The position numbers were made by a program, and so were the translations under genes. A DNA stretch of 64,000 nucleotides from Pseudobythopirellula maris. Lineage in GTDB: Bacteria > Planctomycetota > Planctomycetia > Pirellulales > Lacipirellulaceae. Below the pieces are notes generated by a model. The model saw only the letters and a list, made by a program, of their open reading frames with translations. It was not told the DNA's origin and ran no database searches. How positions within the stretch are numbered: position 1 is the stretch's first letter; each line of letters begins with the position of its first letter. Below are positions 1-64,000 of this stretch, piece by piece. Where the stretch lies: assembly GCF_007859945.1 (NCBI RefSeq), contig NZ_SJPQ01000002.1, positions 1,094,279-1,158,278 of the forward strand, given 5' to 3'.

Positions 1-171
1 GGAGTCGTACGCGACCGGCACCCCGGCCTGGCGGAGCGCCTCCACGTCGCGAAACACCGTGCGGCGGCTGACGCCGCACGCCTTGGCGAGCCCGTCAGCG
101 TTTTGCCCCGCTCCAGCCTGCAGCGACTGCAGGAGCTTCAGCAGCCGGGTTGCCCGGTTCGCGTCGTTCAT
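1..171 (-). CDS. HTH transcriptional regulator, N-terminal part only (YafY/WYL-like)
   Basis: The first 57 residues are present; the rest lies off the left edge of the window. They form a DeoR/HTH_11-type winged helix: residues about 9-20 make the first helix and 'LAKACGVSRRTVFRDVEAL' (about 28-46) is the helix-turn-helix, followed by 'GVPVAYDS', the usual lead into the wing. This N-terminus is known from WYL-domain regulators of the YafY type, but the ligand-binding part cannot be seen, so the effector is unknown. The ATG at 171 is chosen because the HTH family normally begins just before such a helix. The gene lies downstream of the TolC-type gene on the same strand and overlaps its last 77 bases in another frame, which is unusual. 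Confidence 0.8.
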   Translation of the reverse strand, partial: MNDANRATRLLKLLQSLQAGAGQNADGLAKACGVSRRTVFRDVEALRQAGVPVAYDS

Positions 172-2488
172 GCTCGCTGCGGAGGTAGAGGGCTTGCTGG
201 GCTTGCTGGGCTTGCTGGCCCGCGGTTGGCTGACCCGAGGCGTGCTCGGCCCGCGGGGCGCCGGGAGTCGTGTTGATTTCGATCGCTTCGTACCCGACCG
301 GCGTGATCGCCGTCGAAACGGGCTGGGCGGCCGCACGCGAGGCCTCTTCGGGCGTCGCGTAGTAGGCCCGGCCCGACGCGGCGCCGTCTACGACATTAAT
401 CGGAGCGGCGGTCTGCGTCATCCCGTGCGGGACGATGATCTCTCCGTCGGCCGGGGTCGGGTAGCCACTCGGCACGCTCTCGATCTTCGAGGAGCCGCTC
501 GGCGTGGCGCCTTGGCTCACCGGACCGCGGCTGAACACGTTCGGCCGAGTGAACCCGTAGTCAAGGTACATGCTCGCGTCACGCTGGCGGGCCCGACGCA
601 TCGCGTCGAAGTACGCCTTGCCGGGCCACGGGCCCTCGGCCAGGAACACGCCATTGTAATCGAGCAGCGATCCCTTGCGGTAATGGACATCGGAGATCGC
701 GATGTTGTAGTCGACAATCGAGCGGTAGTACGAGGTCTCGGCCTCGGCCCGGCGCCGCTGGGCGTCGAGCAGCAGGTCGAGCGTCGCCCGGTTCGCGTCG
801 TACGACGCCTGAACCGCCTCGACCTCTTGCTGGGCCGCCACGCGGCGGTTGAAGTTGGTCTCGGTGAGCCCGTAGTTGAGGTCGAGGTCGCGGATCGCGT
901 CGCCCAACTGGTGGGAAACCTCGAGCTCCAGGTCTTGCAAGATCGCCCGGTCGCGGGCCAGCAGCAGCTGGTGGTGCCGGACCGTGGAGAGCTGTTTGCG
1001 GAAGCCGATCGGCACGCTCAGCTGCACGCCCAGCTCCCACTCTTCGAAGTCGCCGTCCGTGAGCACGTTGAACGCGCCCGAGCCGTTGCGGAACGGGTTG
1101 GTGCCCGCCACGGGCGAGTCGTCGTAGAGACGGTCGCCGGCGCCGAGCCAGCGGTAGGTGCCGAACGCGTCCAAGCGGGGCAGCAGGTGGTTGCGGGCGG
1201 CGATCAACTCGAGCTCGCGCTTCTTGATCTCCCACTTCTGCTTGCGGACCTCGACCCGACGCACCAGCGCCTCGCCGTGAACCGAACCCCATTCGTACGC
1301 CACCGGCGCGGCGGTCGGCTCGTCGGCCGGGCGGATCAGGCGGCCGTCGCTCACGGCCAGGCCCATCAGGTAGCGGAGACGCGTCTCCGAGGCGTACAAG
1401 GCGGTGAGGCCCTGCTCGACCTGAGCCTTGAACTGGAAGTACTGCGAACGGGCCTGGGCCTCGCGGTCGGCCGAGCCGCCACGGGCGCCCTCGCGGTACA
1501 ACGCGGCGACCTTCTTCCAGGTGGCCAACGCCGAGTCGCGGCCGAGCTTCCTGGCGTCCAGGTCGCGGTAGGCGAAGTAGAGGCTCCAGTACGACTGCTC
1601 GACGTCTCGCATCAGGTTCCGCACGCCACCCTCGAAGTCGGCGAGCGATTGGTCGTTGCGGATGCGGGCCAGCACGACGCCGTCGAACGCGTTCACGCCG
1701 TTCGAGGCGTACTGGTTGAAGTCAAACGGACCGGCGATGCGGTTGTACTGGGCGCCGGCGCCCTGCAAGAGCGGCTGGCGGATGAACGCCTCGAAGTTGG
1801 TCCCCCACTCGCTGGCCGCCGGGGCGCCCTGCTGGATCAAGTTCGAGTTGAAGTCGTAGTTCGTGTTGTTGCGGAACGAGTACTGGGCGCCCGTGGCCGA
1901 GGTCTTCGAGACCCCCGTCGAGAAGTTGCCCAGGTCCTGCTGGAACGTGGGGGCGAACGCCGCCAGGAAGCCGGTGTTCACCGGCCGGTCGTTGCGGTTC
2001 CAGCTCACGCTCGAGTCGAGCTGCGCGTCGAACTCCGAGAGGGCCGCCTCCACGCCCGAGCCGCTGAACGGCGAGCCGAACGACGTGCCCGTCGCGCTCT
2101 CCACCAAGGCGGGGTCGTAAGTCGTGTTGACCGAGACGCTGCTCACCAGCGTGCGGCTGATCGTCTCGGGGGCGTTCTCCACCACCGTGCCGCCGAGCTG
2201 ACGCATCACCTGGCTGTTGCACAGCGTGATGCGCGTCGCCTCCTCGAGCGTCAGGTCCCACATCTCGTAGTCGGTGGGGCTCTTGAGCGTCAGCGGCGCC
2301 ATCGCGCCAGAAACCTCGTCGAGCGAGGCCTCTTCGACGTCGGGATAGTCGATCGTCGTCGCGACGTCCATGTAATGCGACAGGTCGCCGTCTTCCATGA
2401 AGAAGAACGGCTGCGTCGGCTGGCAGCCGGTCGACAACAGGGCGGCTGACAAGACGATAGACCAAAACGCGCGGTTTTGCCGTTCCAT
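95..2488 (-). CDS. TolC-type outer-membrane efflux lipoprotein
   Basis: 797 residues. The N-terminus is a lipoprotein signal ending in the lipobox 'LLSTGC' (Cys22). The body has the periodic long helices and short strand segments of the outer membrane efflux protein family; for example 'YRDLDARKLGRDSALATWKK' and the matching second repeat near 'QLGDAIRDLDLNYGL' are typical coiled-coil hairpins. Family knowledge: such proteins form trimeric channels that serve RND or ABC exporters and type I secretion. No inner-membrane pump or adaptor is adjacent in this window. The C-terminal 130 or so residues are Pro/Ala/Gln-rich and not part of the channel fold. The last 25 codons overlap the start of the regulator gene, so the original stop may have been lost. 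At about 800 residues it is long for the family (usually 420-550). Confidence 0.85.
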   Translation of the reverse strand: MERQNRAFWSIVLSAALLSTGCQPTQPFFFMEDGDLSHYMDVATTIDYPDVEEASLDEVSGAMAPLTLKSPTDYEMWDLTLEEATRITLCNSQVMRQLGGTVVENAPETISRTLVSSVSVNTTYDPALVESATGTSFGSPFSGSGVEAALSEFDAQLDSSVSWNRNDRPVNTGFLAAFAPTFQQDLGNFSTGVSKTSATGAQYSFRNNTNYDFNSNLIQQGAPAASEWGTNFEAFIRQPLLQGAGAQYNRIAGPFDFNQYASNGVNAFDGVVLARIRNDQSLADFEGGVRNLMRDVEQSYWSLYFAYRDLDARKLGRDSALATWKKVAALYREGARGGSADREAQARSQYFQFKAQVEQGLTALYASETRLRYLMGLAVSDGRLIRPADEPTAAPVAYEWGSVHGEALVRRVEVRKQKWEIKKRELELIAARNHLLPRLDAFGTYRWLGAGDRLYDDSPVAGTNPFRNGSGAFNVLTDGDFEEWELGVQLSVPIGFRKQLSTVRHHQLLLARDRAILQDLELEVSHQLGDAIRDLDLNYGLTETNFNRRVAAQQEVEAVQASYDANRATLDLLLDAQRRRAEAETSYYRSIVDYNIAISDVHYRKGSLLDYNGVFLAEGPWPGKAYFDAMRRARQRDASMYLDYGFTRPNVFSRGPVSQGATPSGSSKIESVPSGYPTPADGEIIVPHGMTQTAAPINVVDGAASGRAYYATPEEASRAAAQPVSTAITPVGYEAIEINTTPGAPRAEHASGQPTAGQQAQQAQQALYLRSEHERREPGNPAAEAPAVAAGWSGAKR

Positions 2489-3079
2489 GGCGGAGCGTTT
2501 CCTGGCGGAGATTGCGTCGTGCCGATCGCCGTGGGCGGCTCACCCCTTCCTTGGGGCCCGTACTCCCGCGAACGACGGCGTCGTGTTTTCATTGCTCGGC
2601 GGCGACGCCGTGTGCGTCACCTCCGCAAATTCCCCCCCCGGGCGCCGGCGCTTGAGGCCCGGCCGGGTGTGCAAGCACAGCCCGAACCGCGCGGCAAGAC
2701 AGCCGGCCTTTCATGTATCGGCCGCCCGAGCCGCAAACTTTGAAGAATCCCTGCAATCCGAAAAACCGTCGCAAGCGGCGCCAGCGTCGAGCCATAAAAG
2801 GCCCACTTAGATCGCACTACTGGTAGCCGTAGCGTCGTTTTCGCCTTGTCGACGCCGAATCACACCGCCACACACGCTACGCATCTGTGCGATTCGCACT
2901 AGAAGCAAGAACCCCCAGCCGCCGACGGGAGTCGGCGGTCGGCGCCACGGCGCGGCTTGGCTGCGTGTTCAGCAGGGCAATCCGCCGACTCCCGTCGGCG
3001 GCTGAGCCGCAGAGCGCTGCGATGAGGAGACGCCACGTCTTGAGAAGCGGCGAAGCGATCAGCCGCTCTGCAGCCGGGA
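2489..3079. other. 591-base gap upstream of the TolC-type gene
   Basis: No convincing gene. It separates the end of the exported-protein gene to the right from the start of the TolC-type gene, and should hold the promoter of the latter. The clearest structure is a 22-base inverted repeat (listed separately at 2917-3003). No tRNA-like fold or riboswitch was recognised. Confidence 0.6.
2917..3003. repeat. Inverted repeat with perfect 22-base arms
   Basis: AGCCGCCGACGGGAGTCGGC plus GG at 2917-2938 is repeated in exact reverse complement at 2982-3003, with 43 bases between. Each arm is also self-complementary around GGGA (CCGAC/GTCGG), so either one large or two small hairpins can form. It lies behind the 3' end of the gene ending at 3080, so it may act as a terminator or RNA-stabilising hairpin, or be an inserted repetitive element. 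Confidence 0.8.
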
Positions 3080-4993
3080 TCACTCGCCGCGCCAGGCGGC
3101 CACGATCCAGCCGTCGACCGCTTGCAGTTCTTGCATCACCATGCGGTCGATCGAGCCCTTGCTGTCGCTCAGCTCGATCGTGTCGATCGAAAACTCGCTC
3201 GGCAGCGTCGAATCGGGGCCGTTCAGCTCTTTCGACAGGTTGCTGCGGAGCGCCACTTGGCGGCTGGTGAGCGTGGCGCCGCTCTCGGGGTCGAAGCCCG
3301 TGGGCATGACCTCGACCTCGCCCTGCCGCACGAGACGCCAGCCGTCGGGCGTTTGCTCGGGGGAGAAAGACATCTTCAGGTCCCAGCCGTCGTAGTTCTC
3401 ACCGCCCACGCTCAACCGGGCCGCGTGGATCGTCGCCCCGATGCTGCCGTCGCGCACCACCGCCGAGATCGGCCGGTACGACCGCAGCGTGATCGCCCAC
3501 GGCTTGAACGGCTTGGCCTCGGGGCCCTCTTCGGGCATGTCTTCGACCACGTCCTCTTTCTCGCGGCGGAGCCACTCGGGCATCTCGACGTCGAACTCGG
3601 GACGGGCGTTGCGCGACGCCTTGGTGATCGTCGCCCCGCCGACGTAGGCGCCGGCCAGGTTGTTGATCGCGGTCTGGTGCAGCCGGGCGGTGAAGTCGCC
3701 CTCGGCCGGGTCGGCCGGCGCCTCGCCCGGCGCCGCCAACTGGCCCTCCCCGGCCTGCACGATCGAAAGCATCAGGGCGTCGTCGGTCGACGAGTGCCGC
3801 ACCTCGCTCGGCTCGGCGCGGCGACGCCGCATCGGCTTGCTGAGCCCGTCGTCGTAGCGGCGGCGGGCCGAGCGGATCTCTTCGGTCAGGTCGTCGTCGA
3901 ACTGCGCCGCGATGCGGGCCTCGGCGTGCTGGCCGGCGATCGCGTCGGACAGCGACTTCTTCTCGGCGACCTTCTGGCGGGCGATCTTCTCGATCAGCCG
4001 GGCGCCAAAGCCGCCGCCCGTCTTCTGCACCGACTGCGTGGTGCTGCGGGTCGTGGCGTCCGCGTCGGCCACGCCGACCCGGAACGACCGGTCGCGCAGC
4101 TGCACGACCTTGCTAGCAGTGAAGTTGGTGTTGCCCAGGCTGCGGATCGTCACCGGGCCGTTGTGCCCGACGGTCTGCGATTGCGTCACGCCGCTCAGCG
4201 AGAACCGCAGCCGGCCGTGGTCGTCGGCCTTGAGCGTGTCGACCGAGAGCTCGCCGCTCGTCACGCCCGTGCCGCGGATCCGCGTGCCGAGGATCACGTC
4301 GGTCACCGGCGCCACGCGGTTGACGGGGCGCGAAACGGCCCGTGATAGCAACGACTCCGAGAACCGCAGCAGCATGTTCGGCTCGCCATTCTCCTGGCGG
4401 ACAGCGGCCAGGAGCGGCTGGGCGACGCCGGCCGAAGCGAACAGCTCGAGCCGCCGCTCGACCTCAAAGCTCGCCCGGGCGTCGGCCTGCGGGTCGCGGG
4501 CGATCTCTTTGACGACCGCGTCGAGCTGCGTCTGGAGCACGGCCTTCTGGTCGCTCACGCCAACGAGGCTCGCCACGCCGATGTACGCGTTCAGCGCGTC
4601 GGCCAGGTCTTGGAACTCACGACGCTCGAGCCCGTCGACCCCCGAGCCGAGTTTGGCCAAGGTCTGGCGGGCCGCGGTCAGGTCCGGCGAGGCGCCTTCG
4701 GTCAGCTGCGCCTCGAGGCCCTCCCAACCGAGATACGCCTTCCAGCCCTCGGCGAGCTGCGAGCCTTTGCCGAGCCGCCGCTCGAGCTTGGCGGCCGCCT
4801 CGGACACCTGCGAGCGGGCCGCCTCAAGGTCGTCCTGGGTGAGCGGCTCGTAGGCCTCGATCGTCTCGGCCGCCAGCGCCGCGTAATCGGCCGCCGCACA
4901 GGGGAGGGCGGCGGCAAAGGGCAGGCCGACCGCCACGGTCACGGCTAGGGCGAGGTGGCGACGGAAGCGACTCAGGCGAGGCAGGGCGTCCAT
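3080..4993 (-). CDS. Exported protein of unknown function (637 aa)
   Basis: I do not recognise the family. Residues 1-35 are a Sec signal peptide (basic 'RLSRFRRH', hydrophobic run, then 'ALPCAAADYAAL'), which is why the ATG at 4993 is preferred over one 15 codons earlier. The next 150 residues are helical and Ala/Glu-rich ('LEAARSQVSEAAAKLERRLG'); the middle and C-terminal parts are strand-rich with alternating polar residues. A basic stretch 'SKPMRRRRAEPSEVRH' lies in the middle. No catalytic motif is visible. It probably acts in the periplasm. The neighbours are a TolC-type gene and a coiled-coil membrane protein on the same strand, with gaps of 591 and 178 bases, so no operon is implied. 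Confidence 0.75.
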   Translation of the reverse strand: MDALPRLSRFRRHLALAVTVAVGLPFAAALPCAAADYAALAAETIEAYEPLTQDDLEAARSQVSEAAAKLERRLGKGSQLAEGWKAYLGWEGLEAQLTEGASPDLTAARQTLAKLGSGVDGLERREFQDLADALNAYIGVASLVGVSDQKAVLQTQLDAVVKEIARDPQADARASFEVERRLELFASAGVAQPLLAAVRQENGEPNMLLRFSESLLSRAVSRPVNRVAPVTDVILGTRIRGTGVTSGELSVDTLKADDHGRLRFSLSGVTQSQTVGHNGPVTIRSLGNTNFTASKVVQLRDRSFRVGVADADATTRSTTQSVQKTGGGFGARLIEKIARQKVAEKKSLSDAIAGQHAEARIAAQFDDDLTEEIRSARRRYDDGLSKPMRRRRAEPSEVRHSSTDDALMLSIVQAGEGQLAAPGEAPADPAEGDFTARLHQTAINNLAGAYVGGATITKASRNARPEFDVEMPEWLRREKEDVVEDMPEEGPEAKPFKPWAITLRSYRPISAVVRDGSIGATIHAARLSVGGENYDGWDLKMSFSPEQTPDGWRLVRQGEVEVMPTGFDPESGATLTSRQVALRSNLSKELNGPDSTLPSEFSIDTIELSDSKGSIDRMVMQELQAVDGWIVAAWRGE

Positions 4994-5171
4994 GACAGTG
5001 CTTTCCACAACGAGGGGAGCCGGAAACCGCCGGCCCAACTAGGGATCGATCAAGGTGGGTTGCGCGGACTGCGCAGGCCGCAATTTACCCCCATTCCGCC
5101 TAACGCGCCTATCGGCCGCGATCGGGGGGGGCTGCGGGGACCCTCAAAGATACGTGCGCCGTGGCCCGCTG

Positions 5172-6881
5172 TTACAGCTCCTCGCGGAGCTTTTTGAAGT
5201 AGTCCTCGGCGTGCTCGCGGCGCGAACGGGGCAGCCGCTCGCTGGTGAGCGGGTCGGCCGGGGCGACGTCGGCCGAAGTCAGCTCCTGCTTGATCCCCTC
5301 GGTGACCTGCCCCTTGATGCTCGGCCCACGCACCAGCCCGCCGAAGGTGCTGGCGCCGCGGCCGACGTTCTGATCGACCTTCGAGTCGCGGAAGTTGGTG
5401 GCGTTTCGCTCGTCGGGCCGCGAGCCGCCTCCCTGGCCCTCGCCCATGCCGTTGCCCTGCCCCGGGAAGCCGCCCGGGTTGGGTCCCATTGGGCCCATCT
5501 GCCCCATGCCGAACTGGCCCTGCATGCCCTCGGCCATCATCCCCTGCTTGGCCATCTCCAGGTCGGTCATCGCCTCGTCGAGCATGGCCATCGACTCGGC
5601 GTCCATCTGCATCTGTTGCATCTGCTGGGCCATCTGCTGCATGGCGTCGGCGGCCTGCTGCGAGTCGCCGTTCTTCAGAGCCTCTTGGGCCTGCTGCATC
5701 TGCTGGGCCATCTGCTGCATCTGCTGATTCTGGGCCTGCTGAGCTTTCGCCTGGTCGAGCTTCTGCTGCAGCTTGTTCGCTTGGGCGAGGTCGCCCTTGC
5801 GGCGGGCCTCGGCCAACTGCTGCTCGAGGTCTTGCTTCATCTGCTCCTGCTTGCGCACCGCGTCGGCGAGCTTCTCCTGCATCTTGCCGAGCTGCTCGGC
5901 GAGCTGGCTCGCCTGCTCCTCGGAGACCTCGCCGCTGGCGAGCTGCTTGCGGATCTTGTCGATCTCCTTCATCGCCGTCTTCCAGTCGCCGCGCTTCATG
6001 GCGTCGGCCGCCTTGTCGGCCGGGCCGCGGCCGAGGTCCTTCATGCCGCCGATCTGCTTGCGCAGCTCCTCGCCGCCGCCGAGCTTGGCCCGCTCCTTGG
6101 CGAGTTGCTCGGCGAGGTCGTTCATCTTGACCATGGCGCGTTTGGGGTCGGCCCCCTCCTTGGCCGCCAGCTCTTCGACACCCTTCTCGACTTCCTTGAG
6201 AATGCCGCTCGCGTCGGCCAGCTCCTTCTTCTGCTCCGCGCGCTTGCGGCGTTCCTCGAGCCGCTTGCGGGTCTTCTCCAGCTCGGACTTGGCCTGCTCC
6301 TCGGTCGCCTGCGGCGCAACGGCGGCGTCGGCCGTGCCCAGCACCTCGCGGTTGCTCACCAGCGCCATGAGCAGCAGCGCGATCGCCGCCGGCGCCACCG
6401 GCAGCCACACGCTGCGGCCCGTCTGCACCCCCACGCGATCCGCCACGTCGATCCGCTCGACCGAGCGGCGGGCGTCTTCCACGAGCGCCTGGGCGGCGGG
6501 CTCGTCGTGCGCGGCGCCGCCGAGCGACAGGCTGCTCGCCACGCGCTCGCGCAGGTCGAACGCCAAGTCGAGCTCCACCGCGGCGTCGTGGCGGCTGGGG
6601 CGGTCAACCGCCGTCCACACGGCCGCCGCGATCAGCCCGACGACCACCCCCGCGCCGAGCCACGCCAGGGACCACCACGTGGGCAGCCCCGGCAGGGCGA
6701 CGATCTTGGGCGTCGCCACGGCCGCCAGCGCCACGGCCAGCCCGCCCGCCAGGCAGCGGCCCAAACGCTGCACAAACCGCTCGGCAGTCATCCGCCCGCG
6801 GACCCGGTCGACCTGAGCGAGCAAGATCTCCGGCAAGTCGGACTCGGGCTGCGTGGGATCGCTCGGGGGCTGCTCGGCCAT
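5172..6881 (-). CDS. Membrane-anchored Gln/Met-rich coiled-coil protein (569 aa)
   Basis: Unknown function. Two hydrophobic segments lie near residues 40-95 (Ala/Val-rich, then 'LAWLGAGVVVGLIAAAVW') and a third at about 155-175 ('VAPAAIALLLMALVS'). They are followed by a long charged coiled coil ('SELEKTRKRLEERRKRAEQK') and Gln/Met-rich heptads such as 'QNQQMQQMAQQMQQAQEAL'. A Gly/Met/Pro-rich linker leads to a C-terminal helix 'REHAEDYFKKLREEL'. Proteins with this plan and a similar C-terminal 'YFKKL' segment occur in planctomycete MoxR/BatA-like clusters, but none of those partners is here, so that is only a hint. The ATG at 6881 is preferred to the far upstream start because the N-terminus before it is not protein-like. 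Confidence 0.75.
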   Translation of the reverse strand: MAEQPPSDPTQPESDLPEILLAQVDRVRGRMTAERFVQRLGRCLAGGLAVALAAVATPKIVALPGLPTWWSLAWLGAGVVVGLIAAAVWTAVDRPSRHDAAVELDLAFDLRERVASSLSLGGAAHDEPAAQALVEDARRSVERIDVADRVGVQTGRSVWLPVAPAAIALLLMALVSNREVLGTADAAVAPQATEEQAKSELEKTRKRLEERRKRAEQKKELADASGILKEVEKGVEELAAKEGADPKRAMVKMNDLAEQLAKERAKLGGGEELRKQIGGMKDLGRGPADKAADAMKRGDWKTAMKEIDKIRKQLASGEVSEEQASQLAEQLGKMQEKLADAVRKQEQMKQDLEQQLAEARRKGDLAQANKLQQKLDQAKAQQAQNQQMQQMAQQMQQAQEALKNGDSQQAADAMQQMAQQMQQMQMDAESMAMLDEAMTDLEMAKQGMMAEGMQGQFGMGQMGPMGPNPGGFPGQGNGMGEGQGGGSRPDERNATNFRDSKVDQNVGRGASTFGGLVRGPSIKGQVTEGIKQELTSADVAPADPLTSERLPRSRREHAEDYFKKLREEL

Positions 6882-7050
6882 CGTTTCACTCCGTGGCGTG
6901 GGAGAGGTTGCGTGGGTTGGTAGCAAGAGAGTCGAGTGGCGTATCGGTAGGGCGCCGTTCGCCGCTGGAGAGTAGAATGGGCTGCAGCGATTATACTCCG
7001 ATCGCCCCCCCGGGGCACAACTCGATTGCGAACCTCCCGGCCGGCCGCCG

Positions 7051-7557
7051 ATGACCAGCGACGCCAAGACCAACGCCAGCGACAACGCAGCCCAGCCACA
7101 GGACCCCCCGCAGGCGGCACAGCCCCCCCCGCAGGCGGGCTCCGAGCTGCCCGGGCCCGATGAGCGGCCCGACGCCGCGGTGGTGCTCTACGACGGACAG
7201 TGCGTCTTCTGCCGGCGGCAGGCGGAGCGGCTCGCTTGGTGGGACTGCCAGGGAAAGCTCGCCTATCTGTCGCTCCACGACCCGCTGGTCGAGGAGTGCT
7301 TTCCCGACATCTCGCGCGAGCGGCTGCTCGACGAGATGTGCCTAGTCGACCAGAGCGGCGAGCGTCATTGGGGCGCCGACGCGTTCAAGCAGCTCACGGT
7401 GCGGCTCCGCCGGCTGTGGTGGCTGGCGCCGGTGATGTGGCTGCCGGGCATGATGCTGCTGGCCCGCCCGGTGTATCGGTGGGTCTCTCGCAACCGCTAC
7501 ATGATCGCCGGCAAACGCGACGAGTGCGCCGACGGCGCTTGCTCGTTGCACAAATGA
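7051..7557 (+). CDS. DCC-family (DUF393) thiol-disulfide oxidoreductase-like protein
   Basis: 168 residues. After a Pro/Gln-rich leader of about 40 residues comes 'VVLYDGQCVFCRRQ', which carries the DxxCxxC signature that names the DCC family (Asp48, Cys51, Cys54 approximately). The rest has the helical pattern of the family, including 'GADAFKQLTVRLRRLWWLAP' and the terminal 'YRWVSRNRYMIAGK' common in these proteins. Family members are predicted thioredoxin-like redox proteins; the substrate is not known. The C-terminus adds two further Cys ('DECADGACSLHK'), which could bind metal or form a disulfide. The gene is divergent from the coiled-coil gene to its left (169-base gap). Confidence 0.85.
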   Translation: MTSDAKTNASDNAAQPQDPPQAAQPPPQAGSELPGPDERPDAAVVLYDGQCVFCRRQAERLAWWDCQGKLAYLSLHDPLVEECFPDISRERLLDEMCLVDQSGERHWGADAFKQLTVRLRRLWWLAPVMWLPGMMLLARPVYRWVSRNRYMIAGKRDECADGACSLHK

Positions 7558-8003
7558 ATGAGGCTGTTGGCTAATAGCTAACGGGCGGCGGGTTGGTTGC
7601 GCGGCCAAATCTTTTAGAAAACTGGATCGCGGCGGTTGGCGAAAAAAGTGTTTCGCCCGCGATCACCCGAACGTGTCCCGGATTCACGCAGTGGCGCGGG
7701 GGCGTGGGGCGTGGGTTGTCGTTGGAAACGCACGGCGGCCGCGAAAAACGACAACCTGCGGCGCCCAATTATCTTTGTAGCGGGCGTTTCACCTAATTTC
7801 GACAATCGCTTTTGGGCCAAGCGCGCAGCAGCGATTCTTGGCCACTCGCCATTTTGTTCTAACGCGTTGTGCGGCCGCGGCTTGCGGCGTCAGAATCGCC
7901 GCGGAGAATCGACGTAAGTCGCGCCCATTTATTTTTGGGCCAAGTTTTCACGCCCTCGGCAGGCGCCCGCCGACGGGGCGCAAGGCCCCTCGGTCCGCTG
8001 GCG
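7558..8003. other. 446-base gap with one clear hairpin
   Basis: No gene is supported. The gap lies between two convergent genes, so it should contain their terminators. A perfect 10-base inverted repeat, GGTTGTCGTT at 7714-7723 and AACGACAACC at 7747-7756, is the only strong structure. Base composition is a little lower in GC than the flanks (A/T runs such as 'ATTTATTTTTGGG' near 7930). Confidence 0.5.
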
Positions 8004-8390
8004 TCATTCCGCGATCGCGGCGCAGATCACGTAGCAGCGCGGCGCGATCCGCTCACAACGCGTCACCTCGAAATCGAGCCGGCGGTCTTCCAGCCACAGG
8101 CGGCCGGTCTCGGTCGGGTAGAGCTCTTCGGCGTGAACAAACGAAACGCCGCTGCGCGAGATGTCCCGAGAGTGGACCACCGCGACGCGGTGCTCGTGAT
8201 GGGCTGTGGGGATCGGGTCGGTGATCTCGATCAATCCCTTGCCCGGCAGCCGCTTGCGGGCGAAGCGGCGGGCGTCGTTCTCGACCGTGGAGATGATCCC
8301 CTCGCGCGCGAGGTTCTCACGCCACTCGGTCGGCAGCTCGACGTGGCACGGCAGCTTGGCGATCGTTTCAGAGATCACTGGGTTAGGCAT
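8004..8390 (-). CDS. PilZ-domain c-di-GMP-binding protein
   Basis: 128 residues, a single PilZ domain. Both c-di-GMP contact motifs are present: RxxxR in 'RRFARKRL' (about residues 40-47) and DxSxxG in 'SRDISRSGVSF' about 30 residues later, the usual spacing. Such proteins bind the second messenger and pass the signal on to motility, polysaccharide or transcription partners. The ATG at 8390 is chosen over a GTG at 8399. It overlaps the last 16 bases of the HD-GYP gene, so the two are almost certainly cotranscribed and may be translationally coupled, pairing a c-di-GMP receptor with a c-di-GMP-degrading enzyme. Confidence 0.85.
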   Translation of the reverse strand: MPNPVISETIAKLPCHVELPTEWRENLAREGIISTVENDARRFARKRLPGKGLIEITDPIPTAHHEHRVAVVHSRDISRSGVSFVHAEELYPTETGRLWLEDRRLDFEVTRCERIAPRCYVICAAIAE

Positions 8391-9409
8391 TCGACCCACG
8401 CTTTCAGGCAGTCTTGATCAAACGCGGTTCCGGAGTCGCGGAGCATGATCTCTAACGTCACTTCGCGTGAGAGCGCCTTGCGGTAGGGGCGGTTGCTGGT
8501 GAGCGCCTCGTACACGTCGGCCACGGCGCAGATGCGGGCCCACGGGTGGATCTCGTCGCCGACCATGCGGGTCGGGTAGCCGCCGCCGTCCATCCGTTCG
8601 TGGTGCTGGTAGACCATCATCAGCTGGCCGTGGCTCAGGTCGTCGCGACGGCAGAGCTGTCGGAAGCCGGTGGTCGGGTGGCGGCGGATGATGGCGAACT
8701 CCTCGTCGCTCAGCCGCCCGGGCTTGGTCAGGATGCTGTCGGGGATCTCGAGCTTGCCCAAGTCGTGCATCAACGCGCCGGCCGTGATCTGCTGCAACTC
8801 GTCGGGGTCTTCGACGCCCAGCCGCGCGGCGAGCATCGTGCAGTAATACGAAACGTTGGCCGAGTGAGTGAACGTGTAATAATCGTGCTGCATCACGGCC
8901 AGCAGGTCGGTCTCCATCGCGTCGTCGCGCGAAACGAGGTCGGCGACTTGCACGGAGAGCCGGCGACACGCGTCGACCGTGGCGTCGTTGTCGCCCGCGG
9001 CGAACGACTCGCTCAGCACGCCGCGCAGCACGGTGTCGAGCGCCGCGAAACGGCGGGCGAGCGGGATCGACTCGTCGTCGAGCACCTCCGAGAGGTTGTC
9101 GCGCAGGTACGCTTGGTATTGGCCGTACTCCTCGCTGCGGACGAGCACCTTGGTGCGGCCCTGCTTGGCGAGATTCTGCAGCTGCTCGTACTCGAGCGGC
9201 AGGTGGGCGCCGCGGTAGAGCTTCTCCTGCCCCTCGCACTCGCCCTCCAGGTACAGCGCGCAATCCAGCTGGCTGTCGGGGCGCAGCGTGGCGATCGGAA
9301 CGGCAATGTATTCGCTAACGGCGGTGGCGGTGGTCACACTTGTTGTCGCTGTCGATGCCAGGCTAGTCGGCGCCGCGCTCGTTTGGCGACGCCCCGTACC
9401 CGTATACAT
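8375..9409 (-). CDS. HD-GYP domain cyclic-di-GMP phosphodiesterase
   Basis: 344 residues. The C-terminal 180 residues are a full HD-GYP domain: the metal-binding His/Asp pair in 'GALMHDLGKLEIPDSIL' (His215-Asp216), the 'HHERMDGGGYP' motif with the GYP triad, and 'CAVADVYEALTSNRPYR'. These residues are those needed for hydrolysis of c-di-GMP in characterised members. The first 150 residues carry no recognised sensor; after a Thr/Ser-rich start they contain 'LYLEGECEGQEKLYRGAHLP', which resembles N-terminal regions of other HD-GYP proteins. No membrane segment is seen, so it is probably cytoplasmic. The start at 9409 follows a non-protein-like upstream extension. Its partner, the PilZ gene, overlaps its 3' end. 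Confidence 0.9.
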   Translation of the reverse strand: MYTGTGRRQTSAAPTSLASTATTSVTTATAVSEYIAVPIATLRPDSQLDCALYLEGECEGQEKLYRGAHLPLEYEQLQNLAKQGRTKVLVRSEEYGQYQAYLRDNLSEVLDDESIPLARRFAALDTVLRGVLSESFAAGDNDATVDACRRLSVQVADLVSRDDAMETDLLAVMQHDYYTFTHSANVSYYCTMLAARLGVEDPDELQQITAGALMHDLGKLEIPDSILTKPGRLSDEEFAIIRRHPTTGFRQLCRRDDLSHGQLMMVYQHHERMDGGGYPTRMVGDEIHPWARICAVADVYEALTSNRPYRKALSREVTLEIMLRDSGTAFDQDCLKAWVECLTQ

Positions 9410-10071
9410 ACGACGCCTAATCGGGGGGGGGTAACCGATGCGTTGTGGTCTACCACCTTGGCCGCCCAGAGACCCCCAACCGAGAATGTCTGAACCGAAT
9501 GCGAGGAATGCGCTAGCGGCATGCCGCTTCATTGGGGGAGTCCAAGGCCTCTATCCCCCCCGCGTGCGGGGCTGACGACGACCGTCACTCGGCGTCGGGC
9601 TGGTCCGATTGCAGCAGCGGCGACGGCTGGCGGGGGCGCCGCGAAGCGGAAGCCCCCGAGCGCCACAGGCCAGGTCTCGCTGGCCCGGGGGCTTCCCTCA
9701 CGGGTGCGCCCCCGCCACCCCCCACTCTTCATGGGGAGCGCTGCTGAGGACGGCCGACAAACGATCCGGCGATACTTAGGCTGTCGGCGCTGCCGCCCGC
9801 GACGGGTGGCGGGGGCGCACCGCGAAGCGGAAGCCCCCGAGCGCCACAGGCCGGGTCTCGCTGGCTCGGGGGCTTCCCTCACGGGTGCGCCCCCGCCACC
9901 CCCCACTCTTCATGGGGAGCGCTGCGGAGGACGGCCGGCAAACGATCCGACGATACTTAGGCTGTCGGCGTTGCCGCCCGCGACGGGTGGCGGGGGCGCA
10001 CCGCGAAGCGGAAGCCCCCGAGCGCCACAGGCCAGGTCTCGCTGGCTACGGACTGATTCGCACCGCCGGCG
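9410..10071. other. 662-base gap holding the 181-base tandem repeats
   Basis: The gap contains the presumed promoter of the HD-GYP gene on its left side, a run of eight G near 9425, and a 2.3-copy tandem repeat with nested palindromes from 9628 to 10047 (listed separately). Open frames across the repeat are by-products of its GC content. Confidence 0.7.
9628..10047. repeat. 181-base tandem repeat, 2.3 copies, each with a nested palindrome
   Basis: Copies begin at 9628, 9807 and 9988 with the same sequence TGGCGGGGGCG. Copy 1 is 179 bases because it lacks two bases (AC) after GGGGGCGC; copy 2 is 181 bases; copy 3 stops after 60 bases, in the loop of its palindrome. Copies 1 and 2 differ at only a handful of positions. 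Within a unit the first 95 or so bases form an imperfect palindrome (9627-9719 and 9805-9900): GGTGGCGGGGGCGCACC opens it and GGTGCGCCCCCGCCACC closes it, with inner arms GGAAGCCCCCGAGC and GCTCGGGGGCTTCC. Confidence 0.9.
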
Positions 10072-11397
10072 CTATTCGATGCCCACTTCCCCCGCCCGCA
10101 GCAGCGGCGCCAGGCCGCAGTCGAGCAGGCGCCGCTCGGCGTCGGGTGTGAAGTCGCCGCCGTCGTCCACGCCGTTGGTCATCACACTGTAGACCCACCA
10201 GCCGGCTTGATGAGTCGCCGTCTCCCCCCGGCGCTCAGCGACGAGCGGCTCGCCGGAGAAGGGGTCGATCGTCGCTTCGGTGGGCAGGTCGATGTCGGCG
10301 AGCCCGGCGGGCGTTTCGCCGCGGGCCTCGGCTTGGGTGAGGGCGTTGAGGATGCGCAGGCAGCGGGCGTGGGCGGTGGCGCGATTGTGGGCGTAGTGAA
10401 ACGACTCGAGTGGGGGAAGCAACAAATCAATGGCCCTCGGCCATTCGTCGCCATCACGCTTTGTGGCCTCGAAGACGGAGCTCACCTCGTGCCACGGCCG
10501 CTTCGCAAGCGTTAGCTGGTGATCCAACTGGTCCAAGACTTGTTTCTTGGAGGGCCCCGCCAGCTTCATGAGCATGGGCGGTCCGCCCCCGAAACCCGCA
10601 GCGACCATGCTCAGCACTAAGGCCCGCTCCTGCTTGAGAGCACGGATGCGGTAGCTATCAACATCCAGAGCGTCCATCTCTCGATCGACTTCATCCGCCA
10701 TCGCGGTTGGTATCTGCCCGTAGCGCATCACACGATTCATCGCACTGATTGCGATGTTTTGGTAGGCGATGCTCGTCAAGCTGCCGATGACACAAGGCTC
10801 ATCGCGTGTCAGCCGGGCGAAGCGGAGGCCGTCGAGCGCAGCCGCGGCTGCGGCGTCGTGCTCGCCCCGCGCCAAGTGGTGGTTGACCAGGGCGTCGAGG
10901 ATCCTGATCGCGATGCGGGCACGATAGCCCGATTCGAGGTTCATACCGATGTCGAGGTTGGGCGTGATATACGCGTACCGCTCCTGCCGGGCGGCGACTC
11001 TCACCGCGTCGACTGCCTCGGCGTGGTCCGCGAACAAGGTCGCGAAGGCTTCGCTTTGTTCATCGGTCAGCGGCTCGCCCCGCGCGACGCGCTCCGCTGC
11101 TTCCTCCAGCAGGTCGGGGTGGGGCTGGCCGTAGGCGACTTGGTCGAAAGCTTTCAGCAGCGGCCAGGCGGCGGCGATCGTCGCCGCCGCGTTCTCCTCG
11201 GCCGGCATCGGCTCTGGCCGGATGTCGGCGAGAGTCACCGGATCGCCCGCCGCGCGGATCGCGGCGAGTCGGCGCTCCACTTTCCACCAACCCCAGAGGG
11301 CGTAGGCGGGGATCACCGCCACCAGCCCCAGCGCGAAGTAGCGCAGCCGCAAGCGGCGGCGGGGACGCGGCGGGGATGCGGGCGAGGTGGCGGGCAT
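10072..11397 (-). CDS. Membrane-anchored protein of unknown function (441 aa)
   Basis: No known family was recognised. A basic N-terminus ('PRPRRRLRLR') and one hydrophobic segment 'YFALGLVAVIPAYALWGWW' (about residues 20-38) anchor the protein. The remainder is helical and Ala-rich and is likely outside the cytoplasm. The part around 'YRARIAIRILDALVNHHLAR' and 'EHDAAAAAALDGLRFARLTR' suggests TPR-like helix pairs. The C-terminal 'IDPFSGEPLVAERRG' resembles the 'DPFsGkPL' segment found in many planctomycete exported proteins, which I recall from that phylum but cannot name. ATG at 11397 gives a plausible anchor; the earlier start adds 14 residues. It is transcribed away from dapL. Confidence 0.7.
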   Translation of the reverse strand: MPATSPASPPRPRRRLRLRYFALGLVAVIPAYALWGWWKVERRLAAIRAAGDPVTLADIRPEPMPAEENAAATIAAAWPLLKAFDQVAYGQPHPDLLEEAAERVARGEPLTDEQSEAFATLFADHAEAVDAVRVAARQERYAYITPNLDIGMNLESGYRARIAIRILDALVNHHLARGEHDAAAAAALDGLRFARLTRDEPCVIGSLTSIAYQNIAISAMNRVMRYGQIPTAMADEVDREMDALDVDSYRIRALKQERALVLSMVAAGFGGGPPMLMKLAGPSKKQVLDQLDHQLTLAKRPWHEVSSVFEATKRDGDEWPRAIDLLLPPLESFHYAHNRATAHARCLRILNALTQAEARGETPAGLADIDLPTEATIDPFSGEPLVAERRGETATHQAGWWVYSVMTNGVDDGGDFTPDAERRLLDCGLAPLLRAGEVGIE

Positions 11398-11438
11398 GGC
11401 GGAGAGGTGGTGGCGGAGGAGTTCGTGGCGGAGGACCA

Positions 11439-11463
11439 CCGGCGGCTTACGCCGCCGGCTCGC
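11439..11463 (-). repeat. Dispersed palindromic repeat, family A, copy 1
   Basis: Read on the minus strand it is GCGAGCCGGC followed by GGCGTAAGCCGCCGG. The inner part GGCGGC-GTAA-GCCGCC is a hairpin. Three further copies are at 43432, 48314 and 48381. It lies just upstream of the 441-residue protein gene. Confidence 0.8.
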
Positions 11464-11573
11464 TGTGGGGAATTCGATGAAAACGGGCGTATCTTGGCGT
11501 ACGCCGCCCCTCAGGTTAGCTTAAGAGGTCCGATTTTTCCGACCTCTCACCTCCGACCTCCCACCTCCCCGCC

Positions 11574-12806
11574 GTGTCCGATCCTTACTTCCAGAAGCTG
11601 TTCGCCGAGCGGATCGGCGGAGCCAATTACGGCAAAGACGACGCGATTTACAAGTTCGAGAAGATCAAGCGCGCCAAGCGCAAGGCCTTGGCCGATCACC
11701 CGGAACGCGGGCTGCTCGATTTCGGCATCGGCGAGAACGACGAGATGGCGCCCGAGTCGGTCCGCCGCGTGATGGACGCCGAGATCGACAAGCCGGAGAA
11801 CCGCGGGTACGCCGACAACGGGGTGGCCGATTTCAAAGAGGCCGCCGCGCGGTTCATGCGGCGTGAGTTTGGCGTGGCGCTCGACGCCGCGAGCCAGGTG
11901 AACCACTGCATCGGGTCGAAGCCCGCCTACGCGATGCTGCCGGCCTGCTTCATCAACCCGGGCGACGTGACGCTGATGACCACGCCCGGCTACCCGGTGG
12001 CCGGCACGCACACGCGTTACTACGGCGGCGAGGTCCACAACCTGCCGCTCACCAAAGAGAACGACTTCCTGCCCGACCTCGATTCGATACCGGCCGACGT
12101 GCTCGGGCGGGCGAAACTGCTTGTGCTCTGTTTCCCGAACAGCCCCACGGGCAAGACCGCCACGAGCGAGTTCTACGCCAAGGCGGTCGCGTTCGCCAAG
12201 GCGAACGACATCGTCATCGTCAACGACGCGGCGCACGCGATGATCTCGTTCGACCAGGAGCCCACGAGCTTCCTGTCGACGCCCGGCGCGATGGACGTGG
12301 GGGTCGAGGTCCACTCGATGTCGAAGGGCTTCGACATGATCGGCTGGCGGATGGGCTGGGTCTGTGGGCACGAGCGGATCGTCAGCGCGTTCGCCGACGT
12401 GAAGGACAACAGCGACTCGGGGCAGTTCATCGCCGTGCAGAAGGCGGCCGCCGCCGCGCTCGACGACCCGGAGATCCCCCGCCAGATCCGTGAGAAGTAC
12501 CGCCGCCGGATGGAAAAGCTGGTCGACACGCTGCAGCAGTGCGGCTTCGAGTGCGAGATGCCGGGCGGCACGTACTTCCTCTACACGCCGTCGCCCAAGG
12601 GCGTGGAGGGGGGCCCCACGTTCGATTCGGCCGAGGCGGCTTCGCAGTTCCTCATCACCGAGCACTCGATCTGCACCGTGCCGTGGGACGACGCCGGGGC
12701 GTTCCTGCGGTTCAGCGTCACCTACGTGGCCGCCGACGAGCCGGCCGAAGACGCGATCATGGCCGAAACGGCCGAGCGGCTCTCGGACCTGCAATTGGTC
12801 TTCTGA
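11574..12806 (+). CDS. dapL: LL-diaminopimelate aminotransferase
   Basis: 410 residues, the usual size. A fold-type I PLP enzyme that makes LL-diaminopimelate directly from tetrahydrodipicolinate and glutamate, one step of the lysine and peptidoglycan pathway. The N-terminus 'FAERIGGANYGKDDAIYKFE' and 'LLDFGIGENDEMAP' match the DapL family of chlamydiae, plants and planctomycetes. The PLP lysine is Lys251 in 'SMSKGFDMIGWRMGW', with 'VLCFPNSPTGKTAT' and 'VNDAAHAMISF' as cofactor-pocket motifs. The start is a GTG (11574); no earlier in-frame start gives family-like sequence. There is no obvious Shine-Dalgarno site. It stands alone, with a foldback repeat directly behind it. It is cytoplasmic. 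Confidence 0.93.
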   Translation: MSDPYFQKLFAERIGGANYGKDDAIYKFEKIKRAKRKALADHPERGLLDFGIGENDEMAPESVRRVMDAEIDKPENRGYADNGVADFKEAAARFMRREFGVALDAASQVNHCIGSKPAYAMLPACFINPGDVTLMTTPGYPVAGTHTRYYGGEVHNLPLTKENDFLPDLDSIPADVLGRAKLLVLCFPNSPTGKTATSEFYAKAVAFAKANDIVIVNDAAHAMISFDQEPTSFLSTPGAMDVGVEVHSMSKGFDMIGWRMGWVCGHERIVSAFADVKDNSDSGQFIAVQKAAAAALDDPEIPRQIREKYRRRMEKLVDTLQQCGFECEMPGGTYFLYTPSPKGVEGGPTFDSAEAASQFLITEHSICTVPWDDAGAFLRFSVTYVAADEPAEDAIMAETAERLSDLQLVF

Positions 12807-12828
12807 GAGAGAGCGCCAGAGTTTGAAT

Positions 12829-12926
12829 CCCCCTTCCCCAGGAAGGGGAGGGGCTAGGGGAGGGGTGGGCGCCGGGCACCCGGGACAGCCCCCTCCCCTA
12901 ACCCCTCCCCCTGAAGGAGGAGGGGG
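12829..12926. repeat. G/C-tract foldback behind dapL
   Basis: Two arms of about 40 bases fold on each other: GGGAGGGGCTAGGGGAGGGG on the left (12846-12865) pairs with CCCCTCCCCTAACCCCTCCC on the right with one mismatch. Shorter relatives of the same C-run/G-run type occur at 27480-27495, 43487-43515 and 59463-59489. It may serve as a terminator-like structure, but no T run follows, so it looks more like a repetitive element. Confidence 0.7.
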
Positions 12927-13003
12927 ATACGATAGGCCGAAGGCCTTTCAAGAATAGCTGAATCCCACCCTCGCCCCGCTCCGTTCGTCGCTAAAATGGC
13001 CGC

Positions 13004-13903
13004 ATGACCGACGACGAACTACTCCGCCGGCCGATCGTGGTGCTCGGGGCGCCGCGCAGCGGCACCACGGTGCTCAGCCAATTGCTGCGTCACCACCCCG
13101 ACCTCTGCCTGATCGACGAGCCGCGGGTCACTTGGAAGTACGGCAACGACCGCCGCAGCGACCTGCTGCGCGCCGAGCACGCCCGGCCGGAAGTGCGCCG
13201 GCACATCCGCCACAGTTTCGCCCAGCAGGTCCGCGCATCGGGCCGCTCGCGGCTGGTGGAGAAGACGCCGAGCAACTCGCTGCGGGCGCCGTTTGTCGAC
13301 CGCGTGCTGGACGACGCGATCTTCATCCACATGATGCGCGACGGCCGGCAGTCGGTCTTGTCGATCCGCGAGTATTGGAAGAACCACTCGACCGGCGTGC
13401 CGCGGGCGCACCTCATGCGGCGTCTCAAAGAGATCCGCCCCGGCCAGATCCCCCATTACGCACGCGAGCTTTTCAAACGGGTGGCCGGGAAGCTGGCGCC
13501 GGGGGCGGCCGGCACGCCGGTGTGGGGGCCGCGGATCCCGGGCCTCGAGACCATCGTGCGCGACCAAGGCTTGCTGGCCGCTTGCGCCGCGCAATGGCGT
13601 TCATGCGTCGAGGCCGCCTGCCGCGACGGCCGCCACCTGCCGCACGACCGCTACACCGAGTGCCGTCTCGAGGACTTCGACGAGCAAGAGCTTAGGCGGC
13701 TGCTGCACTTCGCCGACCTGAGCGTGGCGCCCGAGGTGATCGACGCCTACCGCGACGGCTTCGACTCACGCCAGCCCGGCGGCCGCACCAAGGGGGCCAA
13801 CGACGACGACGTGGCCCGCGTCGAAGAGCTCATCGCGCCCACGGTGGCGTGGCTGGCGACGCTCGACCGCGCCGACCGGCACAAGTTCTTGCCAATCGAC
13901 TGA
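13004..13903 (+). CDS. Sulfotransferase family protein
   Basis: 299 residues. It starts almost directly with the 5'-phosphosulfate loop of PAPS-dependent sulfotransferases, 'VVLGAPRSGTTVLSQLLRHH' (about residues 10-29), and has the matching 3'-phosphate-binding region 'FIHMMRDGRQSVLSI' (about 107-121) preceded by 'RLVEKTPSNS'. Enzymes of this group move sulfate from PAPS to sugars, lipids or proteins; marine planctomycetes encode many. The acceptor cannot be read from sequence. No membrane segment is seen. A hairpin and a degenerate foldback element follow the stop codon. The nearby sugar genes are far away, so no pathway link is claimed. Confidence 0.88.
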   Translation: MTDDELLRRPIVVLGAPRSGTTVLSQLLRHHPDLCLIDEPRVTWKYGNDRRSDLLRAEHARPEVRRHIRHSFAQQVRASGRSRLVEKTPSNSLRAPFVDRVLDDAIFIHMMRDGRQSVLSIREYWKNHSTGVPRAHLMRRLKEIRPGQIPHYARELFKRVAGKLAPGAAGTPVWGPRIPGLETIVRDQGLLAACAAQWRSCVEAACRDGRHLPHDRYTECRLEDFDEQELRRLLHFADLSVAPEVIDAYRDGFDSRQPGGRTKGANDDDVARVEELIAPTVAWLATLDRADRHKFLPID

Positions 13904-13956
13904 GCTGGTTGGCTGGTCGAGAACCGCTGACCGCAAGGATGGTTGCGGTTCGAGAA

Positions 13957-14067
13957 TAGCCACGAAAAGGCACAGAGAAACACAAGAAGGAGTTGGCGAC
14001 TCGGGCGTTGCGAGCTGCGGGTATTAGCTCTCTTCTCTTAGTGCTCTCTCGTGCTTTATTGTGGCTA
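13957..14067. repeat. Degenerate foldback element with TAGCCAC ends
   Basis: The left arm starts TAGCCACGAAAAGGCACAGA (13957) and the right arm, read on the minus strand from 14067, starts TAGCCACAATAAAGCACGAG. The two share the TAGCCAC end and a spaced GCAC/GAGA pattern over about 35 bases. The right end supplies the stop codon (TAG, 14065-14067) of the aminotransferase gene. A shorter hairpin, GAACCGC (13921-13927) with GCGGTTC (13945-13951), sits just before it. Similar 'AGCCACGAAAAGGCACAGA' sequences are, as I recall, frequent between genes in several phyla. Confidence 0.7.
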
Positions 14068-14970
14068 AGCCAAGCACGCCTGGCGGCGGGCTTGCTCGGC
14101 GATGTCGAGACCCACCAACTCGCTCCACGCGGCCAAGAATCGCCCGAAGGCGGGCCCCGGCTCGCCGGCGCCGATCGGCTCGCCGTTCAGGCTGACCACC
14201 GGCAGCAGGCAAACGCTCGTGCTGGCGAGCCACGCCTCGTCGGCGGCGCCGAACTCTTCGGGCGTGAGGTCGCGCTCGGTGAAGGCGACGCCGAGACCCG
14301 CGGCCAGCTCGCGCAGCACGCCAACGCTCACGCCGGGCAGCACCCGCTCCATCGGCGGCGAGACGATCCCCTCAGCCTCGTTGAAAATCACGACGTTGGC
14401 GGTCGACGCCTCGCAAACGCGTCCCTGCTGGTCGAGCAGCAACGCCCGGGCTCCGGGCTCCGCGGCCGCCGCCTCGCGGTCGGCCAGGTAGTAGTGCATC
14501 CGACTGCGACACTTCAGCGCGGAGGGCCAGCAGCTGTCGGGCGTCTGCCGCACCGGGGTGGTCCGCAGCCGCACGCCCTCGGAGTAGTGATCGGCCCAGT
14601 CGCCGAACCGCAGCGGCGCGCCGTGCACGCAGCGCGTCGGCTCACCGCCCCGCTGGCCCGACAGCGGCCCGGGAGTCGCGAAGGCGATGATCGTCCAATC
14701 GTCGCCGAAGGGCCGGGTGGGCATCGCCAGGGCGAGCATTTGCAAGATCGCTTGGTCGATCTCGTAGACCACGTCCCGGGGGATGCCGACCACCCGCGCC
14801 GAGTGGAGCATCCGCTGGATGTGCTCGGCCTTGCGCCACACACGGCCCTCGAAGGTCCGCAGGCGCTCGGTGATCGTCACGCCCATCGCGAAGCCGAGGT
14901 CGTCGACGGGGATCGCCAGGTCGGCCTGCTCGATCCACTTGCCGTTGAGATAAGCCGGTTGGACGATCAT
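14065..14970 (-). CDS. Class IV PLP aminotransferase (branched-chain aminotransferase / aminodeoxychorismate lyase type)
   Basis: 301 residues. The N-terminal 'AYLNGKWIEQADLAIPVDDLGFAMG' is the family start; the PLP lysine is expected in 'SALKCRSRMHYYLADREA' (about residue 160) and the phosphate-binding 'GRVCEASTANVVIF' follows at the right distance. Class IV enzymes act on branched-chain amino acids, D-alanine or aminodeoxychorismate; sequence alone does not decide. The ATG at 14970 overlaps the TGA of the upstream hydrolase gene (ATGA), so translation is probably coupled. The stop codon is formed by the end of a foldback element. The last residues ('AEQARRQACLA') are near that element and may be new. 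Confidence 0.88.
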   Translation of the reverse strand: MIVQPAYLNGKWIEQADLAIPVDDLGFAMGVTITERLRTFEGRVWRKAEHIQRMLHSARVVGIPRDVVYEIDQAILQMLALAMPTRPFGDDWTIIAFATPGPLSGQRGGEPTRCVHGAPLRFGDWADHYSEGVRLRTTPVRQTPDSCWPSALKCRSRMHYYLADREAAAAEPGARALLLDQQGRVCEASTANVVIFNEAEGIVSPPMERVLPGVSVGVLRELAAGLGVAFTERDLTPEEFGAADEAWLASTSVCLLPVVSLNGEPIGAGEPGPAFGRFLAAWSELVGLDIAEQARRQACLA

Positions 14971-16040
14971 CGCAGCGCGAGCGTGGGCGTGTCGGCATCG
15001 GCTTGATCGCTCGGCGCGACCGCCGGCGGGTCGACAAACGCCAGCCGCCGCCACGCCTGCGCCATCAGGCCGGGGGTCGCCATGTAATCGTACAGGTCGT
15101 GACTCTTGCCGACCGATCCGGTGACGTTGCGCACCTTCACGAGCGAGCGGTAATCGGCGTCGAGGCAGCCCGGGCCGGCGTAGCCGAGCGCCGTCGGGTC
15201 GCTGGTCTTGGAGACAAAGCGGTAGAGCCTCATCGCGCGGTCTTGGCGGTTGACGGTCGTCAGCAGGCTGTCGACCGACTGCAGGGCGAGGCCGTTGTAG
15301 CGTCCCTTGCCGAGCCAGCAGCAGTCGAGCGCGGGGGCGAACAAGACCACACGGGTCGGCCGCGCGGAGGGCCCCGCAGGGGCGCTGAGGCCGCCGAGCG
15401 CGCCGCCGCTCGCCAAGTGCAACGCGCCGGTCGAGACGCGGGCGCCGTAGCTGTAACCGAGCAACCCGACCGGAGCGCCCTCGGGCATGCGGGCCAACGC
15501 CCACGCCAACTGGCCCGCCACCGGCCGGGTGCGGGCCGCTTTCTCGCGGAAGTCACGCAGCAGGCCCGGCACCTTGGACGACGGCCAAGAGAATATCACG
15601 AACTGCACCGGCCGCCCGTCGCCGCAGCGGACCAGCCGGCAGTACACGTCGACCCCGCGCCGGCGGGCCTCCGAGGCGGTGATCTGGTTGCCGTGCACGT
15701 AAACGATGGTCGGCGTGGACGGGTCGAGCGAAGCGAGCGCCGCCGGGGCGTCGCTCCTCACCCAGCGGCGACCGCCGCTCTCGGTGACCGCGTATTCGCT
15801 GGCCGCGACGCCGCTGTCGAGCCGCTCGGCGTTCGTGCTGCAGCCGACCGTTCGGGTGCTCACGAGCAACACCCGGTCTTGGGCCCGCACGCAGCCGCCG
15901 GCCAACGCCCAGGGCGCCGCGGTCAACACGAGGAGCAGCGTCAGCGCGACGCGCGTGGCCGCGGCTTGCGCCCGTGCTCGGAGGGTCTGAGGGAAACGGC
16001 TGATCGGGAAGCAGAGCATGAGGGCGTTTGGCGTCGTCAT
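14967..16040 (-). CDS. Exported alpha/beta hydrolase
   Basis: 357 residues. Residues about 20-55 look like a signal peptide ('VALTLLLVLTAAPWALAGG'). The fold shows in 'TIVYVHGNQITASEARRRG' (strand and oxyanion turn) and the nucleophile elbow 'VGLLGYSYGARVSTGA' (GxSxG, Ser in GYSYG). 'VVLFAPALDCCW' and a later 'SHDLYDYM' could supply the acid and base (Asp, His), but I cannot assign them firmly. Substrate unknown: esterase, lipase or peptidase. It precedes and overlaps the class IV aminotransferase by 4 bases. The start at 16040 is chosen because upstream codons (to 16169) do not resemble a signal peptide. Confidence 0.75.
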   Translation of the reverse strand: MTTPNALMLCFPISRFPQTLRARAQAAATRVALTLLLVLTAAPWALAGGCVRAQDRVLLVSTRTVGCSTNAERLDSGVAASEYAVTESGGRRWVRSDAPAALASLDPSTPTIVYVHGNQITASEARRRGVDVYCRLVRCGDGRPVQFVIFSWPSSKVPGLLRDFREKAARTRPVAGQLAWALARMPEGAPVGLLGYSYGARVSTGALHLASGGALGGLSAPAGPSARPTRVVLFAPALDCCWLGKGRYNGLALQSVDSLLTTVNRQDRAMRLYRFVSKTSDPTALGYAGPGCLDADYRSLVKVRNVTGSVGKSHDLYDYMATPGLMAQAWRRLAFVDPPAVAPSDQADADTPTLALR

Positions 16041-16379
16041 GGCGGCTAGTGCGGGTCGTGTCGATCGAGAGCAGTGGGCGGCCTGTGCCGCGATCAAATG
16101 TAGCACACGGTCAACACACGGCGCGGGAATGTTGGAAAAATTCACCCGTCGAATTTGCACATCGTCCATTGTGGGGTAGTGTTGCTAGGTTCGACACCCC
16201 ACCGGTGCGTAACCCGTAAAACCCGCCTAATACATTCCCACCCCAACGCCCCCCCCACGCCACGCGATCGTGTCGCCCTCCCCCCTCGCGGAGCCGCCTT
16301 TTATTAATGCGGTTTTGCATGGCGCGTCGCACGGCAAGCGGTCCTCCCATGGACCGCACCCCCTTTGAGGAGTCGTGTC
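16041..16379. other. 339-base divergent promoter region
   Basis: This region lies between the exported hydrolase gene (leftward) and the small lipoprotein gene (rightward) and must hold both promoters. It has C-rich tracts near 16240-16270 and a small hairpin GCGGTCC/GGACCGC at 16338-16357 just before the lipoprotein ribosome-binding site. No gene or known RNA was recognised. Confidence 0.6.
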
Positions 16380-16748
16380 ATGAAGAAAATCTTGATTTTG
16401 ATGGCCGCTGTGCTGCTCGTGAGCAGCGTTTCCGGCTGCGGCTGCTTCCGCCGCATGCGCGACTTCCTGTGCCGCGGATCGTACTGCGGCTCGCAGACCG
16501 CCGCGGTGGCCGCGCCGGCGTACGCCGCCCCGCCGATGATGGCCGCCCCCATGGCCTACGACCCCGGCTGCTCGTACGACCCGGGCTGCGGCTACGGCGG
16601 CGTGCAGACCTACGGCTACAACGGCTACCCGATGGAGATGGGCATGAGCGGCTGCGACAGCTGCCAGTCGGGCTACTCGCTGCCGACCTACGCCGGCGAG
16701 AGCTACATGGACGGCGCGGTCGATCCCGGCCCCAGCCCCGCCCAATGA
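16380..16748 (+). CDS. Small Cys/Tyr/Gly-rich lipoprotein
   Basis: 122 residues. A short lipoprotein signal ends in 'VSSVSGC' (Cys20). The mature part is low in complexity: 'CGCFRRMRDFLCRGSYCGS', an Ala/Pro/Met run, then repeats such as 'YDPGCSYDPGCGYGG' and 'SGCDSCQSGYSLP' with eight or more Cys. Such small secreted Cys-rich proteins are common in planctomycetes and could be disulfide-linked into the cell wall, but that is inference. A good Shine-Dalgarno sequence TGAGGAG (16366-16372) fixes the ATG at 16380. A strong intrinsic terminator follows, so it is a one-gene transcription unit and is probably highly expressed. Confidence 0.8.
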   Translation: MKKILILMAAVLLVSSVSGCGCFRRMRDFLCRGSYCGSQTAAVAAPAYAAPPMMAAPMAYDPGCSYDPGCGYGGVQTYGYNGYPMEMGMSGCDSCQSGYSLPTYAGESYMDGAVDPGPSPAQ

Positions 16749-16812
16749 CTCCAGCCTGACCTCACGCTTCAAGACTCTTTTGGCGCCTTCCACCGCCAAA
16801 GGAACAACACGA

Positions 16813-16871
16813 AATCGGCTCGGACCCCCGCGGCGCCACTCCCTCCCTGGAACGCCCGCACCGAGCCGATC
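16813..16871. repeat. Inverted repeat before the terminator
   Basis: ATCGGCTCGG at 16813-16822 and its exact reverse complement CCGAGCCGAT at 16861-16870 enclose about 38 bases. It sits in the 3' untranslated region of the small lipoprotein gene, immediately before the intrinsic terminator, so the mRNA would end in two stacked hairpins. Confidence 0.65.
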
Positions 16872-16873
16872 TA

Positions 16874-16922
16874 AAACCCCCTGCGGCTCGTTGATCCTGA
16901 GCGAGCCGCTAGGGGGTTTTTT
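16874..16922 (+). terminator. Intrinsic terminator of the small lipoprotein gene
   Basis: Stem AACCCCCTGCGGCTCG (16875-16890) pairs with CGAGCCGCTAGGGGGTT with one small internal mismatch, followed by TTTTTT. It is the cleanest intrinsic terminator in the window. Confidence 0.9.
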
Positions 16923-17165
16923 CGTGCGCTGAATCGCGGGGCGTGAACCGGCTGATGGGTGGCGTCTGCGCCTGGTTATTGAATGACCAACGACCGACCA
17001 ATCGGGGGATGAGTGTCGAACCCATGGGTTGTGGGGCGGTCGATTGCTCAGCGGGCCGCCATTCGGGCCGCCGGTTTTTTTGATCCGCGACCGCGGCGGC
17101 GTAGGATAGAGGTAGCGCCGCCACGGCGCCCGACGCCTGTCCTCGAATGTCCGCCTGGGAGTGTT

Positions 17166-18197
17166 ATGCGTTTCGTGCCGACTATTGCCCTCGCCCTGCT
17201 CGCCTCGCTGTGGGTTGCGTCGCCGCTCGCTGCGCAGCTGCTCGAAACGACCGAAGACGGGCCGCTCCGCTACGGCGACCCGGTCGAGAGCCGGTTCCGC
17301 GTGGGCGCCGAGATCACCGCCCGTCGCGGCGACTGCCGCAATATCCTGGCCATGGTCCCGGTGCCGCTGGAGTGCGCCGAGCAGAAGGTGCGGATCATCG
17401 ACGAAGAGTTCACCGGCGACGTGGAGCGCGTGGCCTACCGCGACGTGGTGGGGGGCGAGGCGCGGCAGATGTTGATCTCGGTGCCGTACCTCCCCGCCGG
17501 CGCCACGGCCAAGGCGATCGTCACGTTCGAGATCGAGACCCGCCCGGTCTTGCACCCCGGGGAGGAGGCGGTCGCCGGGCTCGTCATCCCCAAGCGGCCG
17601 TCGAGAGAGCTGAAACGCTACCTCAGCACGAGCCCCTACATCGAGTCCCGCAGCGGCCGCATCCGGCGCATCGTGCGTGAGGTGATGGAGCAGCTCGAAG
17701 AAGGCGACGCATCCGAATCCGCCGCAGCCAACGCCGCAGCCGACGCCGAGCCGCTCAACGACTGGCGGCGGCTCGAGGCGCTCTACGACTACGTGCTCGA
17801 CAACATCGACTACCTCGAGCAGCCCGAGGACACCAGCGCGCTGCAAACGCTCCGCGACGGCGAGGCCGATTGCCACGGCCGCAGCGCGCTGTTCTGCGCC
17901 CTGGCCCGAGCCGCCGACGCGCCGGCCCGTATCGTGTGGGTCAACGGCCACGCCTTCGCCGAGTTCTACCTCGAAGACCCCGAGAGCGAGCAGGGGTGGT
18001 GGTTCCCGATCGAGAGCGCCGGGTCGCGCTGCTTCGGCGAGATGCCGCTCGGCCGCACGATCATGCAGAAGGGCGACAACTTCCGCATCCCCGAGCGTCC
18101 CAACGACCGGCTGCGCTACGCGAACGACTGGCTCACGGGCAAACCGGCCCGAGGCGGCGGCCCGCCCAGCGTGCGCTACATCCGCGAAACGCTCTAA
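17166..18197 (+). CDS. Exported transglutaminase-like protein
   Basis: 343 residues. The N-terminal 'ALALLASLWVASPLAAQLL' is a Sec signal peptide; ATG 17166 places it at the start. The transglutaminase-like core is in the second half: 'RRLEALYDYVLDNIDYLEQ', then the catalytic Cys in 'GEADCHGRSALFCALARA' and a His in 'IVWVNGHAFAEFYLED' with a following acidic residue, giving a Cys-His-Asp/Glu set. Such bacterial proteins are usually cysteine peptidases or cross-linking enzymes of the envelope. An Ala/Glu linker ('ASESAAANAAADAE') divides the two halves. The stop TAA overlaps the stop of the convergent thioredoxin gene (18194-18197), leaving no room for a terminator. Confidence 0.85.
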   Translation: MRFVPTIALALLASLWVASPLAAQLLETTEDGPLRYGDPVESRFRVGAEITARRGDCRNILAMVPVPLECAEQKVRIIDEEFTGDVERVAYRDVVGGEARQMLISVPYLPAGATAKAIVTFEIETRPVLHPGEEAVAGLVIPKRPSRELKRYLSTSPYIESRSGRIRRIVREVMEQLEEGDASESAAANAAADAEPLNDWRRLEALYDYVLDNIDYLEQPEDTSALQTLRDGEADCHGRSALFCALARAADAPARIVWVNGHAFAEFYLEDPESEQGWWFPIESAGSRCFGEMPLGRTIMQKGDNFRIPERPNDRLRYANDWLTGKPARGGGPPSVRYIRETL

Positions 18198-18790
18198 AGA
18201 GTACCGCCGCCGGCCGCGCCCTCGCTCCGCGCCCGCAACTCGCGCCGCAGGTCCGCGGTCGAGTGCCCGCGCCACACCGAAACGCCCGTGCGGTCGTAGA
18301 GCACGAGGGTCGGTATCTGGTAGACGCCCATCGCCTCCCAGGTTGTTTTGGCGCCGTAGCCCACCGGCCAGTCGAAGCCGTCGATCCGCTCGATCATCGC
18401 CTCGACACGGTCGAGCTGGCTTCCCGGCTCGCTGGTCAGGCCGAGAAAGGCGACATCGTCCGTGGAGAACTCCTCCCGCAGCTTGGCCATCTGCGGCAAC
18501 GACGCCACGCAGGGCGGGCACCAGGTGGCCCAGGCGTCGATGACGACCAGCCGCCCGGCGAGCGACTCGCGTGACGGCGTGGCGCCCGGCCCGGTGTTGA
18601 CCCATCCCTCGACCAGCAGCGGCGGCAGCGGCGCCGGCGTGTGCGCCTCGCCCGCCGGGCGTGTGAACCCTTCGATCAGCATCCCCACCACCACGGCTGC
18701 CACGAGCCACAGCAGCGGGTGAAACGAACGCTTGGCGGGCGCCGGGCTTTTTTGCTCCGGCGGCGCCGGCGTGTCCGCGTCGCCCATCAT
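18194..18790 (-). CDS. TlpA-like membrane-anchored thioredoxin
   Basis: 198 residues. A Pro-rich N-terminus is followed by one membrane anchor, 'HPLLWLVAAVVVGMLIEGF' (about residues 24-42). The thioredoxin fold carries the active site 'DAWATWCPPCVASLPQMAKL' (WCPPC) and the cis-Pro loop 'YQIPTLVLYDRTG'. Proteins of this TlpA/ResA type reduce or exchange disulfides outside the inner membrane. Two start codons are possible (18790 and 18787); either overlaps the stop of the giant gene, so the two are coupled. This ties it to the pseudopilin run: it may act on Cys residues of the giant protein or pilins, which is inference. Confidence 0.88.
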   Translation of the reverse strand: MMGDADTPAPPEQKSPAPAKRSFHPLLWLVAAVVVGMLIEGFTRPAGEAHTPAPLPPLLVEGWVNTGPGATPSRESLAGRLVVIDAWATWCPPCVASLPQMAKLREEFSTDDVAFLGLTSEPGSQLDRVEAMIERIDGFDWPVGYGAKTTWEAMGVYQIPTLVLYDRTGVSVWRGHSTADLRRELRARSEGAAGGGTL

Positions 18791-21700
18791 TCGATCCTCC
18801 GGCGGAGCAAGATCGCCCGCTCGACGTTGGCGTCGTCGCCCGGGCGGAACGCCACCGGCTGCGTGCGGTCGATCAGGTAGAAGCCCCGCGCGCGGTTCGT
18901 GTCGCCCGTGTCGGACCCGAGCTCGCGACCGAGCACGTAGCCATCGGGGTAGACTTGGTTAAACAACGCCAGCTGATCGTCTGCGGGGCCCGTGGTGGTG
19001 TCCCAGCCATAGCGCTCCGCGATCACCGGGTGCTCGTTGGCCGGCGTGACCTCGAAGAACCCGACCGTGATCCAGACCGCGAACGTCCCCGAGCGGCCGG
19101 TGGTCATGTTCGCCAAACGGGTCATCGGCTGGTAACGCAGCGAGGCGTTCCGTTCGGTGTCGAGCGACGGCTCAAGCGAAGCGCCCGAGAACAGCGGGAC
19201 CACGGTGACCTTGTCGTCACCGGCCGAGTCGGTCAGCAGGCTGTCGGGGATCGCGCCACCGGAGCGAACGAGCGCTAGGTCGTCGCCCAGGCCCGCCTCG
19301 CCGGCGTCGTCGAGCACGCCGTCGCTGCTGCTGTTGACGGTCAGATCGTCCTGGTACCTTGACCCCCAGGCGCCGTCGGGCCCCGGCGAGGTGGGGTGCG
19401 CTCGCAGCATCGAGGCGTCGGAGCCCCCTTGCGTCATGTTCGCCAGCGGCGCGTCGAAGCCGGCGTTGGGCGAACGGAACGGGTTGGCGAAGAACGTCGG
19501 GAACGACGCGTTGAGCAGCCGCGGCGAGTAGTCGTGCACGCCGCCGGCGGGCAACGGGGCAGCGCCGGCGTAGCCGCGGCGGCTCACGACCACGTCGCGC
19601 CAGGCCGGGCCCAAGTGGCCGGTCTGCAGCAGTTGCGTCCCCGCCGAGTCGATGAAGTTGCCATCCTTCAGGCGGTGCATGATCCCGTCGTACACCTCCG
19701 ACCACATCTCGGGCAGCAGGTCCGTATCGTCGTCCACGCCGCGGCGGCCGACCACCGTGTTGAGGTTCACCTTGCCCGGTTCGCGGTAGTGGTCGACCCG
19801 GTTGAACGGGGCGACGAGCCCGGCGCGCGGGTCGGCCGGCTCGACCGTCGGGTCGGCGAACTGCGTGGGATTGAGCAGCGTGTCGGTCGCCACGAACCGC
19901 GACGGGGTGTGGACGTAATCGAGCAGCCGGTAGAAGTGCGGCGCGCCGTAGGCGATCACCTTCGCCTCGGTGATCGTGTTGCTGGGGTCATTGGGGTCGG
20001 GATACTGGATCTGGTACGTCCGCTGCTGGGCCGGGTCGGCCGCGGTCTGGAAGAACGGCAACAGTTGGCCAAACGGCGCCATGGTCGGCGCCCGCCGGGC
20101 GGTGTTCGTAAGCTCGGCGGCGTTGGCGCCATTGAGCACGGCCTCTTCACCGTTCCACGGGTTGGGCTGCGCTGGCGCCGCGGCGTTGAAGCCAGAGAAG
20201 TAAGTCAGCATCCGATTGGCGCCGTGCATCGGCGCCTGCAGCAACTCGCTGGCGCTGACGAACGGCCGGTTCGGCCAGTGGAACGTGGCGAAGGCCGAGT
20301 TGTTGCGCAGCGTCTCCGGTTTCTCGAGCGCGCCGGAAGGCAGGGTCGTGTTCGTATCATCGGCGAGCTTGACCATCGGCGTTCCGAGCGCCTCGCCGGC
20401 GACGCCATCACCATCGATGTCAAACGTTTCGGCGGCTATCGCTAGGTTGTCGATCCGGCCGTCGTTATTGGGATCATCTTCGCGGTCCCAGAGCAGATCT
20501 TGGCCAACGAGGAACTCCTCGTCATTGACGTCGCCAAAGCCAAGGCTCGTGAGGTACGAGAAGTCGATCACGTGCTCCTCGTAGCCGGTCCCGAGGAACT
20601 TCTCGTCGAAGGTCAGGAACGCTTTGACGCTGTCGTCGTCGAGCCGCTCCTTGGTCATGCGGTCGGCGGCGGTGACGGCGTGCGGGCTCTCCGGGTGGGA
20701 GATCTCGGTGGTGGTGGTCGGGTTGGCTTGCCGCCACAGCAGGCGGTTCATCGCCAGCGGCCACGCCTCCTCGATCGCCCCCCAGGGCCAGCCACGCTCG
20801 TGCGACTTGAACATGATCGCCGTGTTCACGTCCTCACCGCCGGCGTTGGGCAGGCTGCGCGGCGTGCGGTGACGGACCTCAGGCCCCGAGACGCTCGTGT
20901 CGGGAACGTGCACGTACTCCGATTCGGCGGGGGTCTCCAGCTCGCTCTCGCGGCTGCTCGTGCTGTTGAACGCCGTCAGGTCGAGCGGCATCGTGTCGAC
21001 CGTGACGTACGGGTTCACCTCGAGGTTCGCGTCGTGCTGCGGGTTTTCCGACCCGTCGGACCGCCTCGGCGGCGGGTTCCAGGGCAGGAGCGGGTTGGCC
21101 AGCCGCTCCAGGCACATGGTCCGGTAGTTGGGCGTGGTCTGGTTCTCGACCAACTCGGGGAGGACGTCGAACGGCTCGTCGAACGGGGTCTCGAAATACC
21201 CCTCGGCAGGCTTCGCGCTCGAGACCGCGCCGCTCGTGTTCGGCCGGTAGATTATGTCGAGGCTCGGGTCGAGCTCGAGCTGGCGAACGAAGTACTCGTC
21301 GAGCGGTTCCGAGACCGAGAACCCGTCGATCGGGATCGCGATGACCGGCGTGGTTGCGTGCTCCGAGGCCAGGAGATCCGCCGTCGCCGTGATGTTGTAG
21401 TAGTCGTCGTTCGCTTCGCCGTCGATCGGGGGACCGAGCACCAGCCGGCTCTCCGACCCGCCGTTCATCCGCAGTACAAACTGGTGCACGTCGGGCGAGG
21501 GGTGGGGCATCATCTCGAAGCGGCGCAGCTGCTGGTTGCTCGAGACGCCGGCGTGGGGCGAGCCATCGAGAAACTCGTTTTCGACTTCGCCGCCGGCGCT
21601 CTCGAGCAAACGCGAGACGAGCGTCGTGTAGCGTCCGGCGAGTTTGTTGGCGTCGTCGCTGAGGGTCGCCGACTCGTCGCGGAGGTCGCGGTTGTAGACC

Positions 21701-24700
21701 GCGCCGATCGAGCCGACCACGGCCCGACGCCCGGGCAGCAGCGGCGCGAGCGGGATCGGCTTGCCGACGGCGGGGAGGTTGGCGTCCGTGTCGTCCGTGT
21801 ACTTGATCCGGTTGAGCGGGGCGAACTTGCTGGCGTGCACCTCGAGCACGGAGCCCCCGGTGCCGACTTCGCCGCCGGGGGCGACGCCCGTCAGCTTGAC
21901 GCCGACGGCGGGCCCACGCTCACGCACCAGATTGGCGGGCGCGCTTGCCGACAGCTCATAAGCGAGCTTCGGCACGCGCCACCCGGGCGCCGTCAGATCG
22001 ATCTTGGGAGTGGTCGAGGCGACCGGGGGCCCAAAGCCAACCGTCGGTCCGGCCGCGGCGGTTTCGGTGACCGGGGCGATCATGTAGAAGGCCCGCTCGA
22101 TGTACTGATTCGGCTTCTGCAGCACGCGGCGGGTGATCTCGCGATCGATCACCTGCGGCGCCGGCGTCTGCTCCGTGCCGGTCAGCGTTCGGGGGCCCCC
22201 GGTCTCTCTGCCGTGGAGGCGGCTCGAGATCTCGATCTCGACGTCGCCGAGGTCCACGGGCTGCGCGAACCGGTCGAAGCCGGGGAAGTTGGGGTCGAGC
22301 GGCGTGGGGGGCGTTTCGCGCAGGCCGGTTCCGGCCGCCGCGTCGTCGGTCGACGTGGCGAGCGAGTTTTGCGCTTCGAGGACCTTACGGCTCCAGAATT
22401 GGCGGTAGGCGAACGTGAGCGGCGGGATCGTCTTGCCGCCCACCTCGCGGATCTTTTCCGAGGTGTAGGCCCACGGGCCGTTGGCCATGGGGCTGTCCTC
22501 GTAAGTGCCGTCGTTGAGCCGGTGGGCCGGGTCGTCGTCGGCGAGCTTCACGTCGCCCTGGATCCGGGCGTCGGCCTCAGCGGCCGACGGGTCGACGGTC
22601 GAGTTGCGGACCATCGGGTGGTCCTCGACACAGATGAACCGCCAGACCGGCGAACGTGATCTGATCGGCTGGGAGGGATCGGCGGGCAAGTCGCTGAGCC
22701 GGTCGAACTCCACGCCCTGCGAGAAGATGCGTTCGGTCGTGTCGCCGTCGCCGTCCTTGTCCAGCACGTCGACGTAGGAGTAAATCTCGGCCGGACGCTG
22801 CCCGCCGAAGGGCCACGGGTTGAGCAGCTCGAAGAAGCAGTTGCCCTTGGGCTTGTAGCGCTGGTCGAGGTCGTCGTCCTGATTTGCGCCGACCTGGCCG
22901 CCGTCGCCCTTGTTGCCGGAACTCTCGGGGATCTCGTCGTCGGTGAGGCGGCGGTCGTGCCACGCCAGGCCCTCGGTGATCAGCGCCTCGGGGCGCTCGG
23001 CGCCCCAGACCAGGCCGTAGGTGTTGTCAAAATCGTTGATCGGTTCGTCCGAGTCGACCAGCCGCTGGACCGGCGCGCCGAAGCCGCCGGCGGTCACTTC
23101 CCGGACGAAGCCGGCCCCTTCGTTGGTCGTGACGTCGCCGTCGATCGGGAAGACGGCGATCGGGGTTTTCTCCGATCGACGCGTGGGGCTGTAGTCGTAC
23201 TGCGCGACGTTCCAGCCGTCCCACGGGTTCTCGTCGTACTCGAACGGGGTCATGATCGCGTCGGGGTCGCGCATGTCCGCCACGTTGATCGCCCACTGGG
23301 CGATCTGCCGACGGGTGAGCTTACGCATGGCGGCCACCCGCGCCGCTTGGACCGATTGCTCGAGCGCCTGCTCGTGGGCGTCGGTCGCGCCGGCGGCGAT
23401 CAGCTCCTCCTCGATCTCGCCTTTCAGGTCCCAGCGGAGTCGGTACGCGGTGCTCGAGTCGCTGCGGATGTTCGACTTGAGGACGTCCGGGTCGCTCTTG
23501 AGGTCCTCGGGCGGGTCGGCCGAGTTGTTGTAGCTGCCGCTCAGCGGGTCAAGGTAATGCAGCACCTGCGGGTCGTTGTCGTCGTACGGCGCCAGGTAGT
23601 TCTCGTCCATCAACAGCAGCGTCAGGCAGTAGAGGTGCCGCGCGTAGAGCTGCCGCGCCATCCGCGAGTCGTCGCGGAGCGGCGCCCCCGAAACGTAGGC
23701 CCCGCGGCCGTTCGTGTCGCGGCCCGCGGTGTAGTCGAAGTTGTTCAGCTCGCCCGCGTCTTGGACACCGTTGTTGTTCACGTCGATCCAGTCGAGCGGC
23801 GGGTCGAAAACGCCGTTGCCGTTCAGGTCGGCGTACGGCTCCGAGCCGTCCCACACGCCGTTCCCGTTGGCGTCGGCGTAGGGCTCGCCCGCCTCTTGGG
23901 GCTCGTCGACCACGCCGTTGCCGTTGTTGTCGCGGCCGTCGCCGAACGGGCGGTTGAGGTCCATCCTGAGGCCGGCCAGGACCTCCGGGGCGAGCAACCC
24001 GCCGTAGGAGAAGAAGGGGGGGATGTTCCGCATGTCGACCGTCTGGTCATCAATACCACCATCGTTCAGATCACGATTACGCGAGAACTCCGTAGGGCGT
24101 GTGTTGTCGCCGTGAATGACCTCGTTGATCAACTTGTTGGCCCGCGCCAACTCGACTTGCCCCGACACCCCGGTGCGGAACGACAAGTCGACTGGGATGA
24201 TCCCCTGCCGCTTGAGTTCGAGCACGACTCGGTAACGCAAGTAGTCGGTCAGCCGCGCGTTGGTGGGGGCCGTGTCGCGCATCACGACGGCGTAGTCGTC
24301 GCAGTCGGCGTACCAAAGGGTGTCGTAGTCGATGGCCGCGCCGTTGGGGAACGTGTAAGTGGCGACGCTGTTCGTGTTGAACACGAACACCGTCTCGTCG
24401 CCCTCGTTGACGAGGCCGTCACCGTCGTCGTCCGCGGGCATCGGATTCCCCGCCACCGTGGTGTCGCGCGGCACGCCCGGCAGGCCGTCGGCGCCGAGGA
24501 TCAGCCGGGTGGTCCAGTAGTCGTTCGGCGTGGGTACCTCGTGGCTGTCGGTCGTGACGAGCCGGCGGTTGATGGCGGCCTGCTGCTCGGCGACGAGCGC
24601 CTGGAGGTCGTCGGGCGCGAAGTTCTCCGTCGTGTTGGAGCCGATCGTGTTGTCATTGATCGCCTCGTCGAGCCGGTTCTGATAAGCAAGTTTCGCCGGG

Positions 24701-27393
24701 TCGAAGGCGTCGACCAGATTCCACAGGCGGCCCTCCAGGTCGCCCGCGTCGGCGTCGTTCGCCCGCAGCACGCGCTCCAACTCGGCGGGCGAGAACGGGG
24801 CGTCGTCGTTGATCGGCGCCCCCGCCGGGTAGCTATTCACCACCGCCTGGAGGTCGGCCACCGGCCGTCGCCGAGCTTCGGCCGACAGGTTGAGTTCATA
24901 GGGTGAGTCGTCGAGGATCGGGCGGCTGTAGCTACCGCTGATCGCATCATTGCGGTCAGCGTTCACCTCACGCAATGGCGAACCGGTCGCGCCCACTCCG
25001 GCAGAGTAACGCGAGAACAGGTCGGGCATCTCGCCAAAGCCGGCTGCCGGCTCATTTAACCCGATGTACGTGGGGAAGCCGAAGAAGTCGGTCCAGACCC
25101 GCGGATCGCGGGTGGTGAATGGATCGTTCACGTCGAACGTGTGACCCGGTGAATAGTAGCCACGGCCGTCGCTGACCGAAGCCTTGTCCGCGCTGAACGA
25201 CCCGTAGCGTCCCCACGGCTCGGCGATGTCGATCACCGTGGCGACGAAGCGGCCGTCGTCGTTCGGGTCGGGTCGGCCGGCTAGCAGCCGAGCGTAGTCG
25301 TCGAACTGTGCGATACCAGTGTAAGGCTCCGAGCCACCGAGAGAATGATTTTGCTGTTCAGCCAGCGGCAGGTTCGGCGAGAGGACCGAGCGCAGCGTGA
25401 TGTCGGCCGGGCCCCAGCCTTCGCCGTGCGGCAGCTGGTTTGAGCTTTGCAGGATTTGGCCGGAGGTGAAATCTTGGGCCAGGTTGCGGTTTAGATCGCT
25501 GCTAAAGTCGTTGGTAACGGCGTCACGCAGCGTTGAGCGGTCGAGGTCGTCGCTGACGAAGTGCTCGGCCGAGCCGTGGGCGTTGAGGTTCAGCCGGCCG
25601 TCGAGGTCTTCGACCAGCATCGCGACGAGCGGCTTGTAGAGCCGGCCGTCTTCGGTCTTCTGCACCGGCAGGCCGATGTCGACCCACACGCTGTCGGCCG
25701 CGCCGTCGTTGTCGTTGTCGACGTCCCACGGGCCGACCGCCTCCCAGTACGGGAACGTGATCTCTCCGGCGGCGTTGAGCAAGGCCGCCGCGCCGGGCAC
25801 GGCGCTCGTTCCCTCGTAGCGCGACAACAGGTTGCCGCCGTCGAAGTCGGGGTGGTCATCGGTCAGCGGCCGCAGGATGAACTTCCGTTTCAGCTCGGCG
25901 ATCTTCAGCGCAGTCACGAGGTCGAGACCCGAGACATCCTGGTTGGATTCGCCGTCGACAAGGGGCCGCAGGATCGCCAACGCCCGTTCATCCGCGTTGT
26001 CGATGAGAGACGTCAGCCACGTCGAGCGGTGCAGGCGGTGGAACCAGAAGTTCACCAGCGCCGGCCGGTGGAACGACGGGATCGGCAGGTCCTCCAGGTC
26101 GAGGCGGACCGCCTCATCGGCGTCGTACCCGGAGTCGGGGTCAACACGCGCGCCGTTGTTGAGCATGACCCGCCCGCGGTGGCGGGGCGTGGTCGATTGC
26201 AGCGCGAGGAACAGGTTCTGGAAGTCGGCCGCGTCGTACGACTCGTCGGTGTCGCCGGCGCCGGGGAAGTGGCTGTAAAGCGACGCCGACAGACTGGGGT
26301 CGAAAAGGGGCCGGAGGCCGTCGGTCGCTGCGGGGGCGCCGCCGTTGCTGCGGAACGTGAGCCCCGCCGCGAATGGGTCGGTCGCCAGGGCAGGGTCGAG
26401 GTAGGCGACATTGCCGAGGTTGAAGTGCTGGGCGTTGGGCGCCAGCGCCGGCTCGACACCGACCCACTCGCCGGTGGGAAGCTCCACCGCTTCGAGCGCC
26501 GTGAGGCGTGGCCCGTTGTAGTCGGCGTACGCGTTGAAGCCGACGCCCGCGCCGTTGTACGGCCGGCCGTTGACGACGAACCGGTAGCCGACCGTCTGGC
26601 CGTTCTTGATCTTCAGGAAATCGCTCAGCGAAGGATCGGTGGGAGCGACGAAGCGCAGGGCGCCGCCGTCCTGACGCCGGGGGGCCATCACCCGCAGGCG
26701 GCCCACTCGCGTCTCGCCGTTGTTCGACGTGTCGCCTTGGGCCAGGCCCTGCCCGAGGTACTCGTAATCGACCACCCGGACCGATTCGCCCGCGAGCGGC
26801 CCTTCGGTCATCGTGAGCAGGCAGCCGTTGTAGTAGCCGTCGGTCTGCGAAAGCTGGTAGTCGACCGGCAACCCCTGGTTGTCGTAGTCGAGTCCCACGG
26901 CGTTGGTGGGGTCCAAGCGCCGGCCCGCCTCGGTGATGCGGAGGTCCTGGCGGTCGCTCACGTACAGGTCGACGAACTGCCCCTCGGTCGGGCCGAGCAT
27001 CTGCGCCGTGGTGGCGCCGGCGTAGCGAGGGAAAATGTCGGAATCGAGCACGCCGTCGACGCTCGCCGTCATCACCCGCGCCTCGAAGCCGTCCGTGCCG
27101 TAGGCGTCGCGCAGCAGGCTGTGGTAGCGGATCGCCGAGTGGCGGTTGTTCGTGTCGCGCAGCAGCTGCATGAGCGCGCGCTCCAGCAGGTCGTCCGGCT
27201 GGCTGGTGGCGCGGTTCTTCTTCTCCAAGATGCGCGCGGCGGTGCGGTGCTGGTCGCTCGAGACGAGGAACGCCGTGCCGATCAGCATGAACAGCACGAG
27301 CATGCTCAGCACGACGAGCAACAGCACGCCTCGACGCGAGCGTCGGGCGGCCGCGCGGCGGCGTAGCATCAGATTGCGGTGGTTGGTCTTCAT
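18787..27393 (-). CDS. Giant GspK/PilX-like minor pseudopilin (2868 aa)
   Basis: The N-terminus is pilin-like: 'RRSRRG' then a hydrophobic helix 'VLLLVVLSMLVLFMLIGTAF' with no Glu at position 5 after the Gly, as in GspK (tip pseudopilin) and PilX. Two Asn-Leu-Asn motifs of GspK type occur, 'VEDLDGRLNLNAHG' (about residue 600) and 'REPGKVNLNTVVG' (about 2545), nearly 2000 residues apart. Acidic loops of the Ca-binding type are scattered between them: 'DNDNDGAADS' (near 560), 'DDDGDGLVNEGDE' (near 985), the tandem 'DNNGNGVVDE', 'DANGNGVWDG', 'DLNGNGVFD', 'DVNNNGVQD' (1150-1225), 'DKDGDGDTTE' (near 1545) and 'DIDGDGVAGE' (near 2330). Only about six Cys are seen. Typical GspK is 300-350 residues, so this is roughly ninefold larger. 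It probably sits at the tip of a pseudopilus and reaches outside the cell. Confidence 0.85.
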   Translation of the reverse strand: MKTNHRNLMLRRRAAARRSRRGVLLLVVLSMLVLFMLIGTAFLVSSDQHRTAARILEKKNRATSQPDDLLERALMQLLRDTNNRHSAIRYHSLLRDAYGTDGFEARVMTASVDGVLDSDIFPRYAGATTAQMLGPTEGQFVDLYVSDRQDLRITEAGRRLDPTNAVGLDYDNQGLPVDYQLSQTDGYYNGCLLTMTEGPLAGESVRVVDYEYLGQGLAQGDTSNNGETRVGRLRVMAPRRQDGGALRFVAPTDPSLSDFLKIKNGQTVGYRFVVNGRPYNGAGVGFNAYADYNGPRLTALEAVELPTGEWVGVEPALAPNAQHFNLGNVAYLDPALATDPFAAGLTFRSNGGAPAATDGLRPLFDPSLSASLYSHFPGAGDTDESYDAADFQNLFLALQSTTPRHRGRVMLNNGARVDPDSGYDADEAVRLDLEDLPIPSFHRPALVNFWFHRLHRSTWLTSLIDNADERALAILRPLVDGESNQDVSGLDLVTALKIAELKRKFILRPLTDDHPDFDGGNLLSRYEGTSAVPGAAALLNAAGEITFPYWEAVGPWDVDNDNDGAADSVWVDIGLPVQKTEDGRLYKPLVAMLVEDLDGRLNLNAHGSAEHFVSDDLDRSTLRDAVTNDFSSDLNRNLAQDFTSGQILQSSNQLPHGEGWGPADITLRSVLSPNLPLAEQQNHSLGGSEPYTGIAQFDDYARLLAGRPDPNDDGRFVATVIDIAEPWGRYGSFSADKASVSDGRGYYSPGHTFDVNDPFTTRDPRVWTDFFGFPTYIGLNEPAAGFGEMPDLFSRYSAGVGATGSPLREVNADRNDAISGSYSRPILDDSPYELNLSAEARRRPVADLQAVVNSYPAGAPINDDAPFSPAELERVLRANDADAGDLEGRLWNLVDAFDPAKLAYQNRLDEAINDNTIGSNTTENFAPDDLQALVAEQQAAINRRLVTTDSHEVPTPNDYWTTRLILGADGLPGVPRDTTVAGNPMPADDDGDGLVNEGDETVFVFNTNSVATYTFPNGAAIDYDTLWYADCDDYAVVMRDTAPTNARLTDYLRYRVVLELKRQGIIPVDLSFRTGVSGQVELARANKLINEVIHGDNTRPTEFSRNRDLNDGGIDDQTVDMRNIPPFFSYGGLLAPEVLAGLRMDLNRPFGDGRDNNGNGVVDEPQEAGEPYADANGNGVWDGSEPYADLNGNGVFDPPLDWIDVNNNGVQDAGELNNFDYTAGRDTNGRGAYVSGAPLRDDSRMARQLYARHLYCLTLLLMDENYLAPYDDNDPQVLHYLDPLSGSYNNSADPPEDLKSDPDVLKSNIRSDSSTAYRLRWDLKGEIEEELIAAGATDAHEQALEQSVQAARVAAMRKLTRRQIAQWAINVADMRDPDAIMTPFEYDENPWDGWNVAQYDYSPTRRSEKTPIAVFPIDGDVTTNEGAGFVREVTAGGFGAPVQRLVDSDEPINDFDNTYGLVWGAERPEALITEGLAWHDRRLTDDEIPESSGNKGDGGQVGANQDDDLDQRYKPKGNCFFELLNPWPFGGQRPAEIYSYVDVLDKDGDGDTTERIFSQGVEFDRLSDLPADPSQPIRSRSPVWRFICVEDHPMVRNSTVDPSAAEADARIQGDVKLADDDPAHRLNDGTYEDSPMANGPWAYTSEKIREVGGKTIPPLTFAYRQFWSRKVLEAQNSLATSTDDAAAGTGLRETPPTPLDPNFPGFDRFAQPVDLGDVEIEISSRLHGRETGGPRTLTGTEQTPAPQVIDREITRRVLQKPNQYIERAFYMIAPVTETAAAGPTVGFGPPVASTTPKIDLTAPGWRVPKLAYELSASAPANLVRERGPAVGVKLTGVAPGGEVGTGGSVLEVHASKFAPLNRIKYTDDTDANLPAVGKPIPLAPLLPGRRAVVGSIGAVYNRDLRDESATLSDDANKLAGRYTTLVSRLLESAGGEVENEFLDGSPHAGVSSNQQLRRFEMMPHPSPDVHQFVLRMNGGSESRLVLGPPIDGEANDDYYNITATADLLASEHATTPVIAIPIDGFSVSEPLDEYFVRQLELDPSLDIIYRPNTSGAVSSAKPAEGYFETPFDEPFDVLPELVENQTTPNYRTMCLERLANPLLPWNPPPRRSDGSENPQHDANLEVNPYVTVDTMPLDLTAFNSTSSRESELETPAESEYVHVPDTSVSGPEVRHRTPRSLPNAGGEDVNTAIMFKSHERGWPWGAIEEAWPLAMNRLLWRQANPTTTTEISHPESPHAVTAADRMTKERLDDDSVKAFLTFDEKFLGTGYEEHVIDFSYLTSLGFGDVNDEEFLVGQDLLWDREDDPNNDGRIDNLAIAAETFDIDGDGVAGEALGTPMVKLADDTNTTLPSGALEKPETLRNNSAFATFHWPNRPFVSASELLQAPMHGANRMLTYFSGFNAAAPAQPNPWNGEEAVLNGANAAELTNTARRAPTMAPFGQLLPFFQTAADPAQQRTYQIQYPDPNDPSNTITEAKVIAYGAPHFYRLLDYVHTPSRFVATDTLLNPTQFADPTVEPADPRAGLVAPFNRVDHYREPGKVNLNTVVGRRGVDDDTDLLPEMWSEVYDGIMHRLKDGNFIDSAGTQLLQTGHLGPAWRDVVVSRRGYAGAAPLPAGGVHDYSPRLLNASFPTFFANPFRSPNAGFDAPLANMTQGGSDASMLRAHPTSPGPDGAWGSRYQDDLTVNSSSDGVLDDAGEAGLGDDLALVRSGGAIPDSLLTDSAGDDKVTVVPLFSGASLEPSLDTERNASLRYQPMTRLANMTTGRSGTFAVWITVGFFEVTPANEHPVIAERYGWDTTTGPADDQLALFNQVYPDGYVLGRELGSDTGDTNRARGFYLIDRTQPVAFRPGDDANVERAILLRRRIE

Positions 27394-27552
27394 CGCCTTT
27401 GCCTCTCGGTCGGCGCCGCGAAGGCGCCCTAGTCATCCTCGCCCGGTTCGCCCCTGTGAGCCGGTGCGTGGTTAATCTCCTCCCCCGTCGGGGGAGCCCC
27501 GCCTGAAACCCGTGGCTGGGAAAAGGAGTATTGGTTCTTTCAACAGCCGGGG

Positions 27553-29082
27553 TTATTCAACCGCCCAGGCGCTGCCCGCTTCGAGCCGCATCGTCTTGGT
27601 GTGTACGGCGACCGCGCCGGGGATGATCGCCACCCGCAGGTCGTTCGATAGCTCCGTGTTGTCGCCCCCGTTGACGCTCTCCGCCCACGGCCAATCGGGC
27701 CCCCTGAGCGCGACGAGTCGGCGGTCGGGGATCGAGCCCGCCGAGGTGAGTTTCTCGCCCAGCGGGTTCAGCGCTTCGCCCTCGCCGTCGATGTTCACCA
27801 CGCGGTACCAGGCGAGGAAGAACTTCGGCAGCTCGGCGGTCGACAGCGGGTGCGGCCCGCAGACCATCACGTACTGCCCGCTGCGGAGCTCCTCGAACGG
27901 GCTCTCTTCGGGCTCTTTGGCGCCGTTGACGATGGCTCCGCTCACAGCGCCAGAGCTGGCGTAGAACCGCTCGAGCAGCATCTCGCCGCCGCCGATCCCG
28001 GTGGTCACCACGCGTCCACGCACCAGGCGCTCCGCCTGGAGCGTCTCGAGGTATCCGTCGCCCAAGACACGCTTGTGGAACACGACGGCCGAGACATCGT
28101 AGGGGTAGGCGTCCGGCGTGGAGACGAGCGCGTTGCGCGCCTCGGACGTCACGGGGTTGACCGTGAGCAGCCAGCTGTAGTCGCCGCGGGTCTGGCGGTT
28201 GAGCGGCTGGGCCTGCTCGTCGACCGTGACCGTTTGCCACCGCCCCAGGGCGGGGTCGTCGCCGCGGGCGGGGAGCTCCAGCGCGATGTCGTTGGCGCCG
28301 CTGAACAGCGCGTCGGCCTTGGGAAGCTGGAGCATCTGTCGCCTGTTGGACGACGTGATGTAAGTGTTTCCGTTGGGATCGTAGGCGGGGAAGGTGGTGG
28401 TGACCCGCCTGACCGGCCAGCAGAGGGGGTTGGCGAACGGCCCCCAGTAGGGCGACGAAGGCGCGGGCCCGCCATCGAAGGCGGGGAAACGCCGCGCCGC
28501 CGCCGAGTTGATGGCGGCGCCCCGGAAGCTGGCGTACACCAGCGGACTGGTTTCGTTCAGCGCGCTCGCCATGCCGAGCGGATCGATGACGAACGCCGCC
28601 CCGTAGCCGCGATTGAGATAATGGTCGATCGGCCCCGGGCCGATCAAGGCGTGGGCTCGTTCGGGATTGCCCGCGGTCAGCAGACCGTAGCCCTCTTCGT
28701 TGTAGCCGTTGGCGTCGAGCGCCCGGATCCTGTTGATCAGGCCGGGCACGGTCTCGAGCCGACCCGCGTTGCCCGTCGGGATGGGCTCGAGGTTCGGGTC
28801 GAGCTGCACCCAGTTGTCCGGGTCGAGCCAGCCGCGTGTGATGGCGTCGTTCAGCGCGGCCTGGGCGAGGGCGTTGCCCTGGTCGGCGATGTCGCCCGAC
28901 TGCATGTAGCTGCCCCCCACGGGGAACAACGACGCCACGCCCAGCAAGCCGAGCGTGAGGATGCCCATCGAGATCAGCACCTCGGCCAGGGTGAGCGCCG
29001 CGCGGCGGCGCGGAGTCGTCCGCCCCCGTGCGGCGGGCGCCGATTCTGTTTCGAGATTTCTGCGACCTGCGTTCGTCATCAT
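27553..29082 (-). CDS. Pseudopilin with PilV/GspI-like N-terminus (509 aa)
   Basis: The N-terminal prepilin signal is 'RRRAALTLAEVLISMGILTL': basic leader, Ala at -1, then L-T-L-A-E with the Glu at +5 and a hydrophobic helix typical of PilV/GspI. Usual prepilin peptidase substrates have Gly at -1, so cleavage after Ala would be unusual. The 480-residue globular part is much longer than the 100-150 residues of GspI and has no recognised domain. ATG 29082 overlaps the stop of the GspH-like gene (ATGA). It is followed after 159 bases by the giant gene. It is expected in the inner membrane and, once assembled, the pseudopilus. Confidence 0.85.
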   Translation of the reverse strand: MMTNAGRRNLETESAPAARGRTTPRRRAALTLAEVLISMGILTLGLLGVASLFPVGGSYMQSGDIADQGNALAQAALNDAITRGWLDPDNWVQLDPNLEPIPTGNAGRLETVPGLINRIRALDANGYNEEGYGLLTAGNPERAHALIGPGPIDHYLNRGYGAAFVIDPLGMASALNETSPLVYASFRGAAINSAAARRFPAFDGGPAPSSPYWGPFANPLCWPVRRVTTTFPAYDPNGNTYITSSNRRQMLQLPKADALFSGANDIALELPARGDDPALGRWQTVTVDEQAQPLNRQTRGDYSWLLTVNPVTSEARNALVSTPDAYPYDVSAVVFHKRVLGDGYLETLQAERLVRGRVVTTGIGGGEMLLERFYASSGAVSGAIVNGAKEPEESPFEELRSGQYVMVCGPHPLSTAELPKFFLAWYRVVNIDGEGEALNPLGEKLTSAGSIPDRRLVALRGPDWPWAESVNGGDNTELSNDLRVAIIPGAVAVHTKTMRLEAGSAWAVE

Positions 29083-30494
29083 CCGCGTCCCCCGCTGCTG
29101 GCCGCCTCGCGCACCAGGGACTGCGCCTGGATGATCTGTGAATCGAAATCGCCGGTGAAAGTCGGCGGCACAAAGGCGTTCTCCACCGTGCGGATCGTGC
29201 CCGTGCGGCCGCCGATCACCACCCACCGGCTGTCGAGATTCAGCCAGTTGTATTGGCGGGTGAAACGCTCGTAATCGGGCGCCGGCAGGTCGGTGAGGTT
29301 GGCGTCTTCAAACCGGTCGGCGCTCAGCAGCACCGGGTCGTTGCGTGATTCTTTGGGTGTGTCCGTGCTGCTGCGCAGCTCGGTCGGAGGGGCCGGGATC
29401 GCGTCTCGCAAGCCGATCAGCAACGCGATGTTCTCCCGCACGGATTCGCTGACGATCGGCGCCCCCGGGTAGCCTACGGCGTTGGGATTCACGAGAGCGC
29501 CACGCGGCTGCCTGGAGTAGTAGATCCGATCGACCGACCCGTCCGGCGCGAACATGATCATCGGCGAGGTGGTCGCGAGGCGGTACTCTTGTTCCGCGTC
29601 ATCCCAGGCGTGGCCCGGCGTGTAGAGCTTGTCGCTTGTGGCGAAGCCGCTCGCCTGCAGGTCGATCGCCGCGCCGGTGGGCAACTGCAACGGCGGCGCC
29701 GGCGAAGCGGTCGGCTGGCGGTGGATCTTGTACGGCGCGCCGGCGGTCCAGTAAGGGCTTGTCGGCGCCACGCCCGAAGCGATCAACGCCTCGACCGACT
29801 GGAACTCGTTGCCGTCGGCGTCGTAATTGATCGCCAACGCGGGGCCGTCTTCGATCAGCTCGGCGGCGTAGCTGCGAGTGCTCCCCGCGGGTTGAGAGAA
29901 GTATCCGTTCGCGGCCGCCTCGCCGGTGCGGACGGTGGTGGTGTCGATGCCGACCGTCCCCGAGCCATCGCCCGCCAGCAGGCGATAGTGGGCGCCAAAA
30001 ACGGTCACCTCGTCCCCCGGCCGCAGGAACCGTGGCGGGACGCTGGCGTGGTCGAGATTGCGAGGCAATCTGTCATCGGTCTCCACGACGCCGTGTTGAA
30101 CGAATTGGAGCAGGTACGGCGCGGTCGGGTGAATGCGGCGCGCCACACGGCAGAGCGAGCCGCTGGTGAAGCCGGCGTAGGGGGGCGGCGCCTCGACCGT
30201 GAGCAGCTCGATGCAGACGCCGTTGTCCTCGCCGTTGAGCGTGTCGACGCTGAGCCGCTTGAGCATCACGCCCTGCGGCCGGCCGGTCTGGATCGCCCGC
30301 GACTGGGCCGCCGACAGGTAGGCGTTCACCTCGCGCGACCCCTCGCGCAGCAGCCGGTCGTCGCCGGCGGGCGAGAGGACCGGGATCGCCGACGAGATGA
30401 GGATCGTCACGATCACCGCCACGACGAGCAGCTCGACGAGCGTCATCCCGCCCGGCGGGGCGGGGGTTCGGCGTTGATGGGATAAGGGTTTCAT
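29079..30494 (-). CDS. GspH-like pseudopilin (471 aa)
   Basis: The prepilin signal 'PPGGMTLVELLVVAVIVTIL' has Gly at -1 and Glu at +5. The next part, 'REVNAYLSAAQSRAIQTGRP', is the amphipathic helix and 'A-R-A-I' segment characteristic of GspH/FimT pilins. The C-terminal part is long, with many Gly/Pro/Asp residues and motifs such as 'IMFAPDGSVDRIYYSRQPRG' that resemble the beta-hairpin end of GspH. ATG 30494 is preferred over the upstream Met at 30560, which would give an implausible leader. It is separated from the preceding pseudopilin by 142 bases and overlaps the next by 4. Confidence 0.85.
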   Translation of the reverse strand: MKPLSHQRRTPAPPGGMTLVELLVVAVIVTILISSAIPVLSPAGDDRLLREGSREVNAYLSAAQSRAIQTGRPQGVMLKRLSVDTLNGEDNGVCIELLTVEAPPPYAGFTSGSLCRVARRIHPTAPYLLQFVQHGVVETDDRLPRNLDHASVPPRFLRPGDEVTVFGAHYRLLAGDGSGTVGIDTTTVRTGEAAANGYFSQPAGSTRSYAAELIEDGPALAINYDADGNEFQSVEALIASGVAPTSPYWTAGAPYKIHRQPTASPAPPLQLPTGAAIDLQASGFATSDKLYTPGHAWDDAEQEYRLATTSPMIMFAPDGSVDRIYYSRQPRGALVNPNAVGYPGAPIVSESVRENIALLIGLRDAIPAPPTELRSSTDTPKESRNDPVLLSADRFEDANLTDLPAPDYERFTRQYNWLNLDSRWVVIGGRTGTIRTVENAFVPPTFTGDFDSQIIQAQSLVREAASSGGRG

Positions 30495-30636
30495 GGTTTC
30501 TCTGTTCCGACGCAAAGCCTTGTCTGCCTCCGGTGTGTGAGGAGGTGGATGACGCTTCACGTTGCCGCTCCGTTGAGGTTGCCCCTCGAGTCGCTCGCCC
30601 CTGGCCGGGGGCGGTTGCTCAGCTTCGCTCGCCCGA

Positions 30637-31848
30637 CTAGTTGGTCCGGGTCGCGATGTCGTGGTTCGTGATGTTGTCGGCGTAGTTGTCGCCGTCTGAG
30701 TCGATGCTAGGAGCCAGGACGGCGCGGGCGTCGCTCATCTCTTGGCCGATCCCCAGCCCGAGACTAGGGTCTTCGTGCAAAGAATAAGGGTCGCTGAATC
30801 TGTTGAAGAAGTTGGCGGCGGAGTAGATGTCCGAGTCCTCGTCGCCGCCGTCGGAGTAAATGAGCGGCATGATTCTGAATCCACGCGCCGCCGGTCCGCC
30901 GCCGCTGGCTCCGCCGGTGTCAACCTCGAAATTCGTCATGTTCGGGCCGTCCACGCGGAACGGGTCGAACGGGTCGAAGTCGTTGTTGATCGCTTGCTGC
31001 ACCGCCTTGAGCTTGTCGCCGTCGCTAGCCGCCGCGCCGTTGAAGTCCTTCTTCGTGTCGCGGTAGATGCGCGCCAGCTGGTTGAAACCGAGCTGCGAGT
31101 CCGACTCGAAGCCGGGCGCCCAACGCAGGAAGCGGATCGGGTTGCCCCAGCCGTCGAGGAACTCGGGGGCGCCGTCGCCGTCGACGTCGCCGATGTCGGC
31201 CGGCTTGAAGAGCCCCGCCGCCTCGCCGTCGCTCGTGGCGTTCATCACGACGAGGTACAGGCACTCGGCCGATTGGTTGGCCATAAGGTCATCCCGTGAG
31301 ACACCCGCGTTAATCATCGCTTGCAGCCGTCGGCTGTAGAGCCGCGAGAGCGTCGGCCGTTGGCTTGCGAATAAAGGACCGCCGAAATCCTCGGGTTCGA
31401 TCTCCGTAAGGCTGGCCGGCAACGGTTTGAGGTAGACGTCGCTCCAGCGGTCGGGCATCTCCATCCGCATCGTCTCGCGCAGCGCTTGGAGGCGGCCGGC
31501 GGCTTCGACCTGGCCGTTCGTCCAACCGCTCGTGATGAACAAACCACTTGCCGCCAAGTAGTCGCGGTAGTCTTCGACCATGTTCACCACGGGCGGGCGG
31601 TCGGCCCGGTTCAGCTCGACGCGCTGGTAGCGGTACTGGTCGTAACGCTCCATCAGCTGCGTGTGGAGGCGCGCGATGAGCTGGCGGGTGCGGGCCTCGC
31701 GGGCCGTCTCGCCCGCCACGCCCGCCACGCCGACGATCAACGCCGCCAGGATGCTGACGATCGCCATCGAGACCAGCAGCTCGACCAGCGTGAGGCCGAG
31801 CAGGGGCCCTCGCTTGTCGGCTCTCGTGTTTTCCGCTGGGAAGATCAT
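30637..31848 (-). CDS. Pseudopilin with GspG-like features (403 aa)
   Basis: The prepilin signal 'RGPLLGLTLVELLVSMAIVS' has Gly at -1 and Glu at +5. In the C-terminal half is 'DVDGDGAPEFLDGWGNPIRF', where the 'GWGNP' part matches the DPWGNPY signature of major pseudopilin GspG, next to an acidic Ca-type loop. A second acidic loop, 'DSDGDNYADN', is near the end. Main pseudopilins bind calcium in known systems, so a similar need is likely here. ATG 31848 overlaps the stop of the preceding pilin gene (ATGA). At 403 residues it is about three times the size of GspG. Confidence 0.85.
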   Translation of the reverse strand: MIFPAENTRADKRGPLLGLTLVELLVSMAIVSILAALIVGVAGVAGETAREARTRQLIARLHTQLMERYDQYRYQRVELNRADRPPVVNMVEDYRDYLAASGLFITSGWTNGQVEAAGRLQALRETMRMEMPDRWSDVYLKPLPASLTEIEPEDFGGPLFASQRPTLSRLYSRRLQAMINAGVSRDDLMANQSAECLYLVVMNATSDGEAAGLFKPADIGDVDGDGAPEFLDGWGNPIRFLRWAPGFESDSQLGFNQLARIYRDTKKDFNGAAASDGDKLKAVQQAINNDFDPFDPFRVDGPNMTNFEVDTGGASGGGPAARGFRIMPLIYSDGGDEDSDIYSAANFFNRFSDPYSLHEDPSLGLGIGQEMSDARAVLAPSIDSDGDNYADNITNHDIATRTN

Positions 31849-32957
31849 GGCTGCGCGTTCGCCAGGGTCGAGTCGGAAAGGTTCGACAGCGTGTCGGCCA
31901 GGTCGAGCGTCCACGGGCCTTCGGGATAAGTGATGTTGCCTTGCAGCTCGAACTGACCGCCGCCGGCTTCTACGACACGGGGGAACGAACCGTACGCCCC
32001 ATCGATGCCGCCGTGCAGGATCTGGAACTTGCCGTCGCCGGCGAAGTTGAACGGCCGGTTCGTGGCCGAGGCGGCGTTCGTGTTCGGCGTCTTGACCGCG
32101 TAGACGTTCTGGATCGCCTCGAAGCGATCCGAGGCGCCATTGGGATTGTTTAAGATGACACTGGTCACCGCCGGCACGTCGGTGTCGGGCAACGCCCCGC
32201 CACGCGAGGCGTCGAAGTAGACGTACGGCAGTTCGAGGATCGAGTAGGTGTAGAAGTTGATCCGGCGCAATGTGCCGTCCGATTGTGGGTCGTCGTACAC
32301 GATGAAGCGGCCGTCGGAGTCGTCGAAATAGCCGTCGTCATCGCGCGGACCGAAGCGTTCGACCTTCAGCGCGATCTGCTTGAGCCGGTTCTCGATCGGG
32401 TCTTGCGCGGCGGGGGGGGGGGCGGAGCTGGTGGTGTCGATGGCGTAGGAGGGCCCGCCGACGCCGGAGATCGGGTAGTTCGGGTCGCTGCTGAAGCCGC
32501 CGATCCAGAACACCAGCGATTCGGCCGCGGTCATGCCGCCCGGCAGGTTGGGCGCGTCCGTGCCGGACCCGGCGCCCCGTCCCACGAGCGCGCTGATAAG
32601 CGAGTCGGGTTCGCGGTGCTTCGGAGCGACCTTCTTGAGGAACCGCTTGAAGTCGTTGTAGATCTGATTCTCGTCGATCGGGCCCGAGCCGTCGTTCTGG
32701 GCGTTGGGCGGGTACGCGCTGACGACCGTGCCGTACTGGTCCTCGAGCGAGGTGGCGAGCTGGTTGATCTCGACCGACACCTGCACCTGGCGGGCGCGGT
32801 TGCGCGCCCCGGCCGCCGCCACCAGCAGCAGGCTGGCGAGGATGGCGATGATCGCGATCACGACCAACAGCTCGACCAGCGTGAACGCGGAGCGCAGCGG
32901 TCGGGGTGCGGAATGCGCGAGACGCCGGTGGCGTGTGCTCGGGTGGTTGTTTGCCAT
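31845..32957 (-). CDS. Major-type pseudopilin (370 aa)
   Basis: The N-terminus 'RPLRSAFTLVELLVVIAIIA' is a classic type IV pilin/GspG helix with Glu at +5, but the residue at -1 is Ala, not Gly. After the helix comes the usual 'RARQVQVSVEINQLATSLED' segment. The C-terminal half contains 'FAGDGKFQILHGGIDGAYG', similar to the 'FQIisaG-DG-yG' segment near the end of many planctomycete and GspG-like pilins. The first pilin of the run, 89 bases after the platform gene, it is a likely candidate for the main subunit, although its size argues for a larger head domain. ATG 32957 is the only start giving this leader. Confidence 0.87.
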   Translation of the reverse strand: MANNHPSTRHRRLAHSAPRPLRSAFTLVELLVVIAIIAILASLLLVAAAGARNRARQVQVSVEINQLATSLEDQYGTVVSAYPPNAQNDGSGPIDENQIYNDFKRFLKKVAPKHREPDSLISALVGRGAGSGTDAPNLPGGMTAAESLVFWIGGFSSDPNYPISGVGGPSYAIDTTSSAPPPAAQDPIENRLKQIALKVERFGPRDDDGYFDDSDGRFIVYDDPQSDGTLRRINFYTYSILELPYVYFDASRGGALPDTDVPAVTSVILNNPNGASDRFEAIQNVYAVKTPNTNAASATNRPFNFAGDGKFQILHGGIDGAYGSFPRVVEAGGGQFELQGNITYPEGPWTLDLADTLSNLSDSTLANAQP

Positions 32958-33046
32958 TTGATCAGTCCTTGGATTGCCCCGTAGGAAATAGTCGTAGCGG
33001 CCGGCCGGGGGGCGAATCGTTCCGCCCCTCGGCTTACGCGTCCGAA

Positions 33047-34375
33047 TCAGGTGAGTCCTTCGATCAGCTTCACGAGCGGCATGAACAGCGAGACGACGAT
33101 AAAGCAGACGGCGCCGCCCAAGAAGATGATGAGCAGCGGCTCCATGAGCTTCGTGAGCGAATCGGTCCGCACCGCCACGAGTTCGTCGTACACGTCGGCC
33201 ACTTTGTAGAGCATCGTGTCGAGTTCGCCCGTCTCCTCGCCGACGTCGACCATGTTCACGACGATGTCGTCCACCACGGGCTGGCGGAACTTGAGCAGGT
33301 AAATGAGCAGGCCGATCGGGCCGCCGATAAAGCAGAACCAGAAGAACGCCGCCATCGGGTGGAACCCGGGGATCGCGTTCTCTTTCATCGGCGCGGCGAT
33401 CGCGTCGCCCTCGCGGATCGCCTCGCTGACCTTGCTGAACATCCGCTCGAACACCGCGTTGCCCGAGGTGTCGCGCGTGATGTTGAGCGCCTCGAGGATC
33501 GGCACGCCCGAGGCCACGAGCGTGCCGAGCGTACGCGTGGTGCGGGCCAGGATGTTCTGCTCGATCAGCGGGCCGAAGATCGGCACCTTGATGATGAACT
33601 GGTCCCAGCCGATGCGGCCGTGCTTGAATTTGCGCAGGAGCTTGATGAACAGCCAGATGCTCGCCGGGATCGCGGGGATCAGGTACCAGTAGTTGACCAC
33701 CCAGTTCGACATGCCGATCAAGAGCTCGGTGGCCACCGGCAGTTCGAGCTCGAAGTCTTCGAAGATCTTCCGGAAGGCGGGCACGATGGCGATCATGATG
33801 AACGTGAGGATGCCCACGGCCACCGAGACCACGACGACCGGGTAGATCATCGCGCCTTTGACTTTGCGTTTGAGCGACTCGGCGCGTTCCTGGAAGTCGG
33901 CCAGCCGCTGGAGGATCAGCTCCAGGGCGCCGCCCGCCTCGCCCGCCTTGATCATGTTCACGTAGAGTCGGTTGAAGCACTTGGGGCTCTTGGCCATCGC
34001 CTCGCTGAGCGTCGAGCCCGCCTCGATCTCGTCGCAGGTGTCTTCGAGCGAGAACTTCAGCCGCCCCGGCTTGGCCTGGGCCGCCAGGATCCGCAGGCTG
34101 CGCAGGATCGGCAGGCCGGCGTCTTGCAAGATCGACAGCTGCCGGGTGAACGTGGTGAGGTCCTTCGACTTCACGCCGCCGAAGACCAAGCCGCGGTTCT
34201 TCTTCGCGGGGCCGGCCGCCTCGGCCTTCTTGCGGGCCTTCTTCACGCTGATCTTCGTGACGAAGTAACCCATCTGGCGGATAGTCGCCTGCGCTTCTTC
34301 CTCGGTCGGCGCCTCGAGAACGTCTTTGATCTCGGCGCCGGTGGCGTCCATCGCTTCGAATTGATAGGTCGGCAT
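33047..34375 (-). CDS. gspF: GspF/PilC inner-membrane platform protein
   Basis: 442 residues. Starts 'MPTYQFEAMDATG' as the family does, and has two T2SSF repeats. Repeat 1: 'DLTTFTRQLSILQDAGLPIL' with 'YVNMIKAGEAGGALELIL'; repeat 2: 'RTTRTLGTLVASGVPILEAL' with 'NMVDVGEETGELDTML'. Membrane segments are near residues 200, 250 and 415. Between the 'FHPM' of repeat 2 and 'NMVDVGEETG' lies an insert of about 30 residues with a strongly hydrophobic stretch, 'AAFFWFCFIGGPIGLLIYLL' (about 340-360); standard GspF has only a few residues there. This would be an extra membrane segment or re-entrant loop. It is the hub on which the ATPases act. Confidence 0.92.
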   Translation of the reverse strand: MPTYQFEAMDATGAEIKDVLEAPTEEEAQATIRQMGYFVTKISVKKARKKAEAAGPAKKNRGLVFGGVKSKDLTTFTRQLSILQDAGLPILRSLRILAAQAKPGRLKFSLEDTCDEIEAGSTLSEAMAKSPKCFNRLYVNMIKAGEAGGALELILQRLADFQERAESLKRKVKGAMIYPVVVVSVAVGILTFIMIAIVPAFRKIFEDFELELPVATELLIGMSNWVVNYWYLIPAIPASIWLFIKLLRKFKHGRIGWDQFIIKVPIFGPLIEQNILARTTRTLGTLVASGVPILEALNITRDTSGNAVFERMFSKVSEAIREGDAIAAPMKENAIPGFHPMAAFFWFCFIGGPIGLLIYLLKFRQPVVDDIVVNMVDVGEETGELDTMLYKVADVYDELVAVRTDSLTKLMEPLLIIFLGGAVCFIVVSLFMPLVKLIEGLT

Positions 34376-34405
34376 GGGGGTTTCCTTAGGAAACAGCTTT
34401 CAGCA

Positions 34406-34484
34406 TTCAGCTGTCAGCGATCAGCTTTGACTCGGGAAAAATAGTTTCGTGATTCGGGCTGACAGCTGAACGCTGACAGCTGAA
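34406..34484. repeat. Three copies of a 13-base repeat, inverted, between gspE and gspF
   Basis: TTCAGCTGTCAGC at 34406-34418 and two inverted copies, GCTGACAGCTGAA, at 34458-34470 and 34472-34484. The outer copies can form hairpins with the left one, leaving either of two pairings. It occupies most of the 116-base gap inside the pilus run and could tune expression of gspF relative to the ATPase genes, or simply be a repeat insertion. Confidence 0.8.
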
Positions 34485-34491
34485 CGCTTCG

Positions 34492-36213
34492 TTAAGCCTC
34501 GAGCACCGTCTCGCGGATCACTTCTTCGAGCGTGGTGGTGCCCTCGTAGGCGGCGCTCATGCCGGCCGCGCGGAGGGTCACCATCCCCTCGCGCTCCGCC
34601 TCGTTGCGCAGGTCCTCGGTGAGGCAGTTCTCCATGATCATCTCGCGCAGCTTGTTCGACATGATCATCAGCTCGAACAGGCCCACGCGTCCCTTGTAGC
34701 CGGTGTTGTTGCACACCTCGCAGCCGGCGCCGCGGTAGAACTTCTTGCCCTCGATCGCCTCGGGCGGGAGGTCCAGGTCGTCGATGACCTCTTGGCTGGG
34801 CGTGTACTCCTCGCGGCACTGCGTGCAGACACGCCGCACGAGCCGCTGGGCGAGGATGCACTCCACCGTCGCGGTGATCAGGAAGGTCGGCACGCCCATG
34901 TCCTTCAGACGCGTGATCGTGCTCGGCGCGTCGTTCGTGTGCAGCGTGCTGAACACCAAGTGACCGGTGAGCGACGCCTGCACCGCGATCTCGGCGGTCT
35001 CCAGGTCGCGGATCTCGCCGACCAAGATCTTGTCCGGGTCCTGCCGCAGGATCGCCCGCAGGCACTGCGCGAACGTGTTGCCGATCGACGCGTCGATCGG
35101 CACCTGGATGATGCCGTCCATGTCGTACTCGACCGGGTCCTCGGTCGTGATCAGCTTGTCCTCGATCGAATTGAGCTCGTTGAGCGCCGAGTAGAGCGTC
35201 GTGGTCTTGCCCGAGCCCGTGGGGCCGGTCACCAGCACGATGCCGTTGGGCTTCTTGATCGCCTCGCGGAACTCGGCCATCGTCTCGCCGTTCATGCCGA
35301 CGTTGCCGAGGTCGAGCGACACGACCGAGCGGTCCAACACCCGCATCACGACGCTCTCGCCGAACATCGTCGGCAGCACGCTCACCCGCAGGTCGACCGA
35401 GTGGCCGCCGACCGTGAGCTCGATGCGTCCGTCTTGCGGCATGCGTCGTTCGGCGATGTCGAGATTGGCCATCACCTTGATGCGTGTGGTGATCGCGAAC
35501 GCCAGGTGGCGCGGCGGCGGCACCATCTCGTAGAGCACGCCGTCCGCCTTGATGCGGATGCGGAACTCGTCCTCGAACGGCTCGAAGTGGAGGTCGGAGG
35601 CGTGGTCCTTGATCGCCATCAGCAACACCATGTTCAGCAGCTTGCGGACCGGCGCGCTGTCGGCGAGCGCCTCGACGCTGCTCAGGTCGATCGCCCCCTC
35701 GGCCGCCAGCGCGTTGGCGGCGGCGGTCAGCTCCTGGTCGTTCTCCATCGACTCGACGATGCTCTCGACGCTCTCGGTGTTCTCGCCGTAGTAGCGCTCC
35801 AGCGCCGCCATGACGCTCGACTCGCTCGCGGCCATCACCTTGATGTTGTAGCCCAGGAACGTCCGCAGCTCGTCCTGCACCGAGAGGTTCTGCGGGTCGC
35901 ACATCGCCACCGACAGCGTGTCGTTCTCAAACGCGATCGGGATCACCCGGTACATCTGCGCCATCGGCTCGGTGACCATGGCCAACACGTCCTTCTCGAT
36001 CGACACCTCGTGCGCCGAGACCACCGGCAGCAGCATCTGCTCGGCGATCGCCTGGGTGAGCTGCTCCTCGTCGATGAGACCCATGTCCATCGCCACGCGG
36101 CCGATCAACACCCCGGGGTGCTGCTTCTGCTCGTCGACCAACAGGTCGAGTTGCTCGTCGTCGATGATGCCGAGGTCGACCATGACCTGTCCGAGGCGAC
36201 GCATTGATGCCAT
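34492..36213 (-). CDS. gspE: GspE/PilB assembly ATPase
   Basis: 573 residues. An N-terminal MshEN-type domain (about 1-150, 'LGQVMVDLGIIDDEQLDLLV', a pattern that in other ATPases can bind c-di-GMP) precedes the N2 and catalytic domains. The Walker A is 'VTGPTGSGKTTTLYSAL' (about 325-341), the Asp box 'ITTEDPVEY', Walker B 'DKILVGEIRDLETAEIAVQ' and His box 'GHLVFSTLHTND'. Two CxxC pairs ('CTQC', 'CEVC', about 465-505) form the zinc element usual in extension ATPases. It powers pilin extraction into the fibre. Start ATG 36213, or the third codon after, gives a normal N-terminus. Distance to pilT is 117 bases. Confidence 0.93.
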   Translation of the reverse strand: MASMRRLGQVMVDLGIIDDEQLDLLVDEQKQHPGVLIGRVAMDMGLIDEEQLTQAIAEQMLLPVVSAHEVSIEKDVLAMVTEPMAQMYRVIPIAFENDTLSVAMCDPQNLSVQDELRTFLGYNIKVMAASESSVMAALERYYGENTESVESIVESMENDQELTAAANALAAEGAIDLSSVEALADSAPVRKLLNMVLLMAIKDHASDLHFEPFEDEFRIRIKADGVLYEMVPPPRHLAFAITTRIKVMANLDIAERRMPQDGRIELTVGGHSVDLRVSVLPTMFGESVVMRVLDRSVVSLDLGNVGMNGETMAEFREAIKKPNGIVLVTGPTGSGKTTTLYSALNELNSIEDKLITTEDPVEYDMDGIIQVPIDASIGNTFAQCLRAILRQDPDKILVGEIRDLETAEIAVQASLTGHLVFSTLHTNDAPSTITRLKDMGVPTFLITATVECILAQRLVRRVCTQCREEYTPSQEVIDDLDLPPEAIEGKKFYRGAGCEVCNNTGYKGRVGLFELMIMSNKLREMIMENCLTEDLRNEAEREGMVTLRAAGMSAAYEGTTTLEEVIRETVLEA

Positions 36214-36330
36214 GGCTGAGACGTTTCTGCTGGTGCGTTTCTGGTTAGGCGCCGGCGGCGCCGGGTGTCGTGAAAACTAAGCTGTTTCGGTTCGCGTGGG
36301 CGTCGCAACGCCCGCCGCTGTTGCGATGGG

Positions 36331-37437
36331 CTAACCCTGCTCCATCGGGTCCTCTTCATCCATATCGCCGAGGCCCTCGGCCGCGATGCGGCGGGCGAGC
36401 TCGTCGGGCACGTTGCACTTGGCCAACGCGTCCTCGCGGGTGACCAAACCCTCCTTGAACAGTTCGAAGACGTGGTCGTCCAGCAACTGCATGCCCATCT
36501 TGGCGCCCGTTTGGATGGACGACGTGATGCGGAAGATCTTGTTCTCGCGGATCAGGTTCGAGATGCCCGGCGTGACGACCAGCGTCTCGAAAGCCGCCAC
36601 CCGCCCGCCGCCCACCTTCTTCAGGAGCTGCTGCGAGAGGATGCCGATGATCGACGAGGCGAGCTGCGTGCGGATCTGGTCCTGCTGGTGCGTGGGGAAC
36701 ACGTCGATGATGCGGTTGATCGTGCCCGCCGCGCTCGAGGTGTGCAGCGTGCCGAACACGATGTGGCCGGTCTCGGCCGCGGTGATGGCCGCCTCGATCG
36801 TCTCGAGGTCGCGCATCTCGCCGACCAGGATCACGTCCGGGTCCTGACGCAGCGCGCGGCGGATCGCCTCGGCGAAGCTGGTGACGTCGACCCCCACCTC
36901 GCGCTGGTTGATCGTCGACTTCTTGTGGTTGTGCTGGAATTCGATCGGGTCTTCGATCGTGATGATGTGGTGGTCGACGTTGTCGTTCAGATAATCGATC
37001 ATCGCCGCCAGCGAGGTCGATTTACCCGAGCCCGTCGGCCCCGTCACCAGGATCAACCCACGCGGCCGCATGATCATCTTCTTGAAGATCTCGGGCAGGT
37101 TGAGCTGGTCCATGGTCCAAAGGTCGACCGGGATCTGACGCAGCACCATCGCCACCTTGCCGCGCTGCCGGAACACCGACACGCGGAACCGCGCCTTGTC
37201 GCCGAACGCGAAGCCGAAGTCGGTGCTGCCGGTCTCGGAGAACTCGTTCTGGCAGCGGTCGGGCGTGATGCTCTTCATCAGGCCCATCGTGTCGCTCTCT
37301 TCGAGCACCTTGGTCTTGAGCTTCTGCATCCGGCCGCCGAGCCGGAAGACCGGCGGCTGGCCGACCGTGATATGCAGGTCGCTCGCGCCTTGTTTGACAA
37401 CCGCTGCGAGCAGCTTGTCGATCAGGATCGTGCCCAT
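36331..37437 (-). CDS. pilT: PilT-type retraction ATPase
   Basis: 368 residues, the usual size. The start 'MGTILIDKLLAAVVKQGASDLHITVGQPP' is typical PilT. Walker A 'VTGPTGSGKSTSLAAMIDY' (about 129-147), Asp box 'ITIEDPIEF', Walker B 'DVILVGEMRDLETIEAAIT', His box 'GHIVFGTLHTSSAAGTINRI', and no zinc cysteines, all as in PilT. The AIRNLIRE element of PilT appears as 'ISNLIRENKIFRI'. The C-terminus has a short acidic tail ('DMDEEDPMEQG'). ATG 37437 is the family start; the long upstream in-frame extension is not protein-like. Having PilT suggests a retractable, type IV pilus-like fibre rather than a pure secretion pseudopilus. Confidence 0.95.
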   Translation of the reverse strand: MGTILIDKLLAAVVKQGASDLHITVGQPPVFRLGGRMQKLKTKVLEESDTMGLMKSITPDRCQNEFSETGSTDFGFAFGDKARFRVSVFRQRGKVAMVLRQIPVDLWTMDQLNLPEIFKKMIMRPRGLILVTGPTGSGKSTSLAAMIDYLNDNVDHHIITIEDPIEFQHNHKKSTINQREVGVDVTSFAEAIRRALRQDPDVILVGEMRDLETIEAAITAAETGHIVFGTLHTSSAAGTINRIIDVFPTHQQDQIRTQLASSIIGILSQQLLKKVGGGRVAAFETLVVTPGISNLIRENKIFRITSSIQTGAKMGMQLLDDHVFELFKEGLVTREDALAKCNVPDELARRIAAEGLGDMDEEDPMEQG

Positions 37438-37990
37438 GGGCGGCTTCTTCCCCGGTGTCGGTGGGGTCCCCAGATAGAGTGCGTCGTGGCGAGTAGCTAA
37501 TGGATGAGGGGCGGGGAGCGCCACCGGCCAAGCGACCGAGACCGCGCGTGCGGCCGGTTGCTTCGCCGTTTGATGCTCTGCTCCGTGACGCGCCCTGCGA
37601 GTGGGGTCCTTCTGGCCAGAAGACCCTATCCCCACGAGTGGGGGGGCATTGGCTTGCCTCGAACCAATGCCCTTCGCCTGGCGGCGTCGGCACAGCCAAT
37701 CGATTCGGGCGCCGCGGGGCCGCTTGGGTAGATCCCGTTAGATGCGACAACGCAATGCCTTAACCGCTGGCAGCAATGCATTATCCCTTGTCTCAGCCGA
37801 GACTCAAGCTTTTGGCGCGACTCGATTTACGGCCTTCTGGCCGTTTGGGGGCCGCCGTATGGGTCGCAGCGGTAGCGCCACGCACCGGGCGGACTGCCGC
37901 ACCCCAGACGGATGGCTCAGCCAGCGGAGCTTGTGATTTGGAGAGCTCGAGCGAGTCCATCCAGAAGCGCCGGTCGAGAGACCGATTAGC
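37438..37990. other. 553-base gap with stacked hairpins between the pilB-type gene and pilT
   Basis: No gene is supported. The gap holds several hairpins: CTTCTGGCCAGAAG (37608-37621), CCCCACGAGTGGGG just after it, and GGCATTGG with CCAATGCC about 37648-37672. It may contain a promoter for pilT and the genes after it. The right part (about 37740-37960) is more mixed in composition and shows nothing recognisable. Confidence 0.5.
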
Positions 37991-39694
37991 CTACGACTCC
38001 ACTCGCTTGGTCACGCGGAAGACCTCCTCGAAGGTCGTGATGCCGGCCAGCACCTTGCGGATGGCGTCGTCGTAAAGAGTTGACATGCCAAGCTTTACGG
38101 CTTCCTTGCGGATCTCCTGGGTCGAGGCGCCCTTGAAGGCGAGCTCGCGGATGCCGGCGTTCATCGTCATCAGCTCGAACACGCCGAGCCGGCCGCGATA
38201 GCCGTTGCCGCCGCAGTTGTTGCAACCGCGGCCCTTCATGAAATTGGCCCCCTTGAGCTGCTCAGGAGTGATGCCAGCGTAGTCGATTTCTTGCTGGGTT
38301 GGGGTGTACGGTTGTTTACATTTCGAGCAGACAACCCGGACCAAACGCTGCGCCAAAATTCCGATAACGCTGCCAGCCACCAGATAAGCGGGCACGCCCA
38401 TATCGACCATTCGTGTAATGGCGCCGGGCGCATCGTTCGTATGAAGGGTACTGAAAACCAAGTGTCCAGTTAATGACGCCTGGATTCCCATCGATGCGGT
38501 CTCGTAATCCCGCATCTCGCCCACCAAAATGATGTTCGGCGCCTGCCGGAGCATCGCCCGGATGATCAACGCGAAGTCGAGCCCGATCCCGTGCTTCACC
38601 TCCACCTGATTGATCCCAGGCAAGTAATACTCCACCGGGTCTTCGGCGGTGATGATCTTCCGGTCGGGCCGGTTCAGCTCGTTGAGCGAGGCATACAGTG
38701 TAGTGGTCTTTCCCGAACCAGTTGGGCCGGTCACCAGCATGATGCCGTTCGGGCGGCGGATCAGACCGTTGAAGACCTTGAAATCGCGCTCGCTGAGGCC
38801 CAACTGGCGGACGCCAACCTTGATGTTGTCCTTATCAAGCAGCCGCATGACGCAGCTCTGGCCGTGGCTCGTTGGGAGCATGCTGACCCGCAGGTCGAGC
38901 TCCTTGCCGCCGGCGGTGATCTTGATCCGGCCGTCCTGGGTCCTGCGGCGTTCCGCAATGTCCATCTTGGCGACGATCTTGATACGCGAGAGCAGCGCGC
39001 CCAGCAGGCGGCGGGGGGGGCTGTCGCGTTCGATCAGCACGCCGTCGATCCGGTAGCGAATCCGCACCCGGTCTTCGAACGGCTCGACATGGATGTCCGA
39101 GGCCCGCAGCTGCACCGCCTCGGCGATCATCAGCTGCACGAGCTTCACGACCGGGGCGCTGGTCTCGTCGACCTCTTCGTCGGCGTCGTCGTCGTCGCTC
39201 TCGGTCTCGGTAAAGTCGATCGCCGTATCGGTGAACTCCTGCAGCATCGAGTCGGCCGACTCGTCGCCCATCTGGCCGTAGTTGCGGTTAATCGCTTCGA
39301 GGATGTGCTCGCGGGTGGCCAGCACGATGTCGATCTTGCGGTTCAGGATGAACTGCAGCTTCTCGATCGTCTCGAAGTCGTCGGGGTCGGAGACACAAAC
39401 CCGCAGGCCTCCCTCGTCGGCGTCGATCGGGATCACCGCGTTCTCACGGGCGACCGACTCGGGCACGAGCTCCACCACCGAGGGGGGGATCGGCACGTCG
39501 CGGAGGTCGACGAAGTCAAACCCGTTCAGGTCGGCCAAGGCCTGCATCACCTGCTCGGCCGAGGCGTAGCCCAAGTCGACGACGGTCTGCTCTGGCTTGA
39601 GCTTGCGGCTCTTGGCGACGGTCATCGCCTCGTCCCACTGGCCGGGGCCGACCACGCCCTTCTTGATGAGGAAGTTGCCCAGTTTGCTTTTCAT
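37991..39694 (-). CDS. pilB: Second PilB/GspE assembly ATPase
   Basis: 567 residues. An N-terminal MshEN-like region ('LGNFLIKKGVVGPGQWDEAM' onward) is followed by an acidic linker 'TETESDDDDADEEVDE' (about 165-180). The motor part has Walker A 'VTGPTGSGKTTTLYASLNEL' (about 317-336), 'ITAEDPVEYYLPG', Walker B 'NIILVGEMRDYETASMGIQ', His box 'GHLVFSTLHTNDAPGAIT' and two zinc CxxC pairs ('CSKC', 'CNNC'). It is a paralogue of the GspE gene 1.8 kb downstream, not a copy, since the N-terminal halves differ strongly. Bases 38281-38520, which encode the His-box and first zinc pair, are about 54% GC and use other codons than the flanks. Which ATPase serves which pilin set is not known. Confidence 0.93.
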   Translation of the reverse strand: MKSKLGNFLIKKGVVGPGQWDEAMTVAKSRKLKPEQTVVDLGYASAEQVMQALADLNGFDFVDLRDVPIPPSVVELVPESVARENAVIPIDADEGGLRVCVSDPDDFETIEKLQFILNRKIDIVLATREHILEAINRNYGQMGDESADSMLQEFTDTAIDFTETESDDDDADEEVDETSAPVVKLVQLMIAEAVQLRASDIHVEPFEDRVRIRYRIDGVLIERDSPPRRLLGALLSRIKIVAKMDIAERRRTQDGRIKITAGGKELDLRVSMLPTSHGQSCVMRLLDKDNIKVGVRQLGLSERDFKVFNGLIRRPNGIMLVTGPTGSGKTTTLYASLNELNRPDRKIITAEDPVEYYLPGINQVEVKHGIGLDFALIIRAMLRQAPNIILVGEMRDYETASMGIQASLTGHLVFSTLHTNDAPGAITRMVDMGVPAYLVAGSVIGILAQRLVRVVCSKCKQPYTPTQQEIDYAGITPEQLKGANFMKGRGCNNCGGNGYRGRLGVFELMTMNAGIRELAFKGASTQEIRKEAVKLGMSTLYDDAIRKVLAGITTFEEVFRVTKRVES

Positions 39695-39859
39695 GGCGCG
39701 TCTGTTCCGGAGCTTGGGCGTCGATCGAAGGGCGACCGGCGAGGAGGTGCGAGGCCAAGGGCGGCTTAGAACCGCCGCTCGAACGCCGCTTGGCGGCGGC
39801 GCTAACTCGCTATCCTGCCTAGACTAATGGCGCGGCGCAGGGGTGTCAAACTCGCGGTC

Positions 39860-40516
39860 CTAAGGCGCCGATTGCGCCGGTTGCGACGCCTCGCTCTCCT
39901 GCGGCTGGTACTGTCGCTCACTCGGTGAGTGATTGTCGACGGGTCGATGACCCGTTTGGCGAACCGATTCGCGCAGCCCGCGGGCCGTCTCACGCAACCT
40001 GTCGGCTTGCTCGTAGAGTTGCCGTCGCTCGAGCGTGTGGGCGAGCCGATCGAGCTCAAACGCCGTTTGCTGCACCAGCTGCACCGGGTTTTGCGACGCC
40101 TCGTACCCGGGTTGCTGGGCCGGGTAGTCCTGCTGGGCGGCGTTCGGGTAGGCCTGGGAATGCGATGCTGCCGTGGGCCACTGGGGCCATCCACTGTGCC
40201 GGCCCGCGCCAGGGGGTTGGGCCATCGGCTGCTGCATTGTCGGCACGTGTTGGGCATTCCCCCAATGAGGTTGGCCGTTGAGCGCCGCACGGTCCTCGGC
40301 GTGACGCCGGAGCGCGTCGCGAAACTCGTCGCTGCTGGCCTGCAAGGCGGACCTTCCCCCCTCCACCAACCGGTTGCGCATGTCGGTGATTGTGTTCTGA
40401 AGCTGCCCGATCTCCTGCTCCGTCGGCGGCGTCTCGTCTTGCGCCGAGGCGACGGACGCCGGCACAATCGGCAAGAAACACAACGCCGCTACACTCCGCA
40501 ATACCGCGACCGCCAT
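39860..40516 (-). CDS. Exported coiled-coil, Gln/Pro-rich protein (218 aa)
   Basis: Unknown family. Residues 1-26 are a signal peptide ('VLRSVAALCFLPIVPASVASAQD'). Then come a helix 'EQEIGQLQNTITDMRNRLVE' (coiled coil), a Gln/Pro/His-rich low-complexity middle, and a second helical part 'TLERRQLYEQADRLRETARG'. This layout of a signal peptide plus 'YEQADRLRETA' helices is seen in many planctomycete exported proteins. It lies 165 bases upstream of the pilB-type gene on the same strand and could be the first gene of that run. It is divergent from the M1 peptidase gene. Confidence 0.7.
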   Translation of the reverse strand: MAVAVLRSVAALCFLPIVPASVASAQDETPPTEQEIGQLQNTITDMRNRLVEGGRSALQASSDEFRDALRRHAEDRAALNGQPHWGNAQHVPTMQQPMAQPPGAGRHSGWPQWPTAASHSQAYPNAAQQDYPAQQPGYEASQNPVQLVQQTAFELDRLAHTLERRQLYEQADRLRETARGLRESVRQTGHRPVDNHSPSERQYQPQESEASQPAQSAP

Positions 40517-40769
40517 GGCTCCGCCCTCCCGAGGTGTGTGGTTGGGGATACCCCCCTCGTGGCGCATCGTACCGCTCCCGCAACGCCGAGGGCAACGTCT
40601 TTGCGGGCGAACCTCAGCCCCATAGGGCGTGTCGCCTAGGACGGCGCGGGAAGAGGGGGTTTGTGCTTCAAGCCCGCCACTCAGCTACACTTGTCCGGCG
40701 GCGGCGTTGCACGTTTTCCTCGCCCCGCCACCTCCTTGGCGACTCGCACCTTCGAACACGCGCTTCTTT

Positions 40770-43427
40770 ATGACGCTCCTAAGCACGATCAAGCATCTCA
40801 CCCTCTTGCCGCTTTTCGCTAGCTTGCTCGCCACGAGCGCCGCGGCGTACGAGGAGCAATGCGTTTGTCACTTCTGTCAGCTGGCCGCCCAAAGCGCTTC
40901 GCAATCGCAAGCCGACGAAGAAGAGCCGTCGCCCGCGCCGCGGCGGTACGCTCCCGATCGGCTGGTCGACGTGCTGCGTATCCGTATCGACGTGACGCCC
41001 GATTTCCGCGAGCGGACACTCGCGGCTAAGACGACCATCGAGTTCGCCCCGATCGCCAAACCGCTCGGCGTGCTCCGCCTCGACGCGGTCGATCTCAGCG
41101 TGGAGAGCCTCACCGCCGAGGGCGCCGAGGTCGAGACCTACGCCAACGACGACCGTGAGATCACGATCGTGTTCGCCGAGCCGGTCGCCGTGGGGCAGCG
41201 GGCGTCGGTCACGATCGCCTACACGGCCGAGCCGAAGCGCGGCTTCTACTTCCGCACGCCGGAGCTTGGCTACCCGGCCGAGGACGAGCACGTTTGGACC
41301 CAAGGCCAAACGCACGAGGCGCGGCACTGGTTCCCGTGCCTCGATTACCCGAACGAGCGGTCGGCCACCGAGGTGATCTGCCGCGTGCCTCCCAGCATGA
41401 CGGTCGTGTCGAACGGCCGACTGGCGGGCGAGGGGATCGACGGCGCCACGGGCCTCAAGGCGGTCCACTGGGTTCAGGAGAAGCCACACGCGGCGTACCT
41501 CGTCTGCCTGGCGGCGGGGCGTTTCGAGAAACTCGAGAAGACGGCGGGCGACGTGCCGCTGGCGTTCTACACCCAGCCGTCGCTGGTGGAGCACGCCGCC
41601 AATTCGTTTGAGGACAGCGACAAGATCATCTCGTTCTTCGAGCGTGAGATCGGCGTCGACTACCCGTGGGACAAGTACGACCAGGTGACGATCCGCGACT
41701 TCAACTCGGGCGGCATGGAGAACACGTCGATCACGACGCTCACCCACCGCACGATCTTCACGGCGGCAACGGAGAACATCTACACGAGCCGCCGGCTCGA
41801 CGCCCACGAGGCGGCGCACCAATGGTTTGGCGACTACGTCACGTGCCGCGACTGGAGCCACCTGTGGCTCAACGAGGGTTTTGCGACCTACTACGCCCAC
41901 CTCTACGAGGGCGAGAAGTACGGCCGCGACGCGTTGCACTACGGGTTGCTGCGCGACGCCGACCGCAGCATCTTCCCCCAGTCGTCCGACACCCGACCGA
42001 TCGTCACGCGCGAGTACGAGAACGCCTGGGACCAGTTCGACTTCCGCAACTACCCCAAGGCGAGCTGGGTGTTGCACATGCTGCGTTCACGGCTCGGTGA
42101 AAAGACGTACCGCGCGGCGATCAAGAACTACCTCGAGCGCTACGCGCTCACCAGCGTGGTGACCGAAGACCTGGTCCGCGAACTCGAGTCCGCCTCGGGC
42201 CTTGCGCTCGGGCGGTTCTTCGACCAGTGGGTGTACCACGGCGGGCACCCCGTGCTGAGAGTGAAATACAAATGGCTCGCCAAGGAGAAGCTCGCCCATG
42301 TGACCGTCGAGCAGAAGCAAACCACGGGCGACGCCGTGCTGCTGTTCCGCCTGCCGACCAAGCTGCGGTTCGTCGTCCAGGGCGACCCGGTCGGCCGCGT
42401 GGTGGACCACGACATCGTCATCAAGGACGCGAAACACGATTTCTATGTCGCGTTGCCAAAGGAGCCGGCCGTCGTGCGGTTCGACCCGGAGTTCACGCTG
42501 CTGGCGGACGTGACGTTCGACAAGCCCCAGAAGCTCCGCGAGCGGCAGCTCACGCAGGAGACCGACGCGATCGGCCGGGTGCTCGCCGCCAAGCGGCTCG
42601 GGGGCAAGGACAACCGCAAGGCGGTCGCCGCGCTGAAGAGGGCGCTCGGCGAGGACCCGTTCTACGGGGTCCGCATCGCGGCGGCCGAGTCGCTGGCCGA
42701 AACCGACACGGACGCGGCTTTCGAGGCGCTCGTCGCTTCGCGACGCCAGGGCGACGCGCGGGTGCGTCTGGCCGTGGTCGAATCGATCGCCCGCTGCTAC
42801 CGCGCCGAGGCGGTTGACCGGCTCATCGAAACGGTAAAGACCGAGCCGAACCCGCTCATCGTGGCCGCCGCGGTGCGTGGCCTGGGGCAGTACACCGGCG
42901 CGAAGGCGAAGGGGGCCGTCGCCGACGCCTTGCGACGCGAGTCGTTCTTCAACGAGATCGCCGCCGCGGCGATCACCGCGATGGGCCAGCAGTCCAACGA
43001 AGAGACCGCCGACGCGATGTTCGCCACGCTCCGCGAGCGTGAGAAGGAATTCTCCGAGCGACAGATGCGAGACTTGGCCGTGGCGCTCGCCCAGGTTTGG
43101 AAAGATCGCGACGACCGTTCGCAGGTGCGGCTCTACCTGGAGACAATGCTCAGGCACGTGAGCCAGGCGCGTCGCCGCGCGGCGGCGGCGGCGCTCGGCG
43201 AGCTGGGCGACCCGGCTTCGCTGCCGGTGCTGGAGCGGTTGGCCCGCGCCGAAGACGACCGCCTGGCGGCGACGGCCGCGGCCTCGGTCAAGCAACTCAC
43301 CGAAAAGACGCCCGCCGTCCCCAAGGAGGTGCAGCGACTCAGAGAAAGCCTCCGCGAACTGAGCGACGACCAGGCCGAGCTCAGCGAGAAGCTAGAACAG
43401 CTCGAATCCAAGAGCGAAGCGGGTTAA
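40770..43427 (+). CDS. Exported M1-family aminopeptidase fused to HEAT-like repeats
   Basis: 885 residues. A signal peptide ends near 'LLATSAAAYEEQ'. The zinc peptidase of family M1 shows the exopeptidase motif 'GGMENTSITTLTHRT' (near 315) and 'HEAAHQWFGDYV' (His346, Glu347, His350) with the third ligand Glu369 in 'LNEGFATYYAHLYEGEKYG', exactly 18 residues on. After about residue 590, helix pairs such as 'VRLAVVESIARCYRAEAVDR' and 'LIVAAAVRGLGQYTGAKAKG' form HEAT-like repeats, followed by a C-terminal coiled coil ('VQRLRESLRELSDDQAELSE'). M1 enzymes remove N-terminal amino acids from peptides. A short Cys-rich segment 'EEQCVCHFCQL' follows the signal peptide. ATG 40770 gives a normal signal peptide. 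Confidence 0.92.
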   Translation: MTLLSTIKHLTLLPLFASLLATSAAAYEEQCVCHFCQLAAQSASQSQADEEEPSPAPRRYAPDRLVDVLRIRIDVTPDFRERTLAAKTTIEFAPIAKPLGVLRLDAVDLSVESLTAEGAEVETYANDDREITIVFAEPVAVGQRASVTIAYTAEPKRGFYFRTPELGYPAEDEHVWTQGQTHEARHWFPCLDYPNERSATEVICRVPPSMTVVSNGRLAGEGIDGATGLKAVHWVQEKPHAAYLVCLAAGRFEKLEKTAGDVPLAFYTQPSLVEHAANSFEDSDKIISFFEREIGVDYPWDKYDQVTIRDFNSGGMENTSITTLTHRTIFTAATENIYTSRRLDAHEAAHQWFGDYVTCRDWSHLWLNEGFATYYAHLYEGEKYGRDALHYGLLRDADRSIFPQSSDTRPIVTREYENAWDQFDFRNYPKASWVLHMLRSRLGEKTYRAAIKNYLERYALTSVVTEDLVRELESASGLALGRFFDQWVYHGGHPVLRVKYKWLAKEKLAHVTVEQKQTTGDAVLLFRLPTKLRFVVQGDPVGRVVDHDIVIKDAKHDFYVALPKEPAVVRFDPEFTLLADVTFDKPQKLRERQLTQETDAIGRVLAAKRLGGKDNRKAVAALKRALGEDPFYGVRIAAAESLAETDTDAAFEALVASRRQGDARVRLAVVESIARCYRAEAVDRLIETVKTEPNPLIVAAAVRGLGQYTGAKAKGAVADALRRESFFNEIAAAAITAMGQQSNEETADAMFATLREREKEFSERQMRDLAVALAQVWKDRDDRSQVRLYLETMLRHVSQARRRAAAAALGELGDPASLPVLERLARAEDDRLAATAAASVKQLTEKTPAVPKEVQRLRESLRELSDDQAELSEKLEQLESKSEAG

Positions 43428-43431
43428 CCCA

Positions 43432-43458
43432 GGCGAGCCGGCGGGCGTAAGCCCCCGG
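43432..43458 (+). repeat. Dispersed palindromic repeat, family A, copy 2
   Basis: GGCGAGCCGGCGGGCGTAAG followed by CCCCCGG. Its inner CCGGCGGGC-GTAA-GCCCCCGG part is self-complementary with one mismatch. It lies in the 88-base gap between convergent genes and is followed by a C-run/G-run hairpin (CCTTCCCC to GGGGGAGG, 43493-43511), so it may help end both transcripts. Confidence 0.8.
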
Positions 43459-43515
43459 AGGAAACCGGCGCCCGGCGCGCCCCCACCCCGATCCTTCCCC
43501 ACCGGGGGAGGGAGT

Positions 43516-44538
43516 TTAGGCCGCCCGCCGTTGCGGCGCCGAGACGCCCGTGTAGCCGAGCCACCAGTCGACGAATCGAGCCACGCCGTCATCGAGCAGC
43601 GTCTTCGGCTCGAAGCCGAGTTCGCGCCGCGCTTTGCTGATGTCGGCGTAAGTGTAAGGCACGTCGCCCGCCTGCATCGGCAGCAAGTTGCGCTTGGCCG
43701 GTTTGCCGAGCGCCTTCTCGATCGCCGACACCAGGTCGCCGAGCGGCATCGGGTCGCCGTTGCCGAGGTTGTACTCGCGGAAGCCGGGTCCCTGGGAGCC
43801 GACGCCGTCGACCAGCTTCTCCAGGCCGTCGACGATGTCGTCGATGTACGTGAAGTCGCGGTGCATCTTGCCGGCGTTGAACAGCGGGATCGGCTCGCCC
43901 GCGTGAATCGCCTGGGTGAACTTCAGCAGCGCCATGTCGGGCCGGCCCCACGGGCCGTACACGGTGAAGAACCGCGTGGCGGCGACGTCCAAGCCGAACA
44001 GGTCGGCGTAGCTGTGGGCCATCAGCTCGCCCGCCATCTTCGTGGCGGCGTAAAAGCTCGCCGGCCGGGTGACGCAGTCCGTCTCGGCGAACGGCTCGCC
44101 GGCGCCCGCGCCGATCGTGTCGCGTGACCCGTAAACCGAACTCGACGAGGCGTAGACCACCCGCTCCGGCTGGCCGTGGCGGCAGCCTTGCAGCACGTTG
44201 AGCCACGCCGTCAGGTTGCTGTCGGCGTAGGCGTGCGGCTCGTCGATCGAGTAGCGCACCCCGGCCTGCGCCGCGAGGTGGACGACCGTGTCGTAGTTGC
44301 CGCCGCATCCCTTGGCTGGATCGAACAGCTCGGCCGTGGCGTGCGGGTCGGCGAGCTCGCTGCGCTCAAAGCGAAACGCCGGGTAAGCGGCGAGCCGCTC
44401 GAGCCGGGCGTGCTTGAGGGCCGGGTCGTAGTAGTCGTTGATGTTGTCGGCGCCAACAACCTCGTCGCCGCGGCTGAGCAGACGCTCGGACAGGGCGGCG
44501 CCAATGAATCCGGCCGCGCCGGTGATGAGATGCTTCAT
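43516..44538 (-). CDS. NAD-dependent sugar epimerase, UDP-glucuronate 4-epimerase type
   Basis: 340 residues. An extended SDR: the NAD loop 'LITGAAGFIGAALSERLL' at the very N-terminus (which fixes ATG 44538), the 'DNINDYYDPALKHARL' segment that is diagnostic of the UDP-glucuronate epimerase group, 'VVHLAAQAGVRYSID', and the catalytic 'SSSSVYG' Ser with 'SFYAATKMAGE' (Tyr and Lys). 'RFFTVYGPWGRPDMAL' and 'RDFTYIDDIVDGL' are also family marks. It would interconvert UDP-glucuronate and UDP-galacturonate for surface polysaccharides. The gene is divergent from the glycosyltransferase gene. Confidence 0.9.
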   Translation of the reverse strand: MKHLITGAAGFIGAALSERLLSRGDEVVGADNINDYYDPALKHARLERLAAYPAFRFERSELADPHATAELFDPAKGCGGNYDTVVHLAAQAGVRYSIDEPHAYADSNLTAWLNVLQGCRHGQPERVVYASSSSVYGSRDTIGAGAGEPFAETDCVTRPASFYAATKMAGELMAHSYADLFGLDVAATRFFTVYGPWGRPDMALLKFTQAIHAGEPIPLFNAGKMHRDFTYIDDIVDGLEKLVDGVGSQGPGFREYNLGNGDPMPLGDLVSAIEKALGKPAKRNLLPMQAGDVPYTYADISKARRELGFEPKTLLDDGVARFVDWWLGYTGVSAPQRRAA

Positions 44539-44879
44539 GATTCTTGCCGCACGCCTGACTTGGGTATCTAGCTCGCCGGCCTGATAGCACTCGATCGGGC
44601 CGGAGGAATGCGGTTTGTATCGGCCCCGCTGGATTGAGGCAGCAGCAAAAACAGATCGGGCCGCAACGCCGCGCCACAATAGGCGGTTGTGCGAAGCTGG
44701 GCGCGTGCTAGCACGCGGTAAAGTAGCCTACGGACGACCCGCCGCGGCGGATGGGTCGTCGGCTACCGCCCTTCGCGTGGGGCGACGCGAAACAGCGTTG
44801 TCGTGATCGCCCGCTTGCCGCTATCCTGCCGCGCCGTCTGTCAGACACCGCCCCTCCCCAACGCCCTAGGGTTGCTCAC
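44539..44879. other. 341-base divergent promoter region with a two-stem hairpin
   Basis: This region separates the epimerase and glycosyltransferase genes and should hold both promoters. A hairpin at 44724-44766 has an outer stem GTAGCC/GGCTAC and inner stem GACGACCC/GGGTCGTC. A palindrome CGTGCTAGCACG lies just before it (44704-44715). These could be operators or repeats. No gene was found. Confidence 0.6.
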
Positions 44880-45872
44880 GTGCACGTCTCCGTCGTCGTC
44901 CCGATTTACAACGAGCGCGACAACGTCGAGCCGCTCTGCGACGCGCTGCGCAACTCGCTCGGCCCCAGCGCGCACGACTACGAGCTGATCCTCGTGGACG
45001 ACGGCTCGACGGACGGCACGCGCGAGCGGCTCCGTGGGCTCGCCGCCGAACGCGAAGAAGTCCGGCTCGTCGAGCTGCGCCGCAACTACGGCCAGACCGC
45101 TGCGATGAGCGCGGGGCTCGAGTTCGCCTGCCGCCCCGGCTTGCCCGAGGGCGCCGTCGTGACGATCGACGGCGACCTGCAGAACGATCCGGCCGACATC
45201 CCGCTGGTGGTCGACAAGCTCGCGGAAGGTTACGGCATGGTCCACGGCTGGCGCCGCAACCGGCAAGACAAGTGGCTCAGCCGCAAGCTGCCGTCGCTGC
45301 TGGCGAACCGCTTGATCTCGTGGTCCACGGGCTTCAAGTGCCGCGACCTGGGTTGCACACTCAAGGCGATCCGCCGCGACATCGCCGCCGACCTGCGTCT
45401 CTACGGCGAGATGCACCGCTTCATCCCGATCATGGTCCACTGGCACGGCGCCCGCTGCACCGAGATACCCACCCACCATCACCCGCGTTTGCACGGCGAA
45501 TCGAAGTACGGCATCGGCCGCACGTTCGGCGTGCTGATGGACCTCGTGACGATCGTCTATCTCACGCGGTTCTCGCAGAACCCGATGCGGCTGTTCGGCG
45601 GCTTGGGGGCCGTGGCGACGCTGCTGGGCGGAGCGATGGGCGTGGTTTCGCTCGCGATGAAGCTCTTCGGCGGCGCCGACCTGACGGGCAACCCGCTGCT
45701 CTACGCCGGCTGCTTCGCCGGCCTCGCCGGGTTGCAGCTGCTGCTGATGGGCATGATCGCCGAGATGGCGTCGCGCACGCTGTACGAGAGCCAAGGCTCA
45801 CGTCCGTACGCGATCGAGTCGACCGCGGGCTTCGGCGCGCAAGAGCCGCTCCCCGGCCGCGCCGCCGCCTAA
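44880..45872 (+). CDS. GT2 glycosyltransferase with two C-terminal membrane helices
   Basis: 330 residues. The start is a GTG; upstream in-frame codons are not protein-like. A GT-A domain of the DPM1/ArnC/GtrB type: 'VVPIYNERDNVEPLCDALRN', 'LVDDGSTDGTRERLRGL', 'RRNYGQTAAMSAGLEFA', and 'VTIDGDLQNDPADIPLV' (the metal-binding DGD). 'KCRDLGCTLKAIRRDIA' and 'HHPRLHGESKYGIGRTF' are as in polyprenyl-phosphate glycosyltransferases. Two membrane helices follow (about 245-270 and 285-310). Such enzymes attach a sugar to undecaprenyl phosphate on the cytoplasmic side. With the divergent epimerase it may serve a surface-glycan pathway; that link is inference. Confidence 0.9.
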   Translation: MHVSVVVPIYNERDNVEPLCDALRNSLGPSAHDYELILVDDGSTDGTRERLRGLAAEREEVRLVELRRNYGQTAAMSAGLEFACRPGLPEGAVVTIDGDLQNDPADIPLVVDKLAEGYGMVHGWRRNRQDKWLSRKLPSLLANRLISWSTGFKCRDLGCTLKAIRRDIAADLRLYGEMHRFIPIMVHWHGARCTEIPTHHHPRLHGESKYGIGRTFGVLMDLVTIVYLTRFSQNPMRLFGGLGAVATLLGGAMGVVSLAMKLFGGADLTGNPLLYAGCFAGLAGLQLLLMGMIAEMASRTLYESQGSRPYAIESTAGFGAQEPLPGRAAA

Positions 45873-45879
45873 ATAAGTG

Positions 45880-46025
45880 AACCGCCAAGACGCCAAGAAG
45901 GGTTACGCCCGTAGGCAACGCCCTCCGTGCGTTCCGAGCCCCGGCGGGTGAGCGTGTACCCGGCGCTTGCGAGCGCCGCAGTAGGGCGTTCCCTACAGTT
46001 TTTCGCACTTAGCGTCTTGGCGGTT
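45880..46025. repeat. MITE-like element with 14-base terminal inverted repeats
   Basis: AACCGCCAAGACGC at 45880-45893 is exactly repeated, inverted, at 46012-46025 (17 of the outer 18 bases match). Inside are a copy of the family B sequence (45911-45936, read inverted), GGCGCTTGCGAGCGCC (45962-45977) and GTAGGG-CGTT-CCCTAC (45981-45996). It has no coding capacity. It fills most of the 230-base gap behind the glycosyltransferase gene. Confidence 0.75.
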
Positions 46026-46102
46026 GCCATAATTGCGGCACGCGATAACGAAGCCTAGAATCCGCTGCGTCGGATCCTCTCTCTTTGTGAAGGAGTCAGC
46101 GC

Positions 46103-46651
46103 ATGTCGGTCTTCGCCCTCTGGTTGCCCATCTTGCTCGCCGGCTTGGCGACGCATGTCGCGAGTTTCCTGGCCTGGGTCGTGTTGCCGCACCACAAGCC
46201 GGAGTGGAAGGAGTTCCCGCACGAGGACGAGCTGCAAGACTGGCTCGCCGAGCGCAACGCGCCGCCCGATCAATACTTGCTGCCGATGTGCAGCGAGATG
46301 TCGGAAACGAAGACGTCCGAGTACGCCGCCAAGCTCGACAAGCCGCACGGCATGCTGCTGCTCTGGGGCCACAAGCCCAACATAGGCAAGAACATCGGCA
46401 TGACGCTTGCCTACTTCTTGGTCGCGAGCTTCTGCCTCGGCTACTTGGCCACGCTGGCCCTGGCGCCCGGCGAGGGGTTCTTCCCGGTGTTCCGCTTCGT
46501 CACGACGGCCGGGATCATGACCTACTGCTTCGCGAAGATCCCGGGCGTCATCTGGTTCCGCCAGAAGGTTCTGATGGACCTGGTGGACGGCGCCGCTTAC
46601 GCCGTGATCGCCGGAGTGATCTTCGCCGCGCTGTGGCCCGCGGCTGCGTGA
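46103..46651 (+). CDS. Small inner-membrane protein of unknown function (182 aa)
   Basis: Four hydrophobic segments are apparent: 'FALWLPILLAGLATHVASFL' at the N-terminus, 'MTLAYFLVASFCLGYLATLA' (about 99-118), 'FFPVFRFVTTAGIMTYCF' and 'GAAYAVIAGVIFAALWPAAA' at the end. Between the first and second is a soluble loop of about 65 residues containing 'HHKPEWKEFPHEDELQDWLA' and 'MLLLWGHKPNIGKN'. I recall similar proteins in planctomycetes without known function. A clear Shine-Dalgarno site GAAGGAG (46088-46094) supports ATG 46103. It is convergent with the MATE gene, 81 bases away. Confidence 0.8.
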   Translation: MSVFALWLPILLAGLATHVASFLAWVVLPHHKPEWKEFPHEDELQDWLAERNAPPDQYLLPMCSEMSETKTSEYAAKLDKPHGMLLLWGHKPNIGKNIGMTLAYFLVASFCLGYLATLALAPGEGFFPVFRFVTTAGIMTYCFAKIPGVIWFRQKVLMDLVDGAAYAVIAGVIFAALWPAAA

Positions 46652-46667
46652 GTCGCTAGACGCTAGA

Positions 46668-46728
46668 CGCTAGTTGTGAGGCGCTAGATTGACGCGGCAC
46701 AGTAATAGCTAGCGCCTAGCAACTAACG
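46668..46728. repeat. CTAG-rich foldback between convergent genes
   Basis: CGCTAGTTGTGAGGCGCTAG (46668-46687) pairs with CTAGCGCCTAGCAACTAACG (46709-46728), 16 of 20 positions matching. CTAGACG is also tandemly repeated just before the left arm. It lies in the 81-base gap between the membrane protein gene and the MATE gene and could end both transcripts. Confidence 0.75.
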
Positions 46729-46732
46729 CCTT

Positions 46733-48205
46733 TCAACTGGCGGCGCCGTTCTCGAGCACGGGGGCCTGCTCGATCACGCGCATCGTGCGCCAATTGCCTT
46801 GCAGGAACCGCAGCAAGTAGACGACGCCCGTGATGAACACCCAGGCGGTGATGATCGCCCAGCAGCCCATCAGGCTGAACTCCCAGATCGCGACCGCCAG
46901 GTAGCTCATCACGCTCAGCAGCGACGCCATGACGAGGCTCACCAAGAGGATGTAGCGGGTGTCGCCGGCGCCCTTCAGGGCGTTGACGAACACCATCAAG
47001 AACGCGTCGAGCAGGTTGTAGGCGGCGACAAATCGCAGCAGCACAACCGAGGCGGCCCACACCGCGGCGTCGTGCCCGTCGAGGGTCGCGGGGTCAACCG
47101 AGAGGGGCGAGAGGCCAAAGAAGCCGGCGAGGAACAGCCCCGGCGTCGCGACGTATAGCGTCGAGACGAACGCCATGTAGATGAACGCCACGTGGAGCGT
47201 GGTCCACACGGCGCGGGCGGCCGTGCGGTCGCGATTCTCGCCCAGGTGCTGCCCCACCAGGATGCTGCCCGCCATGCTCAGGCCCCATACCGGCATGAAC
47301 GCCAGTGTGCTGACGCTGAACGCCATGCCGGTGGCCTCGCCCTCGACCACGCCGAGCCGGCCGACCATGATGATGAACGTGGTGAATCCGCCCACCTCGA
47401 GCAGCAGTTGCAGACCGCTCGGCCCGCCGTACTTCAGCAGCCTGCCGATCAGCTCGCGGTCGGGCAGCCAATTTCCGGTCTCGAAGTCCGCACGATGCTT
47501 GCGTTGCAGCATCAACGCGGCGTAGACCAGCGCCTTGATCCAGAGCGAGACGACCGTCGCCCAGCCGGCGCCCTCGATGCCGCCCGCTTCAAAGCCCCAA
47601 TGGCCGAAGATCCACAGGTAGTCGAGTAGCACATTGAGCAGCGCGGCGAGGGTGTCGACGACCATCAGCACGACGGTCTTCCCGCGGCCGCTGTAGAACG
47701 ACTGCATCGCGGCTCCGGCCAGCAGTGCCGGCCCGCCCCAGGAGAGCACCCGGAAGTAATCGATTTCCAACGGCACGACCTCGGCGCCGTGCCCGGCGAG
47801 GGAGAACATCCGGGGCGCGAGCGGCACGAGCGCGAGCAGCAGCGGCGTCCAAGCCAACGCGAGCCACACGCCCTGCCACACCGAGGGCCCGATCCGCCGC
47901 GGCTGGCCGGCGCCGTGGTACTGCGAGACGAACGTGCTCGCGTACATGCACAGCCCCAGCGGCAGGCAGAGCGTGGTGAACCAGGCGGTGGAGGCCTCGA
48001 AAGCGGCGAACATCGTATCGCCCGACGCGTTGCGCAGCATCAGCCGGTCGACGAACGTCATCACGGTCCAGCTCAGGCTGGAGACGACGAGCGGCGCCGC
48101 CACGCGCAGCACCTCGCCGCCGCCGCCCGGTCCGGCGAGCCAGCGAGCTAGCGGGCCGCCGGGCGCGCGGTCCGATTCGTGCGGAGAATCAGCGTCGTGT
48201 GGCAT
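46733..48205 (-). CDS. MATE-family transporter
   Basis: 490 residues with about twelve hydrophobic segments in two halves. The MatE domain begins at 'RVAAPLVVSSLSWTVMTFVD', and has the family features 'GLCMYASTFVSQYHGAGQPR' (first half) and 'GMAFSVSTLAFMPVWGLSMA' with 'LVGQHLGENRDRTAARA' (second half). Family members export drugs and small molecules, or lipid-linked sugars, by exchange with sodium or protons. The N-terminus has a short polar leader ('HDADSPHESDRAPGG'). Two family A repeats lie in its promoter region. It is convergent with the small membrane protein. Confidence 0.9.
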   Translation of the reverse strand: MPHDADSPHESDRAPGGPLARWLAGPGGGGEVLRVAAPLVVSSLSWTVMTFVDRLMLRNASGDTMFAAFEASTAWFTTLCLPLGLCMYASTFVSQYHGAGQPRRIGPSVWQGVWLALAWTPLLLALVPLAPRMFSLAGHGAEVVPLEIDYFRVLSWGGPALLAGAAMQSFYSGRGKTVVLMVVDTLAALLNVLLDYLWIFGHWGFEAGGIEGAGWATVVSLWIKALVYAALMLQRKHRADFETGNWLPDRELIGRLLKYGGPSGLQLLLEVGGFTTFIIMVGRLGVVEGEATGMAFSVSTLAFMPVWGLSMAGSILVGQHLGENRDRTAARAVWTTLHVAFIYMAFVSTLYVATPGLFLAGFFGLSPLSVDPATLDGHDAAVWAASVVLLRFVAAYNLLDAFLMVFVNALKGAGDTRYILLVSLVMASLLSVMSYLAVAIWEFSLMGCWAIITAWVFITGVVYLLRFLQGNWRTMRVIEQAPVLENGAAS

Positions 48206-48313
48206 CGAGAGAATCCGCGAGGCGAGCAGGCAGGAGACGCAGCAGGGGAGGGGCGGCCGGTAAGACCGGGCCCCCCAAGATAGGTTCGCGCGGCCCCAAG
48301 GTCGATGCGCCGG

Positions 48314-48339
48314 GGCGAGCCGGTGGCGTAAGCCACCGG
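48314..48339 (+). repeat. Dispersed palindromic repeat, family A, copy 3
   Basis: GGCGAGCCGGTGGCGTAAGC followed by CACCGG; the inner CCGGTGGC-GTAA-GCCACCGG is a perfect hairpin. With copy 4, 42 bases away in the opposite orientation, it can form a second, longer stem. Confidence 0.8.
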
Positions 48340-48380
48340 AGTTGCTTGAAGTGGCGAGCGGTAACCTTGCGCAAAGAACC

Positions 48381-48407
48381 CCGGGGGCTTACGCCCGCCG
48401 GCTCGCC
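48381..48407 (-). repeat. Dispersed palindromic repeat, family A, copy 4
   Basis: Read on the minus strand: GGCGAGCCGGCGGGCGTAAG followed by CCCCCGG, the same as copy 2 at 43432. It ends 10 bases before the stop codon of the GH127 gene. Confidence 0.8.
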
Positions 48408-48416
48408 GTACTCGGC

Positions 48417-50459
48417 TTACTCGGCGTTCTTGGGGCTTTTGATGGGCTCCGCGGCGCCGGCTTTCTCGGCGATCCAGACCGCCATCTCCCCTTTGCCGCG
48501 GTGCGCCCAGGCGTAGTAGGGGATCGCCGCGTAGCTGGCTTCTTGCGGGTCGCCATCGACCACGCGCTGGCCCGTCACGCGGATCGTCTCCACGCCGCCG
48601 AGCAGGTCGGCCTGGAACTCGGTGGAGAACTCGGCGCCGGCGGGGACAACGAGTCCGGCCACGTCGCCCTCCGGCGCGTCGGGGTGCTCGACGCAGTAGA
48701 CCAGCGGCCCGCGCTGCAGCGCGACACGGCCGCGGTCGGCCTCGACGCGGTGGTGCGCCGAGACGCGCCGAACCGGCATCGGCAGCGTGAGCACGAGCGT
48801 GTCGCCGTCGGCCCATTCGCGGTCGACGACCAGGTAGCCGTGCCGGTCGATCGCGTCGGTAACGGGTCGCGGCTCGGCGTCGCCGACCGCGAACGTCGCC
48901 GCCGGGGCGTCTTCGTCCGCGAACCGGTAGAGGTCGCCCGGCATGGCGTTGTTGCGGGCCCAGCCCGGCACGCGGACCTTGAGCGCCACGCACCGCGGGG
49001 CGTCGAGACCCGACAACGCGATCTCGACCCGGCCGTCCCAGGGGTAATTGGTCCGCTGCTCGACCTTGATCTCCGCGTCGCGGATCGCGACGTCCGCCTC
49101 GCCACGGACGAACAGGTTGACGTACAAGTCGTCGTCTTTAGCGGCGTAGGCGTAGCCGGGGATCGCCGGCACGAACCGGCAAACGTTCGTCGGGCAGCAC
49201 GAGCAATCGAACCACGGGCTCCGCTCGTGCGAGCCGTCCGACGAGAGCGGGTTGGGGTAGAAGAACCGCTCGCCGTCCAAGGAGACGCCCGACAGCATGC
49301 CGTTGTAGAGCACCTTCTCGAGCACGTCGATGTACTTGGCGTCGCCGTGCAGCAGGAACATGCGGTGGTTCCAATAGCACTGGGCGATCGCGGCGCAGGT
49401 CTCGTTGTAGGCCGTCAGGTTGGGCAGCTCGTAGCGCCGCCCGAACGCCTCGCCGTGGCCCGTGGCGCCGACGCCGCCGGTTAGGTACATCTTGGTCCCG
49501 ACCACGTCACGCCACAGCCGGTCGACGGCCCGCTCGTAGTCTTCGTCGCCGCTGAGCACCGCCACGTCGGTCATCGCCGCGTACATGTAGCCGGCCCGCA
49601 CGGCGTGGCCGACGGCCTCGTCCTGGTCAACGACCGGCTTGTCGTCTTGGCTGTAGGGCCCCCAATTCTTGTCGCGGTCTTTGGTCGCGCGGCCGCGGAG
49701 GTCGAGGAACCATTTGGCGAGGTCGAGGTAACGCTTATCCCCTGTCACCCGGTAGATTTTCACTAGGCCGAGCTCGACCTCCTGGTGGCCGGGGGGCAGC
49801 TCAATGCCCCCCTCGTGGAACGTCTCGAGAACGTGCTCGGCGCTCTTCTTCGAGACGTCGAGCAGCCCCGGCTTGCCGGTCGCCTGCCAGTGGGCGGCGG
49901 CCGCCTCGTACATGTGCCCGAGGTTGTAGAGCTGGTGCCCCCAGTCGATGCGGCTCCACGGCTCTCCCTCGGTGAAGCAGCAGATTCCTTGCTCGATGGG
50001 CGGGGCTTTCATGCCGGCCGTGTGGTACGTGTACAGGTAGCCGTTCGGCTCTTGGGCCGCCGCGTACAACTCGATCAGGCCGTCGAGGTACGACTCGAGC
50101 TTGGAGTCGCGGTCGGTCATCAGGCTGTAAGCGGCGCCCTCGAGCACCTTGCTCACGTCGCTGTCGTTAAAGCCGTACGCGCCGACCCACTCGGCGTCGC
50201 TCTCGCCCGAGGCGACGCGGAAGTTCTCCATCCGGCCGTACTCTTCGCACTTGTCGAAGCAATAGGGGATCGTCTTCTCACGGTTCGTGTCGATCCGCGG
50301 CCGCCAGAAGTCGTCCAAGAACCGCACCGAGGGTCCCGGCACGGGGGCGATAGGGTAATCGCTCGCCATGGCGCCTGGCGCCTGGGCGTCGGATTGCAGC
50401 GGGGCGGACAAGACCATCAACAGCAGCGCGAAAGCGCGGCGAGTTCGGGGCTTAAGCAT
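48417..50459 (-). CDS. Secreted GH127-family glycosidase (beta-L-arabinofuranosidase type, DUF1680)
   Basis: 680 residues. Signal peptide 'RRAFALLLMVLSAPLQSDAQ'. The family GH127 start 'VRFLDDFWRPRIDTNREKTIP' is followed by the (alpha/alpha)6 barrel with 'NGYLYTYHT', 'LYNLGHMYEAAAAHW', 'AVGHAVRAGYMYAA' and 'MYLTGGVGATGHGEAFG'. The zinc and nucleophile residues of characterised GH127 enzymes, a Glu-x-Cys and a later Cys-Cys, are in 'NLTAYNETCAAIA' (about 345-357) and 'FDCSCCPTNVCR' (about 413-424). It likely releases L-arabinofuranose or a related sugar from glycans outside the cytoplasm. No carbohydrate-binding module is added. ATG 50459 sets the signal peptide at the start. It stands alone. 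Confidence 0.92.
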   Translation of the reverse strand: MLKPRTRRAFALLLMVLSAPLQSDAQAPGAMASDYPIAPVPGPSVRFLDDFWRPRIDTNREKTIPYCFDKCEEYGRMENFRVASGESDAEWVGAYGFNDSDVSKVLEGAAYSLMTDRDSKLESYLDGLIELYAAAQEPNGYLYTYHTAGMKAPPIEQGICCFTEGEPWSRIDWGHQLYNLGHMYEAAAAHWQATGKPGLLDVSKKSAEHVLETFHEGGIELPPGHQEVELGLVKIYRVTGDKRYLDLAKWFLDLRGRATKDRDKNWGPYSQDDKPVVDQDEAVGHAVRAGYMYAAMTDVAVLSGDEDYERAVDRLWRDVVGTKMYLTGGVGATGHGEAFGRRYELPNLTAYNETCAAIAQCYWNHRMFLLHGDAKYIDVLEKVLYNGMLSGVSLDGERFFYPNPLSSDGSHERSPWFDCSCCPTNVCRFVPAIPGYAYAAKDDDLYVNLFVRGEADVAIRDAEIKVEQRTNYPWDGRVEIALSGLDAPRCVALKVRVPGWARNNAMPGDLYRFADEDAPAATFAVGDAEPRPVTDAIDRHGYLVVDREWADGDTLVLTLPMPVRRVSAHHRVEADRGRVALQRGPLVYCVEHPDAPEGDVAGLVVPAGAEFSTEFQADLLGGVETIRVTGQRVVDGDPQEASYAAIPYYAWAHRGKGEMAVWIAEKAGAAEPIKSPKNAE

Positions 50460-50835
50460 CGGGAGGGGCTCGGGACCGTATGAGAGAAGAATACCGGCCC
50501 CCAAGTCTACACCCGCCACAGGATGGCTGCGAAGAAAACATCGCGCCGGAACCATCTCGCCGAAACTAGATGAAGCTTGTTCAACTCGTGCTCGGGGGGG
50601 ATTCTACTGTCAGCAGCTACCACGAGCCCGAAACCAAGGCGAAGGGGCAACCGCGCATCTTGTCGGCCAGTTCCTATCTCGTGATCCTGTGCGAACTTAC
50701 TGCTCGGCGCTGGCTGCGAGCCGGCGGTTCACTTGACTGGCGCGTCGCGGGGCGCACACTGGCGGGTGCTGCCCCCTCGTAACCAGCCACCCGTAACCAG
50801 CCACCCGAACCCTACCACCCCAAGGCGCCCCCAAG
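50460..50835. other. 376-base divergent region upstream of GH127 and the NHL protein
   Basis: It holds the promoters of two divergent genes. A perfect 14-base direct repeat, GTAACCAGCCACCC, occurs at 50779 and 50793, just upstream of the NHL gene. A run of seven G is near 50595. Otherwise nothing was recognised. Confidence 0.55.
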
Positions 50836-51900
50836 ATGCGACTCCTCGCCGTCTGTTTATCGCTTTCGCTGACGTTCACCTGCGCCGCCCACGCCCACGA
50901 AGGGCACGAGGGACACGGTCACGCCGAGGCGGCGCCGGCCGACAGCTCCTACCTCGCCGCGATCGCCGAGGGCGCCGGGCCGCATTACGTGGGCGAAGGA
51001 GAACAGCGTTACGAGATCGATCTGGCTTGGCTACGCAACGTCGAAGAGGGCTTCCGTGGCCCCACCCACGGCGGCGTCGCCGTCGCCGCGGACGGCACGG
51101 TCTACGTCAGCACCGACACCGAGAAGGGGGTCTACGCCCTCAGCCCCGCGGGCGAGACGCTCCTCACGCTCGGCCCCGCCACGCAATACCTGCACGCCCT
51201 CACGCTCGTCACCGAAGCGGGTGAAGAAGTGCTCTACGGCGTCAGCCCTGCCAACAAGAACGTGGTGAAGTTCACGCCCGAGGGCGAGGTGCTGATGACG
51301 ATCTCCCAAGAAACAGCCGGCGATCTGAAGGGGGGCTGGAAGGGCGTCAACGGTTTGACCGTCGCGCCCGACGGCAGGATCTACGCCTCGACCGGCTACG
51401 GCGCCGACTACGTGCACGTCTTCTCCGCCACGGGCGAGCACCTTAGCACCTTCGGCGGACGCGGCAAGGCGACCGACGAGGGCAAGTTCCGCAACGCCCA
51501 CGGCATGGCGATCGACACCCGGCAGGGCAATCCGCTGCTGATGGTCGCCAACCGCGGCAGCAACCGGCTCGACCACTTCACGCTGGACGGCGAGTTCGTC
51601 GCCATCCACTCGGCGGAAGTCTCCCTGCCTTGCGTGCCCAACTTCCACGGCGACCTGTGCGGCGTCGCCGAGCTCGACGGCCGGGTGACGCTGCTCGACA
51701 AGTCGGGCGCGGTCGCGGCGCGGCTCGGCGCCAATCCGGTGGATGATCAACGCCACAACTTCAAGGTCGCGCAGTCCGACTGGAAGGTCGGCGTGTTCAC
51801 GGCGCCGCACGGCCTGGCCTTCGGCCCGGCGGGCGAGATTTACGTGCAAGACTGGAACGAGACCGGCCGCGTGACCAAGCTCACGCCGGCGCCTGAGTGA
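50836..51900 (+). CDS. Exported NHL-repeat beta-propeller protein
   Basis: 354 residues. Signal peptide 'LLAVCLSLSLTFTCAAHA', then a His-rich start of the mature protein ('HAHEGHEGHGHAEAA') that could bind metal. The remainder has repeated blades of NHL type, for example 'GGVAVAADGTVYVSTDTEKG', 'VNGLTVAPDGRIYASTGYGA', 'AHGMAIDTRQGNPLLMVANR' and 'PHGLAFGPAGEIYVQDWNET', which suggests a six-bladed propeller. Such proteins act as binding scaffolds or lyases or hydrolases (PAL-like), and no catalytic set is clear here. Divergent from the GH127 gene; ATG 50836 gives a normal signal peptide. Confidence 0.85.
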   Translation: MRLLAVCLSLSLTFTCAAHAHEGHEGHGHAEAAPADSSYLAAIAEGAGPHYVGEGEQRYEIDLAWLRNVEEGFRGPTHGGVAVAADGTVYVSTDTEKGVYALSPAGETLLTLGPATQYLHALTLVTEAGEEVLYGVSPANKNVVKFTPEGEVLMTISQETAGDLKGGWKGVNGLTVAPDGRIYASTGYGADYVHVFSATGEHLSTFGGRGKATDEGKFRNAHGMAIDTRQGNPLLMVANRGSNRLDHFTLDGEFVAIHSAEVSLPCVPNFHGDLCGVAELDGRVTLLDKSGAVAARLGANPVDDQRHNFKVAQSDWKVGVFTAPHGLAFGPAGEIYVQDWNETGRVTKLTPAPE

Positions 51901-52226
51901 GCAACGCTCGCTGCACGACACCCCCTGGCCATTGGCGGAGAGGCTTTCCGCTACGGGGATAGGCAAAGGGTTTCGGCCGACCAGGCCGCCCAGCCACCAG
52001 AGTGGCTGCGCGCACCTCACCACGGCGACCAACTGTGGTTTGTTGTTGTGGCTTGAGCGTTTTCGCAAGGCATAAGCCGCCATGGGCACAAGGTTTGCCC
52101 CGCCATCACGTCGCCGCCCCATGCGGATGACGTTTTGCGGGGACGATGCTGTCGCCGGCCGTTGCGGCCGGCTCCGTGTCGTCTCGAGCGAATCACTTAC
52201 GCACGAGCCTTGCCCGCAACTTTGCC
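51901..52226. other. 326-base gap before the dehydrogenase gene
   Basis: No gene. One strong GC hairpin, GCCGGCC-GTTGC-GGCCGGC (52154-52172), lies about 55 bases upstream of the dehydrogenase start. The coding frame of the dehydrogenase stays open back to 52146, so a longer N-terminus cannot be excluded. Confidence 0.5.
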
Positions 52227-53270
52227 ATGAATCGAGCCCTCGGCCGCGGCCTAGCCCTCGGCGCCGGATCGCTGCTTGCTTACGCCGCCGGCCGCGCGGC
52301 GCTGCGCCGTAGCCGCGACTTCAATTACCGTGACAAAACGGCGTTGATCACCGGTGGCTCGCGCGGCTTGGGGCTTGTGATCGCCCGCCGGTTGGTCGAC
52401 CAAGGCGCCCGCGTCGCCCTGCTCGCCCGCACGCAGGCCGATCTCGAAGTCGCGGCCGAGGAGCTCCGCGCACGCGGCGGTGTGGTCTCGGTCCACCCGT
52501 GCGACGTCAGCGACAAGGCGGCGGTCGAGCGGGCCGTGGCCGACGCCGCCCAGCAGCACCCGAGCATCGACCTGCTGTTCAACGTTGCGGGCGTGATCGA
52601 GGTCGGGCCGTTCGACGCGATGCGAGTCGAAGACTTTCACAAGTCGATGGCGACCAACTGCTGGGGGATCCTCCACACCGTTATCGCGGTGTTGCCGCAC
52701 ATGCGCCGCCGGCGGTGGGGGCGGATCGTTAACATCGCCTCGCTAGGCGGCAAGCGGGCCGTTCCGCACATGCTGCCGTATTGTGTCAGCAAGTTCGCCG
52801 CCGTGGGCCTCTCGCACGGGCTCCGGACCGAGTTGGCGAAGCACGGCGTTCTCGTCACAACGGTTTGCCCCAGCCTGATGCGCACCGGCAGCCCCCGCAA
52901 CGCGCTCTTCAAAGGTCAGCACCGCAAGGAGTACGCCTGGTTCAGCATCGGCGACTCGCTCTCGTTTACGTCAATGGAGGCCGACGCCGCGGCTCAGCAG
53001 ATCTTGCAGGCTTGTCGCCACGGCCGGGCCGAGCTCATCGCCCGCGACCACACGAACCTCGGCGTCGTGCTGCAAAACTTGCTCCCCGGCGTCACGCGCG
53101 AGGTCCTCACGGCCGCCGACCGGCTGCTGCCGGAGATGGGGGGCATCGGCCGCCAAGCGGCGCGCGGGCACGAGAGCACGAGCGGCTGGTCGCCATCGTG
53201 GCTGACCCGCTTGTCGGAACAGGCCGCCCGCCGCAACAACCAAATGCGCGACCGCTCGCCATCGGTTTGA
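52227..53270 (+). CDS. Membrane-anchored short-chain dehydrogenase
   Basis: 347 residues. A short hydrophobic start ('LGRGLALGAGSLLAYAAGRAA') may anchor the protein. The classical SDR core follows: nucleotide loop 'ALITGGSRGLGLVIARRLVD', 'CDVSDK', 'LLFNVAGVIEVGPFD', the catalytic Ser in 'VNIASLGGKRAV' and 'PYCVSKFAAVGLSHGLRTEL' (Tyr and Lys). 'VTTVCPSLMRTGSPRNALFK' is the substrate lid. NADP preference is suggested by the Arg after the second strand ('LLARTQADL'). The substrate is unknown. ATG 52227 is chosen over an upstream start at 52146 because it begins the protein-like region. Confidence 0.88.
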   Translation: MNRALGRGLALGAGSLLAYAAGRAALRRSRDFNYRDKTALITGGSRGLGLVIARRLVDQGARVALLARTQADLEVAAEELRARGGVVSVHPCDVSDKAAVERAVADAAQQHPSIDLLFNVAGVIEVGPFDAMRVEDFHKSMATNCWGILHTVIAVLPHMRRRRWGRIVNIASLGGKRAVPHMLPYCVSKFAAVGLSHGLRTELAKHGVLVTTVCPSLMRTGSPRNALFKGQHRKEYAWFSIGDSLSFTSMEADAAAQQILQACRHGRAELIARDHTNLGVVLQNLLPGVTREVLTAADRLLPEMGGIGRQAARGHESTSGWSPSWLTRLSEQAARRNNQMRDRSPSV

Positions 53271-53552
53271 AAGCGTGTCTAGCGAAACGTATCGACCGCT
53301 GCAACTTTGCCAGCAGCCACTCGCCTGGCAGTCTTACTGCCAGACAGGTTGTCGAGCGCCCCCCCGCCCGATGGGCGCGGCCTCGCTTGAGAGCCGCTCG
53401 CCAGCAATCCGAGTGGCTTTTTCTGCGTCGTGGCGAATCGAGAGGGGTGAGGCGCGACAATTGCTCACCTTCCTACCAGGGATTCCAGCTGCTTGCCCCC
53501 GCGGCCGGATCCGCTTCGTTCACCGGGCGTCCGCTTACCCAAGAGGCTCACC

Positions 53553-54032
53553 ATGGCTTACGTCACGATTAAAAATGCACTCGAGCACGTCCAGAAGCTC
53601 CGGCGACAGATGGTCGAGCTGACGACCGTAATGGCCGACAACACGCAAAACGATTACCTCAGTCAATTACTCTCGCTCGCAGAGAAACACGACCAAGCGA
53701 TGTCGGCGTTCCTCGCCGACCACATGGCGAACGCCGACGAGTCGGTCCTCGGCACTTGGGTGCAGTACAACCAAGGCGCCGGCGAGGGCCCGTTGGCCTT
53801 GAAGCGTCAACTCGAGGAATTGCTGAGTGAGGAAGACGACGACGTCTCCGCCGCCGAGCGGGTGCAGAACGCGATGCTCGAACTCGACCAGCAGGTGCTG
53901 CGCTTCTACGAGCTGATCCAAGAGCAGGTCAAAGGCGAGCGACCCCGCGAGTTCATGGAAGGCCTCATCACGATGGAAGAGCAGAAGACACGCGACAAGA
54001 GCCGCAATTATCTGGAGATGCAAGACCTTTGA
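53553..54032 (+). CDS. All-helical protein of unknown function (159 aa)
   Basis: Nearly all predicted helix: 'NALEHVQKLRRQMVELTTVM', 'DYLSQLLSLAEKHDQAMSAF', 'LALKRQLEELLSEEDDDVSA', 'AMLELDQQVLRFYELIQEQV' and 'FMEGLITMEEQKTRDKSRNY'. The four-helix layout and the paired Glu/His residues ('LAEKHDQ', 'ADHMANADE') resemble ferritin-like or bacterioferritin-type bundles, but the metal ligands are not convincing, so the fold is only suggested. No signal peptide or membrane segment. AAGAGG (53541-53546) is a fair ribosome-binding site for ATG 53553. Confidence 0.78.
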   Translation: MAYVTIKNALEHVQKLRRQMVELTTVMADNTQNDYLSQLLSLAEKHDQAMSAFLADHMANADESVLGTWVQYNQGAGEGPLALKRQLEELLSEEDDDVSAAERVQNAMLELDQQVLRFYELIQEQVKGERPREFMEGLITMEEQKTRDKSRNYLEMQDL

Positions 54033-54289
54033 GGCGACACGCGATTATGACATATCTGCCTGAACAAGACGATTCGCTCAAGGTCCGTTGACTATGGCGG
54101 CACTCACCAGTGCCGCCCGGCTTGGCGATCTTTCCGCCATAGGAGTCTTTCGCTCTAGGCGGGAGCGAGCAGGGACGCGGGACCATCGCCCACATTGGGC
54201 AGCAAAGCGCTCGACATGGGGGGACCACTCGCGCCGTGCTCGTGGGTAGAATGGGACTGACCAATCCCTTTCAGCCGCCGAGTCCGTCC

Positions 54290-54931
54290 ATGCCCCCACT
54301 CCGCCGCGTTTCTTGGCTCACCGCCGCACCGATCCTGCTGCTCGCCGCGACGGCCGGGGCGAACGATGTGCTGGAGGTCGCGCGGTCTTACCCCGACGGC
54401 GGCGGCTACGACCGGTCGTGGAAGGGGAGCGGCTCGCCCGACGAGATCCGCCACGCCGGCGAGGTAATCTTGCCGGCGGCGGAGAACGGCACGTTCTGCT
54501 GCGGCTACACGCTGGCCGTGGCGATGCGTGTCGCCGAGCAGCGCGGGTTGCTCGTCGGCAAGACTCCCGACCAGGTCCGCCGCTTCCAGAAGCTGTGGTT
54601 CGGCTCGACCGAGGAGGATCGCGAGGTGCTCTGCGCGTTCGCGGCCAAGGACCTCGGCGTGGGACGTGAGGTCCCGCTCAAGGAAGCCGAGCCGGGCGAC
54701 TTCGTGCAGCTGTGGCGCACGAGCGGCTCGGGGCACAGCGTGGTCTTCTTGGACTGGGCCCGCAACGACAACGGCCAGATCGTCGGCTTCCGCTACCGCA
54801 GCTCGCAAGGCTCGACCGACGGCATCGCCGACAAGACGGAATACTTAGCCGACTCGCCGGGCCGCGTGAGCGGCGTGGTGCGTGAGCGAACGCACGCCTG
54901 CCGGCTGAACGCTGCGCCGGCCGGGTCCTAA
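54290..54931 (+). CDS. Exported NlpC/P60- or CHAP-like protein (putative)
   Basis: 213 residues. Signal peptide 'VSWLTAAPILLLAATAGAND'. The mature part has a Cys in 'NGTFCCGYTLAVAMRVAEQR' and a His in 'GDFVQLWRTSGSGHSVVFLD', spaced as the Cys and His of NlpC/P60 or CHAP-type peptidases and amidases; 'RYRSSQGSTDGIADKTEY' follows. These enzymes cut peptidoglycan peptides or amides, but the match is by eye and partial. ATG 54290 is preferred over ATG 54236, since it places the signal peptide at the start. Confidence 0.65.
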   Translation: MPPLRRVSWLTAAPILLLAATAGANDVLEVARSYPDGGGYDRSWKGSGSPDEIRHAGEVILPAAENGTFCCGYTLAVAMRVAEQRGLLVGKTPDQVRRFQKLWFGSTEEDREVLCAFAAKDLGVGREVPLKEAEPGDFVQLWRTSGSGHSVVFLDWARNDNGQIVGFRYRSSQGSTDGIADKTEYLADSPGRVSGVVRERTHACRLNAAPAGS

Positions 54932-55027
54932 CGGACCGCTAGGTAGAAACCCCCAGCGTGCGCCGCTTTGATCGACCTCCGCTCGGGCGTGAGTTACAAT
55001 GGCCCCCATTGCAAACTTCTCTATCAC

Positions 55028-55051
55028 GACGCTTCATTGCGTCTCTTTTTT
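55028..55051 (+). terminator. Small terminator-like hairpin just upstream of the PEP-CTERM gene
   Basis: GACGC (55028-55032), loop TTCATT, GCGTC (55039-55043), then TCTTTTTTT. It lies only 19 bases before the ATG of the next gene and within its likely leader, so besides ending the upstream transcript it could attenuate the downstream one. The stem is only five pairs, so strength is modest. Confidence 0.5.
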
Positions 55052-55069
55052 AGATGGCACGGGCAAGGA

Positions 55070-57520
55070 ATGAATAAGCTCCACCGCTGGGCGCTGACGG
55101 GTGGCTTGGCTTGGGCCGTGTTGTCGGCGGGCTACGTCCGCGCCGATATCACGCTCACGGGCGACGCTTCGCCCGAGTTCACCGGCACGCCGACCCATTG
55201 GCGTGTCGCTGGAGTCTTGACCGTCGGCGACACCGGCGTGGGCGCGTTGGAGATCGACAGTGCAGGCGTCTACAGCAGCCATGGCTACCTCGGTCTTCAG
55301 AGCGGGTCGTCGGGAGCCGCTACGCTCAGCACGAGCGGCGTATGGTCGCTCGACTATCAATTGCATGTGGGGCATGGCGGCACGGGCCAGCTCGATCTCT
55401 GGGACAATACCGTCGCGCGTATCGATGGCAGGAGCTACCTCGGCTACGCCCCAGGGTCGGTGGGCGTCGTATCAGTGAACGACCGAGCCCGGTTCGAAGC
55501 CGGTGAGGGCTTGAGCATCGGCGTCGCCGGCCGGGGGGTGATGACAATCGCTAGCGAGGGAGGGTTAAGCACCGATGGCTACCTCAGCAATATCATTCTG
55601 GGGCGATGCTCTGACTCGAACCCCGAGGAACTGGGCGACGGCACACTGATCTTCACCGGTGACGGCACGCTGGTCGAGCTCGATGAGACCGAGCTGATTG
55701 TTGGCGAGTACGGGCGAGGCGAGGTTGTCGTCGAGGCGGGCGCGCGGTTGTACGGCAACGAGGTCCGACTCGGCCTGCACGCCGGGTCGACCGCCGTCGC
55801 GCGTGTCGAAGGCGTGGGATCTGAGTGGACGCTGACTGGCGACGAACACGGTTACCTCGATTCGGACTTCTACGTCGGTTACGACGGCGAAGGAGTCCTC
55901 GACATATCCGAGGGCGCCATCGTCCGTAGCGATCAAACTTATGTCGCCTACGAAGAGACTTCTGTTGGGCGTGTTCGTGTGAGCGGCGCCGGCGCCGAAC
56001 TGCAAAGCAGCGGTATTGAGCTAGGCACGTTTGGCGGCAAGGGAACCATGATCATTGAGCAAGGGGCCATGGTTCATCGGGGCAATGCCTCGCCAGCAAA
56101 CGCTAATGTGATCGGAAGCTCCTACCACGATGGTACGGGCGAAGTGATCGTGCGGAATCCAGGATCAACTTGGAGACTGCCTCAGTGCGAGGTGGACAAC
56201 GGCACGCTCACGGTAGCCGATGGGGGCTTGGTTGACACCAGAGATCTCATTATTAATGAGCACGGAGTCGTCACCGTTACCGGACGAGGTTCAAAGTTAG
56301 AAACCATCGGTTTCGACGGCAACCTTTCTAACAGAGGGAAGCTCTACATCGAGCAAGGAGGGGTTATCGACTCGGACTACGCTGGCAGATACTCCCGCTA
56401 CCAACCCGTGGGTCTGGTGGAGGCCGTCGTCACCGGCGTCGGATCCCAGTGGAATATCGTGACCGACTTGATGTGGTTCGCCTTACGCGATTCTGAGCTC
56501 ACCATCGCCGACGGCGGCGTTGTCAACGTGAAGAGAGATACGTTCACAGATAATTTTATCGGACAAGAAAGCCCTTACTCGAACACCATCCGCTTCGACG
56601 GCGGAACACTCAACACGGCGAGTCTCTATTCCTCGCCCGAGCGGCTGCTCGGCGAAGGGACAATCCACACCGCCGGGTTCATCACCGACTACGACATCAC
56701 CTTCGACGCCTCGACCGGCACGCAACCAACCATCGTGCTGAACGACCTGCCGGGGCAGAACGTGACGGTCCACATGGACTTGTCGGACCCCGAGTACACA
56801 CGGACGTTCGGCATCGGTTTCGCCGGCGAGGGAACTTTGACGATTAGCGAAGGAGTGGTGATCGATTCGAAATTCAACCGGATCGGCGTGAAAACAGGCT
56901 CGATGGGGCATGTGATCATCACCGGCGCCGGATCGGCTTGGAAAGCTTATGGGGGCTTCGGTGGCGGATTTGGTGTTGGCCAAGAAGGCGATGGCCGGAT
57001 CACCATCAAAGACGGCGGCGCGCTCCACGGCAGCCCATACATCAAGGCCGATAGCAGCGAGAGTTACGTCAACATGACCACGGGTGGCATGATCATCATC
57101 GCAAGCTCCAGCGCCGATTCGGTCGCCCATTTTTCCAGCGGCTCGGAGGCCGTCAACTTCTGGGACGGCTCCCAATGGACGCCGCTCATCGAAGGGGTCG
57201 TCGGCATCGACTATTCGATCGACAGCTACATCGAAAACGAGCGCGTATTTTCCAGGCTTACCGTCCACCTCGCCGGCGACTACGACGGCGACGGCCTCGT
57301 GACCCTGGACGACTACACCGTGTGGACCGAGCAGTACGGCGAGACGGGCGACTGGGGCGCCGACGGCAACCACGACGGTGTGGTCGACGCCGCCGACTTC
57401 ACAGTCTGGCGCGACCATTTCACGAGCGTCGCCCAAACGCTGACCACGCCTGAGCCCGCCAGCGCGGCGCTGCTGCTCCTCATGGCGGCGGCTGCCGCCG
57501 CCACGCGCCGCAGGGCCTGA
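55070..57520 (+). CDS. PEP-CTERM surface protein with T5SS/PEP-CTERM-type repeats and dockerin-like domain
   Basis: 816 residues. Signal peptide 'LTGGLAWAVLSAGYVRADI'. Most of the body is short beta-helix-like repeats with the pattern 'VGxxGxGxxxIxxGAxV', e.g. 'VGDTGVGALEIDSAGVYSS', 'VGHGGTGQLDLWDNTVARI', 'VGYDGEGVLDISEGAIVRS' and 'IGFAGEGTLTISEGVVIDS', as in autotransporter and PEP-CTERM-associated repeat proteins. Residues about 737-785 have two Ca-binding loops of dockerin type ('DYDGDGLVTLDDYTVWTEQY', 'DGNHDGVVDAADFTVWRDHF'). The end 'PEPASAALLLLMAAAAAA' plus 'TRRRA' is a PEP-CTERM sorting tag, expected to be cut by an exosortase. AAGGAA precedes ATG 55070. Part of the middle is lower in GC than the rest. 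A role in surface adhesion is inference. Confidence 0.92.
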   Translation: MNKLHRWALTGGLAWAVLSAGYVRADITLTGDASPEFTGTPTHWRVAGVLTVGDTGVGALEIDSAGVYSSHGYLGLQSGSSGAATLSTSGVWSLDYQLHVGHGGTGQLDLWDNTVARIDGRSYLGYAPGSVGVVSVNDRARFEAGEGLSIGVAGRGVMTIASEGGLSTDGYLSNIILGRCSDSNPEELGDGTLIFTGDGTLVELDETELIVGEYGRGEVVVEAGARLYGNEVRLGLHAGSTAVARVEGVGSEWTLTGDEHGYLDSDFYVGYDGEGVLDISEGAIVRSDQTYVAYEETSVGRVRVSGAGAELQSSGIELGTFGGKGTMIIEQGAMVHRGNASPANANVIGSSYHDGTGEVIVRNPGSTWRLPQCEVDNGTLTVADGGLVDTRDLIINEHGVVTVTGRGSKLETIGFDGNLSNRGKLYIEQGGVIDSDYAGRYSRYQPVGLVEAVVTGVGSQWNIVTDLMWFALRDSELTIADGGVVNVKRDTFTDNFIGQESPYSNTIRFDGGTLNTASLYSSPERLLGEGTIHTAGFITDYDITFDASTGTQPTIVLNDLPGQNVTVHMDLSDPEYTRTFGIGFAGEGTLTISEGVVIDSKFNRIGVKTGSMGHVIITGAGSAWKAYGGFGGGFGVGQEGDGRITIKDGGALHGSPYIKADSSESYVNMTTGGMIIIASSSADSVAHFSSGSEAVNFWDGSQWTPLIEGVVGIDYSIDSYIENERVFSRLTVHLAGDYDGDGLVTLDDYTVWTEQYGETGDWGADGNHDGVVDAADFTVWRDHFTSVAQTLTTPEPASAALLLLMAAAAAATRRRA

Positions 57521-57539
57521 GCCCAGGAAACGGCGTGTA

Positions 57540-57576
57540 CCCTCCGCTCGGAACGCCGCGGAGGGCGTCCCCTACA
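57540..57576 (+). repeat. Family B palindromic repeat
   Basis: CCCTCCGC (57540-57547) pairs exactly with GCGGAGGG (57558-57565) over a 10-base loop; the unit CGGAACGCC with GCGGAGGGCG and TCCCCTACA runs on to 57576. A relative is at 45911-45936 inside the 45880 element, read inverted. It lies between the convergent PEP-CTERM and ABC-F genes. Confidence 0.75.
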
Positions 57577-57625
57577 GGGTCTTACAAGATCCTACAGGAT
57601 CGTCGTGGGGTGGCCCCGGTCCGCC

Positions 57626-59395
57626 TCACCAAGCCCCCACCTCTTGCGAGAGCTCGAGCCACTCCTCTTCGAGGGTCTCGACCTCGGCGGCGATCGCCGT
57701 GACGCGTTCGTGCAGCTCCTGGGCCTTCTTGGGGTCGGTCGTCGTGAGGAGTTTTTCGTTGATCTCTTTCTTCTCGTCGTCGAGCTTGGCGATCTTGCGC
57801 TCGGCGCTCTTGAGCCGCTTCTGGGCGTCGCGCGACTGCTTGCCGGACGGCTTGCCGCCCGTCGGGGCGTCATCGGCGGGGCGGGCGGACGACTCGCTGC
57901 GGAGTCCCTCCTCGACCTCGCGTTCGATGCGGTAGACGTAGTCGTCGTAGCTCGCCGGGAACGAGACCACGCGGCCCTCGCGCACCTCGATGACCGTGTT
58001 GGCCACCTCGCGCATGAAGTAGCGGTCGTGCGACGTGAAGATCACGGTCCCCTCGTAACGCTTGAGAGCCGCGGCCAGGGCCTCGATCGTCTCGACGTCG
58101 AGGTGGTTGCCCGGCTCGTCGAGCACCAGCACGTTGTGGTTCTCCAGCAGCAGGCCGGCCAGCACGAGCCGGGCCCGCTCGCCGCCGCTGAGGACCTTGA
58201 TCTTCTTCTGGGCCGCGGCGCCCGAGAACAAGAAGCTGCCGGCGATCTTCTTGATCGCCTGCTGCTTCGTGCCGGGGACGGCTTGCAGCTCGAGGTAGTC
58301 GAGCACCGTGTGCTCTTCGCGCAGCGTGGTGTAAACGTGCTGGGCGTACACGCCGACCTGGCAGCCGAAGCCCCACTTCATCGAGCCGCTCTTGGGATCG
58401 AGCGAGCCGCACACGGTGCGCAGGAACGTCGTCTTGCCCTGGCCGTTGTCGCCCACCACGCCGACGCGCGAGCCGTGCTCGACCTCGACGCTCACCCCCT
58501 CGGCCACCGCGCGGTCGGGGTAGCCGATCGTCATGTTGTCGGTGCGCAAGGCAGGCCCCTTGCGCGGCTCGACCTGGGGGAACGAGAAGCCGACCGTCGC
58601 CTCGTCGCCGGCGACCTCGACCAGCTCCAGGCGGTCGAGCTGCTTCGCCTTGTTGCGCGCCTGGCTGGCGGTGTTGGCGTTCGCGCGGTTCTTGTTGATG
58701 AACGTCTCGAGCTGCTTGCGCTTGGCGAGCGTGGCGGCGTTCAGCCGGCGGTCGTGCTCGCGGCGTTCGTCGAGGTTGGCCAGGAAGCCGTCGACGTCGC
58801 CCGGGTACATGGTGAGCTCGCCGCGCGACATCTCCAGCGTGTTGTCGCAGGTGTCCTTGAGGAACTCGCGGTCGTGCGACACGACGAGCACGCCCGCCTT
58901 GAAGTCCTTAAGAAAATGCTCCAGCAGGACCTGGGTGCGCAGGTCGAGGAAGTTCGTCGGCTCGTCGAGGATCAGCAGGTTCGGGTCGTGCAGCAACAGT
59001 GCGGCGAGTTTGACGCGAGTCTGCCACCCGCCCGAGAGCTCGCGCACCGGGCGCCCCAGCATGTCGTCGCCTAGGGCGAACCGCCACGCCACCTGGCCGC
59101 AGCGCCAGTCGGGCTGCTCGCTGTCGCGGAGCAGGAAGTCGAGCACCGTCTCGCCGTCGTGGAACGGGTCGTGCTGCCGCAGGTAGCCGAGCCGCAATTT
59201 TTTAGAGCGGACCACCTCGCCGGCGTCGAGTTCCTCGTCGCCCAACAGGATGCGGCAAAGGGTCGACTTGCCGGCGCCGTTGCGGCCGATGAGACCGACC
59301 TTCTGGTCGTCCGTGAGGGCGCAGCTGGCGCCGTCGAGAAGGATCTGGGGGCCGTAACGCTTGTGGGCGTCTTGCAGCGAGAGAACGATGGGCAT
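57626..59395 (-). CDS. ABC-F family ATPase
   Basis: 589 residues with two ABC domains and no membrane segments, as in ABC-F translation factors. Domain 1: Walker A 'GLIGRNGAGKSTLCRIL', signature 'VRELSGGWQTRVKLAALLL', Walker B 'LLILDEPTNFLDLRTQ'. Domain 2: Walker A 'GVVGDNGQGKTTFLRTV', signature 'IKVLSGGERARLVLAGLLL', Walker B 'VLVLDEPGNHLDVET', where Gly replaces the usual Thr of DEPTNHLD. The linker between them is helical and basic ('AATLAKRKQLETFINKNRAN'). The C-terminal coiled coil ('AQKRLKSAERKIAKLDDEKK') is of the Uup type. These proteins act on the ribosome or related RNPs. ATG 59395 gives the normal 'IVLSLQDAHKRYG' start. Confidence 0.92.
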   Translation of the reverse strand: MPIVLSLQDAHKRYGPQILLDGASCALTDDQKVGLIGRNGAGKSTLCRILLGDEELDAGEVVRSKKLRLGYLRQHDPFHDGETVLDFLLRDSEQPDWRCGQVAWRFALGDDMLGRPVRELSGGWQTRVKLAALLLHDPNLLILDEPTNFLDLRTQVLLEHFLKDFKAGVLVVSHDREFLKDTCDNTLEMSRGELTMYPGDVDGFLANLDERREHDRRLNAATLAKRKQLETFINKNRANANTASQARNKAKQLDRLELVEVAGDEATVGFSFPQVEPRKGPALRTDNMTIGYPDRAVAEGVSVEVEHGSRVGVVGDNGQGKTTFLRTVCGSLDPKSGSMKWGFGCQVGVYAQHVYTTLREEHTVLDYLELQAVPGTKQQAIKKIAGSFLFSGAAAQKKIKVLSGGERARLVLAGLLLENHNVLVLDEPGNHLDVETIEALAAALKRYEGTVIFTSHDRYFMREVANTVIEVREGRVVSFPASYDDYVYRIEREVEEGLRSESSARPADDAPTGGKPSGKQSRDAQKRLKSAERKIAKLDDEKKEINEKLLTTTDPKKAQELHERVTAIAAEVETLEEEWLELSQEVGAW

Positions 59396-59552
59396 GGGGA
59401 GTGAGAGGGGGGAGTTGAGAGGCGGGAGGTCAGGGGAAGCAGTCGCCGCAGGCGGCGTGTGATTCCCTCCCCATGGTGGGGAGGGGGAATAGGTCATTCC
59501 CGCCGCACCGCGCGCCAGCGCGTTACCCCATGCATGTTTCCCCGTAAGTCTC

Positions 59553-61232
59553 TCACCCGTCCGTCTCCTCGGTCCCGGAGCCATGAATCCCGACTCCTCG
59601 CCTGCACATCATCACCGCCCCCGCCGTGACGATCAAGCAGCACCACGCGAACCAGTCGCCGTAGCGCACATAAAAGCTCGGGCCGCTTATCGGTCGCGCC
59701 GGCACGCGGGCGACAATCACGTGCTCCGCCATGCGCGGCCCCTTTTCAACAACACGCCCCGAGGCGTCGATCACGGCCGACAGGCCGCCGTTGGCCGCCA
59801 CGATCATCGGCGTGCGGGTCTCCACGGCGCGGAAGATGTCGCAGGCGAGGTGCATGTCGAGCTCGCTGGCGCCCCAGAACCAGGCGTCGTTCGTGACGTT
59901 CACCAGCACGTCGGGCGCGGCGCCCGCCTCGGTCAGCTCCCTCACGTGGCGGCGGATGACGTGCGGCACGACCGACTCGTAGCAGATGTTGGTGGCGAAG
60001 TTCACCGTCTCGCCGCTCGCCGTTTCGACCGGCATCGCCACCGGCCCGGCGCCCGGTCGCAGGCCGCCCGCCATCGGTGTGAGGTAGTAAAGTGCGGGCA
60101 TCCCCTCGGCCAGCGGGATGTACTCGCCGAACGGCACGCGGTGCGTCTTGTCGTACACGGCCGTCAGGTCGCCGTCGGCCGACACCAGCGCGGCGGAGTT
60201 GTACACGTCGTACTGAAACTCGGGATCGGGTGCGGCGGCGCCGAGGTAGTCGAAGCGGTCGATCCCCACGAGCATCGCGGCGCCCAGTTCGTTCGAGAGT
60301 CCGCGCAAGTAGTTCAAGGTGTTGGCCGCGGCGTTGGTCGTTGCGATGTCGACCCCCTCGGGCGGATTGTAGCCGCCGCCGAACGTGATGAGCGGCGTGC
60401 GGAACATCGACTCGGGCCAGACCACGAGGTCGAGCCCCATGCCCTCGGACTGCGCCTGCCGTAACGCCTCGCGCGACAGCGCAACCTGGCGGTCCATGAT
60501 GCGGCGGTGGCGCTCGGGGTCGGGGTCCCAGGTGGCGCGGGTGTCGCCTTGGATGAGGGCGATAGTTGGTTGTTCGTTGTGATGTCGACGTGTGTGCCTT
60601 CTCTCATGCACCGTGGCTGACAGAGCAAAGAGCAGCCCAACGTACATCCCTAATACTATGCAGCTGGAGAGGCGCCGCCATTCTGACAGTAACGAAGACA
60701 TCAAGATAAGCATTCCCGAAACGCCATACGCCCCAGTAGCCCACGCTACCTGGATTAGCCATATTCGGCCTATCTGCGAATGACTTGGCGCCCCCATCAA
60801 GAAGCCGCTGAAAAGGTGCGCCTGCACAAACTCCAGCGCGACCCACGCCGCCGGCGCCACGACCCACACCGGCACGCGCCGGCAGCGGCGCACGATCGCC
60901 ACGAACGCCAGCGGATAGCAACCCAAGTAGGCGCACAGGAACAGCCAGCCGATCGGCGTGAGCGGGTGCGGCAGGCAGACCCACCACAGCGCGGCGAGCC
61001 AATACGCCGTGCCCGCGAGCCACACGGCGAGCCAATCCTTGCGGCCGAAGGCCGCCTCACGACGGGCGACGACGAGCCACGGCACAACGCCGACCCAAGC
61101 CAGTGGCCACCAGCCGAGGGGCGGCTGGGCGAGCCACAGCAGCAGGCTCCCCACGAGGCTTACGGCGAGCGTACGCCGCCACGTGGGGGGGATCGCTGCC
61201 TTAGTCGTATTAGTTTCCGCCTGGCTAGTCAT
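59553..61232 (-). CDS. lnt: Apolipoprotein N-acyltransferase
   Basis: 559 residues. The N-terminal half has about six membrane helices, including 'AVSLVGSLLLWLAQPPLGWW'. The periplasmic nitrilase-like half carries the Glu-Lys-Cys triad: 'LVVWPESMFRTPLI' (Glu near 272), 'VYDKTHRVPFGEYIPLA' (Lys near 358) and 'ATNICYESVVPHV' (Cys near 416). A final membrane helix follows ('WFAWCCLIVTAGAVMMCR'). Lnt adds the third acyl chain to lipoproteins, of which this window encodes at least three. Bases about 60560-60780, covering the fifth and sixth helices and the start of the soluble part, are about 53% GC and use other codons than their flanks. ATG 61232 is a fit. Confidence 0.92.
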   Translation of the reverse strand: MTSQAETNTTKAAIPPTWRRTLAVSLVGSLLLWLAQPPLGWWPLAWVGVVPWLVVARREAAFGRKDWLAVWLAGTAYWLAALWWVCLPHPLTPIGWLFLCAYLGCYPLAFVAIVRRCRRVPVWVVAPAAWVALEFVQAHLFSGFLMGAPSHSQIGRIWLIQVAWATGAYGVSGMLILMSSLLSEWRRLSSCIVLGMYVGLLFALSATVHERRHTRRHHNEQPTIALIQGDTRATWDPDPERHRRIMDRQVALSREALRQAQSEGMGLDLVVWPESMFRTPLITFGGGYNPPEGVDIATTNAAANTLNYLRGLSNELGAAMLVGIDRFDYLGAAAPDPEFQYDVYNSAALVSADGDLTAVYDKTHRVPFGEYIPLAEGMPALYYLTPMAGGLRPGAGPVAMPVETASGETVNFATNICYESVVPHVIRRHVRELTEAGAAPDVLVNVTNDAWFWGASELDMHLACDIFRAVETRTPMIVAANGGLSAVIDASGRVVEKGPRMAEHVIVARVPARPISGPSFYVRYGDWFAWCCLIVTAGAVMMCRRGVGIHGSGTEETDG

Positions 61233-61344
61233 GCGGAGAGCGTAGACCAGCGCCGTGGATCGGCACAATGGCGGCGATCGGCGTGGTCCGAAGGCCGTGG
61301 GCCGTCGGCTAAGCACCGGCTCCTGCCCCCGGCCCCTTACCCCC

Positions 61345-63129
61345 TCACCGCAGGTGCTCTTCGATGTCTTGCTGCAGGCGGTAGACCGCGTCGAACACCT
61401 CGTCCTCGGTCGGGTCGGCGTCGAGCGTGTCGAGCAGGTCGAGCCACAGACTGGCGGGCAGGTCGGCCCGGTTGGCGGCCGTCGCCACCGAGCGGGCGAT
61501 CGGCCCGGCGAGCTTCGGGTGCTTCTCGTAGAGCAGCAGCAGGGCGTTCGTCTTGAGCGAGATCTCGAGCAGCGCCGCGTGGTCGGGGCCGTGGCGCTTG
61601 AGCAACGTGTCGCCGGCGCCCTCTCCCTCGCCCAAGAGCCGCAGCAGCTCCGCGCCCGCGCCGTCGACCTCGGGGGCGTCGGGCGAGGTCCATTCGACGC
61701 CGAGCCGCTCGCTGAGCTGGTCGACGTCGCGGTCCCACTCGGCCAGCTCGGTCGGCGTGGCGCCGGCGTACGGCATCAGCCGCGCCAGGCTCACCTTGGC
61801 GCCGAGCAGCCACGCCTGCTGGCGGGTGTTGTCGGTCGCCACGGCGATCGGCGGCCGCGGCGGCTCGACCGGCGCCGCCGGCTTGGAGCGCAACGCGTAG
61901 CGATCCGCCGCGGTCGGTTCGGGCCGAGGGGCCGCGACGGGATCGCTGGCGATCGCGGGCTCGTCAGGCTTGGATGGCGGGAGTGTCTCGTCCCAAAACG
62001 GCGGCGCCGCAGCGGCGGGCTTCGCTGTAGAAGGCGGCGTCTGAGCTACTGGCGCAGGCTGCGCCTCGGGGCCCGGGGCGGCGTCCCACGGCATGGGCGA
62101 CGTCTCGGCCCGGTTGGCTCGGGTCGCGGGGGGCGTGGTCGTGGGGGCCATAGGGGCCGTGGGACGGCTGCGTGGGGTTGGGGTCGGCTTTTGCAACGGG
62201 CGGTATTCGCTCGGCGGCTGCGTGGGCGGCGACCGCAGCGGTTGGTACGCCGGGGGGCTGAGCGCCATCGCGCCGGGATCGGGCGCCGCGAAATCGCCGT
62301 ACGGCGACGCTTCTTTCTTCTCCTCGGCTGGGCTGGGCTCGGGCGAGTCGGGTGTGTCTTCCGGAATCGAATCGGCAATCAGGCTCTCGAATGTGCTCTC
62401 GCCGCTGCTGGCCTCATCGGCGGCCTCGGCATTGGGGGCGTCGGCCTCTGGAGCCGCAGGGCCGGCGTCTGGCTGCACCTTGGAGAAGAGTTGCTTCGTC
62501 ATGTCGGGCATCTCCGAGCCCGCGCTCTCGTCGCTGGTGTTGGAGTCCCACGGCAGCGGCTGCCCGGACGCCGGGTAGCGGCCCGGGGGCGTGGAGGGCG
62601 TTCCCGAGCCGCGGGCCGGCGCCTCATCGGCCCCCGCTCGATCGACCCCCGCATTCTCTGCAAGCATCGATCCAAACGGGTCGCTGCCTTGCTCGTCGGC
62701 CGGCTCCTCGGGCGTCGAGGCGGTGGCGTCGTAGGGGAACGGGTCGTCGTCCTCCGCCGCCGACTCGTTGGCGAACGAATCGGCTTGGCCCTGGGGAACT
62801 TCGGCCGCGAAAGGGTCGTCAAACGGGTCGTCTGCGTATGCTTCGCTAGCAGAGAGCCCCTCGGACGCCGCGATTGGGTCCTCGACGCCCTGCGGGGAAT
62901 CATCTTCCGCCGGGGCTTCTGAAGAGGCTGGGTCGAACGGTGCGGACTCCTCGGCGGCGCCATCGTCGGCCGCATCGTTGTAGCCCACTTGCTTGGTGCA
63001 GCCGCTCAACAGCAGGAGTGCGGGCGCCAGCAGCACAAAAAAGGCGACCGCCGCCCGCCGTTTCGGGAGGAATCGGTGGGTGAGCGAAACGGCGTTCGAC
63101 GCGACGCGAGGCATGACGTAAATGTTCAT
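61345..63129 (-). CDS. Long acidic, Pro-rich lipoprotein (594 aa)
   Basis: Unknown function. The signal peptide ends in 'LLLLSGC', with the lipidated Cys at residue 44 from this start (or 39 if translation begins at the next ATG, 63114). The next 350 residues are low in complexity: acidic runs with repeated 'DDPFDDPFAAE'-like units, then Pro/Thr/Ala-rich stretches ('YQPLRSPPTQPPSEYRPL'). The C-terminal 160 residues are a folded helical domain ('WLLGAKVSLARLMPYAG', 'DQLSERLGVEWTSPD', 'LLLLYEKHPKLAGPIARSVA'), which is probably the working part. It would be anchored to a membrane with the folded part held away by a long linker. It lies just upstream of lnt, 112 bases away. Confidence 0.75.
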   Translation of the reverse strand: MNIYVMPRVASNAVSLTHRFLPKRRAAVAFFVLLAPALLLLSGCTKQVGYNDAADDGAAEESAPFDPASSEAPAEDDSPQGVEDPIAASEGLSASEAYADDPFDDPFAAEVPQGQADSFANESAAEDDDPFPYDATASTPEEPADEQGSDPFGSMLAENAGVDRAGADEAPARGSGTPSTPPGRYPASGQPLPWDSNTSDESAGSEMPDMTKQLFSKVQPDAGPAAPEADAPNAEAADEASSGESTFESLIADSIPEDTPDSPEPSPAEEKKEASPYGDFAAPDPGAMALSPPAYQPLRSPPTQPPSEYRPLQKPTPTPRSRPTAPMAPTTTPPATRANRAETSPMPWDAAPGPEAQPAPVAQTPPSTAKPAAAAPPFWDETLPPSKPDEPAIASDPVAAPRPEPTAADRYALRSKPAAPVEPPRPPIAVATDNTRQQAWLLGAKVSLARLMPYAGATPTELAEWDRDVDQLSERLGVEWTSPDAPEVDGAGAELLRLLGEGEGAGDTLLKRHGPDHAALLEISLKTNALLLLYEKHPKLAGPIARSVATAANRADLPASLWLDLLDTLDADPTEDEVFDAVYRLQQDIEEHLR

Positions 63130-63413
63130 CGGACACGGGTCATCGGACTTCGAGACGGCGAGCAGGGGCTGTGGGACGGAGCCCTCCCCCCGACAGCCGC
63201 CAAAACCTTCATATTACGGCCACTTGGGCGGCTCCGCTCACATAATAAGCGTACAAACCGCCTCGCTGGCGATTTCTTCGTTGCCCCAAGCGGCACAGCC
63301 GAAATAATAGCGGTCGCCCCGCCATCCGCCCCACCCCACTACTCGCCCCCCTCGGCGCCACGCTCCGGCGCAACCCACACCGACTCACCCCTCTGATCAA
63401 ACCGTCCGCTAGC

Positions 63414-64000
63414 ATGCCCGATCCTCCCGCACCGATGAGCCGACGCCGATTCCTGGCCAAGGCGGCCGCGATTAGCGCGGTGGGGGCGACCGGACTGGGC
63501 GCCTACACCTGGCGGCTCGAACCGCACTGGATCGAGATGGTCACACGCGACATGCCGCTCGCCGGCCTGCCGCGTCGGCTGTGGGACCAACGGCTGGTGC
63601 AGATCAGCGACCTGCACGCGGGCGACGAGGTCGACGACAACTACCTTCTCGCCGCTCTGCGCCGCGTGCGCTCGATGCGGCCGGCGGGTGTCGTGATCAC
63701 CGGGGACTTCATGACCTGCGAGCGGGGCGAGCAGATCGCCAAGACACGCGACCTGCTGGCCGAGCTCGCCCCCCACGAGACCCCCACCTTCGCCGTGCTT
63801 GGCAACCACGACCACGGCGCGCACTACCGCCATCCTCAGGTCGCCCGCGACCTGGTCGAGGCGTTGCGGTCGATCGGGGTGCGCATGCTCGAGAACGAGA
63901 CACAAGACCTGCACGGGCTTCCGATCGTTGGCTGCGGCGACCTGTGGGCGAAGGAGTGCGACCTGAAAGCGGCGATCCGCGGGAACGGCCCCACGGACGA
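63414..64000 (+). CDS. Tat-exported metallophosphoesterase, N-terminal part (YkuE/YaeI-like)
   Basis: Runs off the right edge; 195 residues are present. 'MSRRRFLAKAAAISAVGATG' from the second possible start (63435) is a twin-arginine signal with a Arg-Arg pair, so the folded enzyme is exported with its metals. The calcineurin-like motifs are visible: 'VQISDLHAGDEVDD' (D-x-H), 'AGVVITGDFMT' (GD), and 'TFAVLGNHDHGAHY' (GNHD). In related proteins (YaeI and YkuE) a later GHxH completes the site and lies outside this window. The substrate might be a phosphodiester such as UDP-diacylglucosamine or cyclic nucleotides; it cannot be told here. Confidence 0.88.
   Translation, partial: MPDPPAPMSRRRFLAKAAAISAVGATGLGAYTWRLEPHWIEMVTRDMPLAGLPRRLWDQRLVQISDLHAGDEVDDNYLLAALRRVRSMRPAGVVITGDFMTCERGEQIAKTRDLLAELAPHETPTFAVLGNHDHGAHYRHPQVARDLVEALRSIGVRMLENETQDLHGLPIVGCGDLWAKECDLKAAIRGNGPTD

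Follow-up and report, generated by a model that had tools for sequence, protein, structure and literature searches.

A tandem palindrome array in Pseudobythopirellula maris, very probably a REPIN array of a REPIN-RAYT system

The array and its neighbours

The stretch of DNA analysed here (the window) covers 64,000 nucleotides of the planctomycete Pseudobythopirellula maris. Between two genes read from the same strand lies an array of palindromic elements and spacers (Table 1). The names REPIN and REP, used for these elements from the outset, anticipate the reading that is argued for below.

Table 1. The array, its parts and the genes beside it, in window coordinates
Feature	Position	Strand	Evidence
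HD-GYP-type HD-domain gene, downstream of the array	8375..9337	-	HD_5, 107.6 bits
181-bp tandem array: two REPINs, spacers, one partial copy	9620..10047	.	TRF, unit comparison
REPIN copy 1, 96 bp, tag mutated to GGCTGGC, left REP 2 nt short	9625..9720	+	covariance model, 68.1 bits
Spacer, unit 1	9721..9803	.	unit comparison
REPIN copy 2, intact, 98 bp	9804..9901	+	covariance model, 89.4 bits
Left REP of copy 2, tag GTGG, stem CGGGGGC/GCCCCCG	9804..9839	+	folding
Right REP of copy 2, inverted	9867..9901	-	folding
Spacer, unit 2	9902..9984	.	unit comparison
Partial copy: left REP and whole loop, without right REP	9985..10047	+	unit comparison
Gene upstream of the array, 426-aa protein, no Pfam match	10072..11352	-	ORF call, Pfam

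Tandem Repeats Finder (TRF) gives the array a period of 181, 2.4 copies, 95% matches and a score of 793; the remaining 14 rows for the window score about 50-77. Thus, the 181-base tandem duplication of the original prediction is real, with two full copies and a third that is incomplete. Units 1 and 2 differ by seven substitutions and one 2-nt gap over 181 positions, and units 2 and 3 at 1 of 68. To call the copies almost identical was therefore slightly generous, and the duplication, described as recent, is fairly but not extremely so. The palindrome itself was correctly recognised, its length of 95 bases less so, since copy 2 measures 98 bp and copy 1 measures 96 bp. The third copy does stop inside the palindrome's loop, as had been noticed; its end (10047) corresponds to REPIN position 63, the final loop base before the right-hand REP. 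Among partial copies in the genome, an end at this border is clear for the window copy only; those at C1:749019 and C1:848982 are too decayed for their ends to be read, and that at C1:1684047 is a mutated full copy.

A covariance-model scan of the window gives a clear match at this array only. An imperfect palindrome at 48308-48417 is weakly similar to the model (E 0.019).

Between the upstream gene's stop codon and the array lie 24 bp, and about 280 bp separate the array from the start of the HD-GYP gene. This position does not suit the proposal that the palindrome forms an RNA structure at the HD-GYP promoter. Nor does the search bearing on that proposal, which found no sigma-70-like site. 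Likewise, no REPIN was found near HD-GYP homologues at eight loci of four relatives and one paralogue in the same genome, all so distant (at most 44% identical) that the comparison is no empty-site test.

Structure, dispersal and placement of the palindrome

The outer arms of copy 2 are 18 bp long and fully complementary; the inner arms are 14 bp. Folded as single-stranded DNA, the palindrome reaches -50.7 kcal/mol, against a mean of -27.7 for shuffled sequences (z -7.7; 0 of 200 shuffles as low). Two folds are available to it. Each arm can fold on itself to give a REP hairpin with the stem CGGGGGC/GCCCCCG and GTGG 5' of that stem, or both arms can pair jointly as one long hairpin. A GT[AG]G tag 5' of a palindrome is, of course, what characterises a REP, and in the P. 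maris genome (G000) the tag is GTGG.

The original prediction had proposed searching the whole genome for the palindrome, with the absence of other copies to count against a mobile element. Other copies were found, many of them already in a search with the whole array. With strands merged, the palindrome occurs at 31 places, so that there are many repeats per genome, as expected of REPs: 26 are full-length, one is 115 bp and four, including the third copy of the window, are partial. At the 28 places outside the array, flanking sequences are mostly unrelated beyond GGGTGGC and GCCACCC. An alignment of 26 copies from this genome shows sharp GGGTGGC...GCCACCC ends, arms that are fixed and a loop, about 27 nt long, that varies freely. 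A pattern for the left REP matches the genome 23 times, 20 of these in doublets, and one for the right REP 22 times, all 22 in doublets, with 0 matches for the reversed-pattern control in either case. Doublets (27) outnumber partial copies (4); the unit is two inverted REPs, with singlets rarer, as in a REPIN.

Three tandem REPIN arrays are found in this genome, with periods of 181, 148 and 254 bp. At the last of these (L023:2387-4581, near 1210 kb of contig C2) two REPINs stand in tandem and a third lies about 1.8 kb away; the flanks common to all three suggest a larger duplication.

The copies are not scattered evenly with respect to genes. All 21 independent sites in the P. maris genome are intergenic, against 10.2% of 98-bp window placements (p ~1e-21). 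For this count arrays were merged, and the 115-bp copy, three partial ones and the REPIN upstream of the RAYT gene were set aside. At 15 of the 16 sites no more than 120 bp from a gene, it is a 3' end that lies closest, where 38% would be expected from window placements (p ~5e-6). For sites no more than 30 bp from a gene end, a 3' end is the neighbour in 8 of 8 cases in this genome and in 14 of 16 in two sister genomes (G041 and G042). Among the matches listed for these two, 31 of 40 places are extragenic and 9 overlap or sit within called ORFs; the gene caller is simple, codon-based and crude, and of limited sensitivity, as its failure to call the RAYT gene shows.

The RAYT gene and its relatives

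A Y1_Tnp search of the P. maris genome returns four genes. One of these (L021:3708-4253), termed the RAYT here, is preceded by one REPIN and followed by three, the latter in a 148-bp tandem. It is a single-copy gene; elsewhere in the genome its closest homologues share 35% and 26% identity with it. The RAYT and the window are on different contigs, C1 and C2 respectively, which leaves the distance between them undefined.

The RAYT passes the NCBIfam model REP_Tyr_transpos (NF047646) by a narrow margin (84.3 bits, cut-off 80), and it passes Pfam Y1_Tnp (26.7, cut-off 23). Four of 4 further homologues of the same lineage also pass NF047646 (84.7-89 bits). The residues H57, H59, Y136 and N140 are invariant in all 19 aligned homologues, which gives the HuH motif, the catalytic tyrosine and the YIxxNP context. 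That alignment (A4) holds 19 of 24 sequences, with L067, L080, L072, L075 and L079 omitted for stop-codon errors or for short or doubtful frames. A structure model (pLDDT 89, pTM 0.87) has as its top PDB match 4er8, the TnpA_REP protein with a REP hairpin (Z 16.9, rmsd 2.2, 141 aligned; TM 0.69/0.76); the next match scores 12.0.

Two other assignments were considered and rejected. As an IS200/IS605 transposase, the protein scores 19.9 bits with NCBIfam transpos_IS200, far below the cut-off of 55. As a member of class 3 TnpA_Y1, reported from Planctomycetes (PMC6006769), it should carry NHVH, W[TA], YVxxEQ and a CnGA foot; it has NHAH, WQ, YIHLNP and GTGG. Its motifs correspond exactly to none of that survey's subclasses.

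A second RAYT gene (L045:2536-3081, near 1789 kb of contig C1) scores 187.5 bits with NF047646 and has GTAGGGTG-type inverted repeats on either side. This gene and its GTAGGGTG repeats apparently make up a further REP system of the P. maris genome, tagged with GTAG and separate from the first.

A RAYT homologue is present in 34 of the 43 genomes of the family, that of P. maris, the only genome of its genus, being counted. REPIN matches occur in at least 8 of the 43 by DNA comparison and in at least 8 by covariance model, the two sets being partly different and both counts lower bounds. Of the 19 named relatives, 17 are of planctomycete type, one is from Zixiibacteriota and one is unclassified; the Sedimentisphaerales among them we take to belong to the planctomycete phylum.

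The pairing of RAYT and palindrome recurs in the relatives. The homologues of G041 and G042 (59 and 62% identical) are bracketed by REPINs of the window type. Those of G002, G040, G009, L065 and L066 have flanking ends that are palindromic or inverted; the stems are different, but the ends start with GGGTGGC or GGGTGCC. The RAYT of L049 (G002) has one inverted REP on each side, no full REPIN being seen there, and resembles a small insertion sequence.

Over 29 RAYT loci (the fragments L082 and L083 were excluded, as were weaker hits that had no locus), GGGTG[GC]C stands upstream at 24, its complement downstream at 22 and both at 20; at 9 the tag is missing on one or both sides. These loci are mutually related and so are not independent trials. 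Within 350 bp upstream, GGGTGGC is the most frequent 7-mer (21 of 29 loci), and downstream it is GCCACCC (18 of 29 loci; 26 of the 29 have more than 300 bp of flank). At 700-1050 bp from the genes no 7-mer exceeds 9, and neither tag is in the top list.

REPINs of the two sister genomes share the layout of those in P. maris, mostly with GTGC instead of GTGG. Position 16 is mostly T rather than A, and the opposite arm is usually matched. Such matched changes can mean that the hairpin is constrained, or that two ends read by one RAYT changed in parallel. In three G042 copies a pair inside the left REP is altered on both sides, with loss of the long-hairpin pair. These copies favour the single-REP fold and may derive from one event. 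The alignment used here (A3) takes in 26 of the 31 places in P. maris and 31 of the 40 in G041 and G042, partial or poorly bounded copies having been dropped. In a covariation control, the number of pairs changed on both sides shows no excess (2, against a shuffle mean of 2.2), because only two pairs vary, and these between genera; double-change cells and the covariation score lie above those of the shuffles (0 of 500).

A REPIN-RAYT system and its alternatives

The palindromes are dispersed, a RAYT is flanked by them and relatives show the same pairing; the window array is therefore very probably a REPIN array of a REPIN-RAYT system, dispersed by the RAYT and later amplified in tandem. The suggestion that the palindrome is a mobile, non-coding element is thus well supported by intergenic copies and a cognate transposase. 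Here, a REPIN would be two REPs, each with GTGG and a CGGGGGC/GCCCCCG stem, inverted around a free loop. The single-copy RAYT would recognise single-stranded REPs and would copy or move REPINs to intergenic DNA, mostly right behind stop codons. At the window site, one REPIN with its flank would later have been amplified to the 181-bp array, plausibly by slippage or by unequal recombination between REP copies. Dispersal by the RAYT seems the most likely route because TnpA_REP of E. coli, which is close kin to the IS200/IS605 transposases, can process single-stranded REPs in vitro (PMC8266576). In this one genome of the genus, neither an excision, an empty site nor a transposition event was seen.

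An alternative is that the palindrome is an RNA or DNA element that the host maintains under selection, such as an mRNA 3'-end hairpin, a terminator or a nucleoid site, with the RAYT of minor importance today. The crowding of sites behind stop codons fits this reading, as does the maintenance of hairpin pairing through matched changes between genera. However, 3' placement may only mirror where insertion is tolerated, the loops vary freely, and in relatives the same hairpins stand beside RAYT genes. Further, the array lacks a T-run terminator, the sole intrinsic-terminator hit (9324-9337, + strand) lying outside it, and no window match to Rfam exceeds its gathering score. (A scan of the RAYT locus, L021, gave one sub-threshold match, to ftsZ-DE, at 30.2 bits against 72.2 and away from the elements.) Host maintenance as the principal account is accordingly doubtful, if worth keeping in mind; the two roles can, of course, coexist. 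In E. coli, REPs no more than 15 nt from a stop codon reportedly lower translation (PMC12306157). The window array, at 24 nt, lies beyond that range; it may affect the upstream mRNA at its 3' end.

Replication slippage that duplicated a palindrome with its flank, and no mobile element, would account for a head-to-tail repeat that takes in a non-palindromic spacer and for a third copy that stops at the loop. It could account for the tandem step only. With 28 further places, mostly in unrelated flanks, and a cognate transposase, a purely local duplication is ruled out as the full explanation, and a slippage artefact is very improbable. A classical MITE of a cut-and-paste insertion sequence, which would also be short, non-coding, dispersed and bounded by terminal inverted repeats, is just as hard to credit, since the gene found between these ends encodes a Y1 HuH transposase of the TnpA_REP type and each arm folds alone, with a tag 5' of each stem.

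The REPIN-RAYT reading has close precedents. In Pseudomonas fluorescens SBW25, inverted REP doublets with a variable loop are dispersed between genes, a single-copy RAYT has the same REPs on its flanks, and REPINs form tandem arrays that include their flanks (PMC3116915), all as found here. The largest SBW25 array holds four REPINs and an extra REP; for that genome hairpin and clover folds were proposed, and clusters were suggested to form by a second, separate mechanism (PMC3116915). P. maris differs from it in sequence, in having tens rather than hundreds of copies and in a RAYT from another lineage. With the TnpA_REP/REP system of E. coli (4er8; PMC8266576) it shares the HuH-Y1 fold, the catalytic residues and a tag before the REP stem, although the proteins are only about 17% identical (structural alignment) and GTGG here lies inside a longer GGGTGGC. 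GTAG-tagged repeats, which occur in the PVC superphylum and with GTGG in O. terrae, are likewise tagged palindromes that reiterate in tandem with their flanks (PMC3733652); the portion of that survey considered here describes no such planctomycete family.

The type of system is thus known, and what is new is a member in a little-studied bacterial group. General surveys mention Planctomycetes (PMC3733652, PMC6006769), and in the parts of this literature covered, no description of the present family was found. The system offers a complete REPIN-RAYT pair outside the Proteobacteria, with comparable, homologous pairs in sister genera. There, tag and stem have changed together, which provides natural variants for studying RAYT/REP co-evolution and the importance of the REPIN fold.

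More tentatively, these genes might represent a planctomycete-centred RAYT lineage with its own REP superfamily, in which the GGGTGGC tag is fixed, the stems diverge and the transposase is usually bracketed by tags. Some units might still move whole, since a RAYT between inverted tags (20 of 29) has the layout expected of the presumed IS200-like ancestor of REPINs. Both REPIN folds may be constrained, given the swapped left-REP pair that breaks the long hairpin in three G042 copies.

A second dispersed repeat, of about 110-180 bp, was seen at window 7755-7869 (+ strand), at L021:3318-3500 and in L144. It has at least 40 matches in the P. maris genome and a lone 24-bp match in 42 relatives. Several REPINs and two RAYT genes have it immediately on their 5' side, and it is possibly a hot spot for insertion.

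Follow-up and report, generated by a model that had tools for sequence, protein, structure and literature searches.

A 2868-residue protein encoded last in a planctomycete pilus operon is probably a giant modular minor pilin of the GspK/PilX type

Introduction

What kind of protein would carry two GspK-type Asn-x-Asn motifs nearly 2000 residues apart? The usual GspK/PilX pilus tip subunit has about 300 residues. We examined a window of 64,000 nucleotides from the genome of Pseudobythopirellula maris (contig NZ_SJPQ01000002.1), in which a single gene encodes a protein of 2868 residues, here called P0001. A preliminary description of this gene had offered two accounts of its motifs, a huge insertion into a GspK fold or a tandem of GspK-like units. 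We compared these accounts using sequence conservation, structure prediction, and gene context.

Results

The P0001 open reading frame (ORF) lies on the minus strand, begins with ATG, and contains no internal stops. It is not an artifact of a GC-rich frame, because 88 of 98 related genomes contain matches, many of them single open frames of 1700 to 3231 aa with 35 to 56% identity. The features of the gene and protein, all on the minus strand, are as follows.

18787 to 27393: P0001 gene, encoding the probable 2868-aa GspK-like giant minor pilin (ORF, orthologs)
27208 to 27351, residues 15 to 62: class III (prepilin-type) signal RRSRRG/VLLLVVL and long N-terminal helix, with no Glu at +5 (hhalign, AlphaFold2 [AF2] helix)
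25759 to 27096, residues 100 to 545: first large predicted insertion, from helix to motif-1 strand, with a beta-barrel-like part at about 100 to 277 (AF2 of P0001 15-905; VIA)
25573 to 25641, residues 585 to 607: predicted strand LYKPLVAMLVED and motif 1, DLDGRLNLNAHG (L137 model strand 9-20; conservation)
20281 to 25572, residues 608 to 2371: predicted main insertion region, from motif 1 to the C-terminal GspK elements (alignments, L137 joined model)
23758 to 23931, residues 1155 to 1212: uninterrupted run of four DxNxNG calcium-loop-like repeats (pattern scan)
20965 to 22995, residues about 1467 to 2143: predicted beta-sandwich-like domain inside the insertion (L137 model strands 447-770; VIA, weak)
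20224 to 20274, residues 2374 to 2390: NRPFVSASELLQAP..., a GspK alpha-domain-like N-x-P-F-x-S-x-x-E-L element (hhalign; conservation)
19753 to 19788, residues 2536 to 2547: motif 2, YREPGKVNLNTV (conservation in orthologs)
18790 to 19131, residues 2755 to 2868: C-terminal strands (TFAVWITVGFFEV, ARGFYLID, ILLRRRIE), predicted to close the pilin sheet (L137 model strands 1126-1199)

Twenty orthologs that we fetched whole had open frames of 1804 to 3172 aa, and Pirellulales orthologs with both motifs ranged from about 1600 to 3200 aa. Of 149 genomes sampled within the class Planctomycetia, 122 contained the family according to a C-terminal profile, mostly in open frames of 1300 to 3200 aa; outside the Pirellulales this search gave weaker matches, often limited to the C-terminal strands, which are among the best-conserved parts of the family. 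In a sample of 246 genomes from the phylum, all 15 matches fell within the Planctomycetia. A scan of named genomes also gave matches in Botrimarina, Aeoliella, Lacipirellula, Adhaeretor, Bythopirellula, Blastopirellula, and Rhodopirellula, and by its closest matches the window probably lies near the Lacipirellulaceae.

Both motifs of the preliminary description were located in P0001, DLDGRLNLNAHG at residues 596 to 607 and EPGKVNLNTVVG at residues 2538 to 2549, about 1940 residues further on. They were retained by nearly all of the 20 orthologs, which had been chosen on whole-protein similarity, and exceeded the expectation from shuffling: the pattern G[KR]-x-N-x-N occurs twice in P0001 and 0.0075 times per shuffled copy, so the pair is more than chance, and for the less strict [LIVM]N[LIVM]N the corresponding figures are two and 0.35. 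Asn602 and Asn604 of motif 1 were kept in 58 and 57 of 60 orthologs, a set gathered with a search pattern that itself favored motif 2 in part, and the R, P, G, N, N, and T of motif 2 were invariant in 21 orthologs. P0001 has the motif arrangement of GspK, with D-x-x-G-K/R-x-N-x-N before the alpha-domain and G-K/R-x-N-x-N-T within it. The two motifs are real but not the only ones, as a third, degenerate element, PEVLAGLRMDLNRPF, is found at residues 1136 to 1150 and reads NLN or NIN in some orthologs. Further, the spacing of about 150 residues initially ascribed to GspK is too short for the Planctomycetia, in which the first and last motifs of GspK are mostly 260 to 350 residues apart. In the orthologs of P0001, motif 2 follows motif 1 by 955 to 2030 residues; the length of the insertion varies among them and its ends are constant.

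The N terminus is that of a pilin. An R-x-G signal precedes the helix in nearly all full-length orthologs, the helix is the only transmembrane-like stretch in P0001, and the class GspK profile matched it with an E value of 2.4e-5 (hhalign). The mature N terminus, VLLLV, is without Glu at position 5, as in GspK.

Beyond the helix, single-block profile matches to GspK were weak (P, 0.005 to 0.05); for instance, the N-x-P-F-x-S-x-x-E-L element matched GspK residues 193 to 212 with a P of 0.008 (hhalign). Four blocks are collinear, with P0001 residues 594 to 607, 1045 to 1169, 2535 to 2608, and 2755 to 2784 corresponding to GspK residues 124 to 137, 199 to 233, 412 to 449, and 473 to 501, and 3 of 100 block-shuffled GspK profiles reached the P0001 chain score. 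Searches of Pfam and NCBIfam gave no family for P0001 at an E value of 1; the GspK models NF037980 and PF03934 did not match at this threshold, and P0001 was absent from their own-genome matches listed. No pseudopilin sequence in the PDB matched the family profiles, and comparison of P0001 and its family alignments with Pfam, NCBIfam, and PDB sequences yielded nothing outside the helix. Moreover, the length of P0001 (2868 aa; orthologs, 1606 to 3231 aa) is outside the range of about 300 to 600 residues for GspK. Taken by itself, the sequence comparison is suggestive of kinship with GspK.

The same genome carries an ordinary GspK of 552 aa at a separate locus on contig C1 (C1:704148), together with GspE and a secretin, and therefore has at least one K-type protein besides P0001. 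The two proteins have the collinear blocks and three Asn-x-Asn elements in common, but the ordinary GspK spans less than 300 residues from the first to the last motif, compared to about 1940 in P0001, and its gene lies at another locus, which has an E gene and a secretin of its own. Several planctomycete GspKs also have three Asn-x-Asn (NLN) elements, the extra one lying between the first and last. The planctomycete GspKs, of about 550 aa (e.g., that at 28 to 1686 on the minus strand of L055), all scored below the NCBIfam cutoff. Two other weak own-genome matches to T2SSK were rejected, one being a DnaE-like polymerase (L004) and the other a spore-coat-H-like protein (L005) by their sequences.

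For structure prediction of the joined ends, we used a compact ortholog, L137 (1642 aa; 42% identical to P0001 over 1370 aligned positions), in place of P0001. The modeled part comprised the final 1200 residues of L137, beginning shortly ahead of the motif-1 strand and including the C terminus. AlphaFold2, given 41 orthologs, predicted a single unit (pTM, 0.81; mean pLDDT, 72.3). Foldseek against the PDB and viral models found no significant match for this model or for P0001 residues 15 to 905, and the sole pseudopilin it returned for L137, 9a1f_T, had a nonsignificant E value of 2.9. VIA-align was used as a second look at Foldseek's 226 chains for the L137 model. The top chain was XcpX, the GspK of Pseudomonas aeruginosa (5vtm_X; rmsd, 3.7; 187 of 259 residues; model residues 9 to 1200), with a Z score of 8.4, which is near the chance maximum for unmatched models in large libraries, although a gap of about 5 units separates the two GspK chains from all others. 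The second was GspK from an XcpGHIJK pilus model (9a1f_T; Z, 7.8; 185 residues aligned), and third place went to an unrelated fold at a Z of 2.9. The aligned range begins in the motif-1 strand (model 9 to 20, P0001 585 to 596) and finishes in the last strand (model 1193 to 1199, P0001 2861 to 2867).

P0001 residues 15 to 905 alone gave a model (pTM, 0.73) with a long pilin helix (model 7 to 47) and a barrel-like domain, in which the motif-1 strand was broken into two-residue pieces. Its best VIA match (Z, 5.7) was to a common beta-barrel arrangement, in addition to lone-helix matches, and GspK was absent from the chains aligned, which were Foldseek's top ones. A core split between both ends of the protein would predict that this part alone has neither a GspK match nor a proper motif-1 strand. 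The models favor a small pilin core in P0001 that is interrupted by insertions as long as about 1900 residues. Of the two accounts offered at the outset, a huge insertion into a GspK fold is the one favored, since the joined part of the ortholog was modeled as a single fold, and the two structures most similar to it are GspK chains whose alignments span both motifs. A tandem is disfavored by the single signal and transmembrane helix, by the lack of a significant self-match between the motif regions, and by the single GspK match over both motifs. It is important to note that the insertion between the motifs is not the only one, as at least one more large insertion is predicted between the helix and the motif-1 strand (about 100 to 545).

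Most of the insertion was predicted at middling confidence. The beta-sandwich-like domain of the L137 model matched beta-sandwich chains weakly (VIA Z, 2.8 to 2.9). A run of DxNxNG repeats similar to that of P0001 is found at ORF residues 304 to 348 of L137, in a different loop.

P0001 is the last gene of an operon on the minus strand. Its upstream genes, in operon order, are listed below; the starts of the four pilin-type genes were inferred from the N-methylation motif.

37991 to 39694, minus strand: second PilB-type assembly ATPase (TIGR02538, E 1e-181)
36331 to 37635, minus strand: PilT retraction ATPase (TIGR01420, 472.6 bits; cutoff, 319.1)
34492 to 36213, minus strand: PilB-type assembly ATPase with c-di-GMP-binding N-terminal domain (TIGR02538, E 2e-190; NF053729 over cutoff)
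33047 to 34375, minus strand: PilC/GspF platform protein (T2SSF, E 8e-60; TIGR02120, E 5e-109)
31845 to 32948, minus strand: pilin gene with GspG-like N terminus, the probable major pilin (TIGR01710, E 5e-7; prepilin domain over cutoff)
30637 to 31848, minus strand: pseudopilin-like gene with Verru_Chthon C/GspH-like N terminus (profile matches)
29079 to 30494, minus strand: pseudopilin-like gene with GspH-like N terminus (TIGR01708, E 4e-7; kept at 40 of 45 loci)
27553 to 29082, minus strand: pseudopilin-like gene directly upstream of P0001, with PilV/GspI-like N terminus (weak N_methyl and PilV matches; 41 of 45 loci)

Genes of type II secretion systems (T2SSs) are ordered gspE-F-G-H-I-J-K, with K last. 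P0001 holds the same position as gspK, at the end of an ordered array of E, F, four pilin genes, and K. It is also the last pilin gene of an operon with assembly and retraction ATPases, as is a type IV minor pilin. The C, D, L, and M components of a T2SS operon were not found in this one, which consists of PilB, PilT, PilB, PilC, and pilins. PilT scored over its cutoff and lies between two PilB-type ATPases, and therefore the operon specifies a retractile pilus and not only a secretion pseudopilus. Among 45 long loci in other genomes, the pilin-type genes were kept, going outward from the P0001 ortholog, at 41, 40, 33, and 30 loci, counts that are limited by the 10-kb flanks used. The MshE-type c-di-GMP-binding domain on the PilB-type ATPase at 34492 to 36213 (minus strand), itself over its cutoff, suggests that assembly of the pilus is probably under c-di-GMP control.

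Discussion

Computation shows the signal, the conservation, the operon, and a predicted core, the last on the ortholog L137, and these are probably best explained if P0001 is a GspK/PilX-type minor pilin of giant size and modular build. Such a protein would have its RRG leader cut by prepilin peptidase, and the N-terminal helix would hold it in the membrane and allow it to enter the pilus as other minor pilins do. The head would be built on one GspK-like core, with the motif-1 strand and roughly the last 110 residues in one sheet and the inserted alpha-domain of GspK, marked by the Asn-x-Asn elements, between those strands. Loops of this core would have grown into domains, most of all those that lead from motif 1 to motif 2 and to a lesser degree those that lead from the helix to the motif-1 strand, adding beta-sandwich-like, barrel-like, and calcium-loop repeat parts.

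A published proposal puts GspK at the tip of the T2SS pseudopilus, together with GspI and GspJ, and GspK has an extra domain inserted in its pilin sheet (PMC8179133). Because of this proposal, we would place the head of P0001 presumably at the tip of the retractile pilus, where it would cap a PilB/PilT-driven fiber and offer a large surface for binding a substrate or a surface. The pilus may then grip things through its giant tip subunit, and retraction would draw the bound substrate or surface in. The tip position, along with calcium binding, ligand binding, and the retraction of cargo, is inferred.

Three other explanations were weighed. P0001 could be the GspK of a T2SS, with the same core capping a short pseudopilus by which substrates are expelled, and with the insertions as a secretion-specific head or plug. 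The gene order is T2SS-like, and the neighbors scored about equally on the GspF, GspG, GspH, and pilus models. We nonetheless consider this unlikely given the PilT gene in the operon and the lack of any GspC, L, or M seen beside P0001; further, P0001 would not be the T2SS GspK because the genome has an ordinary one elsewhere, complete with GspE and secretin on contig C1. It is quite unlikely that P0001 is instead a surface giant anchored by a pilin-like helix, with another fold beyond it and Asn-x-Asn motifs that are unrelated turns. That neither the sequence searches nor Foldseek gave a significant GspK match past the helix would fit such a protein, but two GspK chains alone head the VIA list and span both ends, and the collinear blocks and the position of the gene also speak for GspK.

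A tandem of GspK-like units, one complete unit per motif, seems highly improbable. The degenerate third motif (1136 to 1150) and two PF..EL helices (866 to 876 and 2376 to 2386) could be repeats of an alpha-domain half-unit. Three NLN motifs occur in some planctomycete GspKs too. Against complete units, however, stand the single signal and transmembrane helix, the motif regions, which showed no significant repeat on self-comparison, and the GspK match itself, which covers both motifs and is not seen with the N-terminal third alone. A single pilin sheet is already indicated by the L137 model and its VIA match.

The probable giant minor pilin resembles GspK (XcpX, 5vtm_X; NCBIfam NF037980) in the pilin helix without Glu at +5, in an NLN motif before the alpha-domain and a G-K-x-N-x-N-T motif within it, probably in the core fold, as predicted from the L137 model, and in the final place of its gene in the pilin series. 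In contrast to XcpX, it is about 9 times longer, is missed by sequence models, and is encoded with PilT in a genome that keeps an ordinary GspK as well. If our reading is true, a GspK fold can accommodate an extra stretch of nearly 2000 residues, and proteins of this sort escape domain finders for want of a block of sufficient length. We know of no larger pilin-type subunit, and we found no paper in the open literature on a planctomycete GspK of this size. The modular type IV pilins, such as PilB of Streptococcus sanguinis, CofB, TcpB, and ComZ, also use a small pilin module to carry an effector module, and they probably display binding modules at the tip of the pilus (PMC8179133). Both ComZ and GspK have their extra domain as an insertion within the pilin sheet, as predicted for P0001; however, modular pilins attach one or two modules, and the most extreme example that a 2021 survey names has 860 residues, compared to 1600 to 3200 here (PMC8179133). 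Verru_Chthon cassette protein A (TIGR02600, a model of 1296 positions) is likewise a large prepilin-type cassette protein, from a related phylum by its name, and the products of the genes beside P0001 bear a weak likeness to cassette proteins B, C, and D. P0001 itself did not match TIGR02600 or reach its cutoff, and one of 21 ortholog C termini matched it at an E value of 0.085.

Planctomycetes have 12-nm fibers that emerge from large crateriform structures and bind gold-labeled dextran (PMC5394234), and a later paper likened planctomycete pili-like fibers to type IV pili (PMC8303584). Relatives of P0001 occur across the class in the company of PilB, PilT, and PilC, and the operon is therefore a testable gene set for the pili-like fibers and a candidate for their makers. 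A possible tie between the operon and the dextran-binding fibers is attractive. A more specific version, in which the giant head is the tip receptor of the crateriform fibers and captures macromolecules, which PilT-driven retraction then hauls into the enlarged periplasm, we regard as doubtful; if true, the operon would be the missing machinery of planctomycete macromolecule uptake.

Directly downstream of P0001 is a gene for a redoxin/TlpA-like protein (18194 to 18790, minus strand), present at 16 of 45 loci, mainly those of the closest relatives. Adjoining it is an Arg-rich ORF of 827 aa without a family (16227 to 18710, minus strand), whose region is kept at 11 of 45 loci and which is probably a shadow frame over at least one real gene.
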